Below, piece after piece: positions 1 to 64,000 of a DNA stretch of 64,000 nt. Below the pieces are notes generated by a model. It had not been told where the DNA came from and did not search any database. It was given only the letters and a program-made list of their open reading frames with translations. The translations under genes were made by a program, and so were the position numbers. The DNA is from Ruminococcus sp. AM22-13 (GTDB lineage Bacteria > Bacillota > Clostridia > Lachnospirales > Lachnospiraceae): NCBI RefSeq assembly GCF_003471165.1, contig NZ_QRIL01000020.1:11114-75113 (forward strand). The letters are read 5' to 3'. Position 1 is the first letter of the stretch; each line of letters opens with the position of its first letter.

Positions 1-33
1 AAATATAATATGTAATGAAAGGGGTAATATATA

Positions 34-285
34 ATGGAAGTTGTTCGTAAAATTGTAGATGCAAAAAAATTGATGTCTGTGATTCCATTGCCAGAGACTA
101 TGCGTAACAGGCGAGTGGAAGTCATTGTATTACCTGCTGAGGAACAGAAAGTTTCTGAGAATTTAAAGAAGAGTGGCAATATAGAATCTTTAGTGGATTC
201 ATTAGTAGGAGTTATTCGGGACACGGGTATGACACTGGAGGATTATCGCGCTGAAAGGCTGGGAAAGTATGAGAATCTTGATTGA
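34..285 (+). CDS. Antitoxin of a PIN-domain toxin-antitoxin pair
   Basis: Short 83-residue protein directly upstream of, and overlapping by 17 bases, a PIN-domain toxin gene. Position, size and overlap are those of a type II antitoxin that neutralises the toxin and represses its own operon. The N-terminal half (about residues 5-38, with 'IPLPETMRNRRVEVIVLP') resembles the short beta-strand N-termini seen in VapB/AbrB- or DUF2281-like antitoxins. The C-terminal half is acidic and probably wraps the toxin. A GAAAGGGG ribosome binding site lies about 8 bases before the ATG. The exact antitoxin family is not certain; the role is inferred mainly from the neighbour. Confidence 0.72.
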   Translation: MEVVRKIVDAKKLMSVIPLPETMRNRRVEVIVLPAEEQKVSENLKKSGNIESLVDSLVGVIRDTGMTLEDYRAERLGKYENLD

Positions 286-685
286 TACAAATGTAATATT
301 GGATGTGTTGTTGAAACGATCTCCATTTTACGAAACAGCGATAGAAGTTTTAAAGTTATCGGCAAGAGATGATATTCAGGAATTTGTTTCAGCTTCAGCA
401 ATTACAGATATTTACTACATTGCATATAAGAATTTAAGAGATAAGGCAGCAGTAAGAGAGCTTCTGAAAAAACTGCTTTTGATTGTGTCCGTGGCAGGTG
501 TTTCGGAGGAAGAAATCCAAAAAGCACTGGAATTGGAATGGAACGATTTTGAGGATTCTGTACAGTATTCAGTAGCAGCACTAAATGAGATGGATGGAAT
601 AATTACTCGAAATGTAAAGGATTATTCATCAGCAGAAATGCAGGTATGGGAACCGGCTCAGTTTCTTGAAAAAACAAAGTGCTGA
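269..685 (+). CDS. PIN-domain toxin (VapC-like endoribonuclease)
   Basis: 138-residue PIN-domain protein, the usual VapC length. It begins with the diagnostic beta strand and first acidic residue 'RILIDTNVILDVLL' (Asp6), has a middle acidic residue in 'SASAITDIYYIA', and a C-terminal acidic cluster around 'EWNDFEDSVQYSVAALNEMDGIITRN', where Asp and Glu would coordinate Mg2+/Mn2+. PIN toxins cleave RNA such as tRNA or rRNA; the target here cannot be told. The start codon lies inside the antitoxin gene, which suggests translational coupling. The pair sits immediately left of an apparent tRNA 3' fragment, so it may be cargo of an integrated element. Confidence 0.85.
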   Translation: MRILIDTNVILDVLLKRSPFYETAIEVLKLSARDDIQEFVSASAITDIYYIAYKNLRDKAAVRELLKKLLLIVSVAGVSEEEIQKALELEWNDFEDSVQYSVAALNEMDGIITRNVKDYSSAEMQVWEPAQFLEKTKC

Positions 686-761
686 TTTGCTTACACTTTT
701 GATTACACTCAAAAGAAGGTGTGCTGAACCCTCCTGTTTTTCTAGGTTTGCAGACCTGAAT

Positions 762-786
762 TCCGGTTCGATTCCGGTCTGCGGCA
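762..786 (+). pseudogene. Possible tRNA 3' fragment (T-arm plus acceptor strand)
   Basis: The segment carries a T-arm-like CCGG-TTCGATT-CCGG hairpin followed by a seven-base acceptor-like strand CTGCGGC and discriminator A, then 12 bases later a strong terminator, the arrangement of a tRNA gene end. No matching 5' half (GCCGCAG, D-arm, anticodon arm) is visible upstream, where the toxin gene ends at 685. This fits a tRNA 3' end duplicated or left behind when an element integrated. It is only about 25 bases long, so chance resemblance is possible. Confidence 0.35.
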
Positions 787-798
787 TGATTTTAAGTG

Positions 799-838
799 AG
801 AGAAACGTTGTAAAATCAACGTTTCTCTTATTTTTTTC
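799..838 (+). terminator. Rho-independent terminator
   Basis: Perfect 12-bp stem (AGAGAAACGTTG / CAACGTTTCTCT) with a six-base loop at 811-816, followed by a T-rich run to about 838. It ends rightward transcription from the toxin-antitoxin pair or from the vanished tRNA. Confidence 0.85.
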
Positions 839-962
839 TTATAGGTTTTGAACACACTTGAATCAAGTGAATTCCATGCTTCGATAAAAGGGCAACAATT
901 ATCTGAGAATCTGTGTTAGAATAAAGATAATAAGAGATAAACAGAAAGAGAGAAACGAAGTA

Positions 963-1910
963 ATGTCACAAAAACAAAACACGTTAACAAGAACAGGAAT
1001 CGTAGCACTTCTTGCCTGTGTATGCTGCATTTTATGGGGAAGTGCAATTCCGGTGATCAAGACGGGATATAGCTTGATGAATGTAGATTCCGCAGACACT
1101 GCCAGTCAGATCGTATTTGCCGGAATTAGATTTACATTGGCAGGAATTCTGGTTCTGATTTTTGCATCTGTTCGTGAGAAAAAGATTATGATCCCGGACA
1201 GGGAAATCCTGAAATATGCTGTGCCGGTATGTCTGGCTCAGACAGTAGGACAGTATTTTTTCTTTTATATAGGCGTTGCGCATACGTCCGGAGTTAAAGG
1301 TGCTATCATTACCGGGCTTGGAAATTTTATCGCAATTTTATTGTCCTGTCTGGTTTTTCGAAAAGAACGTATGACGGGGAGAAAAATTGCAGGCTGTGTA
1401 CTGGGATTTGCAGGAGTTGTAGTAATTAATCTTATGGGAAATTCTCTTGATATGGGATTTAAGCTGACAGGAGAAGGATTCATTCTGATTGCACAGCTTT
1501 CCTATGGAATCTCTACGGTATTGATCAATCTTTTTTCCAGAAAAGTCTCTCCGGTGGTATTGAGCGGAACCCAGTTTACGATGGGAGGGATTGTCCTGAC
1601 ATTGATTGGTATCGGAATGGGAGGTCATTTGGGAAATGTTACAGTGGGAGGTGTGGCTATCATCTTTTATCTGGCAATGGTTTCTGCGGTGGCTTATACA
1701 CTCTGGTCGGTTCTGCTTGCATGGAACGATGTCTCGAAAGTTGCTATTTTTGGATTTGTCAATCCGTTGTGCAGTGTGATATTGTCCGCATTGATACTTG
1801 GAGAGGTAAAGCAGGCATTCAATATCGGAAGTCTGGTGGCTCTGATCCTGGTTTGTGCCGGAATTTATATTGTCAATGCGAAGGTAAAAGACTCGAAAAG
1901 GGAAATATAA
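963..1910 (+). CDS. EamA/DMT-family transporter
   Basis: 315-residue, strongly hydrophobic protein with about ten membrane segments in two halves, the pattern of the drug/metabolite transporter superfamily with duplicated EamA domains. The first half opens with 'CILWGSAIPVIKTGY', a typical EamA start, and closes with 'LGFAGVVVINLMG'. The second half starts near 'LTGEGFILIAQLSYGIS' and ends 'VALILVCAGIYIVNAK'. These proteins export or exchange small metabolites such as amino acids; the substrate is not predictable. The gene stands alone between terminators. A purine-rich GAGAGAAACGA region precedes the ATG. Confidence 0.9.
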   Translation: MSQKQNTLTRTGIVALLACVCCILWGSAIPVIKTGYSLMNVDSADTASQIVFAGIRFTLAGILVLIFASVREKKIMIPDREILKYAVPVCLAQTVGQYFFFYIGVAHTSGVKGAIITGLGNFIAILLSCLVFRKERMTGRKIAGCVLGFAGVVVINLMGNSLDMGFKLTGEGFILIAQLSYGISTVLINLFSRKVSPVVLSGTQFTMGGIVLTLIGIGMGGHLGNVTVGGVAIIFYLAMVSAVAYTLWSVLLAWNDVSKVAIFGFVNPLCSVILSALILGEVKQAFNIGSLVALILVCAGIYIVNAKVKDSKREI

Positions 1911-1965
1911 AACCATGTAAGCAAAAGGGGTTGTTTTGAAGATGTAATTCAGCGATATCCCATAA

Positions 1966-2019
1966 ACAAGTATAAAAAATGAAGCAGACAAAACATCTGC
2001 TTCATTTTTTTATACTTGT
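1966..2019. terminator. Bidirectional terminator between convergent genes
   Basis: Long hairpin with stem ATGAAGCAGA / TCTGCTTCAT, extended outward by complementary A and T tracts and by ACAAGTATA / TATACTTGT. Either strand shows a stem followed by a T run. It lies between the converging EamA transporter and FeoA-like genes and overlaps the last codons of the latter. Confidence 0.85.
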
Positions 2020-2222
2020 ATTCTGTCTGCAACTTCGTTTCCCAGAACGATTTTTCGATCAGCGGAAGAAATGATCAGAGAGTCGTGGAATTTCTGAAGG
2101 ACGCGGATCGTACTGCCTTCATGAATGTCCATATCGTTCATAGCTTTCATAACTTCTGGCAGTCCGAACATCCATTTGATCGTATAAGTGCTTCCCTGAC
2201 TGGATTTTGATAATGAATGCAT
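2010..2222 (-). CDS. FeoA-domain protein
   Basis: 70-residue protein consisting of one FeoA-type SH3-like domain. The 'GSTYTIKWMFG' opening, 'LNDMDIHEGSTIRVL'-like centre and 'IVLGNEVADRIQV' ending are the family pattern. FeoA proteins support the FeoB ferrous-iron transporter, and the same fold is a regulatory domain in DtxR-like proteins. No feoB lies nearby, so this is a stand-alone paralogue of unclear role. The ribosome binding site AAGGAGG is at 2231-2237 on the minus strand. The palindromic segment upstream (2268-2296) may be its operator. Confidence 0.8.
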   Translation of the reverse strand: MHSLSKSSQGSTYTIKWMFGLPEVMKAMNDMDIHEGSTIRVLQKFHDSLIISSADRKIVLGNEVADRIQV

Positions 2223-2267
2223 AAAAACAACCTCCTTGCATAGAAATAAGGCGGGTAATTAAAATTT

Positions 2268-2296
2268 ACCTGGTGTCAGGTATTTGTCATACCTGA
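2268..2296. promoter_or_regulatory. Overlapping palindromes upstream of the FeoA-like gene
   Basis: Two nested inverted repeats share a half-site: ACCTG-gtgt-CAGGT (2268-2281) and TCAGGTAT-ttgtc-ATACCTGA (2276-2296). They lie about 50-75 bases upstream of the FeoA-like start codon, a fitting place for a repressor site. Which regulator binds is unknown. Confidence 0.4.
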
Positions 2297-2427
2297 AATT
2301 GACAGAGACACATGGAAACGGATTACCATAAAATTACTAAAAGTTAATATCAGATAATTTGTTTCTTAAGTTTTAATAATTGTATAACTGTAAGTGCCAG
2401 TTCGTCAATTATAACATTATTCTATGC

Positions 2428-2461
2428 AATATCTGAATAATCCTTCATTTATTCAGATATT
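2428..2461. terminator. Hairpin between divergent-looking minus-strand genes
   Basis: Perfect 13-bp inverted repeat AATATCTGAATAA / TTATTCAGATATT with an eight-base loop. It lies downstream of the ribbon-helix-helix gene on the minus strand and could be its terminator, although the T run is short. Confidence 0.5.
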
Positions 2462-2582
2462 TCAGGGTGACTGAGGCTTTTTTATTTGTGCAATCAGATT
2501 CGCAGACAAGTAAATGATATAGTTATTTCGATAGATCAGGTAAGTCCCTGGATTCAATTCCGGATATCCGATTACTCGAAAG

Positions 2583-2777
2583 TTATTCTACGAATTTCAG
2601 ATTTTCCAGAGCATAGCGGAGTGCCATGCACATCAGTTCATTTCTCGAACGTCCGCTTTTTGCAGATAATTTATCATATTCTTCCTGAAGTTCACGTTCA
2701 AGTCGGATGGTCATAGTAATAGATTTATCCTCTTTTTTATCAGTATATTTTGGCCGGACAATAAAATCTTTTGTCAT
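2583..2777 (-). CDS. Small ribbon-helix-helix (CopG/Arc-type) protein
   Basis: 64-residue protein. The segment 'KSITMTIRLERELQEEYDKLSAKSGRSRNELMCMALRYALEN' (residues about 18-60, quoted in parts) has the beta strand followed by two helices of Arc/MetJ/CopG DNA-binding proteins, with the 'SGRSRNEL' turn. Such proteins bind DNA as dimers, often as antitoxins or plasmid and metabolic repressors. No toxin partner is next to it. The start at 2777 is chosen because AGGAGGT (2783-2789, minus strand) lies five bases upstream; a longer reading frame to 3050 has no ribosome binding site and unlike composition. Confidence 0.72.
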   Translation of the reverse strand: MTKDFIVRPKYTDKKEDKSITMTIRLERELQEEYDKLSAKSGRSRNELMCMALRYALENLKFVE

Positions 2778-3105
2778 GATTATACCTCCTATAATATAAA
2801 GTATAATTACAAGGCATTGACATTGATATATCACAAAACTATAATACATATATGTAACACGATACAAAAGAAAAAGCATTGCCATAGGTTTATATGCTAC
2901 AAAAGAGGGGAATATTATAATTAGTGTAGTAGTAGATTTCCGGAATAATTTTACGTTTAAATTTCTTATTTCCGCATTACCATTGGTTGTTATAGCTACC
3001 ACTACGTCTTGAAATAAAAATTTATCCGGAAAGATTATTTCAAGAATCAACTTGTTAGTACACTGATGATTAGCTGAGATTAATTTTTAGAGAGTTAGAA
3101 GAATA
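2778..3105. other. Intergenic region with nested inverted repeats
   Basis: No gene is seen. The stretch 2923-3064 contains nested inverted repeats: AGTGTA/TACACT at its outer ends and TTTCCGGAATAA (2937-2948) facing TTTATCCGGAAA (3021-3032). The segment 3031-3055 recurs with one mismatch at 43493-43517. It may be a degenerate mobile or structured-RNA element. Confidence 0.4.
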
Positions 3106-3432
3106 ATGAAAAGTATAATTCAGAAATTGTACAATCTGTGCATGGAAGAAAATGACAGGACAGACATTGAGAGGCTGAGAACACAGGGCGATGATCTGTG
3201 TAAAAAGAAAAGAGAGGATGCCTATCAGTCATACCAGAAACTACGCTCCAGGCTGACAGGAGAACTGGCAGAGGAACTGGACATACTGATGGATAAACAT
3301 CTGGAAATATTTCCACAGGAATTGGAAAACAGTTTTGAGGCAGGATTTAAAACAGGAGCAAAATTGATGTGTGAAATTTTTTCAGAAGAAGCAGAGACAA
3401 TAAAGAGATACGGTTCGTTCCGTGACCAATGA
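3106..3432 (+). CDS. DUF6809 family protein
   Basis: 108-residue, highly charged, mostly helical protein. The C-terminal 'SFEAGFKTGAKLMCEIFSE' is the hallmark of DUF6809, a family common in Lachnospiraceae, often in mobile or phage-like surroundings and of unknown function. No membrane segment or signal peptide is present. The ATG at 3106 follows AGAGAG TTAGAAGAATA with only a weak ribosome binding site. A hairpin follows at 3460-3499. Confidence 0.72.
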   Translation: MKSIIQKLYNLCMEENDRTDIERLRTQGDDLCKKKREDAYQSYQKLRSRLTGELAEELDILMDKHLEIFPQELENSFEAGFKTGAKLMCEIFSEEAETIKRYGSFRDQ

Positions 3433-3459
3433 CAAGAAAGACAAAAGCTTATAGATTTG

Positions 3460-3499
3460 CAGACAGATGCCCGTGGAGAGATCCGCGGGCATTTGTCTG
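3460..3499 (+). terminator. Weak hairpin terminator after the DUF6809 gene
   Basis: Fourteen-base arms CAGACAGATGCCCG / CGGGCATTTGTCTG pair with two G-T wobbles around a 12-base loop. No T tract follows, so termination efficiency is doubtful. Confidence 0.45.
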
Positions 3500-3512
3500 A
3501 GGAATAACATCA

Positions 3513-3599
3513 GTTACGAGTCAAAATTCATTAAAAATCGCCTTTGATGATAGGATTTTGACTTGTATGTCTCGGGATAGTAGACTGCTGAATAGTTAC
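3513..3599 (+). repeat. Left-truncated copy of the 109-bp miniature element
   Basis: Shares with 58130-58216 the GTTACGAGTCAAAAT start, the imperfect central hairpin, the ACTTGTATGTCTCGGGATAG block and the GACTGCTGAATAGTTAC end. The left terminal repeat GTAACTGTTCAG is missing and no target duplication is visible. It is an older, truncated copy of the family described at 53190 and 58108. Confidence 0.75.
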
Positions 3600-3635
3600 A
3601 GCTATTCAATAAACTGTGATTGCATTTTCGTTACT

Positions 3636-4382
3636 TTAGACAGTCACGTGAGGTTCATTCTTATCAGCAGTTGCAAGAGTATTAAATGGAATCTCATTTA
3701 AAAGCCGCTCAATCGTATGCATATGCTCATTCATAATTTTTTCTGCAAGAGGTGCATCTTTGTCAGTTATTGCATGAACAAGTCGTGTGTGCTGAGAATC
3801 AATTTCAGGTGCATCGTTGTTCTTTTTCATAAAATAAGAACGTATTCCGGTAATCATGTTTTCTGTAAGCTGGGCAGAAGCATTCAACACGCTCAGGATT
3901 AATGGATTTGCAGAAATCTGTGCAATTTTCATATGCAGATCACGATCCAGATCACCGCGGACTTTTTCATCCTGGGTGCTGTCCAGTTTGGCAATAATAA
4001 GCTGGAGTTCAGCTGCATCTAATGGTGTACAGTTTTGGGCTGCGAGAAATGCAGCTTTACTTTCCAGTGCACCTCGAAGCTGCAGGGCATCCTGAATTTT
4101 ACTGTTATACATCTGAAACAGGATAGATAATGGCTCAGTAAGACAGTTGCGGAGATCTGCTGCAATATAATTAGCGCCACCATGTACGCTGACGGTAATC
4201 CCCAGCAGGGAAAGTGCTTTCAGAACTTCACGTAAAGCAGGTCTGGAAATCCCGAATTCTTCAGCCAGAATACGTTCCGCCGGAAGAGCATCTCCCGGTT
4301 TCAGTTCTCCGGTCTGGATTTTCTCGATGATTTGTTTGAGAACATCATTGAATGTGCTGGTTTTATCTATTTTTCTAAACAT
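3636..4382 (-). CDS. FadR/GntR-family transcriptional regulator (FCD domain)
   Basis: 248-residue regulator. Residues about 10-75 form the GntR winged helix ('EKIQTGELKPGDALPAERI', then 'FGISRPALREVLKALSLLGI' as the recognition helix region). Residues about 95-235 form the helical FCD effector domain, including the metal-ligand-type 'DRDLHMKIAQISANPL' and 'QHTRLVHAITDKDAPLAEKIMNEHM' segments. FCD regulators sense organic acids or sugar acids and repress catabolic genes. The gene stands alone, and the next gene on its strand is 500 bases upstream, so the target is not evident. A GAAAGAGGAAA ribosome binding site precedes the ATG. Confidence 0.9.
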   Translation of the reverse strand: MFRKIDKTSTFNDVLKQIIEKIQTGELKPGDALPAERILAEEFGISRPALREVLKALSLLGITVSVHGGANYIAADLRNCLTEPLSILFQMYNSKIQDALQLRGALESKAAFLAAQNCTPLDAAELQLIIAKLDSTQDEKVRGDLDRDLHMKIAQISANPLILSVLNASAQLTENMITGIRSYFMKKNNDAPEIDSQHTRLVHAITDKDAPLAEKIMNEHMHTIERLLNEIPFNTLATADKNEPHVTV

Positions 4383-4889
4383 CTATTTTCCTCTTTCTTT
4401 ATCCTTTTGTCATATAGCGGAATGCACGTATATTTATTATTATAACTTATAAAAACACAGATGCAACTGATTCTTTTTGAATTTATTGTGTCTGTTTAGT
4501 TACTGTTCACTGGTAATATCCCGCGAGGTGTTTTTTGTGAGCGAAGGTCACCTACAGGACCTGCCACTGGCAGCTCCTTACGGATGCATGGCAACTTTGC
4601 GGTATATTTTGCAGAAAGCCTTTTTCAAACACACTCTAAGACAAAGGATTTTGACATAAACTTGCAAAAAGTTATAACTTGTTTATAAATTTTATAATTT
4701 TATTAGAAATTAGACAAATTTCTCTCACATTTATACGTTATGATATTTACATCTTAAGGAGATGACAGACCTTAAGAAAAAATCTTTCCTTTCCCTAAAA
4801 AGTGTAAAATGAACAGTAGATCACCGCTCAACCGACAAGATCGCCGGAGGGGCGGTGATTTTATTTTATAAGAACCCTGTGCTGAGTTC
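4383..4889. other. 507-bp intergenic region with a miniature-element half and a hairpin
   Basis: No protein gene is supported. The segment 4499-4526 (GTTACTGTTCACTGGTAATA, then TCCCGCGA) is the reverse complement of the right end of the 109-bp element at 53270-53298, so a half-element lies here in inverse orientation. A + strand hairpin with a T-rich tail is at 4819-4870. Between them are A+T-rich bases and the promoter-like 4660-4745 stretch. Confidence 0.5.
4819..4870 (+). terminator. Terminator-like hairpin on the + strand
   Basis: ATCACCGC pairs with GCGGTGAT across a loop that holds a smaller imperfect stem, followed by TTTTATTTTAT. It points rightward, but no + strand gene ends here; a small RNA from the 4700 region, or termination of antisense transcription facing the ATPase gene, is possible. 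Confidence 0.45.
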
Positions 4890-6620
4890 TTATGAACGTC
4901 TGTAACGGTTGAAGCAGGCGTAGATTTCCTGAGAACGTGGGACGGCATAGCCACAGGAAATTTTATGATTGTCTGCGAAGAAAGCCAAACCGTTTTGAGT
5001 CAGATTTTTTTGCAGGAATTCTACGATTTCAGGAAGTGTTCTTTTTCCATCAATCAGGTGTTCTACTGCATATTTCAGAAGGAGGCTTAAAGCGGCAGTT
5101 TGTTCTGTATCGATCAGCTGCTCGATATAGCGAAGATCGATTTCCTGCCGGCCCAGAGAGAATCCGTCTGTTTTGGAGACTTTGGTTTTTAAACGTTCAG
5201 GTCTGTCATTATTGTGCTGGTGTCTGTTACGCTGCAAAGAACCAGAAGATTGCACTGCTTTCGTCATTATACGGTGACTTTCTGGAATGCGAAATTCCGG
5301 GACCGGAACATTCGCCAGAGGATATTGGACGCATAATGATTTGACAGAAGCGGTAATGTCCTTGGGTATATAATTGTCCATCTGAATGACTGTGTCTGCA
5401 ATATGAAAGAATGCTCCGGAACTTCCAGCTACCAGTATGGTAGAAATACCTGCTTTTTCATAAAGGTCACGTGCACGCTCAAGGAAAGGCGTGATTGGCT
5501 CTTTATCCCGTTGAATGACTTGCTGCATAAAGGCGTCCCGTACCATAAAATTAGTGGCAGAAGTATCTTCATCAAGAAGGAAAAGCTGGCTTTTTGCTTC
5601 CATACTTTCTACGATTCCGGCCGCCTGGGAAGTACTTCCGCTGGCGTCCAGTGTGGAAAAACAATGGGTATCTTTTTTATTTGGAAGGTCATTGATGAAG
5701 AGAGAAATATCGACATCTTTGATAAAACGGCCTTCCTCAGAACGAAGCTTAACAGCTGTGTTATCTGTGATTACATATTCGCGTCCATCTCCTGGGATAT
5801 GATTATATACGCCAAGTTCAAGCGCATTCAGAAGAGTAGATTTGCCATGATAACCACCGCCTACGATCAAAGTGATTCCCTTTGGAATTCCCATTCCTGT
5901 GATTGTTCCTTGGTGTGGAAGCTCCATGGAAATACGAAGACTTTCAGGAGAATTGAAAGGGATGGAATCCTTCATAGGGCGGGAAGAAATGCCGCTTTCT
6001 CTGGGAAGAATAGCACCATCAGCTACAAATGCGCAGAGATTTCGGCAGGACAGTTCATGACGGATGAATTCCTGATCTTCGGCAAGCTGCATATAATTTA
6101 ACAGGTTCTGTGCATCAAGACTGCAATAGAAGAAAGACTTGCGAACACATACAGGCAGGAAATCAAAAAGAATTTTTTCCAGTTCTGTGGCGTTAATGGT
6201 ACGTCCATTGGCAGGAAAGCCTACAAAGAAACGGACGGTTATGCCTTTTTCATTGATTTCACATGCTGTTCGGGAAAGAATTTCCTGATCGCAGTGGCTT
6301 ACTGTGATAAGACCGCTTTTACCGGAGCCTTTTGCACGGAAACTAAAGTGGCTGACCTGTTTTTCAAACTGGCGGGTGAGGTAGTCACAAAGAGTTGTTC
6401 TGGAGAGAAAATTTTTATAATATTCTTTCGGAAAGCGGGCATCTGTGTGGGAAATCTGGACGCTTACGTGAGAAGGGGATGCAAAAGGATCACCCTGTAC
6501 ATGGTCGATGGAAAGAAGATAATTTCCGAAATGATAGACACCTTTCAGAGCTTTGTAGGCTGGATAACTTTTTCTGTTTATGGAATGAAGCTGCTGACGC
6601 AGCTCTTCTGAATTATTCAT
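4890..6620 (-). CDS. ABC-class ATPase (PF09818-type)
   Basis: 576-residue protein of the 'predicted ATPase of the ABC class' family, a soluble protein with no membrane domain. The Walker A motif 'VGGGYHGKSTLLNAL' lies near residue 255 and the Walker B/aspartate region 'SQLFLLDEDTSATNFM' near residue 345. N-terminal residues 1-60 hold the family's 'YPAYKALKGVYHFGNYLLSI' segment. The last 100 residues, after a low-complexity basic linker ('RNRHQHNNDRPERLKTK'), form the C-terminal helical domain. Function is unknown. The gene is monocistronic, with ribosome binding site AGGAGG just before the ATG at 6620. Confidence 0.88.
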   Translation of the reverse strand: MNNSEELRQQLHSINRKSYPAYKALKGVYHFGNYLLSIDHVQGDPFASPSHVSVQISHTDARFPKEYYKNFLSRTTLCDYLTRQFEKQVSHFSFRAKGSGKSGLITVSHCDQEILSRTACEINEKGITVRFFVGFPANGRTINATELEKILFDFLPVCVRKSFFYCSLDAQNLLNYMQLAEDQEFIRHELSCRNLCAFVADGAILPRESGISSRPMKDSIPFNSPESLRISMELPHQGTITGMGIPKGITLIVGGGYHGKSTLLNALELGVYNHIPGDGREYVITDNTAVKLRSEEGRFIKDVDISLFINDLPNKKDTHCFSTLDASGSTSQAAGIVESMEAKSQLFLLDEDTSATNFMVRDAFMQQVIQRDKEPITPFLERARDLYEKAGISTILVAGSSGAFFHIADTVIQMDNYIPKDITASVKSLCVQYPLANVPVPEFRIPESHRIMTKAVQSSGSLQRNRHQHNNDRPERLKTKVSKTDGFSLGRQEIDLRYIEQLIDTEQTAALSLLLKYAVEHLIDGKRTLPEIVEFLQKNLTQNGLAFFADNHKISCGYAVPRSQEIYACFNRYRRS

Positions 6621-6994
6621 GTGGAAACCTCCTGAATTAATTGATAGATTGTTATTTTTTACACGCTGTTATTCTGCGGAGTGTTTTGACATATATATGC
6701 CAAAATTCCAAGACATACAAGCCTCAATTCCATTGTTGCTGCAAGCGATCTGGAATTAGGGATACATTATTGAGAAACGAAGTGAACAGCTATGTAGAAT
6801 CTAAATATAACTATAATAGAAGCTAAGAAGATTGTCCAGACACAGGAAGTTAGGAATAAAAAACTTTTTGAGCTTAACATCATTGTATGGAAAAATTAAG
6901 AAGGATGTTTTATAATAGAAAAAGCAATACTAGAGTCAGATAGTTGCCGAAAAAACAAACGGCGGCAACGTCAGATAGAAAGGCGGAATCATAA
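6621..6994. other. 374-bp divergent intergenic region
   Basis: Lies between the divergent ABC-class ATPase and M18 aminopeptidase genes. It contains A+T-rich DNA suitable for promoters in both directions and the GAAAGGCGG ribosome binding site of the aminopeptidase. No RNA gene, repeat or further protein was recognised. Confidence 0.5.
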
Positions 6995-8386
6995 ATGGAA
7001 CGTAGAAATGCATGGCTTTCTTATACAGAAGCAGAAGAAAAAGAATTAGAAAAGACTGCGAAAGCATATCGAAACTTTCTTAATGTAGGTAAGACAGAAC
7101 GCGAATGCGTGACACAGATCGTGAAAGAAGCCCGCGAAGCAGGTTATGAATCTCTGGAAGAAAAGATTGCAAAGGGTGAGAAACTGAAAGCAGGAGATAA
7201 AATTTATACAGTAGGAATGAAGAAAATCGTTGCGCTTTTCCATATCGGTCAGGATGATATTGAAGAGGGAATGAACATTCTGGGTGCACATATCGATTCT
7301 CCGCGTCTTGATGTAAAACAGAATCCTCTCTATGAAGATACAGACCTCGCATATCTGGATACTCATTACTATGGAGGTGTTAAGAAATACCAGTGGGTAA
7401 CACTTCCACTTGCAATCCATGGAGTAGTAGTAAAGAAAGACGGAAGTGTAGCAGAGGTAAATATTGGTGAAGATGAAGAAGATCCAATCGTATATATTAC
7501 AGACCTTCTGATCCATCTGGCAGGAAAGCAGATGCAGAAAAAAGCTGCCGAAGTAATTGAGGGAGAGAATCTTGATATTCTGATCGGAAGCAGACCATTA
7601 AAGGATCTTCCGGATGATAAGAAGAAAGAGGCAGTGAAACAGAATGTACTGAATATCCTCAAAGAGAAATATGCCATAGAAGAAGAGGATTTCCTTTCTG
7701 CTGAACTTGAAATCGTACCGGCAGGTAAGGCAAGAGAGTGTGGCCTTGACAGAAGTATGATCGCGGCTTACGGCCAGGACGACAGAGTCTGCGCGTATAC
7801 TTCTCTGCTTGCAATGCTTGAAATGGAAGCACCGAAACGCACCTCATGCTGTCTGCTCGTAGACAAAGAAGAAATCGGAAGCGTAGGTGCAACAGGAATG
7901 CAGTCCCGTTTCTTTGAGAATGCAGTGGCAGAACTTCTGGATGCAATGGGCTGCTACAGTGAGCTGAAATTAAGAAGAGCGCTGAAGAATTCCAGCATGC
8001 TTTCCTCCGATGTAAGCGCGGGTTATGATCCTTCCTATGGAGAAGCATTTGAGAAAAAGAATGCCGCTTATATGGGAAGAGGTATCGTACTGAATAAATT
8101 TACCGGAGCAAGAGGTAAATCCGGATCCAATGATGCAAATGCAGAATATGTGGCCAGAGTAAGAAATATTTTTGATACCCATGAAATCGCATTCCAGACT
8201 GCTGAGCTTGGTAAAGTAGATGTAGGTGGTGGCGGAACAATCGCATATATCGCAGCTTTATATGGAATGGAAGTAATCGACAGCGGTGTTGCGGTACTGA
8301 GTATGCATGCGCCTTGGGAAGTAACGAGCAAGGCAGATGTTTATGAAGCGAAGAAAGCGTATAAGGCATTTTTACTGGATGCATAA
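6995..8386 (+). CDS. M18-family aminopeptidase
   Basis: 463-residue zinc aminopeptidase of the M18 family (yeast aminopeptidase I / aspartyl aminopeptidase type), which removes N-terminal residues from peptides in the cytoplasm. Visible family features are the first metal ligand in 'ILGAHIDSPRLDVKQNP', 'YGGVKKYQWVTLPLAIHG', the bridging aspartate in 'AAYGQDDRVCAYTSLLA', the catalytic and metal glutamates in 'LLVDKEEIGSVGATGMQS', and the final histidine ligand in 'VLSMHAPWEVTSKADV'. Length matches the family. It is monocistronic, with GAAAGGCGG before the ATG and a terminator at 8450. Confidence 0.95.
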   Translation: MERRNAWLSYTEAEEKELEKTAKAYRNFLNVGKTERECVTQIVKEAREAGYESLEEKIAKGEKLKAGDKIYTVGMKKIVALFHIGQDDIEEGMNILGAHIDSPRLDVKQNPLYEDTDLAYLDTHYYGGVKKYQWVTLPLAIHGVVVKKDGSVAEVNIGEDEEDPIVYITDLLIHLAGKQMQKKAAEVIEGENLDILIGSRPLKDLPDDKKKEAVKQNVLNILKEKYAIEEEDFLSAELEIVPAGKARECGLDRSMIAAYGQDDRVCAYTSLLAMLEMEAPKRTSCCLLVDKEEIGSVGATGMQSRFFENAVAELLDAMGCYSELKLRRALKNSSMLSSDVSAGYDPSYGEAFEKKNAAYMGRGIVLNKFTGARGKSGSNDANAEYVARVRNIFDTHEIAFQTAELGKVDVGGGGTIAYIAALYGMEVIDSGVAVLSMHAPWEVTSKADVYEAKKAYKAFLLDA

Positions 8387-8449
8387 AAATATGAAGAAAA
8401 TGCAGTTTTTGTTTCGTTTATAGTTAACAGAGACTTGCTGATTCCACAG

Positions 8450-8497
8450 AAAAGGACAGAACTTTTTGGAAAATTAAGGATCTGTCCTTTTCTTTAT
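8450..8497 (+). terminator. Terminator of the M18 aminopeptidase gene
   Basis: Perfect 11-bp stem AAAAGGACAGA (8450-8460) / TCTGTCCTTTT (8481-8491) followed by TCTTTAT. Confidence 0.8.
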
Positions 8498-8566
8498 AGC
8501 AATTTCAGAAAATACTGTAATTAATCCAGCCCATCAGAGAGTAAAACCCTGCTGGACTGTCTTACT

Positions 8567-8592
8567 TGCATTATTTTCTGGAATTGTTATAG
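8567..8592 (+). repeat. 26-bp direct repeat upstream of the export operon, copy 1
   Basis: TGCATTATTTTCTGGAATTG plus TTATAG here matches 24 of 26 bases at 9521-9546. Copy 1 precedes the ATPase gene by about 110 bases; copy 2 precedes the adaptor gene by 25 bases. A shared promoter or operator element is likely. Confidence 0.5.
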
Positions 8593-8699
8593 GAAATTAC
8601 TTTGTAATTTTTCCGGGATATAATAAGATCCGTCGGGATGAATGAGTTATGGCGGATAATATATTGTATATTGGAATTGCGGGATAAATGGAGGAAAAA

Positions 8700-9431
8700 A
8701 TGGGAGAAGCGCTGATCAGAGTAAAAGATTTGTGTAAGATATATAATCCCGGTGAGAATGAAGTGCGGGCACTGGATCATATTAATCTGGAAATCGATAA
8801 AGGTGAATTTGTTGCGATCATCGGACAGTCGGGATCCGGGAAATCTACGTTTATGAATATGCTGGGGTGCCTGGACGTTCCTACTTCCGGTGAATATTTT
8901 CTGAATGGTACAGATGTATCTACGATGGAAGACAATGAACTTTCAGAAGTGAGAAATCGAGAGATTGGATTTATTTTTCAGGGATTTAATCTGATTTCCA
9001 ATCTGACTGCCATAGAGAATGTAGAACTTCCCCTGGTATATAGGGGTGTAGACAGAAAAAACAGACATAAACTCGCCGTGGAATCCCTGACCATGGTCGG
9101 GCTTGAGAAACGAATGGATCACAAACCAAATGAAATGTCAGGCGGACAGCAGCAGAGGGTTGCCATTGCCAGGGCGATAGCAGCGCAGCCACCGGTAATC
9201 CTGGCGGATGAGCCGACTGGAAATCTGGATTCTGCGTCCAGTAAGGAGATTTTGCAGATTTTGAAAAATATGCATGAGCAGGGGAAAACAGTCATACTGA
9301 TCACTCATGATAACGGGATTGCTGCACAGGCGAGACGTGTGGTCAGGATTATAGATGGCAAGATCGAGTCAGATTTCGTTAATGAGAATTATGGAAAAGA
9401 AGAATACGTGAAAAACCAGCTGGATGCCTGA
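8700..9431 (+). CDS. MacB-like ABC transporter ATP-binding protein
   Basis: 243-residue ATPase of the MacB/LolD subfamily. Walker A '[20 protein letters not shown]' is near residue 45, the Q-loop 'FIFQGFNLI' near 95, the signature '[15 protein letters not shown]' near 147, Walker B '[12 protein letters not shown]' near 168 and the H-loop 'VILITHDN' near 202. It should power the permease at 11394 together with the adaptor at 9572. The ATG at 8700 is chosen because GGAGG (8690-8694) is correctly spaced for it; the in-frame ATG at 8688 would overlap that site. The three genes form an efflux or export operon for an unknown peptide or drug. Confidence 0.93.
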
Positions 9432-9520
9432 ATGATGTTTTGTAAATAGCAGATGTATTAAGCTGCATACGGAAAGCTATATTATTGGAGTGAGATAAAT
9501 AACAGAATGATTGCATTAAC

Positions 9521-9546
9521 TGCATTATTTTCTGAAATTGCTATAG
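9521..9546 (+). repeat. 26-bp direct repeat, copy 2
   Basis: Second copy of the 8567-8592 element with two mismatches, immediately before the GAGGAGG ribosome binding site of the adaptor gene. Its presence in the 140-bp gap suggests that the adaptor gene has its own promoter under the same control as the ATPase gene. Confidence 0.5.
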
Positions 9547-9571
9547 ATGCGAGGAGGAATCAGGTAAAATT

Positions 9572-11401
9572 ATGAAAAAAAAGAAGAGTAAAAAGAAAAT
9601 TATCATAGGTGCAGCTGCTGTTTTAGTTGTTGCAGGTGGTGTTACGGTAGCAGGACAGAGAAATTCAAAGGACACGCAGATTCCGCAGGTGCCGGTAGTA
9701 ACAGCTGAGATGGGAGAAGTTGAAGAAATCGTAGATGCTACAGGAACAGTAGGAAGTGAAGAGGAAAAGACATATTATTCTCCGGTAAACGCAGAGTTAA
9801 AAACAGTTTCTTTTTCCCAGGGAGATGTGATAAAAAAAGGAACGAAGCTGATTGAATTTAACACAGAGGATCTGGAGAAAGATAATCAGAAAGCTGAACT
9901 GAATTTAAAATCAACGAAATATGATACGAAAGACACTCGGAATAAATCTGATAAAGCAGAGAAGAAGCAGAAAGATGCGAAAAAGAATGTTCAGGAACTT
10001 GAGAAGAAGATAAAGGATAAGAAAGCTTATGTGGCGTCTTTGAAGTCTCAGATTTCGGTGGCAACAGCTGCGGCTCAGCGGGAAGCAGCAGCTCAGGCGT
10101 CCGCACAGGCAGCAGCCCAGGCCCAGGCACAGCAGCAGGAAGCGCAGGCAAAAGCTCAGGCCGAGGCGAAGAAACAGCAGGAAATTCAGCGCAAATATCA
10201 GGCGGCGCTTAATACATATAAGACAGAAACCCTGCCACAATACCAGCAGAAACTTTCCGAGCTGAATTCGCAGTATAACCAGGCACAGAGTACCTATAAT
10301 CAGGCAGACACTGCATATCAGATGGCATTTGCCACATGGCAGGCAGATCCTTCTGATGAAAATATACAGGCCCTGAATGCTGCAGAAACTTCCAGAACTC
10401 AGGCACAGATTGCAATGCAGCAGGCAAAACAGGCATATGAGGATTATAAACAGCAGACACCTCAGATGCCGGACCTGGCTGATTTTACTCAAAATAGTTC
10501 CGGATCTTTAGAAGAGTTTACAGATGGTACAGAAGATGATACATCAGAGGAAGATACAGCGTCGGGAGATTATGCCTATAGTGGAAGTGACAGCAGCGCA
10601 GTAACTGCCGATACTTCTGCGTTGGAGAGTGCATTGGAATCAGCCAGCGATGAACTCGCCGAGCTTCAGTCGGATCTGGCTTCTGAGAAAGCAATCGCAG
10701 AAGCAGATTCCACGAGTCTGACAAAAGAGGAAAAAGAGAAGTTAAAAGTAACCGATAACCTTTCTGAATTGGATGCAAAATCAGCTAAAGAGCTGGTGGA
10801 GGAAGGAAAGAAAGGAATCACAGCGGAATTTAACGGAATCGTTTCCAAGGCAGATATCAAACAGGGAGCGGCAGTTACCCAGGGAATGGAGCTTTTTACC
10901 ATTCAGAATACAGATAAAGCGAGTGTGGATGTGACTCTTTCCAAATATGATTATGATACGGTAAAAGAGGGACAGTCTGCAGAAATCACACTTGGTGATA
11001 ATACTTATCAGGGTACGGTGACTAAGATGAGTCATATTGCAGTGCAGAATGAGAAAGGCACACCTGTTATTTCTGCGACGATAAGCATCAATGATCCGGA
11101 TGATGATATTTTTCTGGGAGTAGATGCAAAGGTCAAGATTCATGCAGCATCTGCAAAGAACGTTGTAACTCTTCCGGTGGAGGTGGTGAATATCGGAAAA
11201 GATGGATCTTTCTGTTATGTGATAGAGGATGGTCTGGTGACGAAAAGAGATATCACAACAGGAATCAGCTCAGAGGACTATGTGGAAGTTATAGACGGAA
11301 TCAAGGAAGGCGAAGAGGTAATTTCTGATCTGGGAGATTATACAGAAGGAATGGAAGTACAGGCAGTTTCTGAACAGACGGGAGAGGATGCCGATGAGTA
11401 A
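9572..11401 (+). CDS. MacA/HlyD-type membrane fusion (adaptor) protein
   Basis: 609-residue adaptor. A basic N-terminus and one membrane anchor (residues about 9-29) are followed by the first lipoyl half ('GEVEEIVDATGTVGSEEEKTYY', 'GDVIKKGTKLIEFNTEDLEK'), a very long coiled-coil hairpin (about 75-385) with an Ala/Gln-rich stretch at about 165-215 and an acidic Ser/Thr-rich insert near 310-345, then the second lipoyl half ('GIVSKADIKQGAAVTQGMELF'), beta barrel and membrane-proximal domain. It is much longer than Gram-negative MacA (about 370 residues), mainly through the coiled coil, and would span part of a thick wall. AGGAGG precedes the ATG, and its stop overlaps the permease start. Confidence 0.9.
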   Translation: MKKKKSKKKIIIGAAAVLVVAGGVTVAGQRNSKDTQIPQVPVVTAEMGEVEEIVDATGTVGSEEEKTYYSPVNAELKTVSFSQGDVIKKGTKLIEFNTEDLEKDNQKAELNLKSTKYDTKDTRNKSDKAEKKQKDAKKNVQELEKKIKDKKAYVASLKSQISVATAAAQREAAAQASAQAAAQAQAQQQEAQAKAQAEAKKQQEIQRKYQAALNTYKTETLPQYQQKLSELNSQYNQAQSTYNQADTAYQMAFATWQADPSDENIQALNAAETSRTQAQIAMQQAKQAYEDYKQQTPQMPDLADFTQNSSGSLEEFTDGTEDDTSEEDTASGDYAYSGSDSSAVTADTSALESALESASDELAELQSDLASEKAIAEADSTSLTKEEKEKLKVTDNLSELDAKSAKELVEEGKKGITAEFNGIVSKADIKQGAAVTQGMELFTIQNTDKASVDVTLSKYDYDTVKEGQSAEITLGDNTYQGTVTKMSHIAVQNEKGTPVISATISINDPDDDIFLGVDAKVKIHAASAKNVVTLPVEVVNIGKDGSFCYVIEDGLVTKRDITTGISSEDYVEVIDGIKEGEEVISDLGDYTEGMEVQAVSEQTGEDADE

Positions 11402-12626
11402 TCTGTATGAATATATCAAAATGGCAGTCCATAATATTATGGCAAATAAAGGCCGTTCTTTTCTGACTATGCTTGGTATTATCATTGGTATTGCATCCGT
11501 AATCGCAATCGTGTCTATCGGTGAGGGAACTAAGAACCAGATGAACAGTGAGATTGATGACATCGGTGGCGGACAGATTGCCATAAGTGTCAGCAGTGAC
11601 GCCCAGACAGCGGAAGAGTGGATTACTGCTGATGATGTGGAGGCGATCAGAGAGCTGGACGAAGTGGAAGGTGTAAATGTTTCTGATTCTTTTGACGGAG
11701 AAACGACTACCGGTAAGGGAAACTTCACACTTATGGTGACCGGAGAAGGACCTGATGCGAAGTTGTTAAATAATGCAACAATGAAGCATGGAGTCTATTT
11801 TGGGGAAAATGAGGTCCAGGAAGGGAAAAATGTCTGTGTTATTTCTGATTCAGATGCGAAAAGACTCTTTGGTACAGATGATGTTGTGGGAATGAGCATA
11901 GATGTTAACTGCTATGGTCTGACTAAGAGCTTACGTATCTGCGGTGTGACAACGCAGAAGGAGAATGGAACTTTTGTAAGCTATACATATGAAGGAATGC
12001 CGGTTACGGTTAATGTTCCATATACGACAATGAATGAGTTTACCGGTGTATCGGATTATTTTTACTCTGCGACAATACAGGCAGATAAGAGTCTGGACAG
12101 TCAGAAAGTTGCGGATAAGGTAGTGAGTCTGCTTGAAAAAAGACACCAGTGTGCTGGTGAGGATTATTTTCAGGTGCAGAGTTTCCAGGATATTATGAGT
12201 TCCATGAATCAGATGCTGGATATGGTAACTGCATTTATCTCCTTTGTCGCAGGAATTTCACTGCTGGTTGGAGGAATCGGCGTTATGAATATCATGCTGG
12301 TTTCTGTAACAGAACGTACCAGGGAAATTGGTATCCGTAAATCATTGGGAGCGAAGACTTCTTCTATTATGATGCAGTTTCTGGCGGAGGCAGCGATTCT
12401 GACCGTAATTGGTGGTCTGATAGGCATTGTACTGGGTGTGATCGGAGGATATGCGATCTGCTCAATCATAAGCAGTAGTATGGAGATGACGATCACCCCT
12501 GGAATCAGCCTGAAGACGATTCTGGCGGCAACACTATTTTCTTGTGCGGTGGGTGTTTTCTTTGGAATCTATCCTGCCAAAAAAGCCGCAAAACTCAGCC
12601 CGATTGAGGCACTTAGACGTAATTAA
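11394..12626 (+). CDS. MacB-like ABC transporter permease (FtsX fold)
   Basis: 410-residue permease with a MacB topology: first membrane helix at about 20-42 ('MLGIIIGIASVIAIVSIGEG'), a large extracytoplasmic MacB-PCD domain (about 45-275), and three C-terminal helices starting at 'FISFVAGISLLVGGIGVMN', with the family motif 'VSVTERTREIGIRKSLGA' between helices 2 and 3. The ATG at 11394 is preferred over that at 11388, since GGGAGAGG lies at 11380-11387 and would touch the earlier codon. It overlaps the adaptor stop by eight bases, so the two are probably translationally coupled. Confidence 0.93.
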   Translation: MSNLYEYIKMAVHNIMANKGRSFLTMLGIIIGIASVIAIVSIGEGTKNQMNSEIDDIGGGQIAISVSSDAQTAEEWITADDVEAIRELDEVEGVNVSDSFDGETTTGKGNFTLMVTGEGPDAKLLNNATMKHGVYFGENEVQEGKNVCVISDSDAKRLFGTDDVVGMSIDVNCYGLTKSLRICGVTTQKENGTFVSYTYEGMPVTVNVPYTTMNEFTGVSDYFYSATIQADKSLDSQKVADKVVSLLEKRHQCAGEDYFQVQSFQDIMSSMNQMLDMVTAFISFVAGISLLVGGIGVMNIMLVSVTERTREIGIRKSLGAKTSSIMMQFLAEAAILTVIGGLIGIVLGVIGGYAICSIISSSMEMTITPGISLKTILAATLFSCAVGVFFGIYPAKKAAKLSPIEALRRN

Positions 12627-12689
12627 GTTGTTGCAATTGCCATAATTGTACTGTTCAAAAGAAAAAAATAAAAAAATTCAAAAAAAGTG

Positions 12690-12718
12690 TTGACAAATCA
12701 TTCAGTATAGAGTAGAAT
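12690..12718 (+). promoter_or_regulatory. Promoter of the tRNA-Arg gene
   Basis: Consensus -35 TTGACA (12690-12695) and -10 TAGAAT (12713-12718), 17 bases apart. A start near 12725 would give a short leader before the tRNA. Confidence 0.8.
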
Positions 12719-12761
12719 ACTCATTGTTGTGAGGGACACGAGATAAGAACTTCACAAGGAT

Positions 12762-12835
12762 GTGCGTTTAGCTCAGCTGGATAGAGCGTTTGGCTACGGA
12801 CCAAAAGGTCGGGGGTTCGAATCCTCTAACGCACG
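12762..12835 (+). tRNA. tRNA-Arg(ACG)
   Basis: A 74-base cloverleaf. The acceptor GTGCGTT (12762-12768) pairs with AACGCAC (12828-12834), discriminator G at 12835. The D arm contains AGCTCAGCTGGATAGAGC. The anticodon stem TTTGG/CCAAA encloses the loop CTACGGA with anticodon ACG at 12796-12798. The T arm GGGGG-TTCGAAT-CCTCT has GGTTCGAATCC. CCA is not encoded. A strong promoter lies upstream and a terminator follows directly. Confidence 0.97.
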
Positions 12836-12836
12836 C

Positions 12837-12874
12837 TAAACCTCTGGAGATTAAGATTTCCAGAGGTTTTTTTC
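12837..12874 (+). terminator. Terminator of tRNA-Arg
   Basis: Stem AAACCTCTGGA / TCCAGAGGTTT around a short loop, followed by TTTTTTTCTT. Confidence 0.9.
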
Positions 12875-13044
12875 TTGGCAAGTTATTGACTCTTTGGCTG
12901 TTTTCGATGGTATATTTATTTCCCAATTTAATTAAACTTCATGGAAATTGTGTTGACATCAGTGTATAGTCAGAGTAAAATTAAAGAAAAGAAAAAAAGA
13001 TACTTAAACAATAAGTATTTTTGTATATATTTTTGGGAATTGTA

Positions 13045-13070
13045 TTGATTTTTGCGATACAGCATATAAT
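13045..13070 (+). promoter_or_regulatory. Promoter region of the ToxI repeat RNA
   Basis: A perfect -10 box TATAAT is at 13065-13070. The best -35 candidates are TTGTAT (13040-13045, spacer 19) or TTGATT (13045-13050, spacer 14), neither ideal. Transcription would begin near 13077, just before the tandem repeats. A second TTGACA near 12953 lies in the same region. Confidence 0.5.
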
Positions 13071-13091
13071 GTAGATAAACAAGGAAACTTG

Positions 13092-13187
13092 TTTTGAGAG
13101 AGGTCCTGCTTTAGTGGACGATTCAAAATGAGAGAGGTCCTGCTTTAGTGGACGATTCAAAATGAGAGAGGTCCTGCTTTAGTGGAC
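13092..13187 (+). ncRNA. toxI: Type III antitoxin RNA (ToxI-like tandem repeats)
   Basis: A 34-bp unit is repeated head to tail, with GAGAGAGG at 13096, 13130 and 13164; the third unit is partial and ends at GTGGAC (13187). Units are identical in sequence where they overlap. Each contains GTCC-tgctttagt-GGAC, able to form a short hairpin. The array sits between a TATAAT promoter and an intrinsic terminator, followed by a ToxN/AbiQ-like toxin gene. That order is the hallmark of type III toxin-antitoxin loci, in which the repeat RNA is processed by the toxin into units of about 34-36 nt that bind and inhibit it. Identity is inferred from architecture. Confidence 0.82.
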
Positions 13188-13189
13188 AG

Positions 13190-13221
13190 AAAGCTGTTTG
13201 TTTAATGCAAACAGCTTTTTT
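13190..13221 (+). terminator. Attenuating terminator between antitoxin RNA and toxin
   Basis: Perfect 11-bp stem AAAGCTGTTTG (13190-13200) / CAAACAGCTTT (13208-13218), seven-base loop, then a T run. In type III systems this leaky terminator sets a high antitoxin RNA to toxin mRNA ratio. Confidence 0.9.
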
Positions 13222-13233
13222 CAAAGGAGAAAT

Positions 13234-13752
13234 ATGGAAAATGAAAGCCCAATTCTTTATTATGTAGACAAGGAATATTTAAAATATCTACATAAGGAAG
13301 ATTATAGAGTAAGTGTTAAATTTAATAATAGACCATTTGCAGGAATTGTTACATTAGTAGGAGACAGGAAATATATTATTCCGCTTACATCTCAGACAAC
13401 AGAAGAAAGAAAAAATGCAGGAAAAAATAAAAGAAGTTCCCTTATAACTACATTTGTGACAGAAACTTCCGGAAAAGAGATTTCAAATCTTTTATACAAT
13501 AATATGATTCCAGTTAATGAACAGATTATTACGGCATTAGAAATTGATCCGGAAACGGACACATATGAATCTAATGAGATACGATATTTAAGAAAAAACT
13601 GGGAAACTATTAAGAAAAAAGCGGAAAAGATTTTTAATCAGAGGTATGATATAGAATCACATAATTTTAATTTTTTGAAAAAAACATGTTGCGATTTTAA
13701 AAAATTGGAAAAAGCATTGGATCAATTTGAAATCAGACAGGAAGAAAAATAG
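13234..13752 (+). CDS. toxN: Type III toxin, ToxN/AbiQ family endoribonuclease
   Basis: 172-residue protein with the ToxN/AbiQ family outline: 'YYVDKEYLKYLHKEDYRV' at the N-terminus, the core strand pair 'RPFAGIVTLVGDRKYIIPLTS', then 'NNMIPVNEQII', and the C-terminal helix 'YLRKNWETIKKKAEKIFNQRY'. Family members cut RNA at specific short sites, process their own repeat RNA and often abort phage infection. The loop after 'PLTS' lacks the lysine two residues later that is seen in ToxN, so the subfamily is divergent. The start at 13234 follows AAAGGAGA; an upstream TTG in the terminator is rejected. Expression depends on read-through of the terminator. Confidence 0.85.
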   Translation: MENESPILYYVDKEYLKYLHKEDYRVSVKFNNRPFAGIVTLVGDRKYIIPLTSQTTEERKNAGKNKRSSLITTFVTETSGKEISNLLYNNMIPVNEQIITALEIDPETDTYESNEIRYLRKNWETIKKKAEKIFNQRYDIESHNFNFLKKTCCDFKKLEKALDQFEIRQEEK

Positions 13753-13773
13753 AAAAGAGTTGACTTTAAAGAT

Positions 13774-13828
13774 AGAGGGTGTCGCTTCATCAGTTGTGTT
13801 TGATGATTTTGCGGCACCCTCTTTTAGT
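13774..13828 (+). terminator. Terminator after the toxin gene
   Basis: AGAGGGTGTCGC pairs imperfectly with GCGGCACCCTCT around a loop holding a smaller ATCA/TGAT stem, followed by TTTTAG. Confidence 0.8.
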
Positions 13829-13945
13829 GAAACTATCTTGCCATACTTTCTGCGCAGACGCAATTTATGGATTGCAAAAAATGCAATTTTCACAAACTCA
13901 TAACGAGAAATCTTCCCCAAATATGATATACTGTGTGTGATAAAA

Positions 13946-14026
13946 AATGACATACAAGATTCAACTTATTGAAAACTGTGAGATTTTGACTTGTATGTTC
14001 CCAAATAGCAGACTGCTGAATAGTTA
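13946..14026 (+). repeat. Degenerate copy of the 109-bp miniature element
   Basis: Contains ATTTTGACTTGTATGT, an altered TCTCGGGATAG block (TTCCCAAATAG) and CAGACTGCTGAATAGTTA, in the same orientation as 58108-58216. ACATACAAG at its left pairs with CTTGTATGT at 13990-13998. The left terminus is unrecognisable. It abuts the 5'-truncated GGDEF pseudogene. Confidence 0.6.
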
Positions 14027-14029
14027 ATA

Positions 14030-14547
14030 AAGAAAATAATTGGAAAATGTGCGCAGGAAGTTTTCGAGTCTCAGATGCAGCTTCTGTTTAAATCCATTCC
14101 GGAAGCACAGGGAATCTTTCATCTGAATCTGACGAAGGACACCTGGATCAGTTCAAATAGAGTATCAAGAAACGTAGAAAACCTGAAGGATGCGCCGGAT
14201 GTAGATATGCTGATCGCCCAGATTTCTGCGTTTATCCCAAATGAGCGCATGAAAGAGAAATTTCTGGGGAAGAAGATATCGTTTCCCGTTTTGGAGGCGA
14301 TGAATTCTGTCTTCTGATCAAAGATGTGACAGAGAAAGAACTTCGGATCAGGCTGGAACTTCTGGTCAGGGAAATGCGTGCGGTGTACAGAGAAGAAGAT
14401 GCCAGCGCACAAGTGAGTATCAGTGCAGGTGCAGTACTTTGCCAGGATGAGGGAAGGGAATTATCTTCTCTTATGAACCTGGCTGATAAGGCGCTGTACC
14501 AGACTAAGGAAAAGGGCAGAGATGGATATAGTATAGAAATATGTTAA
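14030..14547 (+). pseudogene. Broken GGDEF (diguanylate cyclase-like) gene
   Basis: Remnant of a sensor-GGDEF protein. One frame (14030-14317) gives a sensor-like segment with 'GIFHLNLTKDTWISSNRVSRNVENL' but no start codon. A second frame, shifted by one, gives 'DIVSRFGGDEFCLLIKDV' from about 14275 (GGDEF codons 14293-14307) and continues to 'QVSISAGAVLCQDEG' and 'LADKALYQTKEKGRDGYS', the normal GGDEF domain end, stopping at 14547. The first half of the catalytic domain (about 80 residues) is missing between the two, and the N-terminus is gone. The product would not be functional. Confidence 0.8.
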
Positions 14548-14578
14548 GTTGTAAAGGGGCTGTCGGGCACAGCAGCCT

Positions 14579-15124
14579 CTAACGCACATACAAATCGCTG
14601 AAAATCGAGGTGATATGATTAAGTAAAGAGCAATCATTTCGATTGTCTTCAGAAATTGTAATGATTTCTACCTTTGGGTGATTTACGATTTCAGGCCAGA
14701 AAGATTCTGCAGGTTCCTGCAATACCCCTAAAATGGGAGTCTGCCCATCCAAAAGGTTTAGGATTTTTTTTCGAAATAAAGCTGCGTCTGCTTCATGTGG
14801 ACCAAGCTCATCCATAACAATCAAAGAGCAGTCAGAACACATGGAAAGAATATTGCATCCAAGGCGATCAAAGGTATCAGCAGTGTGTTCATCTGTTTTT
14901 CCGCATAAAAACAAAAGATTAGATTCGTTTGGGAGCTCCTTCTCTTTTAGATGGTACATATGAACTGAATACTGATCCTTCAGATAGTTTTTTGTGCGGA
15001 CAGTCAGGAATCCATCAGCGGTTTTCTTATAATCGTCTAATATCTTTTGGATCAATGTAGATTTTCCAATGTGTTTTTTACCAGTTAAAAATATATGTTG
15101 AGTCATAGTAAAGTCCCATTTCAT
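14579..15124 (-). CDS. THEP1-like nucleoside-triphosphatase
   Basis: 181-residue P-loop NTPase of the THEP1/NTPase_1 family. Walker A is 'FLTGKKHIGKSTLIQKIL' near residue 15, and Walker B-like 'CSLIVMDELGPHEADAALF' near residue 100 keeps the family's 'DE(L/I)G' motif. The purified family members hydrolyse NTPs, with unknown cellular role. The ATG at 15124 overlaps the stop of the methyltransferase gene as ATGA, which argues for coupling; an in-frame ATG at 15106 is an alternative. As the last gene of an importer operon it may act on the imported metal or cofactor, or assist uptake; that is inference. Confidence 0.8.
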   Translation of the reverse strand: MKWDFTMTQHIFLTGKKHIGKSTLIQKILDDYKKTADGFLTVRTKNYLKDQYSVHMYHLKEKELPNESNLLFLCGKTDEHTADTFDRLGCNILSMCSDCSLIVMDELGPHEADAALFRKKILNLLDGQTPILGVLQEPAESFWPEIVNHPKVEIITISEDNRNDCSLLNHITSIFSDLYVR

Positions 15125-16005
15125 TTTATAATAGTTCTATAGTCAGGTCGTATTGTTTTGTTTCGAACATCCCAGAGAATTCTTCCATAAGTGGAATCAG
15201 TTATTTCCTTGATCTGCCCATCTTTGTTTAAGTGAGATTGAATCCATTGCATGATTTTATTTGCGTTTTCCTGTGTATGTTCTTCAGAAGGAAGCATGTG
15301 CTCCATGAGGAAATCAATATATTGTTCATCCGGAGTTACCCAGGTTTCACGATGGAGTTTTTCATAGCTTGTTTCAGGATTATATCCAAGCAGAAATAAT
15401 ATATTGAAAAGAGAGAAAAACCATCGCCCATTCCATTGGGGTGCTGTTTGTTTGCCAAATACTTCCTGTAAGATCTGTTTCCTGAGTGAATTTCGTCTGT
15501 CAAGATGCGTGATATTACAGCACCATGCCCTGCTCATTTCCATAGATTTTATCAGTTCGTCCATATTGTGGATTGCAGGTGTCATGGAACTGAATACCAA
15601 ATCAAATGCATGCTTATACCCCGATTTATCAATATCTAATGTCTGAAAATTACATGTATAGAGTATAGCGTTATTTAAGCCTTCATTTTGTATATGTTCC
15701 ATTCCGTGTTTAACCATTTTATCAGAAATATCCAGCCCCACTACTTTGTGTACATATTTGGCAAATGCAGCAGCAAACCGTCCGGGACCGCATCCAATAT
15801 CTGCGACATCATAATTTTTTTCAAGAAGTCCTTTGGAATCCAGGTAGTTTATTGCGCTGATGACACGTTCATCACCTTTTTCTTTCTTTTTGCGTGCGTC
15901 TTCCCAAAAGTCTGCACGTTTATTCCATCTTTCTATAGCCCGCTCAGGTAATTCTGCAGGCTCAGATTCCTGCAGAGAAATAAAATAATCCAATATAGAG
16001 TCCAT
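15121..16005 (-). CDS. Class I SAM-dependent methyltransferase
   Basis: 294-residue methyltransferase. Motif I 'YDVADIGCGPGRFAAAFAKY' lies near residue 67, the acidic end of strand 2 'VVGLDISDKM' near 90, and motif IV-like 'HAFDLVFSSMTPAIHN' near 135. The C-terminal third ('TSYEKLHRETWVTPDEQYIDFL') is an added lid. Substrate is unknown. It lies between the importer ATPase (12 bases upstream) and the THEP1-like NTPase (4-base overlap), so it is part of the importer operon. Such pairings occur with FecCD-type importers for metal complexes or corrinoids, so the methyltransferase may modify the imported ligand; this is inference. Confidence 0.87.
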   Translation of the reverse strand: MDSILDYFISLQESEPAELPERAIERWNKRADFWEDARKKKEKGDERVISAINYLDSKGLLEKNYDVADIGCGPGRFAAAFAKYVHKVVGLDISDKMVKHGMEHIQNEGLNNAILYTCNFQTLDIDKSGYKHAFDLVFSSMTPAIHNMDELIKSMEMSRAWCCNITHLDRRNSLRKQILQEVFGKQTAPQWNGRWFFSLFNILFLLGYNPETSYEKLHRETWVTPDEQYIDFLMEHMLPSEEHTQENANKIMQWIQSHLNKDGQIKEITDSTYGRILWDVRNKTIRPDYRTIIK

Positions 16006-16017
16006 GTATCATTTCTC

Positions 16018-16815
16018 CTAAAATGTTTTTGCTGAGCTATTTACCGGTAAACAGATAGTTCGTTCACGGCCATAGCGGTCGTGTGTAGTTATCACATCCA
16101 TTTCAATATCGTAAACAGATTGTAAGGTTTCAGATGTAATGATTTCTTTGGGAGAGCCGAATCCCATAACCTTTCCGGATTTCATGAGAAGAACTTTGTT
16201 TCCCACGGAAAAGGGATGCTCAGGACTATGTGTTGACATAATAATGCAATAGCCCTGATTGGCCAGCCCTGAAATTACTTCCATGAGAAGCTGATGATTG
16301 GCATAATCCAGATTGGCGGCTGGCTCGTCCATGATGAAGATTTTTGCAGACTGACAGATTGCACGGGCAATTAAAACCAATTGCCTTTGTCCTCCGCTTA
16401 AGGAAGTATATTTCCTGTTGGCAAGAGACAGGGCATTTACTTTCTCCAAGGCAGCAAAAGCTGCTTCCTGATCAGGCTCTCTTGGGGTTTCAAATGCGGA
16501 GAAATGAGAAGCACGCCCCATAATTACCATATCAAGAACTGTATAGGCAAATACAGGGGAATGATATTGGGGAATATATGCAATCATATTTGCCAGTGTT
16601 TTGGTTGTAAAGTCACTAATATTTTTTCCGGCTATCTTTATTTTTCCATTAGAAACAGGAAGGGAACCTAATATCATGCGGAACAGAGTGGTCTTTCCAC
16701 AACCATTAGGGCCAAGCAGACAAAGCACATCACCATAGTCTGCGCTGCAGCTGATACCCTTTAAAATATCACCATTGCCGTAACCGCCAAAAACATTTTC
16801 AATTTCCAGAAGCAT
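16018..16815 (-). CDS. FecE/BtuD-type ABC importer ATPase
   Basis: 265-residue ATPase. Walker A 'LLGPNGCGKTTLFRMILGSL' is near residue 33, the Q-loop 'IAYIPQYHS' near 80, the signature 'SLSGGQRQLVLIARAI' near 137, Walker B 'IFIMDEPAANLD' near 157 and the H-loop 'IMSTHSPEH' near 190. It energises the FecCD-type permease whose stop is four bases upstream. The ATG at 16815 is chosen because protein similarity begins at 'MLLEIENVFGGYG'; the AAAGGAG at 16830-16836 is rather distant, so coupling to the permease may matter. Longer in-frame starts overlap the permease gene. Confidence 0.92.
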   Translation of the reverse strand: MLLEIENVFGGYGNGDILKGISCSADYGDVLCLLGPNGCGKTTLFRMILGSLPVSNGKIKIAGKNISDFTTKTLANMIAYIPQYHSPVFAYTVLDMVIMGRASHFSAFETPREPDQEAAFAALEKVNALSLANRKYTSLSGGQRQLVLIARAICQSAKIFIMDEPAANLDYANHQLLMEVISGLANQGYCIIMSTHSPEHPFSVGNKVLLMKSGKVMGFGSPKEIITSETLQSVYDIEMDVITTHDRYGRERTICLPVNSSAKTF

Positions 16816-16819
16816 ATAA

Positions 16820-17863
16820 TTACGCGCGCTCCTTTCGTTTGATGATAAGATAGATAAAGAAGGGGGCGCCCATGATACTTGTGACAACGCCAAGTGGAAG
16901 TTCCATGGACAAAAGGGAACGGGAAATATCATCAACAAGTATCAGGTATCCGCCGCCAAGGATCGCACTTGCAGGTATCAGCCTTCTGTAATCAACACCA
17001 ACCAGTGCACGTGCCAGATGGGGGATCATCAGCCCGACCCATCCGATCAATCCTCCAAGACAGACTGCAGCGGCGCTGAGTAATGTGGAAGCGACTATAA
17101 AAATCAGACGATATTTACGCACATTGATTCCTAAACTTTTGGCTTCTTCTTCATCCAAAGTCAGCAGATTGATCTGCCATCGAAAAATAAAAATCAGACT
17201 TAATCCAATGATCATTGGAAGAACACTCCAGCAAAAGGATTTGGTTGTGGTTTTGGTTAAGCTGCCCATAAGCCAGAAAGTAATTTGCTGGAGAACATCA
17301 TTGGGGTCTGCCACATATTTGATCATTGTGACACCGGCATTGCAGAGTGACATGATCATAGTTCCGGTCAGAACAAGACTGAGGGTCTGGGAATGTGCGG
17401 ATTTTCGGCTGATAAGATAGGATGCGGCTACTGCGGCCACACCACCTGCAAAAGCAGAAAGCTGAATCATCCAGTTGGAAGCTCCGTTTAAAATTGCAAA
17501 AGCAGCTCCGAGACTTGCACCGGAAGAAACTCCAAGGATATCCGGAGATACCAGTGGATTGCGAAACATTCCCTGATAGGTTGCACCTGCTACCGAGAGG
17601 GAAGCACCAATAAATAAAGCAGACAGAATACGGGGCAGACGGATATTCCAGAATATGGTAACTGCCTGGGGTAAAATATCTCCTTTAAAACCAAATTTTG
17701 ATAAAAATGCATTTAGTACCTGCACTGGTGTAAGCGGATAATATCCCACCCAGAATGAGAGTACTATAATGATAAACAAAAGTACCAGCATAACCGCCAA
17801 CAGCAGAACATATCGTCTTTGTCGGGCAGCGGCGGCATTTTTTTCATTAGCTGTCAGATTCAT
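16820..17863 (-). CDS. FecCD-family ABC importer permease
   Basis: 347-residue permease with about ten helices. Family marks are 'FWNIRLPRILSALFIGASLSVAGATYQGMFRNPLVSPDILGVSSGASLGAA' (quoted family block, about residues 70-120, here only noted by its 'RLPR' and 'NPLVSPDILG' motifs), 'GLIGWVGLMIPHLAR', and 'LPLGVVTSIMGAPFFIYL' at the end. These transporters import iron-siderophores, haem, cobalamin, and in the MolB subgroup molybdate or tungstate. The molybdoenzyme locus 2 kb away makes molybdate a possible substrate, but nothing in the sequence decides this. The binding protein gene is divergent, 170 bases away. Confidence 0.88.
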   Translation of the reverse strand: MNLTANEKNAAAARQRRYVLLLAVMLVLLFIIIVLSFWVGYYPLTPVQVLNAFLSKFGFKGDILPQAVTIFWNIRLPRILSALFIGASLSVAGATYQGMFRNPLVSPDILGVSSGASLGAAFAILNGASNWMIQLSAFAGGVAAVAASYLISRKSAHSQTLSLVLTGTMIMSLCNAGVTMIKYVADPNDVLQQITFWLMGSLTKTTTKSFCWSVLPMIIGLSLIFIFRWQINLLTLDEEEAKSLGINVRKYRLIFIVASTLLSAAAVCLGGLIGWVGLMIPHLARALVGVDYRRLIPASAILGGGYLILVDDISRSLLSMELPLGVVTSIMGAPFFIYLIIKRKERA

Positions 17864-18032
17864 AATCCTTCATCCTTGTAACTTGACTAATCAAATTTAC
17901 GGTGTTATACTCAGAAAAACCGAATTGTTTTTAAAAACTATTCGCATATACATTATAATACTTAAAAATTGTATAGTCAATTTCAATAAGCGTCAATTAT
18001 GAGTAATGCGGAGAAAAGAAAGGAGAGAGTCT

Positions 18033-19157
18033 ATGAAAAAGCACAGACAACTTTTGGCTCTGTTTATATGTCTGGTGATGTCAGTCAGTCTTTTAACAGG
18101 ATATTCTGAGACGAAAGCTGCTACTGAAGAGCCGACGCAGAGTGCGGAGCAGGATGCCACGCAGGAAACTGCTGAAACCCGTGAGATCACAGACATGGCA
18201 GGAAGAAAAGTAACTGTCCCAACAGCAGAAAATATTGAATCTGTTTTTTCAGCGGGTCCTGTAGCTGCAATTTTTCTGTATATGGTTGCACCGGATAAGC
18301 TTCTTGGGTGGAATTATGAACTGAATGATGTTGAGAAATCTATTATTCTGGACAAATATCAGGATCTTCCTAATTTTGGAATGGGTGATGCTGTCAATTA
18401 TGAAGCAGTAATTGCTGCCAATCCTACAATTGCTATTAATAGTGGAAAGATTAATGATGCAATGGTTTCTGATTGCGATGCGTTATCAGAAAGCCTTGGA
18501 ATTCCGGTTGTTGCAGTAGACAACGAGCTTAATAATTCTGCGGAAGCTTTTCGTTTTATGGGCGAACTTCTTGGTGTAGAAGATCATGCAGAAGAGCTTG
18601 CCCAGTATGCGGAGCAGGTATTTACTGATATTAATGCACTTTCAGATATTCCAGAAGAAAAGAAAGTCAGTGTATACTTCGGTAATGGAGAGGATTCACT
18701 GGAAACTGCACCCAGGGGATCCCAGCATGCACAGATTCTTGATGCCATCAATGCAGTCAATGTTGCAGATCTGGAATTGGGAGATGGATCTCGTGTTCAG
18801 ATTTCAGCAGAACAGCTTCTTGCATGGGATCCGGATGTGATTGTTGTAAATGGTGAACCAAAGGCAGATAAAAGCGGAAGTTCTGCAGCAGAAGATATCC
18901 TGAGCAATCCTGATTATGCTTCATTAAAAGCAGTACAGGACCAAAAGGTTTATGGAACTCCGAATGCACCGTTTAGCTGGGTGGATCGTCCGGCAGGACC
19001 AAATCGTCTGATCGGTATGCGATGGTTCTCAGCATTGATTTATCCGGAATATATTAAATGTGATATCAATGAAGAAATACATAAATTTTTCGATCTTTTT
19101 TATCATGTTGATCTGTCCGATGAACAGTTGGAAAATGTTCTGAAAGGAACTTTATAA
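18033..19157 (+). CDS. FecB/BtuF-type binding protein without lipobox cysteine
   Basis: 374-residue substrate-binding protein of the helical-backbone class III type ('TREITDMAGRKVTVP' opening, 'SVFSAGPVAAIFLYMVAPDKLLG', and the C-terminal 'NAPFSWVDRPAGPNRLIGMRW'). The signal peptide (residues about 1-25) ends 'LLTGYSETKA' where a lipoprotein would read LTGC: TAT (Tyr) replaces the expected TGT (Cys). It could be cut by ordinary signal peptidase after the nearby Ala and released rather than anchored. The ATG at 18033 follows AAGGAGAG; upstream in-frame codons have no such site. It pairs with the divergent permease-ATPase operon. Confidence 0.9.
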   Translation: MKKHRQLLALFICLVMSVSLLTGYSETKAATEEPTQSAEQDATQETAETREITDMAGRKVTVPTAENIESVFSAGPVAAIFLYMVAPDKLLGWNYELNDVEKSIILDKYQDLPNFGMGDAVNYEAVIAANPTIAINSGKINDAMVSDCDALSESLGIPVVAVDNELNNSAEAFRFMGELLGVEDHAEELAQYAEQVFTDINALSDIPEEKKVSVYFGNGEDSLETAPRGSQHAQILDAINAVNVADLELGDGSRVQISAEQLLAWDPDVIVVNGEPKADKSGSSAAEDILSNPDYASLKAVQDQKVYGTPNAPFSWVDRPAGPNRLIGMRWFSALIYPEYIKCDINEEIHKFFDLFYHVDLSDEQLENVLKGTL

Positions 19158-19201
19158 AGGTTAGGCATGGACGTGAAAAAGAGCTATACAATAAATAAAC
19201 G

Positions 19202-19250
19202 AAAAAGAAACGCTGGTTCCGGTAAATACCGGTTCCGGCGTTTCTTTTTA
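19202..19250. terminator. Bidirectional terminator between convergent genes
   Basis: AAAAAGAAACGC pairs with GCGTTTCTTTTT, with an inner CCGGTA/TACCGG stem and a two-base mismatch, leaving T runs on both strands. It serves the binding protein gene and the leftward molybdoenzyme-accessory operon. Confidence 0.85.
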
Positions 19251-20108
19251 TAATTTTCGGATTATTGCGCTTCCATGCAGATCGCATACAGGATCTGCAA
19301 ACAGATGGTTTTTCAGACAGAATTCCCCAACCGCTTTTCGGCATCCGGAAAACTGTGTACTGTACACATCGTGAACCAAGAGAACTCCTCCGGTGGCCAG
19401 GCGTTCATAGAACAGAGGAAGTGCAGCAGCAGTTGGAGCATAGAGATCCGCGTCCAGAGATACAAAACAAAAAGTTTCATCTCTAACATCGGAAAAGGTA
19501 TCTGGAAACCATCCTTTGTGGATCACAGTACGTGTAGGATCTGGCATAACATGAATAACAGAGTCAATATCAGTAGAAGAAAAATCACCTGTTTTGGCGC
19601 GGGACAGATTACCGGAGGCTTCTATTGTGATATCCTTTTCTGAAAAGCCCTCAAAAGTATCAAAAAGATGGATTTTTCGGTCTGGAAAGGCTGCACTGAT
19701 CAGGGAAGAAAATTCACCTCGGAAAACACCCAGTTCTGCAACATTTCCCGGAATATCCAATTGATAGATCTGCTCAGATAAAAGACGCATAACAGCAACC
19801 CGTGCGTCAAACATGCGAAGGACGGAGGGATCACGAAAAGGTCCGTGATAACCCAGGTTTTCCATCTGTTTTATCATAGAATTACGCCGTTCTTCATCCA
19901 GAACTCCCAGGATGACCAGATCCGGGAGAAGTGCTACTGCAGCATCCGGAGAACAGACTGGAATATTCCCAATATAGGATCCGTGTTTATGGGGGTCATT
20001 ATCAGCAAAGCACAGGAGCTGGCAGGGACTGTTGAGAAGTCTTGCTGTCATTTGTCCAATTTGTCCGGCACCAAATATTACAGCTTTATATACTGATTTT
20101 GCCATCAT
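19248..20108 (-). CDS. TylF/MycF-like methyltransferase with N-terminal nucleotide-binding domain
   Basis: 286-residue two-domain protein. Residues 1-95 form a Rossmann-like domain ('KAVIFGAGQIGQMTARLL', 'CFADNDPHKHGSYIGNIPV') as in PglD or CoA-binding domains. Residues about 115-285 are a TylF-family methyltransferase: 'GNVAELGVFRGEFSSLISAAFP', 'IHLFDTFEGF', metal-site 'FVSLDADLYAPTAAAL' and 'VLLVHDVYS'. It overlaps the xdhC-like gene by four bases, as the last gene of the leftward operon. The substrate is unknown; its position suggests a step in maturation of the molybdenum cofactor or of its product. Family members methylate sugars in antibiotic pathways. Confidence 0.85.
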   Translation of the reverse strand: MMAKSVYKAVIFGAGQIGQMTARLLNSPCQLLCFADNDPHKHGSYIGNIPVCSPDAAVALLPDLVILGVLDEERRNSMIKQMENLGYHGPFRDPSVLRMFDARVAVMRLLSEQIYQLDIPGNVAELGVFRGEFSSLISAAFPDRKIHLFDTFEGFSEKDITIEASGNLSRAKTGDFSSTDIDSVIHVMPDPTRTVIHKGWFPDTFSDVRDETFCFVSLDADLYAPTAAALPLFYERLATGGVLLVHDVYSTQFSGCRKAVGEFCLKNHLFADPVCDLHGSAIIRKL

Positions 20109-21130
20109 TTTGATGTAGCCTTTCTGTCAGCACGAACCTGGATCATCTGTCCTGTGATGGAAATGGCGATTTCAGCCGGTGTTTCTGCTTTGATCTCCAG
20201 TCCTATAGGTGAGATGATACGGTTTAAATCTTGTTCATTAATGTTGTATTCTTCAATCAGACGGCGAAATACAGCAGCTTTTTTTGTGCGGCTTCCAATG
20301 ACGCCTATATAGCATGCAGGTGTAGCGAGAAGCTGTGCCTGTACAATGGTATCATAGGAATGTCCGCGTGTCATGACGCAGCAATAATCAGCAGCTGTGA
20401 TAGAAACATACTGCTTTAGATGGTTGAAATCACAAAGTATTGTTTCAACTGCTCCCGGGAAAAGAGCAGGATCTGTAAATTCCGGCCGGTCATCCAGGAC
20501 AACACAGCGAAAATCAACGCTTGCAAGGATTGGGACAAGCTTTTGTGAGACATGTCCGCCGCCGAATACATAGACAGTTCCTGAGGTTCCAATCTGTTCA
20601 GAAAACAGATCATAATCTTCACTGTGATATCGGTGTGGCTTTGCAGATAAAGAAGATAACACAGAAGAAGGAACATTGGCAGTTCCGATGAGACCGCATG
20701 CAGGACTGTAGAGGCTCACACCGGAGGTGGTGAGAAGATCGCAGATCAGCCAGAAATCTTTTCGCTTTTCATAGAATTTTTCCGCAGTTTCTGTGATTTC
20801 CATAATAATCGGATCGTTATGATTAAGATACTGGAAAAAGGCCGTAACATCACCACCACAGATCATGCCAATATTTTCAACATCTTTATGATTCAGCCGG
20901 AATTCATGCTGGCAGGATTCCTTTTTTTCAAGAATATCCAATGCCATACATTCAGCACGATATTCTACAGCTCCACCTCCGATGGTTCCGGAAATTCTGC
21001 CGTTTTTTCCGACCAGCATGCGGGAACCGGCACCTCTTGGCGTAGAACCTGAGGATGCTGTGACGGAAACAAGTACAAGATCGTTTCCCTCCAGGAATTG
21101 TTGTTTTATTGTCTGAAATAATGTTCTCAT
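20105..21130 (-). CDS. XdhC/CoxI-family molybdenum hydroxylase maturation protein
   Basis: 341-residue XdhC-type protein. The N-terminal XdhC/CoxI domain has 'TASSGSTPRGAGSRMLV' and 'GTIGGGAVE' (residues about 23-60), followed by 'GMICGGDVTAFFQ'. The C-terminal Rossmann domain reads 'VYVFGGGHVSQKLVPILASV' near residue 185 and 'YIGVIGSRTKKAAVFRRL' near 275. XdhC binds molybdenum cofactor, helps place the sulfido ligand, and inserts it into xanthine dehydrogenase-family enzymes; the oxidoreductase at 23746 is the obvious client. The gene is third in the leftward operon, overlapping the methyltransferase start by four bases. Confidence 0.92.
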   Translation of the reverse strand: MRTLFQTIKQQFLEGNDLVLVSVTASSGSTPRGAGSRMLVGKNGRISGTIGGGAVEYRAECMALDILEKKESCQHEFRLNHKDVENIGMICGGDVTAFFQYLNHNDPIIMEITETAEKFYEKRKDFWLICDLLTTSGVSLYSPACGLIGTANVPSSVLSSLSAKPHRYHSEDYDLFSEQIGTSGTVYVFGGGHVSQKLVPILASVDFRCVVLDDRPEFTDPALFPGAVETILCDFNHLKQYVSITAADYCCVMTRGHSYDTIVQAQLLATPACYIGVIGSRTKKAAVFRRLIEEYNINEQDLNRIISPIGLEIKAETPAEIAISITGQMIQVRADRKATSK

Positions 21131-21195
21131 ATAATAAAATACCTCCTAACTAAATTAAGTGATTTTTCTGCTTCGGTTGTGTATGTCTGTCTGGA

Positions 21196-22269
21196 CTAAA
21201 GCGTGATATGGCAGAGTGACTGTATCATGTCCTGCAGTTTACGGGCTTGTTCTAACTGCTGCTCATGAGCTTTGCAAGCTTCTGGACTTTTGCATTTACT
21301 CATGCTGTCGGCAAATCTTTTTTCTATGGTTACACGCTGTGTTTCCTGAATCAGTTTATCAGCCAGAAATACAATGGCTGCTTCATTCAGCCTGGTTTCC
21401 AGCAAACCATGGTGCTGTGAAATAATCTGGCTGATCTCAGGATAACCTAATTGTAAGAAAAGTTCACCGCCTGTTTTCGTGTGATTCCTCTGAAGTCTGG
21501 CAATATCATGCAGAAGTGCACCGGAGCGAACAAGCTTCTGATCAAAGATATAACCATTGGATTCCAGCATATTGCATAAACAACAGGCAAGTCCAGTAAC
21601 AGCATCACTGTGAGCTTGTACATGACGGGGCAGAGAAACCGCATTGCGAAGCCTGAGACATAGCCCGTCATTTAATTCAGGATGAGGCAGTATATAACTG
21701 GGGTCAGAGAAAGAAATATTATTTTTTTCATTCACTTCCAGATGATAGTAAGAGCCGCAGGGAAGACGAAATCGCTGTCTGCTGTACATACCGGAATGTA
21801 ATGCATATATATAAGAAGAGATTACATCTGTATGAGCTACCACTGCAATATCACCTTCAGAAGCGCAAAGAATCTTATGAACTGCCTGCGAAAAGCGAAA
21901 ACCAGATGCAGCAGGAGTTTCTGCTCCCGGGATCGGATGATCAGGGTTATTTTCACGGGCTTTATAAATGTCCGGCCATCTCTGGCGTATTTTATCAAAA
22001 GAAAGGCCATCCCATTCTCCCAGATTTCGTTCTGACAGATCAGAAACAATTATATGTGGAAGCTCAGGTGCCATATGGCCTGCTGTCTCAACAGCTCTTA
22101 ACAAAGGACTGCAGTATATCCTTGATATTTTATCGGACAATTCTTCATTAAGAAGGACTGCCTGCAAGTGTCCAAGCATGGATAGAGAGAAATCTGTCTG
22201 TCCCACACAGTAAGAATGTTCATCCGGATACTGTGGTTTTCCATGCCGGACCAGATAAAGGCTACGCAT
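21196..22269 (-). CDS. Histidine phosphatase fused to an HD-domain protein
   Basis: 357-residue fusion. Residues 1-195 are a histidine phosphatase (phosphoglycerate mutase-like): 'LVRHGKPQYP' with the phosphorylated His, 'YCSPLLRAVETAGHM', and the second catalytic His in 'IAVVAHTDVISSYIY'. Residues about 220-350 are an HD domain: 'HSDAVTGLACCL', 'RSGALLHDIARLQ' (metal-binding HD) and 'QHHG'. CobC-like phosphatases and HD hydrolases both act on nucleotide or cofactor intermediates. It overlaps the NTP transferase stop by eight bases, which fits a shared nucleotide-cofactor pathway. The pairing with that transferase supports a role in cofactor maturation, by inference. Confidence 0.85.
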   Translation of the reverse strand: MRSLYLVRHGKPQYPDEHSYCVGQTDFSLSMLGHLQAVLLNEELSDKISRIYCSPLLRAVETAGHMAPELPHIIVSDLSERNLGEWDGLSFDKIRQRWPDIYKARENNPDHPIPGAETPAASGFRFSQAVHKILCASEGDIAVVAHTDVISSYIYALHSGMYSRQRFRLPCGSYYHLEVNEKNNISFSDPSYILPHPELNDGLCLRLRNAVSLPRHVQAHSDAVTGLACCLCNMLESNGYIFDQKLVRSGALLHDIARLQRNHTKTGGELFLQLGYPEISQIISQHHGLLETRLNEAAIVFLADKLIQETQRVTIEKRFADSMSKCKSPEACKAHEQQLEQARKLQDMIQSLCHITL

Positions 22270-23191
22270 TTAAAAATCCTCCGAAACATTCTTCAAATAT
22301 TTTTTTTGAACAGGAACGTGTTTCTTCTGAAAAACGGGCATATCGTTTCAGAAATTCTTCACCGTATGGTGTCAGTTCACTATGGCTTCCCCTTGTACCG
22401 CCCTGGCTTCTGATGATCAGAGGTTCATGAAGCTGTGATTCCAGGGTATGGATCAGGTTCCAGCTGGTAGAATAGGAAATGTGCATGCGCTCACAGGCAT
22501 CACGGACAGATCCTGTTTCATGGATCAGTGTAAGCAGCGAATAGAGCTTTTCATCAAAAAAAACTTTTTCCCGGGCTAGCTGAATATGGATTTCAGAACG
22601 GATCAGGCTCTGGTTGTGTATGCGGAGGAGTTCATCGTAATCCTCTGGTGTATCAGCATCATGAATAATACCGGGATCCTCTACATTAAGATAATACATG
22701 GGTTCCCCGCAATTATCCACAGCACCTTTAAGTCCTGATTTTCCGTCATCACTTAGAATGGAATCAATCAGTGTGGAACGAATCAGAATGGGATGACCGG
22801 GATTGCCATTACAGACCGGAGTTACAAGGGGACGCCCCAGAGAGAGCATTTGCGTGACTGTATGGGCTGTGAACAGCGGAACATCAACAGGTGTAAAGAG
22901 TACCGTATCCACTTTGTCTTTCAGATACTCAAGTCCGATCCTGACAGAATCAAACATATGAGTGTTTGCATAGTTCTCATTTCGAAGAAAGACTACATTA
23001 TTGGAAGCCAGGTGGCATTCCAGAACATCTGCATGATATCCGGTTACCACTACTACTTTGGAGATTCCGGCCTGCCGGAAATTATTGATCACGCGCTGTG
23101 CGATGGAAATGGAGCCAAGCTGAAGCATGGGTTTAAAGTCTCCCATTCGTGATGATTTCCCCGCAGCCACGATGAGGGCGCCTGTCTGCAT
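22262..23191 (-). CDS. MobA-like NTP transferase fused to ModE-like HTH (DVU_1551 type)
   Basis: 309-residue two-domain protein. Residues 1-190 are a MobA/MocA-type nucleotidyltransferase: 'LIVAAGKSSRMGDFKPML' binds NTP, and 'VLFTPVDVPLFTAHTV' supplies the metal aspartate. MocA and MobA add CMP or GMP to molybdopterin. Residues about 205-300 resemble the N-terminal winged helix of ModE: 'IHETGSVRDACERMHISYSTSWNLIHTLE' and 'GGTRGSHSELTPYGEEFLKRY'. It is first in the leftward operon and divergent from the oxidoreductase operon, so the HTH may control both. The ribosome binding site GAAGGAGG directly precedes the ATG. Confidence 0.88.
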   Translation of the reverse strand: MQTGALIVAAGKSSRMGDFKPMLQLGSISIAQRVINNFRQAGISKVVVVTGYHADVLECHLASNNVVFLRNENYANTHMFDSVRIGLEYLKDKVDTVLFTPVDVPLFTAHTVTQMLSLGRPLVTPVCNGNPGHPILIRSTLIDSILSDDGKSGLKGAVDNCGEPMYYLNVEDPGIIHDADTPEDYDELLRIHNQSLIRSEIHIQLAREKVFFDEKLYSLLTLIHETGSVRDACERMHISYSTSWNLIHTLESQLHEPLIIRSQGGTRGSHSELTPYGEEFLKRYARFSEETRSCSKKIFEECFGGFLNA

Positions 23192-23401
23192 TCAGATACC
23201 TCCTTCTTTCAATGATATTATACAAATTTGATATTATTATAACATATAAAAGAATAAAAATAGTTAAAATTTTAAATAAAACAAAATAAAATTGTCTGGA
23301 ATATATAAAGTAGCCAACTATTAATTATTTGTAATTTGTATAATTGTGCAAAATCATGGTAGTATGGATATATAAAATAACGTGGACAGGAGAACTTTTT
23401 T

Positions 23402-23662
23402 ATGGATAAGATTTTTGAGATTACCGCAAAAGAAGTTACTGTACAGGTAAAAGATGAGCGTACAGGGGTTGTATACAGCCGGACGCTTCCCATCGATTAT
23501 TATGAGAATGCAAATGTTTTAAAGCTCAGCGGTGAGAATCTGGACGGGAGTAGCTCTTCCATTGTTTTCTATTCTGCCAGAGGAATAGAGAGACTGAAAG
23601 ATCTGACAGGCAAAGGGGCTGATCATGATCCGTGTGGAGTGCATAAGCCTGAAGATCGGTAA
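23402..23662 (+). CDS. Small conserved-looking protein at the head of the oxidoreductase operon
   Basis: 86-residue soluble protein not recognised. It starts 'MDKIFEITAKEVTVQVKDERTG', suggesting several beta strands, carries a Ser-rich 'GENLDGSSSSIVFYSARGIE' turn, and ends in a His/Cys-containing 'GADHDPCGVHKPEDR' tail that could bind metal. GGACAGGAGAA lies before the ATG. It is the first gene of the rightward operon, 83 bases before the oxidoreductase start, with a degenerate inverted repeat (23675-23714) in the gap. A role with the molybdoenzyme is inferred only from position. Confidence 0.65.
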   Translation: MDKIFEITAKEVTVQVKDERTGVVYSRTLPIDYYENANVLKLSGENLDGSSSSIVFYSARGIERLKDLTGKGADHDPCGVHKPEDR

Positions 23663-23674
23663 TATTAAAATAAC

Positions 23675-23714
23675 GTAACTATTCAGCGGTCATTGTGAAG
23701 GCGCTAACAGTTAC
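23675..23714 (+). repeat. Short remnant resembling a miniature-element end
   Basis: GTAACTATTCAG at 23675-23686 and AACAGTTAC at 23706-23714 match the left end and internal CAGTTAC of the 109-bp element (58108-58134). The centre is absent and no target duplication is seen. It may be a relic, or a hairpin regulating the oxidoreductase gene. Confidence 0.4.
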
Positions 23715-23745
23715 GGAATGCGTGTTTTTAAAGGAGGTATGGAAC

Positions 23746-26508
23746 ATGATTAAAAAGACATTGAAGATTAATGGTGTTGAGAGAATACTTATTCTTGATA
23801 AGGATGAGACACTGGCGCAGGTACTCCGTAATCACCTTCTTCTTACAGGATGTAAGATCGGCTGCGGTGAAGGTCACTGTGGAGCCTGTAATGTTATTAT
23901 GAACGGAAAAGTTACAAGATCCTGTATCTACAAGATGAGCCGTGTTCCCGATCATGCAGAGATCACAACCATTGAGGGTGTGGGAACACTTTCTGATATG
24001 CACCCGATCCAGGTTGCGTGGATGGCATATGGATGTGCACAGTGCGGTTTCTGTTCACCGGGCTTTATTATTTCGGCAAAAGTGCTTCTGGATAATAATC
24101 CAAGCCCTACCCGTGAAGAGGTAAGAGACTGGTTTAACAAACAGCGTAATCTCTGCCGTTGTACAGGTTACAAGCCGCTGATCGATGCTACTATGGCAGC
24201 AGCAGCAGTTATGCGCGGTGAGATGACAAAGGAAGATCTTGTGTTCAAACAGACAGGGGATTCTATTGTTGGAACAAACTATATCCGTCCGTCAGCAGCA
24301 CAGAAGGTAACAGGTACCTGGGACTTTGGTGCGGATGATGCGTTAAAGATGCCTTCAGGAACACTTCGTCTTGCTCTTACACAGGCAAAGGTTTCTCATG
24401 CAAATATCCTCAGCATTGACACAGCAGAAGCAGAGAGCATGCCTGGTGTTGTTCGAGTTATCACAGCAAAAGATATTAAGGCAGCAGGCGGAACTAATAA
24501 GATCAATGGTCTTGTAATGCTTCCAAAACACAACAAGACAGACGGTTTTGAACGTCCTGTACTCTGCGATGAAAAAATCTTCCAGTTTGGTGATGCGATT
24601 GCCATCGTAGCTGCTGATACAGAAGAGCATGCACGTGCAGCAGCAGAAGCAGTTAAAGTTGAGATTGAAGAGCTTCCTGCATACATGAATGCAATGGATG
24701 CCATCGCACCGGATGCAGCGGAGATCCATCCCGGTACTCCGAACGCATTCTTTGAGACAAACTGTATCAAGGGCCCTGATTTTGACTGGGACAGCATTCC
24801 GGATTCACAGCAGGTTGAGATAGAATCTTACTGTTCACGTCAGCCTCATCTTCATCTTGAGCCGGACTGCGGTTATGGTTATATTGACGAAGACGGTATG
24901 ATAACTGTTCATTCCAAATCCATTGGTATCCATCTGCATATGCCTATGATCGCTGATGGTATCGGTGTGCCAATGGAGAACTTACGAATTGTTCAGAATC
25001 ATGCAGGAGGAACCTTTGGTTACAAGTTCTCTCCTACAAATGAGGCTTTGATCGGTGCTGCTGTTAAGATTCTTGAACGTCCAGTATCTCTGGTATTTAA
25101 TCAGTTCCAGAATATTACATATACAGGAAAGAGATCTCCTGCATTTATGAATATCAAGCTTGCAGCAGATGAAAACGGTAAGCTTCTTGCACTCTGGGGC
25201 AATAACTATGTGGATCATGGTCCATACTCAGAATTCGGTGACCTGCTTACAATGAGACTTTCCCAGTTTACAGGTGCAGGTTATGGAATCAATTCTATCC
25301 GTAATAAATCTACAACAGTATTTACAAACCACGCATGGGGTTCCGCATTCCGTGCTTACGGTTCTCCGCAGTCTTACATGGGATCTGAGATCGCGATAGA
25401 TGTTCTGGCAGCAAAGATGGGAATCGACCCGTTCGATATCCGTGAAATGAACTGTTACAAAGAATCCGAAGGCAGTACGATCCCTACAGGTTATCCGCCT
25501 GAAGTATACTGTGAAGAAGATCTGTTCAAGACAGCACGTCCACTGTATGAAGCAGCTAAGAAACGTGTGGCTGAAAAGAATGCAGCTTCTGATGGTAAGA
25601 TCAAATATGGCATCGGTGTATCTCTCGGTGTATATGGCTGTGGCCTTGACGGTGTTGATACATCAAACGCATTTGCAGAGCTGAATCCGGATGGAACAGT
25701 TACAATGTATGCTGCATGGGAAGATCATGGACAGGGCGCTGATATGGGTGTTCTTGTATCATCTCATGAAACACTTCGTCAGGCAGGAATCAGACCGGAA
25801 CAGATTAAACTTGTTATGAATGATACCAAGACATGTCCTAATGCAGGTCCTGCAGGTGGATCACGTTCACAGGTTATGTCAGGTAATGCATGTCGTCTGG
25901 CAGCAGAAAACCTTGTGGCAGCCATGAAAAAAGAAGACGGAACATTTCGTACTTATGATGAAATGGTGGCTGAAGGTCTTGCAACAAAATATGAAGGTAA
26001 CTGGGTAACAACCTTCTGTGCAGATCATCCGATTGATCAGGATACAGCACAGGGAGATCCATTTGCAACCTACATGTACACGATCTTCCTTCCGGAAGTT
26101 GCTGTTAATACAGAAACAGGTAAAGTTAAAGTTGAGAAGTTCACCTGTGTGGCTGATGTAGGTACGATTATGAACAGACTTCTTGTAGAAGGCAACTTCT
26201 ACGGTGGTCTTGTACAGGGTATCGGTCTTGCTCTTACAGAAGATTTCGAGGATCTGAACCATGATACTTCTCTGAAAAACTGTGGTATTCCGTATCCAAA
26301 TGATGCGCCGGATGATATTGAACTTCATTTCAATGAAACATATCGTCCAAGTGGTCCTTACGGTGCTGCCGGCTGTGGTGAGGCTCCGTTGGATGCTCCT
26401 CATCCTGCAATCCTGAATGCAATCTACAATGCTACAGGCGCACGTATCACACGTGTTCCTGCCCGCCCTGAAAAGATTCTTGCAGCATTAAAGGAACTTG
26501 AAAAATAA
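23746..26508 (+). CDS. Molybdopterin-dependent aldehyde oxidoreductase (MOP-type, single chain)
   Basis: 920-residue enzyme of the xanthine oxidase family in one chain without FAD domain, like Desulfovibrio aldehyde oxidoreductase (907 residues). [2Fe-2S] ligands fall at C40, C45, C48, C60 and C100, C103, C137, C139, the same numbers as in that enzyme. Moco-domain motifs include 'GGTFGYKFSPTNEA', 'GQGADMGVLV', 'GPAGGSRSQVMSG' and 'GAAGCGEAPLDAPHPA' with the catalytic Glu at about 879. It oxidises an aldehyde or N-heterocycle, passing electrons to Fe-S partners. The start is set by AAGGAGGT at 23731-23738; a longer frame from 23695 is rejected. Flanking genes supply maturation and electron transfer. 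Confidence 0.95.
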   Translation: MIKKTLKINGVERILILDKDETLAQVLRNHLLLTGCKIGCGEGHCGACNVIMNGKVTRSCIYKMSRVPDHAEITTIEGVGTLSDMHPIQVAWMAYGCAQCGFCSPGFIISAKVLLDNNPSPTREEVRDWFNKQRNLCRCTGYKPLIDATMAAAAVMRGEMTKEDLVFKQTGDSIVGTNYIRPSAAQKVTGTWDFGADDALKMPSGTLRLALTQAKVSHANILSIDTAEAESMPGVVRVITAKDIKAAGGTNKINGLVMLPKHNKTDGFERPVLCDEKIFQFGDAIAIVAADTEEHARAAAEAVKVEIEELPAYMNAMDAIAPDAAEIHPGTPNAFFETNCIKGPDFDWDSIPDSQQVEIESYCSRQPHLHLEPDCGYGYIDEDGMITVHSKSIGIHLHMPMIADGIGVPMENLRIVQNHAGGTFGYKFSPTNEALIGAAVKILERPVSLVFNQFQNITYTGKRSPAFMNIKLAADENGKLLALWGNNYVDHGPYSEFGDLLTMRLSQFTGAGYGINSIRNKSTTVFTNHAWGSAFRAYGSPQSYMGSEIAIDVLAAKMGIDPFDIREMNCYKESEGSTIPTGYPPEVYCEEDLFKTARPLYEAAKKRVAEKNAASDGKIKYGIGVSLGVYGCGLDGVDTSNAFAELNPDGTVTMYAAWEDHGQGADMGVLVSSHETLRQAGIRPEQIKLVMNDTKTCPNAGPAGGSRSQVMSGNACRLAAENLVAAMKKEDGTFRTYDEMVAEGLATKYEGNWVTTFCADHPIDQDTAQGDPFATYMYTIFLPEVAVNTETGKVKVEKFTCVADVGTIMNRLLVEGNFYGGLVQGIGLALTEDFEDLNHDTSLKNCGIPYPNDAPDDIELHFNETYRPSGPYGAAGCGEAPLDAPHPAILNAIYNATGARITRVPARPEKILAALKELEK

Positions 26509-26591
26509 CTGTTAGTATAATTTTATCATGTGCTATAATAAGGGGAGACGGGAGACTGTCTCCCCTTTGGAAATGAAAGGAGTATCGGGTT

Positions 26592-28886
26592 ATGACATAT
26601 ATACAGGAAAGAGGTTCCACTCATGTTTATCACGTAAATCGAATGTCAAAGGAAGAGATGGATCATATGATCGGTCTCTGTGTTCATGAACAGCCGGCGT
26701 ACTGTGTTGCAGCCTGTCCTTTCAAAGCAGATACAAAAGAAATGTTGTTTTATGCTGCAAAAGGAAACTTTAAGAAAGCTCTGGCTATCTATGAAAAGAT
26801 CACACCATTTCCCATGATCCTCTGTGACGGATGTACTGCACCCTGTGAGGAGAAATGCAGACTCTGTGAGCTGGGTGATGGCATATCTATACGTGAAGTA
26901 GAACGTGCCATTGTCCGATATGGGGAACCTGGAAAACGGAGCAGTGTATTTCGTATCAGAAAGAAAAAAAAGGCTGTGATTTTTGGCTCAGGATTATTCC
27001 CGCTATTTCTTGCAGGGGAACTGGAAAAGAAGATGTATCCTGCAACCATTTACTGTCAGGAGAAAGATTATGAAGCCTATATTGCAGCAGCAGCACCGGA
27101 GCTTTCGGAATCAGATTGTAGAAATGAAGCAAAACGTCTCAGTTCCATGGATCTTTCCTTTGAATTCGGATGCAGTCTTGACCTTCCGTTTATCAGAGAG
27201 AAAATGAAGGAGGCAGATGTGGTCTGTGCTTCAGAGGAGGTGGCCAAAAAGCTGGCTCCTGAAGAAACAGCAGACGCAGAGATCATGCTGAGAGAACAGG
27301 CAGGGATCGTCAGCGGTCCGGCCCAGTCTGTGATGGATGCGGCTTTTGCTGCAAAAAGAGCTGCCCTGACTGTAGATCTCCTTGTTCAGAACCTTTCACC
27401 CCACAGTAACAGAGGCAGTGAAGGGGCAGTTACCACCAGACTCTATACAAATATGGAAGGGATGAAAGGTTCCAAAAAGATTCCCTGCAGCATAGATGGA
27501 TATTCAAAGGAAGAAGCTGTTGAGGAAGCAAAACGATGCATTCAGTGCCACTGTGATGAGTGTATGAAAAGCTGTGTCTATTTAAGTGAATATAAAAAGC
27601 ACCCTGGTCTTCTTGCACGTGAAATCTATAATAATACCCAGATCATTATGGGAGATCACCAGATGAATAAACCGATGAATTCCTGTTCACTCTGCGGACA
27701 GTGCACTGTAACCTGTCCAAATGGGTTTGATATGAGCCAGGTCTGCAAATCTGCAAGAGAAAATATGGTGTCTACAGACAAGATGCCTCTGGCACCTCAT
27801 GAATTTGCATTGATGGATATGCTGTTCTCCAATTCGGAGGCTTTCTTATGCAGACCTCAGCCGGGATATGAAACCTGCAGATATGTATTTTTCCCGGGAT
27901 GTCAGGCAGGAGCTATAGCGCCGGATGTTGTCACAGAGGCATATGAGGATCTTTGCAGGAGGACAGAGGGCGGTGTTGCTCTGATGCTGGGATGTTGTGG
28001 TGCTATCAGTGAATGGGCAGGACGCTATGAAATGACAGAAAAGGTAAATGAACAGCTGAAGCAGGAACTTGCAAAGCTGGGAGATCCTATGATCATAGCA
28101 GGCTGTCCAAGCTGTATGAAACAGTTAAAAGAGAGTCTTGGTGCCAGAATCACAGGAATCTGGGAGATCTTAAAGGAGATCGGACTTCCCGGACAGGCAA
28201 AAGGACTGGAGATACCTGTTGCAATACATGATGCCTGCGGCGCCAGGGGAAATACACAGACACAGGATACAATAAGAGAGCTTCTTGCAGATATGGGGTG
28301 CACTGTTGTAAACACAAAATATTCCAGAGATCTGTCTCCCTGTTGCGGATACGGCGGACTGACTTCCTACGCTAATAAAGAGATGGCAGATAAAATGACA
28401 GAAAAGTGTCTGGAACGATCCGATGCCCCATATATAACGTACTGCATGGCATGCAGGGACCGATTTGTCAGGGAAGGCAGGGAATCCAGACATATCCTTG
28501 AACTTCTGTATGGCACAAATGCCGTCAATATGCCGGATATCAGTGAAAAACGCTACAACCGGCTTGTGCTAAAAGAGAAGCTTTTAAAAAATATATGGAA
28601 TGAGGAACTGATGATGGAGAAAAAAGATTATACCGTTGCATATACAGAAGATGCTATCAGTATGATGGATGAACGTATGATACTGAAAAGTGATGTGGAG
28701 CGTGTATTATCAGATTACAGAGAAAACCAGGAAGCGATTTTTGATGAAGAGACAAAAGAACTGGTGACAAGGAGCAGACTTGGAAATGTGACATTCTGGG
28801 TGCGATTTGTGGAAACTGAAGAAGGGTATCTGGTACGCAGAGCATACAGTCACAGAATGAATATTATGAAAAGGGTGGGACAGTAA
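26592..28886 (+). CDS. Fe-S / CCG-domain electron-transfer protein with reduced flavin module (DVU_1558 type)
   Basis: 764-residue protein. The order is an N-terminal [4Fe-4S] domain like GltD/DPD ('CVAACPFKADTKEML', 'CDGCTAPCEEKCRLCELGDG'), a short dinucleotide-fold remnant ('KKAVIFGSGLFPLFLAGEL', about 125-245), a GltD-like 'EAKRCIQCHCDECMKSC', a ferredoxin motif 'CSLCGQCTVTCPNGFDM', then two CCG repeats ('FFPGCQAG', 'LGCCGAISEWAGR', 'DACGARG', 'SPCCGYGG') as in HdrB/GlpC, and a C-terminal tail of about 110 residues. It probably shuttles electrons from the oxidoreductase to a quinone, thiol or ferredoxin acceptor. The stop TAA shares its last A with the next ATG. Confidence 0.85.
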   Translation: MTYIQERGSTHVYHVNRMSKEEMDHMIGLCVHEQPAYCVAACPFKADTKEMLFYAAKGNFKKALAIYEKITPFPMILCDGCTAPCEEKCRLCELGDGISIREVERAIVRYGEPGKRSSVFRIRKKKKAVIFGSGLFPLFLAGELEKKMYPATIYCQEKDYEAYIAAAAPELSESDCRNEAKRLSSMDLSFEFGCSLDLPFIREKMKEADVVCASEEVAKKLAPEETADAEIMLREQAGIVSGPAQSVMDAAFAAKRAALTVDLLVQNLSPHSNRGSEGAVTTRLYTNMEGMKGSKKIPCSIDGYSKEEAVEEAKRCIQCHCDECMKSCVYLSEYKKHPGLLAREIYNNTQIIMGDHQMNKPMNSCSLCGQCTVTCPNGFDMSQVCKSARENMVSTDKMPLAPHEFALMDMLFSNSEAFLCRPQPGYETCRYVFFPGCQAGAIAPDVVTEAYEDLCRRTEGGVALMLGCCGAISEWAGRYEMTEKVNEQLKQELAKLGDPMIIAGCPSCMKQLKESLGARITGIWEILKEIGLPGQAKGLEIPVAIHDACGARGNTQTQDTIRELLADMGCTVVNTKYSRDLSPCCGYGGLTSYANKEMADKMTEKCLERSDAPYITYCMACRDRFVREGRESRHILELLYGTNAVNMPDISEKRYNRLVLKEKLLKNIWNEELMMEKKDYTVAYTEDAISMMDERMILKSDVERVLSDYRENQEAIFDEETKELVTRSRLGNVTFWVRFVETEEGYLVRRAYSHRMNIMKRVGQ

Positions 28887-29107
28887 TGGCAGCAGAGAGA
28901 ACATATTATACCATTGATCCTGAGGGAAAGCTGACCTGCATGAAATGCAAGGTTCCTCTTGTAAAAGGAAAAGCAAAATTTATGTATCTGGAGAACGGTT
29001 TTCCTGTTGAGATGCCGGTTTGTCCCAAATGTGGTTTTGTCTATGTTCCGGAAGAACTGGCTCTTGGAAAGGTTCTGGCAGTGGAACGTGCACTGGAGGA
29101 TAAATAG
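28886..29107 (+). CDS. Small CxxC...CxxC redox/zinc-ribbon protein (DVU_1557 type)
   Basis: 73-residue protein with two cysteine pairs, 'CMKC' (about residues 18-21) and 'CPKC' (about 46-49), the pattern of a zinc ribbon or rubredoxin-like site. It starts on the last base of the previous stop codon and ends one base before the next ATG, so it is tightly coupled within the operon. The family is found only in this kind of molybdoenzyme locus as far as I recall. Its role is unknown. Confidence 0.8.
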   Translation: MAAERTYYTIDPEGKLTCMKCKVPLVKGKAKFMYLENGFPVEMPVCPKCGFVYVPEELALGKVLAVERALEDK

Positions 29108-29641
29108 ATGAACAGACATCCCGGAGGGGAAGAGCAGACACTTCATCTTCTGAAAAGCATAGAACTGAAAAAAGGAATGAAAGCTCTGGATCTGGGAGCA
29201 GGAGAGGGAGAGACAGTGCGGATTATGAAAGCATTTGGTCTGAATGTGCAGGGGGTGGATCTTGCTCCGCGAAGCAGTGAGGTGCAGAGGGGAGATTTTC
29301 TGGACCTTCAGTATGCAGCAGACAGTATGGATCTCTGTATCAGCCAGTGTGCATTTTTTGTCAGCAGAAATCAGAAAAAGGCAGTTTCTGAATGCTGGCG
29401 TGTACTGAAAAAGGGAGGATTTCTTTTACTGTCAGATCTGGATCCGGGCAATCTTTTGGAAATTGTGAAAGAAACAGGATTTACGATTCTCTGTCAGGAG
29501 GACCAGACTGCTCTCTGGAGAGAATATTATCTGGAAGCAATCTGGAATGATTCATTCTGCTGCGAAGATTATAAGCTTTTGCAGAATGAATACAAAGGCA
29601 GAAAAATAGGCTATACCATGGTGGTTGGCAGAAAGGAGTAA
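29108..29641 (+). CDS. trsM: SAM-dependent methyltransferase TrsM (DVU_1556 type)
   Basis: 177-residue class I methyltransferase. Motif I 'ALDLGAGEGETVRIMKAFGL' is near residue 25, the post-I acidic residue in 'VQGVDLAP' near 45, motif IV-like 'MDLCISQCAFFVSR' near 70, and 'CWRVLKKGGFLLLSDL' near 90. The N-terminal 'NRHPGGEEQTLHLL' is a family feature. It lies between the small redox protein and the C-GCAxxG-C-C protein, three genes upstream of nothing unrelated, in the constant gene order of TrsM/TrsS loci. The substrate is unknown; a small molecule or cofactor handled with the radical SAM partner is plausible. Confidence 0.83.
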   Translation: MNRHPGGEEQTLHLLKSIELKKGMKALDLGAGEGETVRIMKAFGLNVQGVDLAPRSSEVQRGDFLDLQYAADSMDLCISQCAFFVSRNQKKAVSECWRVLKKGGFLLLSDLDPGNLLEIVKETGFTILCQEDQTALWREYYLEAIWNDSFCCEDYKLLQNEYKGRKIGYTMVVGRKE

Positions 29642-29644
29642 TGT

Positions 29645-30076
29645 ATGGATCTCTACGAAAGAATAATGGAATTAGGCAGCATGGGATATCATTGTTCACA
29701 GATTATTATGATCATGACTCTGGAAACCATAGGAGAGGAAAATCCACAGCTTGTAAAGGCAATGGGAGGCCTTGGAGGAGGAATTGGTTACTGTGGAGAT
29801 ACCTGTGGGTGTCTGACAGGAAGTGCCTGTGCAATCGGATATTTTCTCGGTAATCTGGCTCCTGAGGAGAAGGAAGATGCACAGATGAAGCCGGCTGTAC
29901 AGGAATTATATCAGTGGTTCCGCCAGAAGACAGAGGAAGAATTTGGAGCTTTTTACTGTAAGGATATCACTCATCTGGAATGGGGCATAATTATGGAGAA
30001 ATGTCCCGGACTTATTGCAGATACTTATACAAAAGTTATGGAAATACTGATAGAACGGGAGGTACTGGAGCTTTGA
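29645..30076 (+). CDS. C-GCAxxG-C-C family protein (DVU_1555 type)
   Basis: 143-residue protein of the C_GCAxxG_C_C family. Conserved cysteines are in 'GYHCSQIIM' (about residue 17), 'GYCGDTCGCLTGSACAIGYFLG' (about 49-70, with the GC-x-TG-xx-C variant of the signature) and 'YCKDI...EKCPGLI' near the end. Family members are putative redox or metal-binding proteins, often beside oxidoreductases. GGAG ahead of the ATG at 29645 decides the start; an ATG four bases earlier is out of frame. The C-terminus overlaps the TTG start of the radical SAM gene. Confidence 0.85.
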   Translation: MDLYERIMELGSMGYHCSQIIMIMTLETIGEENPQLVKAMGGLGGGIGYCGDTCGCLTGSACAIGYFLGNLAPEEKEDAQMKPAVQELYQWFRQKTEEEFGAFYCKDITHLEWGIIMEKCPGLIADTYTKVMEILIEREVLEL

Positions 30077-31398
30077 TCACCATCGGCAAAACAAAAAGTG
30101 TCTGTCCGGAATGTATGAAGGTAGTTCCTGCCAAAAAGTGTATTGGTGAAGACGGGATTTATCTGGTAAAGGAATGTAATGCTCATGGGAAATTTCAGAC
30201 TCTGATCTGGGAGGGAAATGTAACAGATTATCTTTCCTGGGAAAGAGAAAATCTCTCAGCAGAAACTCCTGTAAATCCGAAGGTTAAAGAAAAATCCTGT
30301 CCGGATAATTGCGGACTCTGTGAGGAACATGAAAGAAAAGGGTGCTGTATGATCCTGGAAGTCACAAAACGCTGTAATATGCACTGCCCTGTCTGCTTTG
30401 CTTCAGCAGGAGAAGACGGGGAAAACGGAGATATTCCTATCAGTGAAATAGAAAAACAGTATGATTTTCTGATGGCTCACGGAGGTCCTTTTAATATACA
30501 GCTCTCAGGAGGAGAGCCAACCATGAGAGATGATCTGCCTGAGATCATACATATGGGAAGAAAAAAAGGATTTACATTTTTTCAGTTAAATACCAATGGG
30601 ATCCGGCTTGCCAGGGAGGATGGATATGCCAGAAAGCTGAAAAAAGCAGGACTGAATACAGTATTTCTTCAGTTTGACGGTGTGACAGATCAGGTTTATG
30701 AGACTTTGCGTGGGCAGGCTATGATGGAACTGAAGAAAAAGGCGATCTTAAACTGCTCAGAAGCAGAGCTTGGTATTGCTCTTGTGCCGGTCATAGCGCC
30801 GGGAGTAAATGATATGCAGGTAGGGGATATCCTGAAATTTGGTCTGGATCATATGCCCTTTGTCCGTGGCGTACATTTTCAGCCTATCAGTTATTTTGGC
30901 AGATGTTCCCAGAAGCGCCCCACAAATCCCATCACCATACCAAAGATGCTGAGACTTATTGAAGAACAGACAGAGGGACTGATGAAAATTGAGGATTTTG
31001 CAGGCGGCGGAGCAGAGAATCCCTACTGCTCCTTCCATGCAAGTTATCTGAGAAAAGGGGAGCGGGAACTGAAGCTTCTTGAAAAAAAATCAGGAAAAGG
31101 ATGCTGCTGTACTACCAGTGATGATTCCAGACAGTATGTGGAAAATCAGTGGAGCTACAGTACAAAAAACTATGATGAAGGAGAAATGACACAGACAGAT
31201 GCGCTGGATGAGTTTCTGACCCGGATACATAATGAAACCTTTGCAGTATCAGGCATGATCTTTCAGGATGCCTGGAATCTGGATCTTGACCGTCTGAAAC
31301 GCTGTTATATCTGTGAAGTGGATCCTGATTATGGAATGGTGCCATTCTGTGCATATAATCTGACTAATCTGAAAGGAACATATTTATACAGAAAGTGA
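30073..31398 (+). CDS. trsS: Radical SAM protein TrsS
   Basis: 441-residue radical SAM enzyme. An N-terminal Cys-rich region ('SVCPECMKVVPAKK', 'CPDNCGLCEEHERKGCCMILE') precedes the canonical CxxxCxxC 'CNMHCPVC' near residue 103, then 'IQLSGGEPTMRDDLPE' and 'FFQLNTNGIRLAR'. Further cysteines occur near the C-terminus ('NPYCSFHASY', 'GCCCTT', 'CYICEVDPDYGMVPFCAYN'), probably auxiliary clusters. Some relatives are selenoproteins; this one is all cysteine, with no in-frame TGA. The start TTG at 30073 overlaps the previous stop and has GGAGG ten bases upstream. Its chemistry is unknown, and the family is tied to molybdenum hydroxylase loci. Confidence 0.87.
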   Translation: MITIGKTKSVCPECMKVVPAKKCIGEDGIYLVKECNAHGKFQTLIWEGNVTDYLSWERENLSAETPVNPKVKEKSCPDNCGLCEEHERKGCCMILEVTKRCNMHCPVCFASAGEDGENGDIPISEIEKQYDFLMAHGGPFNIQLSGGEPTMRDDLPEIIHMGRKKGFTFFQLNTNGIRLAREDGYARKLKKAGLNTVFLQFDGVTDQVYETLRGQAMMELKKKAILNCSEAELGIALVPVIAPGVNDMQVGDILKFGLDHMPFVRGVHFQPISYFGRCSQKRPTNPITIPKMLRLIEEQTEGLMKIEDFAGGGAENPYCSFHASYLRKGERELKLLEKKSGKGCCCTTSDDSRQYVENQWSYSTKNYDEGEMTQTDALDEFLTRIHNETFAVSGMIFQDAWNLDLDRLKRCYICEVDPDYGMVPFCAYNLTNLKGTYLYRK

Positions 31399-32591
31399 AA
31401 CGATCCAATATAGATGCAATGATCTGTAAGCAGGAAAGAATTACAGATATTACAAGGGAAACAATAATCAAAATACAGTTGGATAAACTGAATGCTGTTC
31501 TGAAAAGAGAAAAAAAAAGGCAGGGATTTTACAGAGATCTGCCGGAAAGGCTGGAAAGCCTTGCTGATCTGAAAACTCTTCCCTTTACAACGGAATCCGA
31601 CCTGGCCCAGAAAGGGAGCAGGATGTTACTATGCTCCCAGGGAGAAATACAGAGGATCATTTCAGAACAGACAAGCGGAACAACCGGTGCAGGTAAACGT
31701 GTATTTTACACAGAAGGAGATTGTGAACATACTATAGAACTTTTTATGGCCGGACTTGGGGAGTTTATTTATCCGGGAAGCAAGACTATGGTTGCCATGC
31801 CGTTTTCCGGTCCTTTTGGACTGGGAGAGCTGATCGCAGAAGCAATCAGACGTATAGGAGCACACCCCCTTTTAACCGGGAACAATAAAACCTATGGTGA
31901 GTTAAAAACAATTCTGGAAGAGGAGCAGCCAGATACTTATGTAGGTATGCCGACAGCACTGCTTTCCATGCTCAGAATGTGTGGAAAAGGCAGTATAAAG
32001 AGAGCACTGGTATCTGGGGATGCCTGTCCGGAAATAGTAATGAAAGAAATAGAAAAAATTCTGGGAACATCACTCTGGCCTCATTATGGTTCCAGAGAGA
32101 TAGGACTTGGGGGCGCAATCTGCTGTCAGGCTCATGAGGGCATGCACATGAGAGAGAATCACTGTATCACAGAAATCATAGATAAAGAGGGAAATGTTCT
32201 GTCTGACGGTCAATGGGGAGAACTGGTGATCACAACCATTGGGATGGAGGCACAGCCTATGATCAGATATCGGACCGGTGATCATACACGTATCATACCC
32301 GGAAAATGTATCTGTGGAAGTGAGATAAGGCGTCTGGATTTTGTAAGACGGATCGACCAGTCCCAAAGCATGAGAGAAATGGATGAATTACTGTTTCAGA
32401 TTCCGGAACTGGTAGATTGCTGTGTAAGGAGTGTTGGAGGGACAAAAGAAATCACAGCATTTTTTACATCAGACAACGGAGAAGAACTGATCAGAAATGT
32501 CTGTGCAGAGAAAAATATTATTTCTTTGGATTGCAGAAAAGCAGAATGGAGCGATAGGGCATTGTATCCTGCGAAACGTATTATTTTATAG
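31395..32591 (+). CDS. AMP-dependent CoA ligase-like enzyme (DVU_1553 type)
   Basis: 398-residue member of the phenylacetate-CoA ligase/acyl-adenylate superfamily. The P-loop 'SEQTSGTTGAGKRVFYTEGD' lies near residue 90, the 'YGSREIGLGGAIC' motif near 235, and 'MIRYRTGDHTRI' near 300 with the ATP-ribose Asp. It is shorter than PaaK and ends soon after the GD motif, so the C-terminal domain is reduced. The GTG start overlaps the TrsS stop, with no good ribosome binding site, implying coupling. It may activate a carboxylate, possibly the acid formed by the aldehyde oxidoreductase; that link is inferred. Confidence 0.85.
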   Translation: MKRSNIDAMICKQERITDITRETIIKIQLDKLNAVLKREKKRQGFYRDLPERLESLADLKTLPFTTESDLAQKGSRMLLCSQGEIQRIISEQTSGTTGAGKRVFYTEGDCEHTIELFMAGLGEFIYPGSKTMVAMPFSGPFGLGELIAEAIRRIGAHPLLTGNNKTYGELKTILEEEQPDTYVGMPTALLSMLRMCGKGSIKRALVSGDACPEIVMKEIEKILGTSLWPHYGSREIGLGGAICCQAHEGMHMRENHCITEIIDKEGNVLSDGQWGELVITTIGMEAQPMIRYRTGDHTRIIPGKCICGSEIRRLDFVRRIDQSQSMREMDELLFQIPELVDCCVRSVGGTKEITAFFTSDNGEELIRNVCAEKNIISLDCRKAEWSDRALYPAKRIIL

Positions 32592-32603
32592 AGAAACTAT
32601 TAG

Positions 32604-32656
32604 AAAACAGAACGAAACCTATTGACTGTCAGCCGGATTTCGTTCTGTTTTTTGTT
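32604..32656 (+). terminator. Terminator of the molybdoenzyme operon
   Basis: Fourteen-base stem AAAACAGAACGAAA / TTTCGTTCTGTTTT with a 20-base loop and TTTTGTTTT tail. On the other strand it could also end the DAHP synthase transcript. Confidence 0.85.
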
Positions 32657-32698
32657 TTATGAATAGTTATTTGCTCACATTTGTATTATCCATAAAAA

Positions 32699-33730
32699 TC
32701 AGCATTTCTCAGCAATATCATAGATAAGCCGTTCTGTATCTTCCCATCCGAGGCAAGGATCTGTGATGGAACAGCCAGGAGTCATATGATCACTGATATC
32801 CTGACGACCCTCGAGAAGGTAGCTTTCAATCATAACACCTTTCACCAGCTTTTTAAGCTCCGGATTATAATTACGACTGTGAAGTACTTCTGAGACAATT
32901 CGGATCTGCTCTTTGTATTGTTTATTGGAATTAGAGTGGTTGGCATCTATGATGATGGCAGGGTTCTTAAGATCTTTTTTTGCATATAAAGCAGACAGAT
33001 GCATCAGATCTTCATAGTGGTAGTTAGGAATAGTCTGTCCGTACTGGTTTACACCTCCGCGGAGAATGGTATGTGCCAGATCGTTTCCTGAAGTTTCCAC
33101 ATCATTTCCTCTGTAGATAAAATGATGAGGATGCTGTGCAGCAGTGACGGAATTCAACATAACAGAAAGATCACCACTGGTAGGATTCTTCATACCAACC
33201 GGAATATCCATGCCGCTGGCAGTGAGACGATGCTGCTGATTCTCCACAGAACGTGCACCTACAGCTTCGTAGGAGAGAATATCATCCAGATAGCTGCGAT
33301 TTTCAGGATAAAGCATCTCATCTGCAGAAGAGAGTCCTGTTTCCTGCATAACTCTCATGTGCATTTTGCGGATAGCAATGATTCCGGCAAGAAGGTCAGG
33401 AGCTTTATCAGGATCTGGCTGATGTAACATTCCTTTGTAGCCGTCGCCGGTGGTACGGGGCTTGTTTGTATAAACCCGTGGGATAATCATCAGTTTGTCA
33501 GAAACCTTATCGGCCACTGTTTTTAATTTGTGTACATATTCACAGACTGTATCTTCGTTATCTGCAGAGCAGGGTCCTACAAGAACCACAAATTTATCTG
33601 ATTCACCGGTAAAAATGCGGCGTATTTCTTCATCCCTCTGTTTTTTTACTTTTTTGAGTTCCTGGCTGAGAGGGTACTGAGATTTCAGAATCTCTGGCAA
33701 AGGAAGCTCGTGATTGATTTTCATAGACAT
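32699..33730 (-). CDS. 3-deoxy-7-phosphoheptulonate synthase (DAHP synthase, class I)
   Basis: 343-residue class I DAHP synthase of the AroF/AroG/AroH type, joining phosphoenolpyruvate and erythrose 4-phosphate in the first step of aromatic amino acid synthesis. Visible motifs are 'VVLVGPCSADNED' near residue 47, 'PRVYTNKPRTTGDGYKG' near 85, 'VGMKNPTSGD' near 175, 'RGG' with 'IIIDANHSNSNK' (metal His) near 255, and 'MIESYLLEG' near 300. Length matches the family. The gene is monocistronic; no T-box or Trp/Tyr attenuator could be made out in the 220 bases upstream. GGAGGAAA precedes the ATG. Confidence 0.96.
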   Translation of the reverse strand: MSMKINHELPLPEILKSQYPLSQELKKVKKQRDEEIRRIFTGESDKFVVLVGPCSADNEDTVCEYVHKLKTVADKVSDKLMIIPRVYTNKPRTTGDGYKGMLHQPDPDKAPDLLAGIIAIRKMHMRVMQETGLSSADEMLYPENRSYLDDILSYEAVGARSVENQQHRLTASGMDIPVGMKNPTSGDLSVMLNSVTAAQHPHHFIYRGNDVETSGNDLAHTILRGGVNQYGQTIPNYHYEDLMHLSALYAKKDLKNPAIIIDANHSNSNKQYKEQIRIVSEVLHSRNYNPELKKLVKGVMIESYLLEGRQDISDHMTPGCSITDPCLGWEDTERLIYDIAEKC

Positions 33731-34021
33731 GATTTGTTTCCTCCATATAATATCATACAGGCTCTTGATAATGCCGGAACTCAGGAATGTTTTATACTTG
33801 ACCGGACTGCCTGCATATTTTCCTTCACAAGTATAACATGATGTTATCTAAAATTCCAGAACTTTAACACTTTAAACTGACATATTTTCAGAGGGCGTAA
33901 TCAGACTGTTTTTTATGCTTGTTTCCTAGCTTCACAAAAATGCTTTCAGATGTTACAATCAAATAAAAGATATGAGGAAAGAAATATCAAAAGAATACCA
34001 AAGAAAGCTGGGGTGAATGTT

Positions 34022-34258
34022 ATGGAGGTCAAGAGTATTCTGATAAAGGATACAACCAGAGAGGAAAGAAAACAGATTGTGGAAGAATCTTTTGGAAATA
34101 TTTCTGCAAGCTGTGATGGCTGTATGGCGGGACTGGCTGAGATGTATCAGGAATATATTGATGGCACGAAGGAAATATGCGATATTAACATGGAGTTTAA
34201 TGCACATTATATACGGGAAGATTTGGACGGGGAAGAAAAGCGAAGCTGCCAGATGTAA
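34022..34258 (+). CDS. Small CxxC protein of unknown function
   Basis: 78-residue protein beginning 'MEVKSILIKDTTREERKQIV', with the cysteine pair 'SCDGCMAGLAEMYQEYIDG' at about residues 34-37 and a further Cys at 59. The pattern of a short helical N-terminus followed by CDGC recurs in clostridial small proteins; no function is known to me. The start at 34022 follows CTGGGGTGA; a longer frame from 33950 starts in A-rich DNA without a ribosome binding site. It lies 77 bases before an acetyltransferase gene and may be co-transcribed with it. Confidence 0.6.
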   Translation: MEVKSILIKDTTREERKQIVEESFGNISASCDGCMAGLAEMYQEYIDGTKEICDINMEFNAHYIREDLDGEEKRSCQM

Positions 34259-34334
34259 GTAAAACAACTATATGGGAAACTTGCAGATCCCGAATGTGCA
34301 GAAAATAAAAAGATAACAGGAGAAGGATAATAAA

Positions 34335-34853
34335 ATGAGTACAAACAATATGAATAGATTTGAATTCAGAAGTATCAGACCGGAGGAGACACAGCAGGCA
34401 ATAGAGATTGAGCAGATCTGCTTCCCGCCAAATGAAGCATGTTCCCCGAAAAGTCTGACAGAGAGAATAAAAGCAACAGCAGAGACATTTCTGGTAGCTG
34501 AGGATAAGGAAACCGGAAAGCTGGCTGCATTTCTTAATGGAGTTCCTACAGATGAGGATGCTTTCAGAGATGAATTCTTCACAGATATTTCTCTGAGTAA
34601 TCCACAAGGAAAAAATATTATGCTTCTGGGTCTGGATGTCCGTCCGGAATATCGTATGCAGGGTCTGGGCCGTGAACTGGTATCCAGATATGGCCAGAGA
34701 GAAGCACAAAAAGGACGAAAGAAACTTTTCCTCACCTGTCTGGATGAGAAGGTAAAGATGTATGAGAAATTCGGCTTTACAGATCTGGGTCAGGCAAACT
34801 CCACCTGGGGCGGAGAAGCATGGCATGCCATGAGTATTGAGATTGGAAAATAA
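34335..34853 (+). CDS. GNAT-family N-acetyltransferase
   Basis: 172-residue GNAT protein. The acetyl-CoA-binding segment 'LLGLDVRPEYRMQGLGRELVSRY' (R/Q-x-x-G-x-G/A type: 'RMQGLG') lies near residues 96-118, preceded by 'FLVAEDKETGKLAAFLNG', and the C-terminal 'KKLFLTCLDEKVKMYEKFGFTDLG' completes the fold. N-terminal 'IRPEETQQAIEIEQICFPPNEACS' resembles arylalkylamine acetyltransferase-like members. The substrate cannot be predicted. AGGAGAAGGA precedes the ATG. The next gene (metallophosphoesterase) begins 31 bases after the stop. Confidence 0.9.
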   Translation: MSTNNMNRFEFRSIRPEETQQAIEIEQICFPPNEACSPKSLTERIKATAETFLVAEDKETGKLAAFLNGVPTDEDAFRDEFFTDISLSNPQGKNIMLLGLDVRPEYRMQGLGRELVSRYGQREAQKGRKKLFLTCLDEKVKMYEKFGFTDLGQANSTWGGEAWHAMSIEIGK

Positions 34854-34884
34854 TTAACGAGCAGAACAGACAGGAGAGTGTACA

Positions 34885-35583
34885 ATGAGCCTATATGCAA
34901 TCGGTGATTTTCATCTTTCGTTTACAGTCAATAAACCTATGGATGTATTTGATAAAAGATGGAAGAATCATGTGGCTAAGATCGAGAAGCACTGGAAGAG
35001 AAAAGTAACAGAGAATGATACAGTGGTGATTACCGGAGATCATTCCTGGGGGAGAGATCTTGCAGAGTGTCAGGCAGATCTGGATTTTATTATGGCTCTG
35101 CCAGGCAGGAAGATTCTGCTTCGGGGAAATCACGATATGTTCTGGGATGCAAAGAAGACAGAAAATCTGAATGAGATGTTCAGGGGAAAGCTGGAATTTT
35201 TGCAGAATAATTTTTATACATATGAGGATTATGCGCTGGTGGGAACCAAAGGTTACTGCTATGAAGGAAAAGACAGCTATGAGCATTTCCTGAAGATCCG
35301 AGAGAGGGAACTGGGGAGGCTGCGCTGCTCTTTTGAAGGGGCAAAGGCGGCAGGATACGAGAAGTTTATCATGTTTCTCCATTATCCGCCAACCAGTATT
35401 GGAGAAATGGAGAGTCCGTTTACCCTGATGGCACAGGAATTTGGCGCCGAGAAGGTAATCTATTCTCACTGTCATGGAGAGAAACGGTATGATGACAGCT
35501 TTAAAGGCTATGTGGATGGAATAGAGTACAAGCTGGTGTCAGGTGATTATCTGAATTTTAAACCGGAGCTGGTTTTACGCTAA
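34885..35583 (+). CDS. Calcineurin-like metallophosphoesterase
   Basis: 232-residue metallophosphoesterase. Metal-binding motifs are 'AIGDFHLS' (D-x-H, residues about 6-12), 'TVVITGDHSWGRD' (GD with H in place of the usual N), 'ILLRGNHDMFWD' (GNHD) near residue 75, 'IMFLHYPP' near 168 and 'IYSHCHGEKRYD' (GHxH-like, here SHCH) near 195. The family cleaves phosphate esters; the substrate is unknown. It belongs with the acetyltransferase in a short operon, with the ribosome binding site AGGAGAG. Confidence 0.9.
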   Translation: MSLYAIGDFHLSFTVNKPMDVFDKRWKNHVAKIEKHWKRKVTENDTVVITGDHSWGRDLAECQADLDFIMALPGRKILLRGNHDMFWDAKKTENLNEMFRGKLEFLQNNFYTYEDYALVGTKGYCYEGKDSYEHFLKIRERELGRLRCSFEGAKAAGYEKFIMFLHYPPTSIGEMESPFTLMAQEFGAEKVIYSHCHGEKRYDDSFKGYVDGIEYKLVSGDYLNFKPELVLR

Positions 35584-35679
35584 TTATATTGTCTGGAAAA
35601 AATCCCTGGGAAGTATTATACTTTTCAGGGATGATTTTATGTGCTTTGAGAGAAAATATCTCCGGGGAGAAATGAGAAA

Positions 35680-36732
35680 ATGAAGATTTACTACAGAGAG
35701 AAATCTGGCGGGATTGAAATTCTGCGGTGTTTTGGAATAGAGGGCAGAGTTGAGATTCCGGGAATGATAGAGGATAAATTGGTGGTCAGTGCGGCACCCT
35801 ATGCATTTTCCAGCCATATGGAAGAGAAGGAAGAACTGAAAAATGCCTGCCTGTGGGAAGTGTCAGATGGTCTTGGATTTGGAAGAGAAGAACATGTTCT
35901 GGCAGGAAATGACGTGGAGGAGATTGCTTTTCCTCACACTTTAAAAGAGATTGGACGATATATTTTTTATGGCTGTGGGAATCTGAGAAAACTGGAGTTT
36001 TCTGACAGCCTGATGCAGATAGGCTGTGGTGCATTTACAGGCTGCCATGCATTGGAGAAGCTGACTGTTCATATGAGACAGGGAAAGAAGTCAGGCGTTA
36101 AGGAAATGCTGGGCGAGATGTGGCAGAGGATTGATGTGAACTTTCTTTATGAGTATGAAGAAGATGGCATAGAGAAATCAGATATAATGCATCGCAGAGA
36201 AAATAAATCAGAGGCAAGGCTTGTATTTCCGGAGCATTATGATGAGGCGGTTGAGAACACTCCGGCGCGTATTCTGTATACGGAATATCATGGCTCAGGC
36301 AGTAATTACAGGCAGTGTTTTTATGATAGGGAGCTGAATTATCAGGAATATGACAGGCTTTTTGAAATGGCGGTGGCCATGGATAAGCTGGAAGTTCTGG
36401 TGGATATGTCATTTGGCAGACTGGAGTTTCCCTATGGACTGACCGGGAAAGCCAGGGAGAATTACAGGGAATATATCCGTAAGAATCTGGGAGATATTGC
36501 AGAATATCTGGTAAAGAAGGAGGATATGCACAGATTGGAAATGATATCCTCGCAAAAACTCTGGACACTGAAAGCAATCGATTCTGCTCTGGATTGTGCA
36601 TCTAAGAGAAAAGAAACAGAAGTATCCGCATTTCTGATGAATGAAAGAGCAAATCTGGTGGATAACCAGGCAGAAACTATAGAAAAACCTTTGAATGTAA
36701 GAAATATAAGAAGAAAGAGGTTTGAACTGTGA
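35680..36732 (+). CDS. Protein with BspA-like leucine-rich repeats
   Basis: 350-residue protein. Residues about 85-125 hold two BspA-type LRR_5 repeats ('EEIAFPHTLKEIGRYIFYGC', 'LEFSDSLMQIGCGAFTGC'), and the N-terminus (about 1-45) resembles a first, looser repeat. The C-terminal two-thirds is charged and helical with no domain I recognise. There is no signal peptide, so the protein is probably cytoplasmic, unlike surface BspA proteins. It opens a four-gene operon with a VWA protein, a MoxR-like ATPase and a DUF5107 protein, spaced 21-55 bases or overlapping. GGGGAGAAATGAG precedes the ATG. Confidence 0.75.
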   Translation: MKIYYREKSGGIEILRCFGIEGRVEIPGMIEDKLVVSAAPYAFSSHMEEKEELKNACLWEVSDGLGFGREEHVLAGNDVEEIAFPHTLKEIGRYIFYGCGNLRKLEFSDSLMQIGCGAFTGCHALEKLTVHMRQGKKSGVKEMLGEMWQRIDVNFLYEYEEDGIEKSDIMHRRENKSEARLVFPEHYDEAVENTPARILYTEYHGSGSNYRQCFYDRELNYQEYDRLFEMAVAMDKLEVLVDMSFGRLEFPYGLTGKARENYREYIRKNLGDIAEYLVKKEDMHRLEMISSQKLWTLKAIDSALDCASKRKETEVSAFLMNERANLVDNQAETIEKPLNVRNIRRKRFEL

Positions 36733-36753
36733 TAGATATAGAGGAAAATAAGG

Positions 36754-38121
36754 ATGGAGACAGAGGATAAAACACAGGAAATAGCAGAAAGAGCAGAGCG
36801 TCTGCAGGAAATCGGCAGCAGTATTCTTATGGCTGCCCGGGATGAATTGTATCTGGGAATGCGGTTCCTGGATGTGGCACTGAGCAGTTTTTCTTATCAT
36901 ATGGATGGTCAGATCCATGGGTTTGGAACAGACGGAAGAGTGATGTATTTCCAGCCACAGATGCTGGGAGGTTTATATAGAGAGAACAGGATTCTGGTGA
37001 ACAGAGGGTATCTGCATATGGTATTCCATTGTATTTTCCGGCATTTTGCATGGAGAGGTACAGAAGGTAAGAAGAGGGCAGACGATGGAATCACAATCCA
37101 GGAACGTATGCGTGATCTGAGTTGTGACATTGCAGTGGAGCATATGATAGATGGGATGAACTATCGGAGTATCCGTTTCTCACGTAGTCTTCTGCGAAGG
37201 GAAACCTACCGTCTCCTTGAAAAAGAGGGCAAAACTCTTAATGCACAGAGAGTGTATAAAATATTGTCAGAATGGAATCTGAGTGAAAAGGATCTTACAA
37301 ATCTGGAACAGGAATTTCGCACAGATGACCACAGATACTGGGAAAGTAAGAAACCGGACCAGAAACCGAATCCCATGCTCAGCCGCAAATGGGGGGAGAT
37401 CAATGATGGAATCGAGACGGATCTGGAAACATTTTCACAGGAGGCAGGTGAGCGGGATGGAGATTTCCTGGAGCAGATAAAAACAGAGAACAGAAGGCGA
37501 TACGATTACAGAGAATTCCTGCGAAAATTTGCAGTTTTTCACGAAGAACTGGCAGTGGATGATGACAGTTTTGATTACAATTTCTATACCTATGGTCTGC
37601 GCCTCTATGGAAATATGCCGCTGATCGAACCATTGGAATCCAAAGAAGTTAAGAAGATAGAGGAGTTCGTGATCGTCATCGATACCTCCATGTCCTGTTC
37701 GGGAGAACTGGTGAGAAAGTTTCTGGAGGAAACCTACGGTGTACTTAGTGAAAGTGAGAGCTTTTTTACAAAAATAAATGTGCATATCATTCAGTGTGAT
37801 GAGAAAGTCCACACAGATAAAAAGATTACTTCTCAGAAAGAAATGAAAGACTATATGGAACATCTGGAACTGTATGGGGATGGCGGAACAGACTTCAGAC
37901 CTGCATTTGAATGGGTGGACAAACTGTTGGAACAGCATGAATTTCATAACCTGAAAGGATTGATCTATTTTACAGACGGATTCGGAATTTACCCGAAGAA
38001 AATGCCGCCATATAAGACTGCGTTTGTGTTTATGCAGGATAATTACAGAGATGTGGATGTACCTGTATGGGCCATGAAACTGATCCTGGATGAGGATGAT
38101 TTTGAGAAGCCGGACAGGTAA
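36754..38121 (+). CDS. VWA-like metallopeptidase-domain protein (DUF2201 type)
   Basis: 455-residue protein. The N-terminal putative metallopeptidase domain carries 'RGYLHMVFHCIFRHFAW' (about residues 86-102), an HxxxH-like zinc site, and 'RDLSCDIAVEHMIDGMN'. The C-terminal VWA-like domain starts 'EFVIVIDTSMSCSGELVRKF' (about 305), a MIDAS-type DxSxS, and includes 'GDGGTDFRPAFEWVD' and 'LIYFTDGFG'. It follows the usual pairing of VWA-DUF2201 proteins with a MoxR-type ATPase, here the next gene. Together they may act as a chaperone or insertion machine on metalloenzymes. There is no membrane segment. Confidence 0.87.
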   Translation: METEDKTQEIAERAERLQEIGSSILMAARDELYLGMRFLDVALSSFSYHMDGQIHGFGTDGRVMYFQPQMLGGLYRENRILVNRGYLHMVFHCIFRHFAWRGTEGKKRADDGITIQERMRDLSCDIAVEHMIDGMNYRSIRFSRSLLRRETYRLLEKEGKTLNAQRVYKILSEWNLSEKDLTNLEQEFRTDDHRYWESKKPDQKPNPMLSRKWGEINDGIETDLETFSQEAGERDGDFLEQIKTENRRRYDYREFLRKFAVFHEELAVDDDSFDYNFYTYGLRLYGNMPLIEPLESKEVKKIEEFVIVIDTSMSCSGELVRKFLEETYGVLSESESFFTKINVHIIQCDEKVHTDKKITSQKEMKDYMEHLELYGDGGTDFRPAFEWVDKLLEQHEFHNLKGLIYFTDGFGIYPKKMPPYKTAFVFMQDNYRDVDVPVWAMKLILDEDDFEKPDR

Positions 38122-38176
38122 TGAAATAAAAAACTGAGTAAAAGTAAGAAGTGTTCAGCAGGAAAGGATTTACATT

Positions 38177-39697
38177 ATGGATATAAAACGAGCAAAACAG
38201 GAGATAAAAGATTCAATAGAAGCATACCTTGCGAAGGATGAATTTGGAGAATATCTGATCCCTGCCATACGCCAGAGACCGATTCTCCTTATGGGGGCAC
38301 CGGGAATCGGTAAGACGCAGATTATGGAACAGATCGCCAGGGAATGTAAGGTAGGTCTGGTATCTTATACCATCACCCATCACACCAGACAGAGTGCAGT
38401 AGGACTACCCTTTATCAAAGAGAAAACCTTTGGAAGTGAGAGTTTTTCCGTCACAGAATATACGATGAGCGAGATTATTGCATCTGTCTATGAAAAGATG
38501 GAAAAGACCGGATTGAAAGAGGGAATTCTGTTTATTGATGAGATTAACTGCGTATCGGAAACGTTGGCGCCGATGATGCTCCAGTTTCTTCAGGGAAAGA
38601 CTTTTGGCAATCAGAAAGTACCGGAAGGCTGGGTGATCGTGACGGCAGGAAATCCACCGGAATATAATAAATCGGTCCGCGAATTCGATGTGGTAACTCT
38701 CGACAGAATTAAGAGAATTGATGTACAGCCGGACTTTGAGGTATGGAAAGAGTATGCTTATGAGCAGGGAATCCATCCGGCAGTGATTTCTTATCTGGAG
38801 CTTCGCAGAAAGAATTTCTACAGAATGGAAAATACGGTAGATGGTCGTATTTTTGCCACCGCCAGAGGCTGGGAGGATCTTTCCAGGCTGATTCAGGTGT
38901 ATGAAACACTGGGAAAAGATGTGGACAGGGAAGTGGTATGTCAATATATTCAACACCCTATGATTGCGAAGGATTTTGCCGCATATCTGGCATTGTACAA
39001 CAAATATAAGACAGACTATGCAGTTGAAGAATTACTGCAGGGAAAATGGACGCAGATTACCATACAGAAAATAAGAAATGCATCTTTGGACGAACACCTA
39101 AGTCTGGTGGGACTTTTAAATGGAAAATTAAGTCAGCTATTTACAGAATGTTATTTAACGGATTCTTATATAACAAAACTGTATGAATATATGGTATATT
39201 ATAGAGACAACCTTGCAAATATTTCTCTGAAGGCAGTTTGTCAGAAAGCGGAGAATGATTTGGAGTCAGCAAGAAAAGCAGAACTGCTGACTCGAAATGA
39301 GGAGAAAACGTTTCTCAGAGTGAATACTTTTCTGGAAAATATCTGGCTGAAGATGGAAGGAATAACGCAGGCCGAAAGTGATATTTACGAAAAAGTAAAG
39401 GAAGCTTTTTCCAGAGAGGCAGATGGCTTGGAAAAGCAGACAGAAACGGTTGATCAGACATTGCAGAATGTTTTTGATTTTATGGAGGCAGCTTTTGGAG
39501 ACAGCCAGGAAATGGTAGCATTTATTACAGAATTGAATGCAAACTTTTACAGTATCTGGTTTATCCGGGAAAATGGTTCAGATCAGTATTATCGTCATAA
39601 TAAGGGACTATTGTTTGATGATAGACAGAAACTGATCCTGGGGCAGATGGAGGAATTGGAAAGTACAATGAAACGGGGGATTACGGATGGTGTCTGA
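38177..39697 (+). CDS. MoxR-like AAA+ ATPase
   Basis: 506-residue AAA+ protein. Walker A 'LLMGAPGIGKTQIMEQIA' is near residue 40, Walker B 'EGILFIDEINCVSETLAPMML' near 123, sensor 1 'VIVTAGNPPEYNKS' near 157, and an arginine finger-like 'VTLDRIKRID' near 175. The C-terminal 300 residues are helical and specific to this subfamily. It works with the VWA/metallopeptidase protein encoded immediately upstream. Its stop codon region overlaps the DUF5107 gene by 11 bases. AGGAAAGG before the ATG gives the start. Confidence 0.9.
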   Translation: MDIKRAKQEIKDSIEAYLAKDEFGEYLIPAIRQRPILLMGAPGIGKTQIMEQIARECKVGLVSYTITHHTRQSAVGLPFIKEKTFGSESFSVTEYTMSEIIASVYEKMEKTGLKEGILFIDEINCVSETLAPMMLQFLQGKTFGNQKVPEGWVIVTAGNPPEYNKSVREFDVVTLDRIKRIDVQPDFEVWKEYAYEQGIHPAVISYLELRRKNFYRMENTVDGRIFATARGWEDLSRLIQVYETLGKDVDREVVCQYIQHPMIAKDFAAYLALYNKYKTDYAVEELLQGKWTQITIQKIRNASLDEHLSLVGLLNGKLSQLFTECYLTDSYITKLYEYMVYYRDNLANISLKAVCQKAENDLESARKAELLTRNEEKTFLRVNTFLENIWLKMEGITQAESDIYEKVKEAFSREADGLEKQTETVDQTLQNVFDFMEAAFGDSQEMVAFITELNANFYSIWFIRENGSDQYYRHNKGLLFDDRQKLILGQMEELESTMKRGITDGV

Positions 39698-41648
39698 ATT
39701 AAGATTTGAGACAAAAAAAATCAGAATGGCTGATCTGGGAAAGGAGAGCTGCGTGCCAGATCTCCTTGGAGAACTGACTATGCAGAATCAGCTGGAATTT
39801 CATCTGGACGAAACAGATGAGATCTATGAAGGATATGGACGCGTAAAAAGTGCTTATCCATATCGGCAGAGGAACACTTATACAAGAGAGCTTAAGGAGA
39901 TGGAAATACATACAGCAGTTCTTGAGAACAGATATTTAAAGGCTGTATTTCTTCCGGAATTCGGAGGCAGGTTATGGGAACTCTGGGATAAATATACAGG
40001 AAGAAACCTGTTGTATACCAATGATATTCTGCAGTTTAGCAATCTGGCAGTACGTAACGCCTGGTTTAGCGGAGGTGTGGAATGGAACATAGGTATTATC
40101 GGACATAATCCTTTTACAACTGAACCGCTTTACACCGCACAGACTGTTAATGAAGATGGGGAACCGGTTCTGCGTATGTATGAATATGAGCGTATTCGAA
40201 AAGTGACTTATCAGATGGACTTCTGGCTGGAAAAAGACAGCAGCTTTTTGAATTGCCGGATGCGTATTGTAAACGAGGGAAAAGAAGTAGTACCAATGTA
40301 CTGGTGGAGTAATATGGCGGTTCCGGAATACAAAAACGGAAGAGTTATTGTGCCGGCGGTACAGGCATTTACATCAAGAGGAACACAGGTTACGAAGGTA
40401 GATCTTCCGATGGTAGAGAATATCGATATCTCTGATTATACTGCTATAAAAAAATCCGTAGATTATTTCTTTGATATTCCGGCTGGATGTCCGAAATATA
40501 TAGCAAATATAGATGAAACCGGTTATGGTTTATTGCAGATTTCGACAGATCGTTTACGTAGCAGAAAGCTTTTTTCCTGGGGAAATCAGGATGCGTCTAA
40601 TCACTGGCAGGAGTATCTCACAGATAAGGCAGGACGTTATCTGGAGATTCAGGCAGGACTTGGAAAGACACAGTATGGATGTATTCCGATGGCACCTCAC
40701 ACAGCCTGGGAGTGGATGGAACAGTATGGTTCTGTTCAGATTTCTGAAGATGTGCTGGAGAAAGAATACAGGGAACGTACAGTTCTGGTAACCGGAAAGA
40801 TTCTTGAGACAGGACTTCACGAAAAGTTGAAAGAGAAACTGGAAACATCAAAAGAGATGTCAAGAAAAAAAGCGCAGACAGTATATAGAGGAAGCGGATA
40901 TGGGGCACTTGCAGTGCATGGAGAAAGTACAAAACATCTGGAATTTTCTATGAAAGCTGTAAATGAATCTCAAGCAGAAAATTCAAAAGAAGAGGCAGTT
41001 TTGGAAAAATGGAAGCATTTTTTTGAAACAGGAATTTTGCATTGTCCGAAACCACTGGAAGCACCAGATGAATTTATGATAGATGAGACAAATGTAGATT
41101 TTCTGGAAACTCATATGGAAGAAAATGCACAGAACTGGTATGCGTACTATCAGCTTGGGCTGGGATATTATCGAAAAGAAGACTACGGGAAGGCAGAGAA
41201 AGCTTTTGAGGATTCGCTCAAATTGAGAGAAAGTGCATGGGCATTCCATGGTCTTAGCTGTGTAAAACTGATGCAGAATGAAAAGGATCAGGCTGGCAGA
41301 TATATCCTTCAGGGAATGGCGTTTGAGCGAAAAGAACTGTCCTATCTGAAAGAAGGATTCAGAATTCTTTTGCTGGCAGAGAAATATGAAGAATTAAGTC
41401 ATTTCTATCGGAAATTGGATAAAGAAGAACAAGAAGACAGCAGACTGAAACTGGGGTATGTCCAGGCACTTCATGGGCTGAAACAAGATAAAAAGGCGCT
41501 TGATCTACTGGAAAGTAAAGGCGGTCTCATACCAGAGGATATTCGTGAAGGAGAGGATTCCCTGGGGAAAGTCTGGAAAGAATTGTATAAAAGTGTCTAT
41601 AAAAAAGAGGGAAAACTTCCACATAAATTTAATTTCCAGGCAAATTAG
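39687..41648 (+). CDS. DUF5107 and TPR-repeat protein
   Basis: 653-residue protein. Residues about 40-340 match DUF5107, a galactose-mutarotase-like beta-sandwich fold ('LKAVFLPEFGGRLWELWDKYTGRNLLY', quoted in part, then 'GVEWNIGIIGH' and 'MYWWSNMAVPE'). Residues about 470-640 contain TPR motifs ('AYYQLGLGYYRKEDYGKAEKAFEDSL'-type, then 'WAFHGLSCVKLMQNEKDQAG'). DUF5107 proteins are linked to carbohydrate processing. Here the gene terminates the MoxR/VWA operon, overlapping the ATPase gene by 11 bases, so it may be a client or sensor for that machine. No signal peptide is seen. Confidence 0.85.
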   Translation: MVSELRFETKKIRMADLGKESCVPDLLGELTMQNQLEFHLDETDEIYEGYGRVKSAYPYRQRNTYTRELKEMEIHTAVLENRYLKAVFLPEFGGRLWELWDKYTGRNLLYTNDILQFSNLAVRNAWFSGGVEWNIGIIGHNPFTTEPLYTAQTVNEDGEPVLRMYEYERIRKVTYQMDFWLEKDSSFLNCRMRIVNEGKEVVPMYWWSNMAVPEYKNGRVIVPAVQAFTSRGTQVTKVDLPMVENIDISDYTAIKKSVDYFFDIPAGCPKYIANIDETGYGLLQISTDRLRSRKLFSWGNQDASNHWQEYLTDKAGRYLEIQAGLGKTQYGCIPMAPHTAWEWMEQYGSVQISEDVLEKEYRERTVLVTGKILETGLHEKLKEKLETSKEMSRKKAQTVYRGSGYGALAVHGESTKHLEFSMKAVNESQAENSKEEAVLEKWKHFFETGILHCPKPLEAPDEFMIDETNVDFLETHMEENAQNWYAYYQLGLGYYRKEDYGKAEKAFEDSLKLRESAWAFHGLSCVKLMQNEKDQAGRYILQGMAFERKELSYLKEGFRILLLAEKYEELSHFYRKLDKEEQEDSRLKLGYVQALHGLKQDKKALDLLESKGGLIPEDIREGEDSLGKVWKELYKSVYKKEGKLPHKFNFQAN

Positions 41649-41738
41649 CATTGGATTTTCAGATAAATAGTGGTATGCTGATGGATAGAAAGATGATTTG
41701 AGATAAAGAATCATACAGGAAACGAGGAGGAATATAAA

Positions 41739-42176
41739 ATGGAACTTGAAGTATTAAGAAAAGATATGGTTGCAGCTATGAAAGCTAAGGATAAAGTGAC
41801 AAAGGAAGCGGTGTCTTCTCTGATTGCGGCAGTAAAGAAAGTGGCTATTGATGAGGGATGTCGTGATGAGATCAAGAGTGATCTGGTCGACAGAGTAATC
41901 CTGAAAGAGCTGAAAACTGTAAAAGAACAGCTGGATACCTGCCCGGAGAGTCGTGAGGATCTGAAGGCTGAATATCAGGCAAGATATGATGTGATTGCTA
42001 AATATGCTCCAAAGCAGATGGATGCTGCAGAGATTAAAGCATATCTGGAAGAGAAGTTTGCAGAGGTTCTTGCAACAAAGAATAAGGGACAGATCATGAA
42101 GGCTGTTATGGCTGATCTGAAGGGAAAAGCAGACGGTAAGGTGATTAATCAGGTGGTTGCAGAGATTTGCAAATAA
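41739..42176 (+). CDS. YqeY / GatB-related protein
   Basis: 145-residue protein of the YqeY family, an all-helical protein similar to the tail domain of GatB and proposed to have an accessory role in tRNA amidation. The 'LRKDMVAAMKAKDKVTKEAVSSLIAAVKK' opening and the end 'MKAVMADLKGKADGKVINQVVAEICK' are the family pattern, here with nearly the standard length (about 148). ACGAGGAGG gives a strong ribosome binding site before the ATG at 41739. The gene is monocistronic with its own terminator at 42220. Confidence 0.93.
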   Translation: MELEVLRKDMVAAMKAKDKVTKEAVSSLIAAVKKVAIDEGCRDEIKSDLVDRVILKELKTVKEQLDTCPESREDLKAEYQARYDVIAKYAPKQMDAAEIKAYLEEKFAEVLATKNKGQIMKAVMADLKGKADGKVINQVVAEICK

Positions 42177-42219
42177 GAGGCTGCTGGTTCCTGGTGGAAC
42201 AGAGTGAGATATGAGATTT

Positions 42220-42264
42220 ACCGCAGTATCGTGTGAAGTGCCAGATACTGCGGTTCTTTTTTTA
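42220..42264 (+). terminator. Terminator of the yqeY-like gene
   Basis: Perfect 11-bp stem ACCGCAGTATC / GATACTGCGGT with a 13-base loop, followed by TCTTTTTTTAT. Confidence 0.92.
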
Positions 42265-42280
42265 TAGTTTGAGATGGGAC

Positions 42281-42487
42281 GTGCGAAAAAATAGTTTATT
42301 TTGAGTGCGGTTTCGGATACTAAGATATTCTAAGGCATCAAAAATCCGCTAAAAGCATGAGAAGAAAAGTCTGGATTAATCGCTGGCGCTCAGACAAAGG
42401 ACTTTTCTTCTCATAACGCGGATTTTTGATGCCTAAGAATATCTAAGTGTCCTGCAAATGCACTCAAAATAAACTATTTTTTCGCAC
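42281..42487. repeat. 207-bp imperfect palindrome
   Basis: The arms, about 90 bases each, are near-identical inverted repeats. Outer 28 bases GTGCGAAAAAATAG... at 42281 recur perfectly as the reverse complement ending at 42487. Inner blocks GATATTCT, AGGCATCAAAAATCCGC and ATGAGAAGAAAAGTC also match. The arms surround a loop of about 28 bases containing TCGCTGGCGC. As RNA it would fold into one very long hairpin. No protein gene fits. No target duplication is visible. It may be a miniature transposable element, or a structured RNA or barrier between the yqeY-like and AraC genes. Confidence 0.85.
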
Positions 42488-42559
42488 TGGTTACTGGTAG
42501 TGATAAGGTATTAATGATATGTGTAAATTTAGTGTAATAGTGGAAAGAGGTGAGAGGAT

Positions 42560-43408
42560 ATGGAGTTTCAGCATGAACTGATTATTCCGAATGAGGGACT
42601 GCCGTTTAAGGTGTTTCTTTTTGAGGGTGGAAATGGAAATTATGTGAGGGAGAAGCATTGGCATACTTCGATTGAGATTTTTGCGGTTATGGAGGGGCAT
42701 CTGGAGTTTTTTATGAATAAGGAGGAGTATCCGTTAAAGGCCGGGGAGCAACTTATTATTAATTCTAATGAGATTCATTCGATTCATGCGGCAGAGCGAA
42801 ACAAGACTGTGGTGTTGCAGATTCCTCTGAAGCAGTTTGAGAATTATTTTACGGCGCAGCGTTTTATTCGGTTTCGCAGTCAGGATGCGGATGCGGATGG
42901 AAAGCTGGCTTCGCTGATTAAGAAGTTGTATAAGGTTTATACAGCGAGAGATACGGGATATGAATTCAGGACGATGTCTTTGTTTTATGAGATTATGTAT
43001 ATGCTGGTCAAGAATTATCGATTGACGGAGGCGCATGAGAAGGAGATACGGCATAGCCGTAAGTTGGATACTTTGTCAAAAATCACCACTTATATGCGTG
43101 AACATTATAAAGAAGATCTGAAACTTTCGGATCTGGCGGCTACATTTGGTTATTCTGATGCGTATTTGTCGCGAATGTTTCAAAAATATGCAAAAATTAA
43201 CTATAAAACTTATTTGCAGGACATTCGTATGGCATATGCGTACAGAGATTTGATGAATACGGACCGTACGATTAGTCAGATTGCACTGGATAACGGATTT
43301 TGCAGCAGCCGCGGCTTTTCGGGGGAATTTCAGAAGAGATACGGGATTCTGCCGAGTGAGATGCGTAAGCAGGAAAATCAAAAAGGTCAAAAAAACGCTA
43401 TAGAATAG
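42560..43408 (+). CDS. AraC-family transcriptional regulator
   Basis: 282-residue regulator. Residues about 10-100 form a cupin sensor domain ('HWHTSIEIFAVMEGHLEFFMN', 'PLKAGEQLIINSNEIHSI'). Residues about 175-275 form the double HTH: first helix pair 'LKLSDLAATFGYSDAYLSRMFQKYAK', second 'TISQIALDNGFCSSRGFSGEFQKRYGILPSEMR', the AraC signature. It is likely to bind a sugar and activate the DUF4867-isomerase-xylulokinase genes downstream, 140 bases away on the same strand. GAGGTGAGAGG lies before the ATG. Confidence 0.93.
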   Translation: MEFQHELIIPNEGLPFKVFLFEGGNGNYVREKHWHTSIEIFAVMEGHLEFFMNKEEYPLKAGEQLIINSNEIHSIHAAERNKTVVLQIPLKQFENYFTAQRFIRFRSQDADADGKLASLIKKLYKVYTARDTGYEFRTMSLFYEIMYMLVKNYRLTEAHEKEIRHSRKLDTLSKITTYMREHYKEDLKLSDLAATFGYSDAYLSRMFQKYAKINYKTYLQDIRMAYAYRDLMNTDRTISQIALDNGFCSSRGFSGEFQKRYGILPSEMRKQENQKGQKNAIE

Positions 43409-43481
43409 TCAAGAAAAATGGCGAAAAGGGATATCCTGTCTGCTATACTCAAGTCACAGTAAAGATAACGTGAAAGTCCTT

Positions 43482-43526
43482 GGTGAGCCAATAAGATTAT
43501 TTCGAGAATCAACTTGTCGGTTCACC
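43482..43526 (+). repeat. Hairpin repeat shared with 3031-3055
   Basis: GGTGAGCC and GGTTCACC at the ends pair (with one mismatch). The inside 43493-43517 matches 3031-3055 in 24 of 25 bases. It lies between the AraC gene and the DUF4867 gene, just before the latter's AGGAGG, so it may also be the sugar operon's leader or an operator. Confidence 0.55.
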
Positions 43527-43548
43527 AGAGAAAAAAGGAGGTCTACAG

Positions 43549-44166
43549 GTGAAGATTCAGAATGTAGCAGACGCTTCTTTCCGTAAATATGGAAAGGTGC
43601 TTGAGGGGTATGATTTCAGTGCTCTTCTTAAAGAAATGAAACACACACCGGTTCCGGATGATGTCGTTTATGTTCCTTCTGTAGAAGAACTGGAAGCATT
43701 AGACGTAGCAAAGGAATTACAGAATAAAGGTTTCGGTGGAATTCCGATTGAGATTGGATATTGCAACGGACATAACAAGAAATTGAATGCGGTAGAGTAT
43801 CATCGTAGTTCAGAGATTAATGTAGCTGTAACTGATCTGGTTCTGCTGATCGGAAGCCAGCAGGATATTACTGATGAGCTTACATATGACACTTCTAAGA
43901 TCGAAGCATTTCTTGTACCGGCAGGAACAGGTATTGAGGTATATGCAACAACACTTCATTATGCACCATGTAATGTACAGGATGGCGGATTCCAGTGTGT
44001 AGTTGTACTTCCGGCAGGAACGAATACTGATCTCACATTTGAAACTGCAAAAACAGGCGAGGACAGCTTACTGACAGCTAAGAATAAATGGCTCATCGCA
44101 CATGAAGATGCAGCGATTGAAGGTGCAGTAAACGGACTTCGCGGAGAGAATATCACAATTGACTGA
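43549..44166 (+). CDS. DUF4867 family protein of a sugar catabolic locus
   Basis: 205-residue protein of DUF4867, which I know from clostridial sugar loci beside a fucose/arabinose-isomerase-like enzyme and xylulokinase. 'EIGYCNGHNKKLNAVEYHRSSEINVAVTDLVLLIG' (quoted in part) shows the cupin-like YHRSSE pattern near residue 84, and 'FLVPAGTGIEVYATTLHYAP' near 125 suggests a beta barrel with a His site. A lyxose/fucose mutarotase- or isomerase-like role in sugar preparation is possible. The GTG start at 43549 follows AGGAGG; no nearer ATG is better placed. Confidence 0.85.
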   Translation: MKIQNVADASFRKYGKVLEGYDFSALLKEMKHTPVPDDVVYVPSVEELEALDVAKELQNKGFGGIPIEIGYCNGHNKKLNAVEYHRSSEINVAVTDLVLLIGSQQDITDELTYDTSKIEAFLVPAGTGIEVYATTLHYAPCNVQDGGFQCVVVLPAGTNTDLTFETAKTGEDSLLTAKNKWLIAHEDAAIEGAVNGLRGENITID

Positions 44167-44340
44167 TTTCAATAATCCGGTCAGAACTCTGTGGACAGAG
44201 TGAGCAGGTTACGAATATAGAGCAATTGTAAACAGTAACCGGCAATAGAATCAGAATGATATGGTTTTTGAAAATAATAATCAGAACGAAACCTAATATT
44301 TAACATAAGGAATTTCAGAAAGAAAAAAGGAGAATTAATC

Positions 44341-45828
44341 ATGATCGATAACATGCCAAAAGTAAAAGTCGGAATCGTAGCAGTAAGCCGTGACTGTTTC
44401 CCGGAAAGCCTTTCCGTAAATAGAAGAAAAGCACTTGTAGAGGCTTATACAAAGAAATATGGAGCAGAAGACATTTATGAATGTCCAATCTGTATCGTAG
44501 AGAGCGAAATCCATATGGTTCAGGCTCTTGAAGATATCAAGAAAGCCGGATGTAACGCACTTTGCGTATATCTTGGAAACTTCGGACCGGAAATTTCCGA
44601 AACACTTCTTGCTAAACACTTCGAAGGACCGAAGATGTTCTGTGCAGCAGCTGAAGAAACACAGGGCGACCTGATCCAGGGACGTGGAGATGCATACTGC
44701 GGTATGTTAAATGCAAGCTACAACTTACAGCTTCGTAATGTAAAAGCATATATTCCGGAATATCCGGTTGGTGACGCAGAAGACTGCGCAGATATGATCC
44801 ATGACTTCCTTCCAATCGCAAGAGCAGTTGAAGGATTAAGCAACTTAAAGATCATCAGCTTTGGACCACGTCCAACAAACTTCCTTGCTTGTAACGCTCC
44901 GATCAAACAGCTTTACAACCTTGGTGTTGAAATCGAAGAGAACTCTGAACTTGATCTGTTCGAAGCATTCAACAAACATGCAGGAGATGAGAGAATCCCG
45001 GCAGTTGTTAAAGAAATGGAAGAAGAACTTGGTGCAGGAAACAAGAAACCTGAAATTCTTGAGAAACTTGCTCAGTATGAACTGACTCTGAAAGACTGGG
45101 TAGAGGCTCACAGAGGATATCGTAAATATGTAACATTAACAGGAAAATGCTGGCCGGCATTCCAGACACAGTTCGGATTCGTTCCTTGCTATGTAAACAG
45201 CCGTCTGACAGCTCAGGGCATCCCGGTATCCTGTGAAGTTGATATCTATGGTACATTAAGTGAGTTCATCGGAACAGTTGTAAGCCAGGATACAGTTACA
45301 CTGCTTGACATCAACAACTCTGTACCGAAGGATATGTACAAAGAGTCTATCGAAGGCAAATATAACTACACACTGAAAGATACATTCATGGGATTCCATT
45401 GTGGAAATACAGCTTCCAGCAAGCTTTCCTTCTGTGAGATGAAGAACCAGATGATCATGGCAAGATCTCTTCCGGTAGAGGTTACAAACGGAACTCTTGA
45501 AGGAGATATCGTACCTGGAGATATCACATTCTATCGTCTGCAGAGCACAGCTGATAACAAACTTCGTGGATATATTGCACATGGTGAAGTTCTTCCTGTT
45601 GCAACGAAATCCTTTGGTTCTATCGGTGTATTCGCTATTCCGGAAATGGGACGTTTCTACCGTCATGTACTGATCGAGGGAGGATACCCACATCACGGAG
45701 CAGTAGCATTCGGACATTATGGAAAAGCTCTGTTTGAAGTATTCAAATATATCGGTGTACCGGTTGAAGAAATCGGATACAACCAGCCGGCAGGCGTAAG
45801 ATACCCAACAGAGAATCCATGGGGATAA
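44341..45828 (+). CDS. L-fucose/L-arabinose isomerase-family protein
   Basis: 495-residue protein with the FucI/AraA-like three-domain fold. Visible segments are 'VGIVAVSRDCFPESLSVNRRKALV' at the N-terminus, 'GRGDAYCGMLNASYNL' in the middle, 'FGPRPTNFLACNAPI' near residue 180, 'WPAFQTQFGFVPCYVNSRLT' near 275 with a conserved Cys/Arg turn, and the C-terminal metal His-containing 'FMGFHCGNTASSKL' and 'IEGGYPHHGAVAFGHYG'. Family enzymes interconvert aldoses and ketoses using a metal. With the xylulokinase, a route from an aldopentose to xylulose 5-phosphate is plausible; the sugar is unknown. Confidence 0.9.
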   Translation: MIDNMPKVKVGIVAVSRDCFPESLSVNRRKALVEAYTKKYGAEDIYECPICIVESEIHMVQALEDIKKAGCNALCVYLGNFGPEISETLLAKHFEGPKMFCAAAEETQGDLIQGRGDAYCGMLNASYNLQLRNVKAYIPEYPVGDAEDCADMIHDFLPIARAVEGLSNLKIISFGPRPTNFLACNAPIKQLYNLGVEIEENSELDLFEAFNKHAGDERIPAVVKEMEEELGAGNKKPEILEKLAQYELTLKDWVEAHRGYRKYVTLTGKCWPAFQTQFGFVPCYVNSRLTAQGIPVSCEVDIYGTLSEFIGTVVSQDTVTLLDINNSVPKDMYKESIEGKYNYTLKDTFMGFHCGNTASSKLSFCEMKNQMIMARSLPVEVTNGTLEGDIVPGDITFYRLQSTADNKLRGYIAHGEVLPVATKSFGSIGVFAIPEMGRFYRHVLIEGGYPHHGAVAFGHYGKALFEVFKYIGVPVEEIGYNQPAGVRYPTENPWG

Positions 45829-46073
45829 TCAGAATTTGATAAAGATTGAATCTGAATTATAAATGATAATAGACTGACACGATAATTATAAGGCATCCCG
45901 GGGGTTTACCCTGGGATGTATTAGATTAAGTGAATGTGAGAAATCCATTCAATAATAGAGAGTAACTGATTTCATATCAGATGCCCTGTTATCAAATCGT
46001 GATAATAATGAATGGAACTAAATCAGTAATAATGAAATGCAAATAGTAATGTGATAAAAAGGAGAATAAAGTT
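45829..46073. other. Intergenic hairpin before xylulokinase
   Basis: An inverted repeat CATCCCggGGGTTTACCC...GGGATG lies at about 45893-45919. No T tract follows it. It may stabilise the isomerase mRNA end or act as a partial terminator. The rest is A+T-rich with the AAAGGAGAATAA ribosome binding site of xylB just before 46074. Confidence 0.45.
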
Positions 46074-47531
46074 ATGTATTATATCGGTATTGACCTTGGT
46101 ACTTCCGCTGTAAAACTTCTTCTTATGGAAGATTCAGGAAAAATCTGTAATATTGTTTCAAAAGAATACCCGTTATTTTTCCCGCATCCAGGATGGTCTG
46201 AACAGAAACCGGAAGACTGGTTTGCACAGAGCATGGAAGGTATGAAAGAACTGACAAAGGATATTGACAGAACTCAGGTAGCAGGAATTGGTTTCGGCGG
46301 TCAGATGCATGGTCTGGTAACTCTGGACAAAGATGACAATGTAATCCGTCCTGCAATTCTCTGGAATGATGGTCGTACAGGCGAGGAAACAGAGTATCTG
46401 AATACTGTGATCGGAAAAGAGAAACTCTCTGAATATACAGCAAATATTGCTTTTGCAGGATTTACAGCGCCGAAGATTCTCTGGATGCAGAAAAATGAAC
46501 CTGAGAATTTCAAGAAAGTAGTTAAAATTATGCTGCCGAAAGATTACCTGGCATATCGTCTGTCTGGTTCTTTCTGCACAGATGTTTCCGATGCTTCCGG
46601 TATGCTTCTGCTTGATGTAAAGAACCGTTGCTGGTCAAAGGAAATGCTGGAAATCTGCGGTATCACAGAAGAACAGCTTCCGAAACTGTATGAGAGCTGG
46701 GAAGTAGTAGGAACTCTGAAACCTGAAATTGCAAAAGAACTTGGATTCTCAGAAGATGTAAAAGTTGTTGCAGGTGCCGGAGATAACGCGGCAGCAGCTG
46801 TTGGAACAGGTACAGTTGGTGACGGACAGTGCAATATTTCTCTTGGAACATCCGGAACTGTATTTATTTCCAGCAAGAACTTTGGTGTGGATGAAAACAA
46901 TGCACTTCATTCTTTCTGCCATGCAGATGGAAGTTATCATCTGATGGGATGCATGCTTAGTGCTGCTTCCTGTAATAAATGGTGGGCAGAAGAAATCCTT
47001 CAGACAAAGGATTTCGCAGCAGAGCAGGCTCCGATTCAGAAGCTTGGAGAGAATAATGTGTTCTTCCTGCCATACCTGATGGGAGAACGTTCTCCGCACA
47101 ATAACCCGGATGCAAGAGGTGTATTCTTCGGAATGTCCATGGACAGCACAAGAGCTGATATGACACAGGCTGTTCTGGAAGGTGTTGCATTTGGACTTCG
47201 TGATTCTTTGGAAGTTGCAAGAAGTCTTGGAATCAAGATTGAGAGAACAAAAATCTGCGGTGGTGGAGCTAAGAGCCCGCTTTGGAAGAAGATTATTGCT
47301 AACGTTATGAACCTGAAAGTAGATGTTCTGGAAAATGAAGAAGGACCATCCATGGGTGGCGCAATGCTTGCAGCAGTAGGCTGTGGCGCTTATCCGGATG
47401 TAGAAACAATCGGTAAGAAATTTGCTAAAGTTGTTGATACAGTAGAACCGGATCCTGAATTGGTTGCAAAATATGAAGAGAGATATCAGAAGTTCAGAAC
47501 TCTGTATCCGGCTATGAAGCCACTGTTCTAA
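46074..47531 (+). CDS. xylB: Xylulokinase (FGGY family)
   Basis: 485-residue carbohydrate kinase, phosphorylating D-xylulose (or a close ketose) with ATP. The N-terminal 'YYIGIDLGTSAVKLLLMEDSG' is the FGGY phosphate 1 motif. 'GFGGQMHGLVTLD' and 'RPAILWNDGRTGEETEYLN' are xylulokinase-specific, and 'DVSDASGMLLLDVKNRCWS' near residue 165 also matches. 'VAGAGDNAAAAVGTG' and 'ISLGTSGTVFISS' form phosphate 2 and adenosine sites, and 'CGGGAKSPLWKKIIANVM' is the C-terminal FGGY motif. Length fits XylB. It is the last gene of the sugar cluster. Confidence 0.95.
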   Translation: MYYIGIDLGTSAVKLLLMEDSGKICNIVSKEYPLFFPHPGWSEQKPEDWFAQSMEGMKELTKDIDRTQVAGIGFGGQMHGLVTLDKDDNVIRPAILWNDGRTGEETEYLNTVIGKEKLSEYTANIAFAGFTAPKILWMQKNEPENFKKVVKIMLPKDYLAYRLSGSFCTDVSDASGMLLLDVKNRCWSKEMLEICGITEEQLPKLYESWEVVGTLKPEIAKELGFSEDVKVVAGAGDNAAAAVGTGTVGDGQCNISLGTSGTVFISSKNFGVDENNALHSFCHADGSYHLMGCMLSAASCNKWWAEEILQTKDFAAEQAPIQKLGENNVFFLPYLMGERSPHNNPDARGVFFGMSMDSTRADMTQAVLEGVAFGLRDSLEVARSLGIKIERTKICGGGAKSPLWKKIIANVMNLKVDVLENEEGPSMGGAMLAAVGCGAYPDVETIGKKFAKVVDTVEPDPELVAKYEERYQKFRTLYPAMKPLF

Positions 47532-47654
47532 TCGAATCAAGGAAGTACTGCGGCGGTTGTGAAAAGCAATAAGCAGTTATTCGGTTATAAAAAGTAGCGA
47601 AGTGGATGGATTTTATCTGTTTGATACACTATTGGGCCAGAATAGAAAAATATG

Positions 47655-47701
47655 AGTTAAAAAGAAAGTGGGGTTGTTGCATTATTCAGTGCAACAACCC
47701 C
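47655..47701 (-). terminator. Terminator of the small minus-strand gene
   Basis: Perfect 12-bp stem GGGGTTGTTGCA / TGCAACAACCCC with an eight-base loop. On the minus strand it is followed by CTTTCTTTTTAACT, so it chiefly serves the gene at 47722; in the other direction it could also stop xylB transcripts. Confidence 0.85.
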
Positions 47702-47721
47702 ATTGAGAATATGTGGATAAA

Positions 47722-47955
47722 TTAGCAGGAACCAAGGATATATTCTGCTATGTCTTCATCACTTACCATACCGGATTTTACGTCAAGGATAGCTTGTTGA
47801 AGTATCCTTACGGCCTCTTTACACTCTTCTACATCGAAAATATATGAATCCTTGGATCTGCTGGATACCATAGGATAAAAACGATTTTTTAATACATCAG
47901 ATATCACCTGACGATCTCTGTTTACATATTCAGTTCTGATTTTGTGTTCGTCCAT
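47722..47955 (-). CDS. Small acidic protein of unknown function
   Basis: 77-residue soluble protein ('MDEHKIRTEYVNRDRQVISDV' at the start, 'EECKEAVRILQQAILDVKSG' in the middle, 'DEDIAEYILGSC' at the end), mostly helical, not recognised. The ATG at 47955 is favoured because GAGGA lies about nine bases upstream; an in-frame ATG at 47970 would add five residues. It has its own terminator and is 65 bases from the creatininase-like gene on the same strand, so it may share that transcript. Confidence 0.65.
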   Translation of the reverse strand: MDEHKIRTEYVNRDRQVISDVLKNRFYPMVSSRSKDSYIFDVEECKEAVRILQQAILDVKSGMVSDEDIAEYILGSC

Positions 47956-48020
47956 ATTCACAATCCTCATTTACCGGGTGCTGATATGAATAGAAATATT
48001 AGAGCGTGTCTAAGCTGAAA

Positions 48021-48770
48021 TTATTTTACAGGTTTATATTTCCAGTCTGTAGCATCAAGCTCTTTTAAGGTTTTTACCACATGTTCAACGATAACATCGT
48101 TCATTTTTTTACCTTTTTCAGCGGTACCTTTTGTAGCATCGCCTGTCTGGGCAGTATCTGTAAGCTCTGAAAAATCCCATTTTATTTCTACTTCTGATGG
48201 GAGATTCGGCACTACACATGTTGCATATTCCGGTTCACACCAGTCAGGGAACAGATAGTAAGCAATTGAAGTCTCGCCCTCGCCTGCATGTCCCAGTCCA
48301 TCCCATACTTCAAAAGTGTCTTTAGGAAGAAGATTTCCGGCAGCAACCCACCACTGTGTAAGAGCAGCGATTTGAGCCTCCGGATATTTCTCTTTAATTT
48401 TTCGGGAAGCAATTTCAATTGGTGCAATATTTCCATCATGTCCGTTCATGATAAAAATATGATTAATACCATTGCGAAGAACAGATTCAATAGTATCGTA
48501 GAGAACTGCAATAGTTGTATCATAGCTTAATGTCAGAGAAAATGGAAAACTGTCATAATGTGCACTGTATCCGATAGTGATTGGAGGAATGACCATCATA
48601 CCATCAACCTGGTCAGCGATTTGTTTAGACAATTTATAAGCAACTAAAGTATCGCAGCCTTCGGCAATATGCTGTCCATGCGCTTCGCAGGAACCAATTG
48701 AAATGATTGCTTTTGTAAAGTTTGCTTCTTTTACCTGATGGGCTGTCATTTTCCATAATTCATTTAACAT
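48021..48770 (-). CDS. Creatininase-family amidohydrolase
   Basis: 249-residue member of the creatininase family, zinc/manganese amidohydrolases that open cyclic amides (creatinine) or remove formyl or other groups. Metal ligands are visible in 'SIGSCEAHGQHIAEGCDTLVAY' (Glu and His near residue 28-33, Asp near 39), 'FIMNGHDGNIAPIE' (near 108) and 'GHAGEGETSIAYYLFP' (Glu near 165). Neighbours are a GntR regulator 19 bases upstream and a divergent NCS1 permease-asparaginase operon, suggesting an imported amide or cyclic imide as substrate. AAAGGAGAA precedes the ATG. Confidence 0.9.
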   Translation of the reverse strand: MLNELWKMTAHQVKEANFTKAIISIGSCEAHGQHIAEGCDTLVAYKLSKQIADQVDGMMVIPPITIGYSAHYDSFPFSLTLSYDTTIAVLYDTIESVLRNGINHIFIMNGHDGNIAPIEIASRKIKEKYPEAQIAALTQWWVAAGNLLPKDTFEVWDGLGHAGEGETSIAYYLFPDWCEPEYATCVVPNLPSEVEIKWDFSELTDTAQTGDATKGTAEKGKKMNDVIVEHVVKTLKELDATDWKYKPVK

Positions 48771-48789
48771 AATCGTATTCTCCTTTGAT

Positions 48790-49434
48790 TTAATGTAAAT
48801 ATAATCTTTTTTCTACGAATTCAATCTGATCAGCTGTAATTCTGCGCGCCTGTTCCAAATCCCGTTTTTTCATAGCTGCTGCCAGCTGAATATGCATATC
48901 CAGAGAATTTTCAAGATTAGAACGTCCATCAATTACAAGATCTCTTCGGAGCCGATAAAAAACATTTTCCATTGCTGAAATCAGATAAGAGTTATTCGTA
49001 ATACGAGCAATGGAAAGATGGAATTCCAGATTAAGCTCATTGTAATGAGTGTAAAAATTAGAATCATTCAAATCAATTTTTTTACTGGCAATCTGATAAA
49101 TTTTTTCCAGTTCGGAATCAGATGCAAATCGGATTGCATATTCAACAGCTCCACATTCAAGAATAGAACGATATTGACATAGTTCCTGAAGCTCTGAAAG
49201 AGACAGTTTACGGATTAGATAACCCTTTCGGGGAATTTTTTCAAGGATACCTTCCTGACATAATATATTCAGTGCTTCTCTTGCAGGTGTTCTGCTTACT
49301 TGAAAACGGGACGAGACTTCTGCTTCTGTAATGAATTGATCATTATAGTGTAGATTATTAATATCATTTCGAAGCTGCTGCAGAATGGTCTCCGTAGTAG
49401 AAAAATTTTTTTTATTAACGTTTGATATCATCAT
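48790..49434 (-). CDS. GntR-family regulator (FCD domain)
   Basis: 214-residue regulator. The GntR winged helix occupies residues about 10-75 ('YNDQFITEAEVSSRFQVSRTPAREALNILCQEGILEKI', quoted in part), followed by an FCD domain ('LCQYRSILECGAVEYAIRFA', 'HYNELNLEFHLSIARITNNSYL', 'SLDMHIQLAAAMKKRDLEQARRI'). The start at 49434 is chosen since GAGGAG lies nine bases upstream; a longer frame to 49551 begins in hydrophobic, non-family sequence. It shares the operon with the creatininase-like gene and is divergent from the permease, which it probably represses until the amide substrate binds. Confidence 0.9.
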   Translation of the reverse strand: MMISNVNKKNFSTTETILQQLRNDINNLHYNDQFITEAEVSSRFQVSRTPAREALNILCQEGILEKIPRKGYLIRKLSLSELQELCQYRSILECGAVEYAIRFASDSELEKIYQIASKKIDLNDSNFYTHYNELNLEFHLSIARITNNSYLISAMENVFYRLRRDLVIDGRSNLENSLDMHIQLAAAMKKRDLEQARRITADQIEFVEKRLYLH

Positions 49435-49718
49435 ATATGGACACTCCTCAATAAAAAGATAAAGAATGGAATAAATGAATTTAAACACATTATAAATGTA
49501 ATACCAGTAACTTGCAACTACGTATATCACCAGAATACTAACAAAAATCACAGAAAAAGATTGTTACTTTCGACGGTTTTGAAGAAAGATTTAGAAAATT
49601 ATTGACGCAGATGTATTTCTGTGATATACATCTGGTATACGTTTGTGCGGACATAAGTGGAGGCTCTTTGGAATGGGTAAAGAATGAATGAATTAAAAAG
49701 GGAAAGGAACAGAAAGCT

Positions 49719-51152
49719 ATGGAAGAAAAAAACAACACTACTGTAGATATGCCGGGAAATGATGGAGAATTTATGCTGGAACCAGTTCCGATGTCGGCAC
49801 GTCGTTCGACCCGAAGCCAGTTCATGGTATGGATCGGTTTTGGATATGCAGTAACCGGTCTGATCATTGGCGGAACTTTAGGCGGTTACGGTGGAACAGG
49901 CGGTATGCCACCTTCACAGGCAATGATGGCTATTATTCTTGGCATGGGAGCATTGTATCTGGTTACATGTTTCCTTGGGATTGTCGCACAGAAAACAGGG
50001 TTAAATCTTTCTCTGCTTGCACGTTTTTCTTATGGATATAAGGGAAGTGCTATACCAATGGCTGTAATGGCATTGCTGACTTTAGGGTGGTTCTCAAGTA
50101 TTCTTGGAATGATTGGTGATATATGGGGAGCATTCATCGGAAATCCGACTGGAGTGATTGTATTTGACCCGTCAAAATACGGATTTTCCGGAGTAGCACC
50201 TATTACACTGGAAGTAGTAATCGCCTGCGTTTTCTGGGGACTGGTTTTCACTTTTACAGCAGTGAAGGGAATGGGAGCAATAGAAAAAGTATCAGATGTT
50301 TTTGCTCCATTGATTCTGATCGTAGCTGTTGTAGTAGGAATTATTTATGTAGTTCAGTGTGGCGGTGTTGGTGGCTTTTTGGATAAAGCAAATGAACTCC
50401 ACGGACTTGGCATGGGAGAAGCAATTACTGCAGTAGTGGGAAGCTGGATTGCAGGTGCGGTTATGGGCGTTGACATGTTCCGTTTCAATAAGAGCACAAA
50501 AGCAGTCTGGGGATGTGCAGCTGCATGCTTTATTCTTACTAATCCTATTTTAAATATTGTAGGATATATTGGCACAGTATATATTGGCAATTTTAATTAT
50601 GTACTTTGGATGCTTGGCGTGAACTTTATTGTTGCGATTTTAGGTGTTGTGGTATGGACAACAGCTCTCTGGACAACAGACAATAGTGAACTTTATTGCA
50701 ATGCTCTGTATACGGGCCCGTCTTTGAATGCATTTGGAATCAATGTTTCCAGAAAAAAACTGGTTATTATTGCAGGAGTTATAGGAACTGTTCTTGGTTC
50801 ATTTGCATTTTATCAGCTGTTTTTTGCAAATTTCATTAATATTCTGGGATCTATGGCTCCGCCATTATGTGCGCCGATCCTTGCAGATTATTTCGTAATT
50901 GGAAGAAAGAATAAAGACAAATACAATATGGAACTTTTAAATAAACATCCAAATTTCCGCTGGGCAGGGGTAATCTCTTTTGCTGTAGGAGCAATCTTAG
51001 GATTTGTATTCCAGTATAAGATAACTCTTCCTTTAGATTTACCGTCAGGTCTGGTTGCAATGGTGATTTCTTTTATCGTTTACATTGCTATTTATAAAAT
51101 GACACCAGATGCAGCGGTGGATGAAAAACTTGTTTCAGGATTGGAAAAATGA
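49719..51152 (+). CDS. NCS1-family nucleobase/amide permease (CodB-like)
   Basis: 477-residue permease with about twelve membrane helices. The N-terminal 'MLEPVPMSARRSTRSQFMVWIGFGYAVTG' (in parts) and 'SYGYKGSAIPMAVMALLTLGWF' match the cytosine/purine/hydantoin NCS1 family. Family substrates include cytosine, purines, hydantoins and allantoin; import is driven by Na+ or H+. Its stop overlaps the asparaginase start (ATGA), so both are co-translated. With the creatininase-like enzyme and asparaginase it suggests uptake of an amide-ring nitrogen compound. GGGAAAGGAACAG lies before the ATG. Confidence 0.92.
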   Translation: MEEKNNTTVDMPGNDGEFMLEPVPMSARRSTRSQFMVWIGFGYAVTGLIIGGTLGGYGGTGGMPPSQAMMAIILGMGALYLVTCFLGIVAQKTGLNLSLLARFSYGYKGSAIPMAVMALLTLGWFSSILGMIGDIWGAFIGNPTGVIVFDPSKYGFSGVAPITLEVVIACVFWGLVFTFTAVKGMGAIEKVSDVFAPLILIVAVVVGIIYVVQCGGVGGFLDKANELHGLGMGEAITAVVGSWIAGAVMGVDMFRFNKSTKAVWGCAAACFILTNPILNIVGYIGTVYIGNFNYVLWMLGVNFIVAILGVVVWTTALWTTDNSELYCNALYTGPSLNAFGINVSRKKLVIIAGVIGTVLGSFAFYQLFFANFINILGSMAPPLCAPILADYFVIGRKNKDKYNMELLNKHPNFRWAGVISFAVGAILGFVFQYKITLPLDLPSGLVAMVISFIVYIAIYKMTPDAAVDEKLVSGLEK

Positions 51153-52150
51153 AGCGTATTTTATTGATATTAACAGGAGGTACAATTGCCTCTGTAGAAA
51201 CTGAACAGGGGCTGCGTCCGGGAATCTCGGAAGAAGAACTTAGAGAAAGCCTGTCTGGCATAACGGATTTCTGCCAGGTAGAAATACTGTCTCTGCTGAA
51301 CGTAGACAGTACTAATATTCAACCGGAACACTGGCAAATGATCGTTCAGGCGATAGAAAAGCGTTTTGACTGTTATGATGGATTTGTTATCACCCATGGT
51401 ACGGATACGATGGCATATACAGCGGCAGCTCTTTCATATATGATTCAAAATCCTCACAAGCCGGTTGTGATCACAGGAGCACAAAAACCTCTGGTTAAAA
51501 CGGTTACAGATGCCCGCAAAAATCTAAGAGATAGCTTTCGCTTTGCATGTGAAGAAAATGTAAATGGTGTTTTTCTGATATTTAACGGAGAAGTAATACT
51601 AGGCACACGCGCCAGAAAAGTACGTTCCAAGAGTTTTAACGCTTTTGACAGTATCAATTATCCCATTGTGGCATTTATAGATAATGACAGAGTAATTCGT
51701 TACGTAGATATATCAGGTGACTCCGGTCCAACCAGCTTTTATTCCCATTTGGTGCCCAAAGTATTTCTTTTGAAGCTTGTTCCGGGAATCACACCAGATA
51801 TATTGGATTACATCAGTGATCATTATGAAGCAGTAGTTATAGAAAGTTATGGGGTTGGTGGAATTCCGTTTGCAGATGAAAGAAATTTTCTGGAAAAACT
51901 GGAATGTCTTAACAGAAAAAAATGTATTGTTGTGATTGCTACACAGGTAATGCTGGAGGGAAGTGATGTAGAATTGTATGAGGTTGGATTCAGGGCAATG
52001 TCCAGATATCATCTCCTTCAGGCATATGATATGACAACGGAGGCAATAGTCGCAAAGTTGATGTGGCTTCTTGGAAAGTGTAATGATTTTGAGAGCTTTC
52101 AGAAAGAATTTTATACTCCGGTTTCCTGTGATCTCCTGAGATGCGAATAA
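51149..52150 (+). CDS. Type I L-asparaginase-family amidohydrolase
   Basis: 333-residue asparaginase. 'ILLILTGGTIASVETEQG' carries the first nucleophilic Thr (about residue 12), and 'DGFVITHGTDTMAYTAAALSYM' carries the second Thr and Asp (about residues 84-86) with the following Lys in 'VITGAQKP'. The length and the 'SYGVGGIPF' segment near residue 240 fit cytoplasmic type I enzymes. The reaction is asparagine to aspartate plus ammonia. It is in an operon with the NCS1 permease, and aspartase lies 1.3 kb downstream, completing a route to fumarate. Confidence 0.92.
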   Translation: MKRILLILTGGTIASVETEQGLRPGISEEELRESLSGITDFCQVEILSLLNVDSTNIQPEHWQMIVQAIEKRFDCYDGFVITHGTDTMAYTAAALSYMIQNPHKPVVITGAQKPLVKTVTDARKNLRDSFRFACEENVNGVFLIFNGEVILGTRARKVRSKSFNAFDSINYPIVAFIDNDRVIRYVDISGDSGPTSFYSHLVPKVFLLKLVPGITPDILDYISDHYEAVVIESYGVGGIPFADERNFLEKLECLNRKKCIVVIATQVMLEGSDVELYEVGFRAMSRYHLLQAYDMTTEAIVAKLMWLLGKCNDFESFQKEFYTPVSCDLLRCE

Positions 52151-52166
52151 AAAGCTATTGATAAAG

Positions 52167-52214
52167 AAAAGCTGCCGTCTTCACAAGTAAAATCTGTGGA
52201 GGCGGCAGTTTTTG
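52167..52214 (+). terminator. Terminator of the permease-asparaginase operon
   Basis: AAAAGCTGCCG pairs with CGGCAGTTTTT, continued by TTCACA/TGTGGA, with a T run after the stem. It is bidirectional enough to also stop the converging LysR transcript. Confidence 0.85.
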
Positions 52215-52228
52215 ATATGTATGGCATA

Positions 52229-53164
52229 TCAGGAAAAAGGCAGCTTCAGGAATTCTTCCATGGCTCTGCTTATATAGCGGCCTTTCTTCCAGTAAAAAAA
52301 TACAGTGCGTTTACTGCTCTGACCGGGCAGCTTATAAAAAACAAGTTCTGAATTTGTTGGAACTCTGGAGAGCAGAAGATCCCCGATGAAAGTGATGCCC
52401 ATTCCCAAACATGCAATATTATAGGCAGTCATCTGCTGATCCAGGCGAAATATTACAGAAGGTGAAAAGTGATTTTCCTGACAAATGGTAAGTGCACGCT
52501 TACCGGTATCGTTATCTGAACGAAGAATAATAAATGGTTCGTTCTCAAATTTGTTTAATGGAACAGAAGGAATATCAGAAGAGCGGAACTGCCCGTTCCG
52601 GATTTCCTCAATAGGAATCTGATATTCCTGCAGTTTGGTATTGATTGAATAATTTTTGGGAACTGCAAGAAGAAGTTGTTCTTTCTGGTAGATATAATGT
52701 TCAAAAATCTGGTTATCCAGAATACAGTTATCGATCACCAGATCTAACTTTCCGGCCTGGAGAAACTGGGATAGCTTTGCTGTACTTTCTTCTACAAGAG
52801 AAATTTGAACATGTGGAAATTTTTGGGAAAAATCAGCAATAAGGGGAGGCAGAATCCATGAAGAAAAGAAGTTACTGCCACCTACATTGAGAGTTCCTGT
52901 TTTGAGATTTCCCAGATCCAGTATGAAGTTTTCAAGATTATTTTCAATATCCATGACTTTTTCAACAGCCTGTATGTAATGTTTTCCAACTTCGGTTAAC
53001 TGTAAAGGTTTGGTGCTTCGATCAAAAATAGGATAGCCAATACGGTTTTCTACACGTTTTACATTGGCGCTTAAAGAAGGCTGCGAAATGAAAAGAGCAG
53101 CAGCAGCTTTGGAAAAGCTTTTTTCCTTGTATACCTCATAGATGTATTCCATTCCCTGAAACAT
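52229..53164 (-). CDS. LysR-family transcriptional regulator
   Basis: 311-residue LysR regulator. The N-terminal winged HTH includes 'SFSKAAAALFISQPSLSANVKRVENRIGYPIFDRSTKPLQLTE' (residues about 16-58, in parts), and the C-terminal effector-binding domain starts near residue 90 ('GTLNVGGSNFFSSWILPPLI'). It is divergent from aspA (53492) across 327 bases, the classic layout for a LysR that controls its neighbour. It may instead control the asparaginase operon. A 109-bp miniature element has inserted between it and aspA. CGGAGGAG precedes the ATG. Confidence 0.93.
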   Translation of the reverse strand: MFQGMEYIYEVYKEKSFSKAAAALFISQPSLSANVKRVENRIGYPIFDRSTKPLQLTEVGKHYIQAVEKVMDIENNLENFILDLGNLKTGTLNVGGSNFFSSWILPPLIADFSQKFPHVQISLVEESTAKLSQFLQAGKLDLVIDNCILDNQIFEHYIYQKEQLLLAVPKNYSINTKLQEYQIPIEEIRNGQFRSSDIPSVPLNKFENEPFIILRSDNDTGKRALTICQENHFSPSVIFRLDQQMTAYNIACLGMGITFIGDLLLSRVPTNSELVFYKLPGQSSKRTVFFYWKKGRYISRAMEEFLKLPFS

Positions 53165-53189
53165 ATAAACTCCTCCGATATATAACTTA

Positions 53190-53298
53190 GTTACTGTTCA
53201 CTCCGTTCTCAGTAACGTAGCCAAAATTCATTCCAGATTGCCTGCGGAAATGGGATTTTGGCTTGTATGTCTCGGGATAGTGGTATGTGAACAGTAAC
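53190..53298. mobile_element. 109-bp miniature inverted-repeat element, copy with 8-bp target duplication
   Basis: Ends are the inverted repeat GTTACTGTTCAC (53190-53201) / GTGAACAGTAAC (53287-53298). The centre carries AAAATTCATTCC facing GGGATTTTGG, and the CTTGTATGTCTCGGGATAG block found in other copies. It is flanked on both sides by ATAACTTA (53182-53189 and 53299-53306), a perfect 8-bp target duplication, which shows transposition. It has no coding capacity and would rely on a transposase elsewhere. It lies in the control region between the LysR gene and aspA. Confidence 0.9.
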
Positions 53299-53491
53299 AT
53301 AACTTAAACACTATATATTTTATAAAAATATATGTATTTGATTATATTATAGCAGAGATATATAATGAGGGCAAATACATGAGAGAGATAATAACAGTAC
53401 TGTTTAATGGATAATATTAACCGCCGATTTTGTGGGAAAATGCACCGGAATGATTATCCGGGGAAGAATGAACAGAAAAAGGAGAAAGACT

Positions 53492-54916
53492 ATGAAAAAA
53501 ACAGACTATCGTGTAGAAAGAGATTCTATTGGTGTAAAGGATATTCCGGAAGATGTATATTATGGAGTGCAATCCTTACGTGCGGCCGAAAATTTCCACA
53601 TTACGGGGCTGAATATGCATCCGGAAATTATTAACAGTCTTGCATACATAAAAAAAGCAGCAGCGATAACTAATTGTGAAGTGGGGCTTCTTGAGAAGAA
53701 AAAAGCACAGGCGATTGTCCAAGCATGTGATGAAATTGTTTCAGGAAAATTCCATAATGAATTTATTGTGGATCCTGTTCAGGGAGGAGCAGGCACATCT
53801 TTAAATATGAATGCCAATGAAGTAATTGCAAATCGCGCAATTGAGATACTGGGAGGAAAAAAGGGCGATTATACAATTATAAATCCTAACGATGATGTGA
53901 ATTGTGGACAGTCTACCAATGACGTTATTCCTACTGCCGGTAAAATGACTTCTCTTCGTCTGCTGCAGAATCTGAAGAAACAGCTTCTTCGTCTCTACGA
54001 TGCTCTTAACGAAAAAGCGGTAGAGTTTGATCACGTAATCAAAATGGGACGTACACAGATGCAGGATGCAGTGCCGATTCGTCTGGGACAGGAATTTAAA
54101 GCATATTCGGTAGCAATCATGCGTGATATCCACAGAATGGATAAAGCAATGGATGAGATGCGAACCCTTAATATGGGAGGCACTGCTATTGGAACAGGAA
54201 TTAATGCAGACGAGGGTTATCTGAGAAGAATTGTTCCAAATCTTACTGAAATATCAGGAATGGACTTTATACAGGCTTTTGATCTGATTGATTCCACTCA
54301 GAATCTGGATCCATTTGTAGCTGTTTCCGGCGCTGTGAAAGCATGTGCGGTAACTCTTTCCAAAATGTCAAATGATCTCCGCCTTATGTCTTCTGGTCCT
54401 CGTACCGGATTTGGAGAGATCAATCTTCCGGCAAAACAGAATGGCTCCTCTATAATGCCGGGTAAAGTCAATCCGGTTATTCCTGAAGTAGTTAATCAGG
54501 TGGCTTTTAATATTATTGGTAATGATGTTACGATTACCATGGCTGCAGAAGCTGGTCAGCTGGAATTAAATGCATTTGAGCCGATTATTTTCTATTGTAT
54601 GTTCCAGTCTATCGATACTCTTGGCTATGCAGTTCAGACACTGGTAGATAATTGTATTGTAGGGATTACAGCAAATGAAGAAAGATGCCGTTATCTGGTA
54701 GAAAACAGTGTAGGTATTATCACTGCGATCAGTCCTCATCTTGGATATCAGAAGGCTGCAGATATTGCAAAAAAGGCAATTAAGACAGGCGAATCTGTAA
54801 GAAGTCTGATTCTGCAAGAAAAGCTTATGGACGAGGATGAACTCAATCGTATTCTTGATCCGATCCATATGACGGAACCTGGTATTTCTGGAAAAGATTA
54901 TCTTATAAAAAAATAA
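53492..54916 (+). CDS. aspA: Aspartate ammonia-lyase (aspartase)
   Basis: 474-residue aspartase, converting L-aspartate to fumarate and ammonia. Family marks are 'RVERDSIGVKDIPEDVYYGVQSLRAAENFHI' (in parts) at the N-terminus, 'PVQGGAGTSLNMNANEVIANRA' near residue 95, 'DDVNCGQSTNDVIPTAG' near 135, 'MGRTQMQDAVP' near 185, and the fumarase/aspartase signature 'GSSIMPGKVNPVIPE' near residue 318. Length agrees with AspA (about 470-478). The start at 53492 follows AAAGGAGAAAG; an in-frame ATG at 53432 has no such site. It supplies the last step after asparaginase and probably answers to the divergent LysR protein. Confidence 0.95.
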   Translation: MKKTDYRVERDSIGVKDIPEDVYYGVQSLRAAENFHITGLNMHPEIINSLAYIKKAAAITNCEVGLLEKKKAQAIVQACDEIVSGKFHNEFIVDPVQGGAGTSLNMNANEVIANRAIEILGGKKGDYTIINPNDDVNCGQSTNDVIPTAGKMTSLRLLQNLKKQLLRLYDALNEKAVEFDHVIKMGRTQMQDAVPIRLGQEFKAYSVAIMRDIHRMDKAMDEMRTLNMGGTAIGTGINADEGYLRRIVPNLTEISGMDFIQAFDLIDSTQNLDPFVAVSGAVKACAVTLSKMSNDLRLMSSGPRTGFGEINLPAKQNGSSIMPGKVNPVIPEVVNQVAFNIIGNDVTITMAAEAGQLELNAFEPIIFYCMFQSIDTLGYAVQTLVDNCIVGITANEERCRYLVENSVGIITAISPHLGYQKAADIAKKAIKTGESVRSLILQEKLMDEDELNRILDPIHMTEPGISGKDYLIKK

Positions 54917-54955
54917 AGAAAAAAACAGGCGGGAAAATCTTCCCGCCTGTAAAAT
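54915..54955. terminator. Bidirectional terminator between aspA and fhs
   Basis: Perfect 10-bp stem ACAGGCGGGA (54925-54934) / TCCCGCCTGT (54941-54950), flanked by A-rich DNA on the left, so that the minus strand reads a long T run after the stem. It stops fhs transcription and probably aspA. Confidence 0.9.
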
Positions 54956-55048
54956 CGTCTGGACACATATCATATATAAATATGATTTTTATATTTTTGA
55001 ATTATTCGATTGAATACGGATGATTTTATCCGTTTGATTTCAACTGGA

Positions 55049-56734
55049 TTAGAACAGACCTGTGATCTTACCTGTTTCGTCTACGTCGATTCTCTCAGCA
55101 GCCGGAACTTTAGGAAGACCTGGCATTGTCATGATCTCACCTGTAAGAGCTACGATGAATCCTGCACCAGCGGAAATCTTCAGGTTACGTACTGTAACTT
55201 CGAAGTCTGTAGGAGCACCCAGTTTAGTCTGGTCATCTGTTAAGCTATACTGTGTCTTAGCTACACAGATCGGGCAGTTGCCGAAGCCAAGAGCTTCTAA
55301 CTGTTTAGCCTGTTTCTGAGCGTTAGCTGTCAGAACTACTTTCTTACCTCCATAAACTTTCTGAACGATCTGGTTCAGCTTGTCTTCGATAGAACCTTCC
55401 AGTTCATATGCATAGGAGAAGTCGTTTGGTTCTTCTACAAGACGGATAACTTCTTCTGCAAGTTTGATTCCGCCTTCGCCGCCTTTTGCCCATACTTCAG
55501 AAAGAGCAACGTTAACACCCAGTTCTTTACATTTAGCTTCTACAAAGTCAAGCTCTGCTTTTGTATCTGTAGGGAATGCGTTGATAGCAACAACACATGG
55601 AAGTTTGTATACGTTTTTGATGTTGGAAACGTGTTTTAACAGGTTCGGGATACCTTTTTCAAGAGCTTCCAGGTTTTCATTGTTGAGGTCAGCTTTTGCA
55701 ACGCCACCGTTGTATTTCAGGGCACGTACAGTAGCTACGATTACAACTGCGCTTGGTTTTAAGCCAGCCATACGGCATTTGATATCAAGGAATTTCTCAG
55801 CACCAAGGTCAGCACCGAAACCAGCTTCTGTGATTGCATAATCAGCAAGCTTCATAGCCATCTTTGTAGCTGTTACAGAGTTACATCCATGAGCGATGTT
55901 TGCGAATGGTCCGCCATGTACGATTGCAGGAACGTGTTCCAGAGTCTGTACAAGGTTTGGTTTCAGAGCATCTTTTAACAGAGCTGTCATAGCGCCTTCT
56001 GCGTGAAGGTCACCTGCTGTTACAGGTTTCTGCTCGGAAACTTTTCCGTATGTATATCCGATGATGATCTTGGATAATCTTTCTTTCAGGTCTTTGATGT
56101 CGCTTGCAAGACAGAGAACTGCCATGATTTCAGATGCAACTGTGATGTCGTATCCATCTTCACGAGGCATACCGTTTGTCTTTCCGCCAAGACCATCTAC
56201 TACGTTACGAAGCTGACGGTCGTTCATATCTACACATCTTCTCCATGTGATCTTACGTGGGTCAATGTTTAATGCATTGCCCTGGAAGATGTGGTTGTCG
56301 ATCATGGCTGCAAGTAAGTTGTTAGCTGCGCCGATTGCATGGAAGTCACCTGTGAAGTGAAGGTTGATGTCTTCCATCGGAACAACCTGTGCGTATCCGC
56401 CGCCTGCTGCACCGCCTTTAACACCGAATACCGGTCCTAAAGATGGCTCACGAAGAGCTACCATAACGCTCTTGCCGAGTCTCTGCATACCATCTGCAAG
56501 ACCTACAGTAGTAGTAGTTTTACCTTCACCTGCAGGAGTTGGGTTGATTGCTGTAACAAGGATTAATTTTCCATCTTTCTTGTCGCTTTCTTTCAGAAGA
56601 TTGTAATCAATTTTTGCTTTATATTTTCCGTACTGTTCCAGATATTTGTCATCAATACCTGCCTTCTCTGCAATCTGAGTGATTGGAAGCATTTCGCATT
56701 CCTGTGCAATTTCGATGTCTGATTTGAATCCCAT
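55049..56734 (-). CDS. fhs: Formate-tetrahydrofolate ligase
   Basis: 561-residue enzyme that makes 10-formyl-tetrahydrofolate from formate, ATP and THF, used in purine synthesis and as a step of the methyl branch of acetogenesis. The P-loop '[18 protein letters not shown]' lies near residue 63, '[26 protein letters not shown]' (in parts) near 90, '[17 protein letters not shown]' near 120, and '[13 protein letters not shown]' near 285. Length is standard. The ATG at 56734 follows GAAAGGAGAAAA. A ZTP riboswitch precedes the gene, so transcription responds to purine/folate stress. Confidence 0.97.
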
Positions 56735-56874
56735 AATGTTTTTCTCCTTTCGTCTCCGCATAACATGAAAAACTTATGTTACTGTTCTGACCAGTAACTT
56801 GTTTCATTAAAGGAAGTGTCGGACAGACTGTCTGTTTTACAGGTAAAAACAACTGTTAAGCTGTTTTTACGGGA
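56735..56874 (-). other. fhs leader between riboswitch and start codon
   Basis: About 140 bases of mRNA leader after the riboswitch terminator. It includes GTTACTG...CAGTAAC at 56779-56799, a short hairpin resembling the ends of the miniature element but without its centre, and AAAAACA...TGTTTTT symmetry at about 56846-56870. No gene is seen. Confidence 0.4.
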
Positions 56875-56990
56875 TAAAAAAAGGCCAGTATCTGAAATCT
56901 TCAAATACTGCCCAGACGGTCGGCTTCCACAAACCTCCGACTCCCCGTGGTTTGTATTCCACATTTTCCGTCAGTACTCGAAGGTTCCTT
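56875..56990 (-). ncRNA. ZTP (pfl) riboswitch with terminator
   Basis: On the minus strand the leader contains the pfl-motif landmarks in order: ACTGACGGAAAATGTGGAAT, ACCACGGGGAG (about 56939-56950) and CCGTCTGGGCAG (56908-56919). Next comes a terminator hairpin CAGTATTTGA/TCAGATACTG whose 5' arm shares the GGGC bases, followed by a T run at 56875-56882. Binding of ZTP/ZMP should block the terminator and allow fhs transcription. ZTP riboswitches upstream of fhs are well known in clostridia. Confidence 0.9.
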
Positions 56991-57004
56991 TAATTGATGA
57001 ATAC

Positions 57005-57033
57005 AATATAGCATTTTGAGAAAAAAATGTCAA
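57005..57033 (-). promoter_or_regulatory. Promoter of the riboswitch-fhs transcript
   Basis: Minus-strand -35 TTGACA (57028-57033) and -10 TATATT (57005-57010) with a 17-base spacer place the start near 56998, immediately before the riboswitch. Confidence 0.8.
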
Positions 57034-57415
57034 GAAAATTTTTCTGAATCGTCAAAAAAAATTGAAAATCTGGATATGAATTGTGCAATTTTGATAATAA
57101 ATAATGAGAGAAAAGCAGATTGCTGAAAGAGATTTTCATCTGTGTGACTCTGGAATGTTAAAAAAAAGACAAGAAAAGATTAAATCTGGGAAAAATAAAG
57201 GATTTTGAAACAGGAGTTCAGAAGTGAAAAAATATAAGAGAATCAAGCAAGTCCCCTGCTTCAATTGCGAAGAGCAATGAGTTTATAAGTATTTCATAAA
57301 AATTTTATGATTATATTAGTTGTCATCCACTGAAAGTATGGTAGAATAAATACACGGTATCACCTGATGTGGGTGATCAATCATATCGATATCATTGATA
57401 AACGGAGATGCAGAT
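57034..57415. other. Intergenic region with a repeat and a promoter
   Basis: Apart from the fhs promoter at its left edge, it holds copy 1 of a 33-bp repeat (57240-57272, AATCAAGCAAGTCCCCTGCT core) and a probable + strand promoter, TTGTCA (57320-57325) and TAGAAT (57342-57347), for the DUF1700-like gene. No other gene is seen. Confidence 0.55.
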
Positions 57416-57877
57416 ATGGATAGAAAAGAATTTTTGGACATCCTCAGAGGACAGTTTGCCGGAAATATGCAGGAAGGCAAGGCTGCGGCACATGTAAGAT
57501 ATTATGAAGATTATATACAGTCTCAGGTACGTGGCGGACGCCCGGAGAGAGAAGTTCTTGAAGAACTGGGAGATCCGCGTCTGATAGCCAAAACACTGAT
57601 TGACACAGATGATGGAAGTGCACAGGAAGATTATGGAGAATATTCTTCGTATGGAAGCAGCTATGGAAGTAAAATGGATCCGCCTCCGCAGCCGGAGAAG
57701 AAATGGAAGAAGGTATTAGATCTTTCTACCTGGCATGGCAAGGCAATCGTTATTGTAGCCGCGGCTGTTGCTATTATTCTCCTTGTGCTGTTAATTGGAG
57801 CAGTTCTTCCATTCTTTATTATTCTGGCAATTATTCTTTATTTTCTTTCCTGGTTAAAGAAACGTAATAACCAGTAA
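57416..57877 (+). CDS. DUF1700/HAAS-domain membrane protein
   Basis: 153-residue protein. The N-terminal 65 residues ('MDRKEFLDILRGQFAGN', 'YYEDYIQSQVRGGRPEREVLEELGDPRLIAKTLI' in parts) are the helical HAAS/DUF1700 domain, which pairs with PadR-type regulators in other genomes. A Gly/Ser/Tyr/Pro-rich linker follows (about 68-95), then a basic segment and two membrane helices ('AIVIVAAAVAIILLVLLIGAV', 'PFFIILAIILYFLSW'). The usual partner PadR gene is absent here. The start at 57416 is nearer to the domain and follows CGGAG; an ATG at 57395 is possible. Confidence 0.78.
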   Translation: MDRKEFLDILRGQFAGNMQEGKAAAHVRYYEDYIQSQVRGGRPEREVLEELGDPRLIAKTLIDTDDGSAQEDYGEYSSYGSSYGSKMDPPPQPEKKWKKVLDLSTWHGKAIVIVAAAVAIILLVLLIGAVLPFFIILAIILYFLSWLKKRNNQ

Positions 57878-58107
57878 AAATGTCGCTTATCACAGAGACA
57901 GCAATATTTTTCAAAAAAAGTCGGTACAGGGCTCTGATAAAGATGCCTTGTACTGATCTCTCATATTTCCAATACTTAATCGAATCAAAGAAATCCCCTG
58001 TTTTAACCGAATCAAGTAAGTCCCCTGTTTCAATTGCGAATATCTGATTGTTTAAATCGAGTCTATAACAAGAAGATAATTTATCTGACTGACTTTAAAG
58101 AAAAATT
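57878..58107. other. Intergenic repeats before the miniature element
   Basis: Contains two more copies of the 57240 repeat: 57981-58005 (shortened) and 58008-58040 (AATCAAGTAAGTCCCCTGTT core, then TCAATTGCGAA). The inverted repeat GTACAGGGC...GCCTTGTAC near 57926-57952 may be a terminator of the DUF1700-like gene, though it lacks a T run. No protein gene is supported. Confidence 0.5.
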
Positions 58108-58216
58108 GTAACTGTTCAGTACCTTCACAGTTACGAGTCAAAATCCATTAAAAATCGCCTTCGGCGATGGGATTTTGACTTGTATGTCTCGGGATAGTAG
58201 ACTGCTGAATAGTTAC
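58108..58216 (+). mobile_element. 109-bp miniature inverted-repeat element, copy with 8-bp target duplication
   Basis: Ends GTAACTGTTCAGT (58108-58120) and GCTGAATAGTTAC (58204-58216) are imperfect inverted repeats. AGTCAAAATCCAT and ATGGGATTTTGACT pair around GCCTTCGGC in the centre. It is flanked on both sides by GAAAAATT (58100-58107 and 58217-58224), a perfect 8-bp duplication. It is the same length as the copy at 53190-53298. It lies between the DUF1700-like gene and the surface protein gene. Confidence 0.9.
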
Positions 58217-58376
58217 GAAAAATTCACATATAAAATTTCTGAAAACTTATTAAATCACGTAGTTGATTTCTATTCTCTAATCCTGCCAGGTGCAGGGAAA
58301 AATCCCACATTCATTCAAATCAGGGGCGAAATATTTTGTCCCGGCGTCATTTTTTATTTTGGAAAGGAGACAGAAA

Positions 58377-61300
58377 ATGAAACATAATTTAAAAATGAGA
58401 GAACGCCTGGGAGCTTTGCTGCTTGCATTGCTTTTTATCGTACAGGCAGTTCTGGGGCTTTTACCTGCCTGCGTAACACAGGCGGCTTCATTGTCCATAG
58501 AAACCTGGGACAATGATAAGACGGTAGACTATAGTTATCGCTTTGATATGAAATTTCAGCCCGGAATTACCACGTATGAATCCTTTGGGTGTGATAACCT
58601 GGACAGAGAGGCTTTTTCGGACAATGGGAAAAGCGAACGTGATACGGAATGTGTCAGAGTGTATCCGGATTATAAGGCTGGAAGTGCGGGAATGCGTTAT
58701 AACAATGTAGGTAAAGATGGAAACGGAAATATTGTAGATGTCCGTCTTATCCTTATGGGAGTAGAGAATGCCGAACAACGTTATGAACTGAATACTGTGG
58801 AAACGATTGTTCAGAATAAAGAAGGGGCTACTTTTGCGTGGAAAGATAATGAATCCTATCCGCTGGTCGGATTTTCCAAAAACAGCATTGGCGTATTTAT
58901 TTATTCTGTAGGGTATGCGAAAGTTAAGTTCCAGTTTCTTAAGCATGGAACGGATGAGGCTTTGCCAATCAGTGGGCATGGTACGATTCGTGATATTGAT
59001 GCGGGGCAAGGCGTAAGAATTCCTGCGGATTGCGGACTGGACAGTGCGTATGTTCTGAAAGAGAATGATTATCTGACAGTAGAAGGAAATACGGTAACCT
59101 CTCCGATTGGTGCCATAGAACCGGATGATCCGAGAGGCTGGCTGAATCTTTTTTACAATACAGATAATTTTACAGTAGAATTCTGTCATCAGCTTAGACT
59201 GGACAAGTGGGATAAGACCCGAGAAGATGGAATTAAGAAGGCGGGATCTCAGGAGAAATGGGCAGAAAACATAAGAAATAAATATCTGGATCCGTCAGGA
59301 AACACTTATTGTCCGACCTTTAAAGGACAGAAATATTGCAAGGCATATGCATATTTCGATTTTACGTCTTATTGTTTTGGCAATGTTGAGATGAAAAAAG
59401 CCCCGGAGAAACGTGTCGGAGAGAGTAATTGCAGTTGGGAACAGGCGAGTGTGGCAACAAAAGATCAGCCTTTTACTGTCAGACAGGGACAGGAATTCCA
59501 GTATATGATTCAGGCAGAAGTAACACCAAATAAACTGAAATCATTTGTAGTGGAGGATGTACTTGAGGATTGCCTTTCTATCGAAGATACTTCTAAAGTG
59601 AGCATTACAAATGATATAGGACAGGTAGTAACGGATCAGTTTGATATTAATATTGAGGGACAGAAGATAACCTGCAGTGCGAAACCGGAAAGTCTTCAGG
59701 AGGAGACTTTTACAGATAATCAGAATTATACATTTACTCTGAAAGTACGTCGGAAACCAGAATCAGAAATAAATATTTCAAAATACCTTGCAGAGGATGG
59801 ATATACGATCCTTATCCCGAATCATGCTTCTATGAGCTATGAACGTACAAATGGAAGCGGAGATACCATGGATACAGAAACAGTGTGGGTAAAGAGTGTG
59901 ATTTCTCCGGAACTTGAAGTAGTCAAGAATACATCCCAATATGAATGGAAGACAGGAGACACCGTAGACTATGAAGTTTCAGTTTCTCAGACAAAGCCGG
60001 ATGTACGCGCGGTCAATGTAGTCATTACGGATGAAATTCCGGCATGTCTGCAGCTCCTGGAAGGACAGTATACAGTGCAGACAAGTGACGGCGCAGAAAG
60101 CTGTACGCTCACCAGACAGGGAGACAATGGCTGGAAAGCAGAATGCCCGTCTTTAAGATATGGAGAGATGATTACCATTCGCTTTAAATGCCAGGCGCTG
60201 GAGGATTCCAATGGTCAGGAGTGGGAAAATATTGTTGCTGCGACAGCAGATAATCTGCTTAATCCTGAAACCGGAGAACAGGAATCCCGCAAGGACATGG
60301 CAGAGGTATGGATGAACAGTCCGCATCTGGAGATTGATAAAACAGCAGACAGGTATGAATGGCAGGCGGGAGAGCAGATTGCTTACCGGATCGTGGTAAA
60401 TAATGTGACTGCCGGAACCATTGCAAAAGATGTGAACATTACAGATATCGGTCTGCCACAGGGACTGATTCTTGCTGATGGGGCTCAAAGTGTGGAAGTG
60501 CTGGGCGTTCAGCAGCAGATAAATTATCCTGTACCGGATAAGAAGACCGGACAGGCATATGAAGCAAGAACTGTGGAATCCCGTATGGATGCAGATGCAA
60601 ATGGTTTTGCTTTTTATTGTTCATATCTGCCATACAGTCAGCCAGTTACGATTATTTTCCATTGTGTTGCACAAGAAGATGCTAATGGCCATGAAAGTGT
60701 AAATGCCGCAACGGCAAAAGCCTCCAACGCTGAAGAGAAATCAGATGATGCCGAAGTTTATGTAAATTCCGGAGAATTCTGGATTGAGAAAAATGCAGAT
60801 CATTATGAATGGCAGGTAGGAGAGCTGGTACAGTATAATGTAGTGGTCGAAAATAAAAAAGAAGGCACAGTAGCCAGAAAGGTGACTATCTGGGATACAG
60901 AGATGCCGGCAGGACTTGCACTGGAATCAGCAGATAATGTATCTGTCAGTGGCATTCCACAGAGCATTACACAGCATGTTGCGGGAACACCGGATATTCC
61001 AAACCAGCTGAACCCGGAATTTTATAATGAGACATCAGAGAAACCGGTCAGCTATGAATTTGTTCAGGAAGGAGCCGGATGGAGAATGAATATTTCAGAT
61101 CTTCCTGCAAATGTTCCGGTTATGATTTCTTTCCTCTGTACAGTTACTGAAGATGCAAACGGTGCAGAGAGTATTAATGTTGCAAATGTACAGGCACAGA
61201 ATGCACCGGCAGCACAGGATGATGCGGAGGTATATGTAAATACGGCGGTACTTTCTATTGATAAAAGTTTCCAGAATCTGTATCTGGCCGTTGGTGACGG

Positions 61301-63089
61301 ACGTGCAGAAAATGAATTCCGTATTGGAGAACAGGTAAATTATCAGGTTACAGTAAACAATCTTCAGAAAGGATCGATTGCACGAAATCTTGTGATTAGT
61401 GATCTTTCTCTGCCTGAAGGACTGGCGCTGGATGAAGAAGAGGGAGCTGTTACGGTAACTGGTGTACCGGCAGCTATCCAGAATCCGGTAGCAGGAACTG
61501 ATGATGCCGGAAATGAACTTAATCCGGAAAATTACAAAGAAACTGTGGAAAAACCTGTAAATTGCCAGGTTACACGTCAGGGAACCGGCTGGATAGTGAC
61601 AATTTCAGATCTTCCATACCAGACACCTGTTACTGTTAATTTCCGTTGTACTGCAAAGGAAAGTGTGAACGGACAGGAAATCGTAAACACAGCACAGGCA
61701 TATGCAGATAATGCACAGGCAGTAAAAGATACTTCAAAGATCTGGGTAAATTCACCTGTATTAAAAGTAGAGAAAATAACTGACAAACCATTCTATAAAT
61801 ATGGAGATATCATTACATACCGTATTGCGCTGACACAGGAACAGACTGGCTGCGTAGCGCGTAATGTTACGTTGCATGATGTGATCGACACACAGGGAGT
61901 CCGCCTTTTAAAGGATTCTGTGGTTCTGATGGATGAGAATGGAAATGTGACAGATGCAGATGTGCAGATCAATGATGATAATACATTCCTGCTATCAACG
62001 GGAAAAGCATTGATCAAAGATGCGAGATACAGTATTTGTGATAATGACAGAGGCGGGCTTTTTGAGCAGGTAATGTATAACCCGCTGGACTGCCGGCAGC
62101 AGAAAACTATGATTGTGGAATATCAGGCAGCAGTAATTGATGCCGCATTAGCAGGACAGAAAGTACATAATACTGCAGTTGCGGACAGCAATGAAAAAAT
62201 ACCGGCAACAGGTGAAGCGGAAACAGAGGTACATAGTCCTGTTCTGGAGATTGTCAAAGAATCAGATAAGAAAGAATATGTATCTGGTGAAAAAGGATAT
62301 TATAAGCTGACAGTAAGACAGCTGCGTGAGGATGTTACGGATCAGAATATTGTTATTGAAGATGCGCTGGAAACAAAGGGCGCAGTAATTGTAAAAGACA
62401 GTATTTTTGTAAAGAAAAACGGCATAGAGCTGAAAGATATTAAGACAGAGGTAACGGAAACGGGATTTGTAATCAATACAGGTGCGACATTGTCGGATAT
62501 GGATAAGATTGAAGTCTGCTATGAAGTTGTATTTGAGACAGAGAGTGCAGAGGCTGAAAAAGTTGTAAATACAGCGAAGGCAAGAGGCGATATCTCACCG
62601 GAAACCTCTGCACAGCAGGAAGTATATGTAAAAACAGCACCGAAACCGACTGAAACACCAAAGCCGACTGAGACACCGAAACCGACTGAGACACCAAAAC
62701 CGACTGAACCGCCAAAACCAACAAAAGCGCCAGAACCAACAGACATACCGAAAGCTACACCAACACCATCTGCGCCGGGAACCTGTCCGAAGCTGACTCC
62801 GACTCCGACAAAGACACCGTCATCGGCTTATAATAATGGTAATAACAGTGGAAGTAGCAATGGAAATACCGGAAACAGCAGTTATGGAAACTCAGGAGGA
62901 TATTCCAGCGGATATGGAAGTTATCAGGGTGGTTCTGTGGCAGGAAGTTCTAAGACTGGAGACACCAGACCGTTTAAGGTAATGACACTTGTCGGACTTC
63001 TTGGTCTTGGCTTGCTGGCTGGAGGCGTAATGATTTACAGAAAAACGACTTCCGGTAAAAAAAGTTTTAAAGGTACCGGACGGAAATGA
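58377..63089 (+). CDS. Large DUF11-repeat surface protein with unusual sorting signal
   Basis: 1570-residue exported protein. A signal peptide (about residues 1-38, ending 'ACVTQAAS') precedes a large N-terminal domain (about 40-400), then about seven DUF11-type repeats of 130-150 residues, each opening like 'LEIDKTADRYEWQAGEQIAYRI' and containing 'KDVNITDIGLPQGLIL'-like strands and ending 'AEVYVNS'. A Thr/Pro repeat 'PKPTET' (nt 62637-62760, 18-bp units), a Gly/Asn/Ser/Tyr linker, and the C-terminal signal follow: 'SSKTGDTRP', a hydrophobic helix 'VMTLVGLLGLGLLAGGVMIY' and a basic tail. The usual LP is SS. It is probably anchored by the sortase encoded next. AAAGGAGACAG precedes the ATG. Confidence 0.9.
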   Translation: MKHNLKMRERLGALLLALLFIVQAVLGLLPACVTQAASLSIETWDNDKTVDYSYRFDMKFQPGITTYESFGCDNLDREAFSDNGKSERDTECVRVYPDYKAGSAGMRYNNVGKDGNGNIVDVRLILMGVENAEQRYELNTVETIVQNKEGATFAWKDNESYPLVGFSKNSIGVFIYSVGYAKVKFQFLKHGTDEALPISGHGTIRDIDAGQGVRIPADCGLDSAYVLKENDYLTVEGNTVTSPIGAIEPDDPRGWLNLFYNTDNFTVEFCHQLRLDKWDKTREDGIKKAGSQEKWAENIRNKYLDPSGNTYCPTFKGQKYCKAYAYFDFTSYCFGNVEMKKAPEKRVGESNCSWEQASVATKDQPFTVRQGQEFQYMIQAEVTPNKLKSFVVEDVLEDCLSIEDTSKVSITNDIGQVVTDQFDINIEGQKITCSAKPESLQEETFTDNQNYTFTLKVRRKPESEINISKYLAEDGYTILIPNHASMSYERTNGSGDTMDTETVWVKSVISPELEVVKNTSQYEWKTGDTVDYEVSVSQTKPDVRAVNVVITDEIPACLQLLEGQYTVQTSDGAESCTLTRQGDNGWKAECPSLRYGEMITIRFKCQALEDSNGQEWENIVAATADNLLNPETGEQESRKDMAEVWMNSPHLEIDKTADRYEWQAGEQIAYRIVVNNVTAGTIAKDVNITDIGLPQGLILADGAQSVEVLGVQQQINYPVPDKKTGQAYEARTVESRMDADANGFAFYCSYLPYSQPVTIIFHCVAQEDANGHESVNAATAKASNAEEKSDDAEVYVNSGEFWIEKNADHYEWQVGELVQYNVVVENKKEGTVARKVTIWDTEMPAGLALESADNVSVSGIPQSITQHVAGTPDIPNQLNPEFYNETSEKPVSYEFVQEGAGWRMNISDLPANVPVMISFLCTVTEDANGAESINVANVQAQNAPAAQDDAEVYVNTAVLSIDKSFQNLYLAVGDGRAENEFRIGEQVNYQVTVNNLQKGSIARNLVISDLSLPEGLALDEEEGAVTVTGVPAAIQNPVAGTDDAGNELNPENYKETVEKPVNCQVTRQGTGWIVTISDLPYQTPVTVNFRCTAKESVNGQEIVNTAQAYADNAQAVKDTSKIWVNSPVLKVEKITDKPFYKYGDIITYRIALTQEQTGCVARNVTLHDVIDTQGVRLLKDSVVLMDENGNVTDADVQINDDNTFLLSTGKALIKDARYSICDNDRGGLFEQVMYNPLDCRQQKTMIVEYQAAVIDAALAGQKVHNTAVADSNEKIPATGEAETEVHSPVLEIVKESDKKEYVSGEKGYYKLTVRQLREDVTDQNIVIEDALETKGAVIVKDSIFVKKNGIELKDIKTEVTETGFVINTGATLSDMDKIEVCYEVVFETESAEAEKVVNTAKARGDISPETSAQQEVYVKTAPKPTETPKPTETPKPTETPKPTEPPKPTKAPEPTDIPKATPTPSAPGTCPKLTPTPTKTPSSAYNNGNNSGSSNGNTGNSSYGNSGGYSSGYGSYQGGSVAGSSKTGDTRPFKVMTLVGLLGLGLLAGGVMIYRKTTSGKKSFKGTGRK

Positions 63090-63958
63090 GAAAGCTTAAA
63101 ACGTTTGCGATAAGCATGATCATAGCGGCAATCGGACTTCTCGTATATTGTGGGGGATTCTATATAAAAAGCTATGAACAAAACCTTCAGGCCAGACAGA
63201 GCTATGAAGAAATAGCACGTATGGCCGGTTATCAGGATAAGGACAAAAAACCTTTTCAAAATGAGAAAAAGACGAAGCAGAATTGTTTAACAGAAACGAA
63301 TAAGAATGTTCGCAAAAAGAAAAAACGAAAATCTTCGGACAATTTAAAACACAGTGATCGTGCAGATGAAATCAGGGAATCCTTCGGGATTTCCTGGGAA
63401 AATTTAAGAAAGATCAATTCTGAGGTGGCAGCCTGGATTACCATTCCCGGAGCTGATATTTCTTATCCTGTAGTCCAGGGGATGGATGACGAGTATTATT
63501 TAAAGCATAATTTTAAGAAAGAGGAGGACTTATTTGGCTGTATTTTCCTGGAGCATAATAACAAAAAGAATTTTATGGGTTCTCACAGTATTCTCTATGG
63601 TCATAACATAGAGGGCAATATGATGTTTGCCAATTTAAACCGCTATGAACAGCCGGAATTTTTGGAAAAATGTCCGGAAATTGAAATCAAAACTCCGGAA
63701 AGAAAATTTCTGTATAAAATTTTTTCCATAGAGCAGGCGGGTTCCCAAAGTGCGGCGTTTGAATATGGATATGACTTGTCGAGTCCTGCATACAAGCAGC
63801 AATTAGCAACATTGAAAGAGAATTCTATGTATGAAACCGGCATAGAGCCAGACGATTCGAAACCTATGGTAACGTTGATTACCTGCAATTCGCATCTTGA
63901 TAAAGAGATACGTATGGCAGTACACGGAATCTGCTATGAAATAACACAAGAGGATTGA
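63086..63958 (+). CDS. srtB: Class B sortase
   Basis: 290-residue class B sortase. One membrane anchor (residues about 8-28), a long charged stalk (about 45-95), then the catalytic domain: 'WITIPGADISYPVVQGMDDEYYLKHNF' (in parts) near residue 115, catalytic His in 'SILYGHNIEGNMMF', catalytic Cys in 'VTLITCNSH' near residue 268 (usual form TLSTC), and Arg in 'EIRMAVHGICYE'. The gene overlaps the surface protein gene by four bases (ATGA), so this protein is the expected substrate and the sortase is dedicated to it. The window ends 42 bases after the stop with no further gene seen. Confidence 0.93.
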   Translation: MRKLKTFAISMIIAAIGLLVYCGGFYIKSYEQNLQARQSYEEIARMAGYQDKDKKPFQNEKKTKQNCLTETNKNVRKKKKRKSSDNLKHSDRADEIRESFGISWENLRKINSEVAAWITIPGADISYPVVQGMDDEYYLKHNFKKEEDLFGCIFLEHNNKKNFMGSHSILYGHNIEGNMMFANLNRYEQPEFLEKCPEIEIKTPERKFLYKIFSIEQAGSQSAAFEYGYDLSSPAYKQQLATLKENSMYETGIEPDDSKPMVTLITCNSHLDKEIRMAVHGICYEITQED

Positions 63959-64000
63959 ATGACCGCGCGTCGCATTCTCGTTACTTCAGTGATGAGTTAG

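What the first reader, a model, noticed from the sequence alone, without database searches (positions are those of the whole stretch)
19248..32591. Complete two-operon molybdenum hydroxylase locus of the DVU_1551-1559/TrsS-TrsM type
A MOP-type oxidoreductase with Fe-S cysteines at the same positions as the Desulfovibrio enzyme is surrounded by twelve tightly spaced genes that recur together: NTP transferase, phosphatase-HD, XdhC, methyltransferases, radical SAM TrsS, C-GCAxxG-C-C protein, small redox protein, Fe-S/CCG protein and CoA ligase. A radical SAM enzyme, two methyltransferases, an NTP transferase and a ligase go far beyond ordinary Moco insertion. They may build a modified cofactor or a peptide/thio cofactor, or process the oxidoreductase product. 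The function of this set is, to my knowledge, undescribed.
Basis: partly seen in the sequence, partly recalled or inferred. Interest (0 to 1): 0.85.

Follow-up and report, generated by a model that had tools for sequence, protein, structure and literature searches.

The report
Aldehyde oxidoreductase with private radical-SAM cassette
This bacterial DNA carries the same kind of aldehyde-oxidising molybdenum enzyme that has been studied for decades in Desulfovibrio gigas, packed with a conserved set of helper genes, including a relative of the enzyme that joins archaeal membrane lipids, that nearly always accompanies the enzyme and whose job is unknown.

Summary
The locus is real: 12 genes in two divergent operons. 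The enzyme is a full-length homologue of the D. gigas/D. desulfuricans aldehyde oxidoreductase (MOP). The cassette MOP-DIC-1557-MT-CGA-TrsS-ligase (plus XdhC, NTP transferase/HD/phosphatase) recurs from sulfate reducers and a Chloroflexi MAG to Bacillota. MOP and TrsS co-occur in 127 of 137 genomes with either (199 searched, family of a Desulfovibrio MAG) and in 19 of 24 (299 searched, the window's presumed phylum). The TylF methyltransferase is not part of it. D. gigas has the cassette beside mop, yet its AOR is described with ordinary MCD at 1.28 A, so a permanent molybdopterin modification is unlikely. The pterin role once proposed for the TrsS relative MJ0619 was not corroborated; MJ0619 is the tetraether synthase Tes, whose fold and metal ligands TrsS keeps. 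DIC joins an Nfn/GltD-like domain to an HdrB-like double-CCG module. DVU_1557 ends exactly in E-(D/E)-K in 97 of 97 complete homologues. Seven cassettes sit beside MOPs with replaced pocket residues, so the cassette follows the scaffold rather than one substrate. Best guess: TrsS, ligase and MT make or attach a redox group used by a MOP-DIC-1557 electron relay. Biochemistry is untested.

The parts
19248..20108 (-). NeuD-N/TylF-type methyltransferase; in the minus operon but not part of the conserved cassette
   Evidence: Pfam PF05711; found in 2 of 117 sources, window and L062
20105..21130 (-). XdhC-type AOR maturation factor
   Evidence: NF045664 300.6 bits, cut-off 350; XdhC_C and XdhC_CoxI Pfam
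21196..22269 (-). histidine phosphatase fused to HD domain (HD is the C half of DVU_1551)
   Evidence: PF00300, PF01966; NF045665 over residues 202-353, 129 bits
22262..23191 (-). MocA-like NTP transferase (N half of DVU_1551) fused to a ModE-type HTH
   Evidence: NF045665 195.9 bits, TIGR03310 123.8, TIGR00637 53.7, all below cut-off; PF12804, PF00126
23402..23662 (+). 86-aa protein of unknown family, first gene of the plus operon
   Evidence: tblastn homologues in L001-L005/L062 (same genus, 91-97%) and at 37-42% in L055/L075, L069, L071, L070; no Pfam
23746..26508 (+). MOP, D. gigas-type aldehyde oxidoreductase (mechanical ORF from 23695)
   Evidence: NF045668 1520.5 bits; 1dgj/1sij full length; 55% identity to D. 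gigas
26592..28886 (+). DIC: Nfn/GltD-like N domain, 4Fe-4S dicluster, HdrB-like double CCG module
28886..29107 (+). DVU_1557: CxxC..CxxC ribbon with invariant C-terminal E-D/E-K tail
   Evidence: NF045645 93.8 bits; tail 97 of 97 complete sequences
29108..29641 (+). DVU_1556-type SAM methyltransferase (short)
   Evidence: NF045667 120.8 bits, cut-off 155
29645..30076 (+). C-GCAxxG-C-C redox protein (DVU_1555)
   Evidence: NF045669 155 bits; PF09719
30073..31398 (+). TrsS radical SAM enzyme, Tes-like, no selenocysteine codon (start TTG 30073 inferred)
31395..32591 (+). AMP-forming PaaK-like ligase (DVU_1553)
   Evidence: NF045666 334.6 bits; phenylacetate-CoA ligase 4r1l, E 1.2e-26

Best explanation
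This is an intact D. gigas-type aldehyde oxidoreductase system. XdhC and the NTP transferase (with HD and phosphatase) supply the molybdopterin cytosine dinucleotide. MOP oxidises an aldehyde and passes electrons through its two 2Fe-2S clusters to DIC, whose HdrB-like double-CCG site hands them to a sulfur-type or other acceptor, with DVU_1557 as a docking or carrier domain whose free C-terminal E-D-K tail is essential. TrsS, the ligase, the methyltransferase and the C-GCAxxG-C-C protein make or attach the group used by this electron relay: the ligase activates a carboxylate, TrsS functionalises an unactivated carbon by Tes-like chemistry (substrate radical trapped on a sulfur of the C-terminal 4Fe-4S cluster), the MT methylates. 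Shown here: gene content, conservation, co-occurrence, predicted folds and metal-ligand conservation. Inferred: MCD supply by these particular genes, MOP-to-DIC electron flow, acceptor type, need for the tail, and every step of the TrsS module.
Confidence: 0.4

Rival explanations
1. The TrsS module matures or reactivates MOP itself: it makes a labile ligand or modification at or near the Mo site, or a protein modification, lost or overlooked in the purified enzyme.
For: TrsS usually accompanies MOP even when unlinked; one TrsS beside four MOPs in the genome of Solidesulfovibrio alcoholivorans (G362); the ligase is fused to the NTP transferase/HD/phosphatase in L204; activation of inactive D. 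gigas AOR is said to differ from that of desulfo-XO (PMC10223205 passages).
Against: D. gigas structures are described with normal MCD and the cassette is present there; TrsS distances track DIC more than MOP; several MOP+ genomes lack a detected TrsS.
Confidence: 0.25
2. A substrate pathway: the carboxylate made by MOP is activated by the ligase, methylated and radically coupled by TrsS, possibly to a lipid or aromatic product.
For: TrsS has the fold of tetraether lipid synthase Tes; the ligase resembles phenylacetate-CoA ligase; 101 of 116 MOPs share the pocket F425/F494/L497/Y535/L626.
Against: Seven cassettes lie beside MOPs with TVKFI, TGDYE, CHHFI, VMSFG or CLVFF at these positions; TrsS has about 71 residues where Tes has about 116 between the two aligned stretches, which may leave less room for lipids (not established); extra MOP paralogues in L217-L219 have no module of their own.
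Confidence: 0.2
3. TrsS modifies molybdopterin permanently, giving a new Mo cofactor.
For: NTP transferase and XdhC in the same unit; Pfam calls the TrsS N-terminal ribbon HMPTM, as I recall after a pterin methyltransferase.
Against: The pterin role of MJ0619 was not corroborated and the protein is the tetraether synthase (PMC9433317 passages); D. gigas AOR is described with plain MCD despite the cassette.
Confidence: 0.07

Closest known systems
Desulfovibrio gigas / D. desulfuricans MOP aldehyde oxidoreductase (PDB 1SIJ/1VLB, 1DGJ)
   Same: Full-length homologue, all eight Fe-S cysteines, Glu869 and the five pocket residues; D. gigas has the same neighbours up to where the fetched stretch ends in XdhC
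   Different: 55-57% identity; host near a different phylum; divergent two-operon layout
DVU_1551-1559 / TrsS neighbourhood (NCBIfam NF045645, NF045646, NF045663-NF045669)
   Same: All nine models match proteins here, six over their cut-offs
   Different: XdhC, MT and DVU_1551 below cut-off; DVU_1551 split, one part with a ModE-type HTH; extra 86-aa gene; no selenocysteine in TrsS
Tetraether lipid synthase Tes / GDGT-MAS (MJ0619, 7TOL/7TOM)
   Different: 348.6 bits, below the Tes cut-off of 450; shorter; a conserved cysteine cluster (C344-C346) absent or incomplete in six Tes-like relatives
Heterodisulfide reductase HdrB and other CCG proteins (LutA, EtfD)
   Same: DIC residues 429-648: HdrB fold, two complete CCG motifs
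   Different: Nfn/GltD-like N domain in front; no Hdr family match
Peptide-borne cofactor systems (PqqA, mycofactocin MftA; recalled, from no call)
   Same: Small protein with conserved C-terminus beside a radical SAM enzyme
   Different: DVU_1557 is a metal-ribbon-like protein sometimes fused to DIC; TrsS is Tes-like; no modification shown

Membership tests
MOP-type aldehyde oxidoreductase | NF045668 score over curated cut-off | tested here: met
   1520.5, cut-off 1100
MOP-type aldehyde oxidoreductase | Eight 2Fe-2S cysteines, Glu869 and Tyr535 | tested here: met
MOP-type aldehyde oxidoreductase | MCD cofactor and aldehyde activity | not testable with these tools
   needs protein
TrsS | NF045646 score over cut-off and CxxxCxxC | tested here: met
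   610.2, cut-off 490; motif
TrsS | selenocysteine (some members only, so not strictly defining) | tested here: not met
   open frame without TGA
Tes / GDGT-MAS | NF045702 over cut-off | tested here: not met
   348.6, cut-off 450
Tes / GDGT-MAS | fold, ligands of the four metal sites, labile Met | tested here: met
Tes / GDGT-MAS | two hydrophobic lipid pockets | tested here: inconclusive
   only lengths compared; no model coordinates analysed
Heterodisulfide reductase HdrB/HdrD | two complete CCG motifs and dicluster domain | tested here: met
   96 of 96 sequences
Heterodisulfide reductase HdrB/HdrD | match to a named Hdr family model | tested here: not met
   none among 13 NCBIfam hits at E up to 0.001
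Heterodisulfide reductase HdrB/HdrD | disulfide reduction | not testable with these tools
   needs assay
XdhC_rel_AOR maturation factor | NF045664 over cut-off | tested here: not met
   300.6, cut-off 350; both XdhC Pfam domains present
PqqA/MftA-like precursor | C-terminal core modified by the radical SAM enzyme | not testable with these tools
   only the invariant tail is seen

The most novel reading that the evidence does not exclude
DVU_1557 is the protein substrate or carrier of the cassette: its invariant free C-terminus (E-x-x-L-E-D-K) is adenylated, methylated or radically modified by ligase, MT and TrsS to give a new protein-borne redox group that shuttles electrons between MOP and the HdrB-like site of DIC, an aldehyde:acceptor system overlooked around one of the best-studied xanthine-oxidase-family enzymes.
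Probability: 0.13. Interest if true: 0.92.

Novelty: new variant of a known kind. Interest (0 to 1): 0.72.

Why it matters
D. gigas AOR was the first crystal structure of the xanthine oxidase family and has been studied for almost 40 years with flavodoxin as putative partner (PMC10223205, abstract start and passages). Its gene sits in a cassette with an HdrB-like protein and a Tes-like radical SAM enzyme that nearly always accompany it, across phyla and in MAGs from animal guts (record titles). This makes the physiological partner and purpose of the enzyme directly testable, and also the chemistry of bacterial Tes homologues, which occur in organisms not known to make biphytanyl chains (PMC9433317 passage).

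Tried and rejected
Rejected: TylF methyltransferase as part of the unit. Pterin methylation by TrsS on the strength of the Pfam name. A permanent modified Mo cofactor. TrsS as selenoprotein here (no TGA; the one TGA flagged in G319 is at the very end of the match). Ordinary Moco insertion alone. Loci without TrsS in cis first looked like MOPs free of TrsS, but 18 of 20 chosen genomes have TrsS somewhere (17 over cut-off); G363 and G364 do not, and L122 was not tested. Rechecking 12 odd genomes for MOP: of the four TrsS-only genomes G491 and G568 have MOP fragments at contig ends, G379 none, G548 only a 268-bit hit. DIC-only genomes show that DIC is not unique to the cassette. Folds not seen in a second-look list were not taken as absent.

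Literature: TrsS with radical SAM, 1 paper (a table row and citations); tags DVU1554/1555/1558/1559, 3 papers listed, passages of two seen, in table rows only; DVU1551-1553/1556/1557/1560, none; tetraether lipid synthase with Desulfovibrio, none; Tes/AOR/XdhC/selenoprotein, none; CCG domain/AOR/radical SAM, 4 listed, none opened; AOR with heterodisulfide reductase, 3 listed, passages of PMC6436200 seen, not about this cassette. The D. gigas genome paper has no 'radical SAM' (PMC4287179, passages).

Limits: the tool does not name the phylum or family groups. Thresholds differ: curated cut-offs in the 299 set, E<1e-60 (TrsS) and E<1e-200 (MOP) in the 199 set. The gene-order scan used profiles grown from window proteins with my own bit thresholds, and some loci are the same place twice (L067/L151, L126/L209), so the sequence counts include duplicates. 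Rows dropped: 10 of 126 MOP hits under 1300 bits before the pocket count, and 1 of 98 DVU_1557 hits, cut off by its contig end (L115). Pocket positions in diverged MOPs depend on the alignment. No model coordinates were analysed.
Full report
Observation. The window encodes, on the minus strand, an NTP transferase with a ModE-type HTH, a histidine phosphatase/HD protein, XdhC and a TylF-type methyltransferase. On the plus strand it encodes an 86-aa protein, MOP, DIC, DVU_1557, a DVU_1556 methyltransferase, a C-GCAxxG-C-C protein, TrsS and an AMP-forming ligase. Six proteins pass their curated NCBIfam cut-offs; XdhC, the MT and the two halves of DVU_1551 do not. That makes 12 genes, not MOP plus twelve. 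MOP aligns over its whole length with 1DGJ and 1SIJ, at 57 and 55% identity, with all eight Fe-S cysteines, Glu869 and the pocket residues F425, F494, L497, Y535 and L626. The residue roles are recalled.

Is it a unit? Of 299 genomes of the nearest held genome's phylum (inferred to be Bacillota; at least 90% completeness asked), TrsS passes its cut-off in 20, MOP in 23, both in 19. The twentieth TrsS genome, G132, has a MOP fragment (953 bits) at the end of the same contig. Of the four MOP genomes without a passing TrsS, three have weaker TrsS hits (G129, G139, G348) and G250 none. The ligase passes in 19 of 299, all MOP positive. DIC passes in 28: 22 MOP genomes and six without MOP or TrsS over cut-off; G139 and G132 lack a DIC hit. 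In 199 genomes of the family of L098 (a Desulfovibrio MAG), MOP (E<1e-200) is in 133, TrsS (E<1e-60) in 131, both in 127, neither in 62 (Fisher p 2.6e-39, uncorrected for kinship). Two of the four TrsS-only genomes turned out to have MOP fragments. Among 80 named loci from a search with the two crystal-structure AORs, 54 hold at least 8 kb downstream of MOP: TrsS is in cis in 46, all ten families in 29, and the order MOP-DIC-1557-TrsS-ligase in 45. Of the eight without TrsS in cis, six have it elsewhere in the genome, L177 does not, L122 was not tested. The TylF methyltransferase was found in 2 of 117 sources. The 86-aa gene recurs in cassette loci of related genomes and, at 37-42% identity, of four more distant ones.

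The decisive comparison. One genome (G393) matches D. gigas AOR at 100% over 906 residues. Its contig is 3,693,899 bases long, the chromosome size published for D. gigas (PMC4287179, passages). Downstream of mop it carries DIC-1557-MT-CGA-TrsS-ligase and the start of XdhC. The enzyme is described with molybdopterin cytosine dinucleotide, at 1.28 A with 'amazing definition' of the pterin rings (PMC10223205, passages); that the crystals were of protein purified from D. gigas itself is recalled. A permanent change of the Mo cofactor by TrsS is thus unlikely; a labile group or an effect elsewhere is not excluded.

What the cassette follows. Of 116 MOPs scoring at least 1300 bits, 101 have the D. 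gigas pocket (71 with TrsS in the held stretch, 30 without). Seven (L079-L084, L086) have quite different residues there yet have TrsS, DIC and 1557 in cis; the ligase is in cis in four of these stretches. Of three MOP paralogues without a module beside them, L218 and L219 have changed pockets and L217 does not. One TrsS was found beside four MOPs in G362. Hence the cassette seems to follow the scaffold, not one aldehyde. TrsS pairwise distances track DIC (0.81) more than MOP (0.66) in 59 loci, a weak hint because history is shared. Fusions TrsS-ligase and ligase-NTP transferase-HD-phosphatase, one case each, tie the module together.

Reading. The best fit is an electron-relay system, MOP to DIC/1557, whose redox group or tail is made by TrsS, ligase, MT and the C-GCAxxG-C-C protein (0.4). 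Maturation of MOP itself (0.25) and a substrate pathway (0.2) remain as rivals. The paper cited for TrsS (Haft and Tolstoy 2025) could not be read and may already describe the neighbourhood.

Noticed in passing
window 14579-19157: FecCD/BtuCDF-type ABC transporter with a methyltransferase and a THEP1-like NTPase upstream; similar transporter genes lie beside the cassette in L065 and L148. The binding protein's PDB matches include 4pag at 124 bits and HI_1472 at 46 bits: perhaps an oxyanion or metal-complex importer.
   Followed up: partly
window 28886-29107 and 97 sequences from loci: DVU_1557 has an invariant exact C-terminus E-D/E-K.
   Followed up: yes
window 22262-23191: NTP transferase fused to a ModE-type HTH, which could tie cofactor maturation to molybdate-responsive regulation.
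   Followed up: no
window 23402-23662: 86-aa ORF of no Pfam family, recurring in other cassette loci.
   Followed up: partly
L223 and L224: DIC paralogues of 840-849 aa with a fuller pyridine-nucleotide oxidoreductase domain, next to rhodanese genes and, in L223, a YedE/FdhT-like gene.
   Followed up: partly
window 56903-56988: ZMP/ZTP riboswitch on the minus strand.
   Followed up: no
genus of G001: MOP over the cut-off in 5 of 37 genomes of the nearest genus, a patchy distribution.
   Followed up: no
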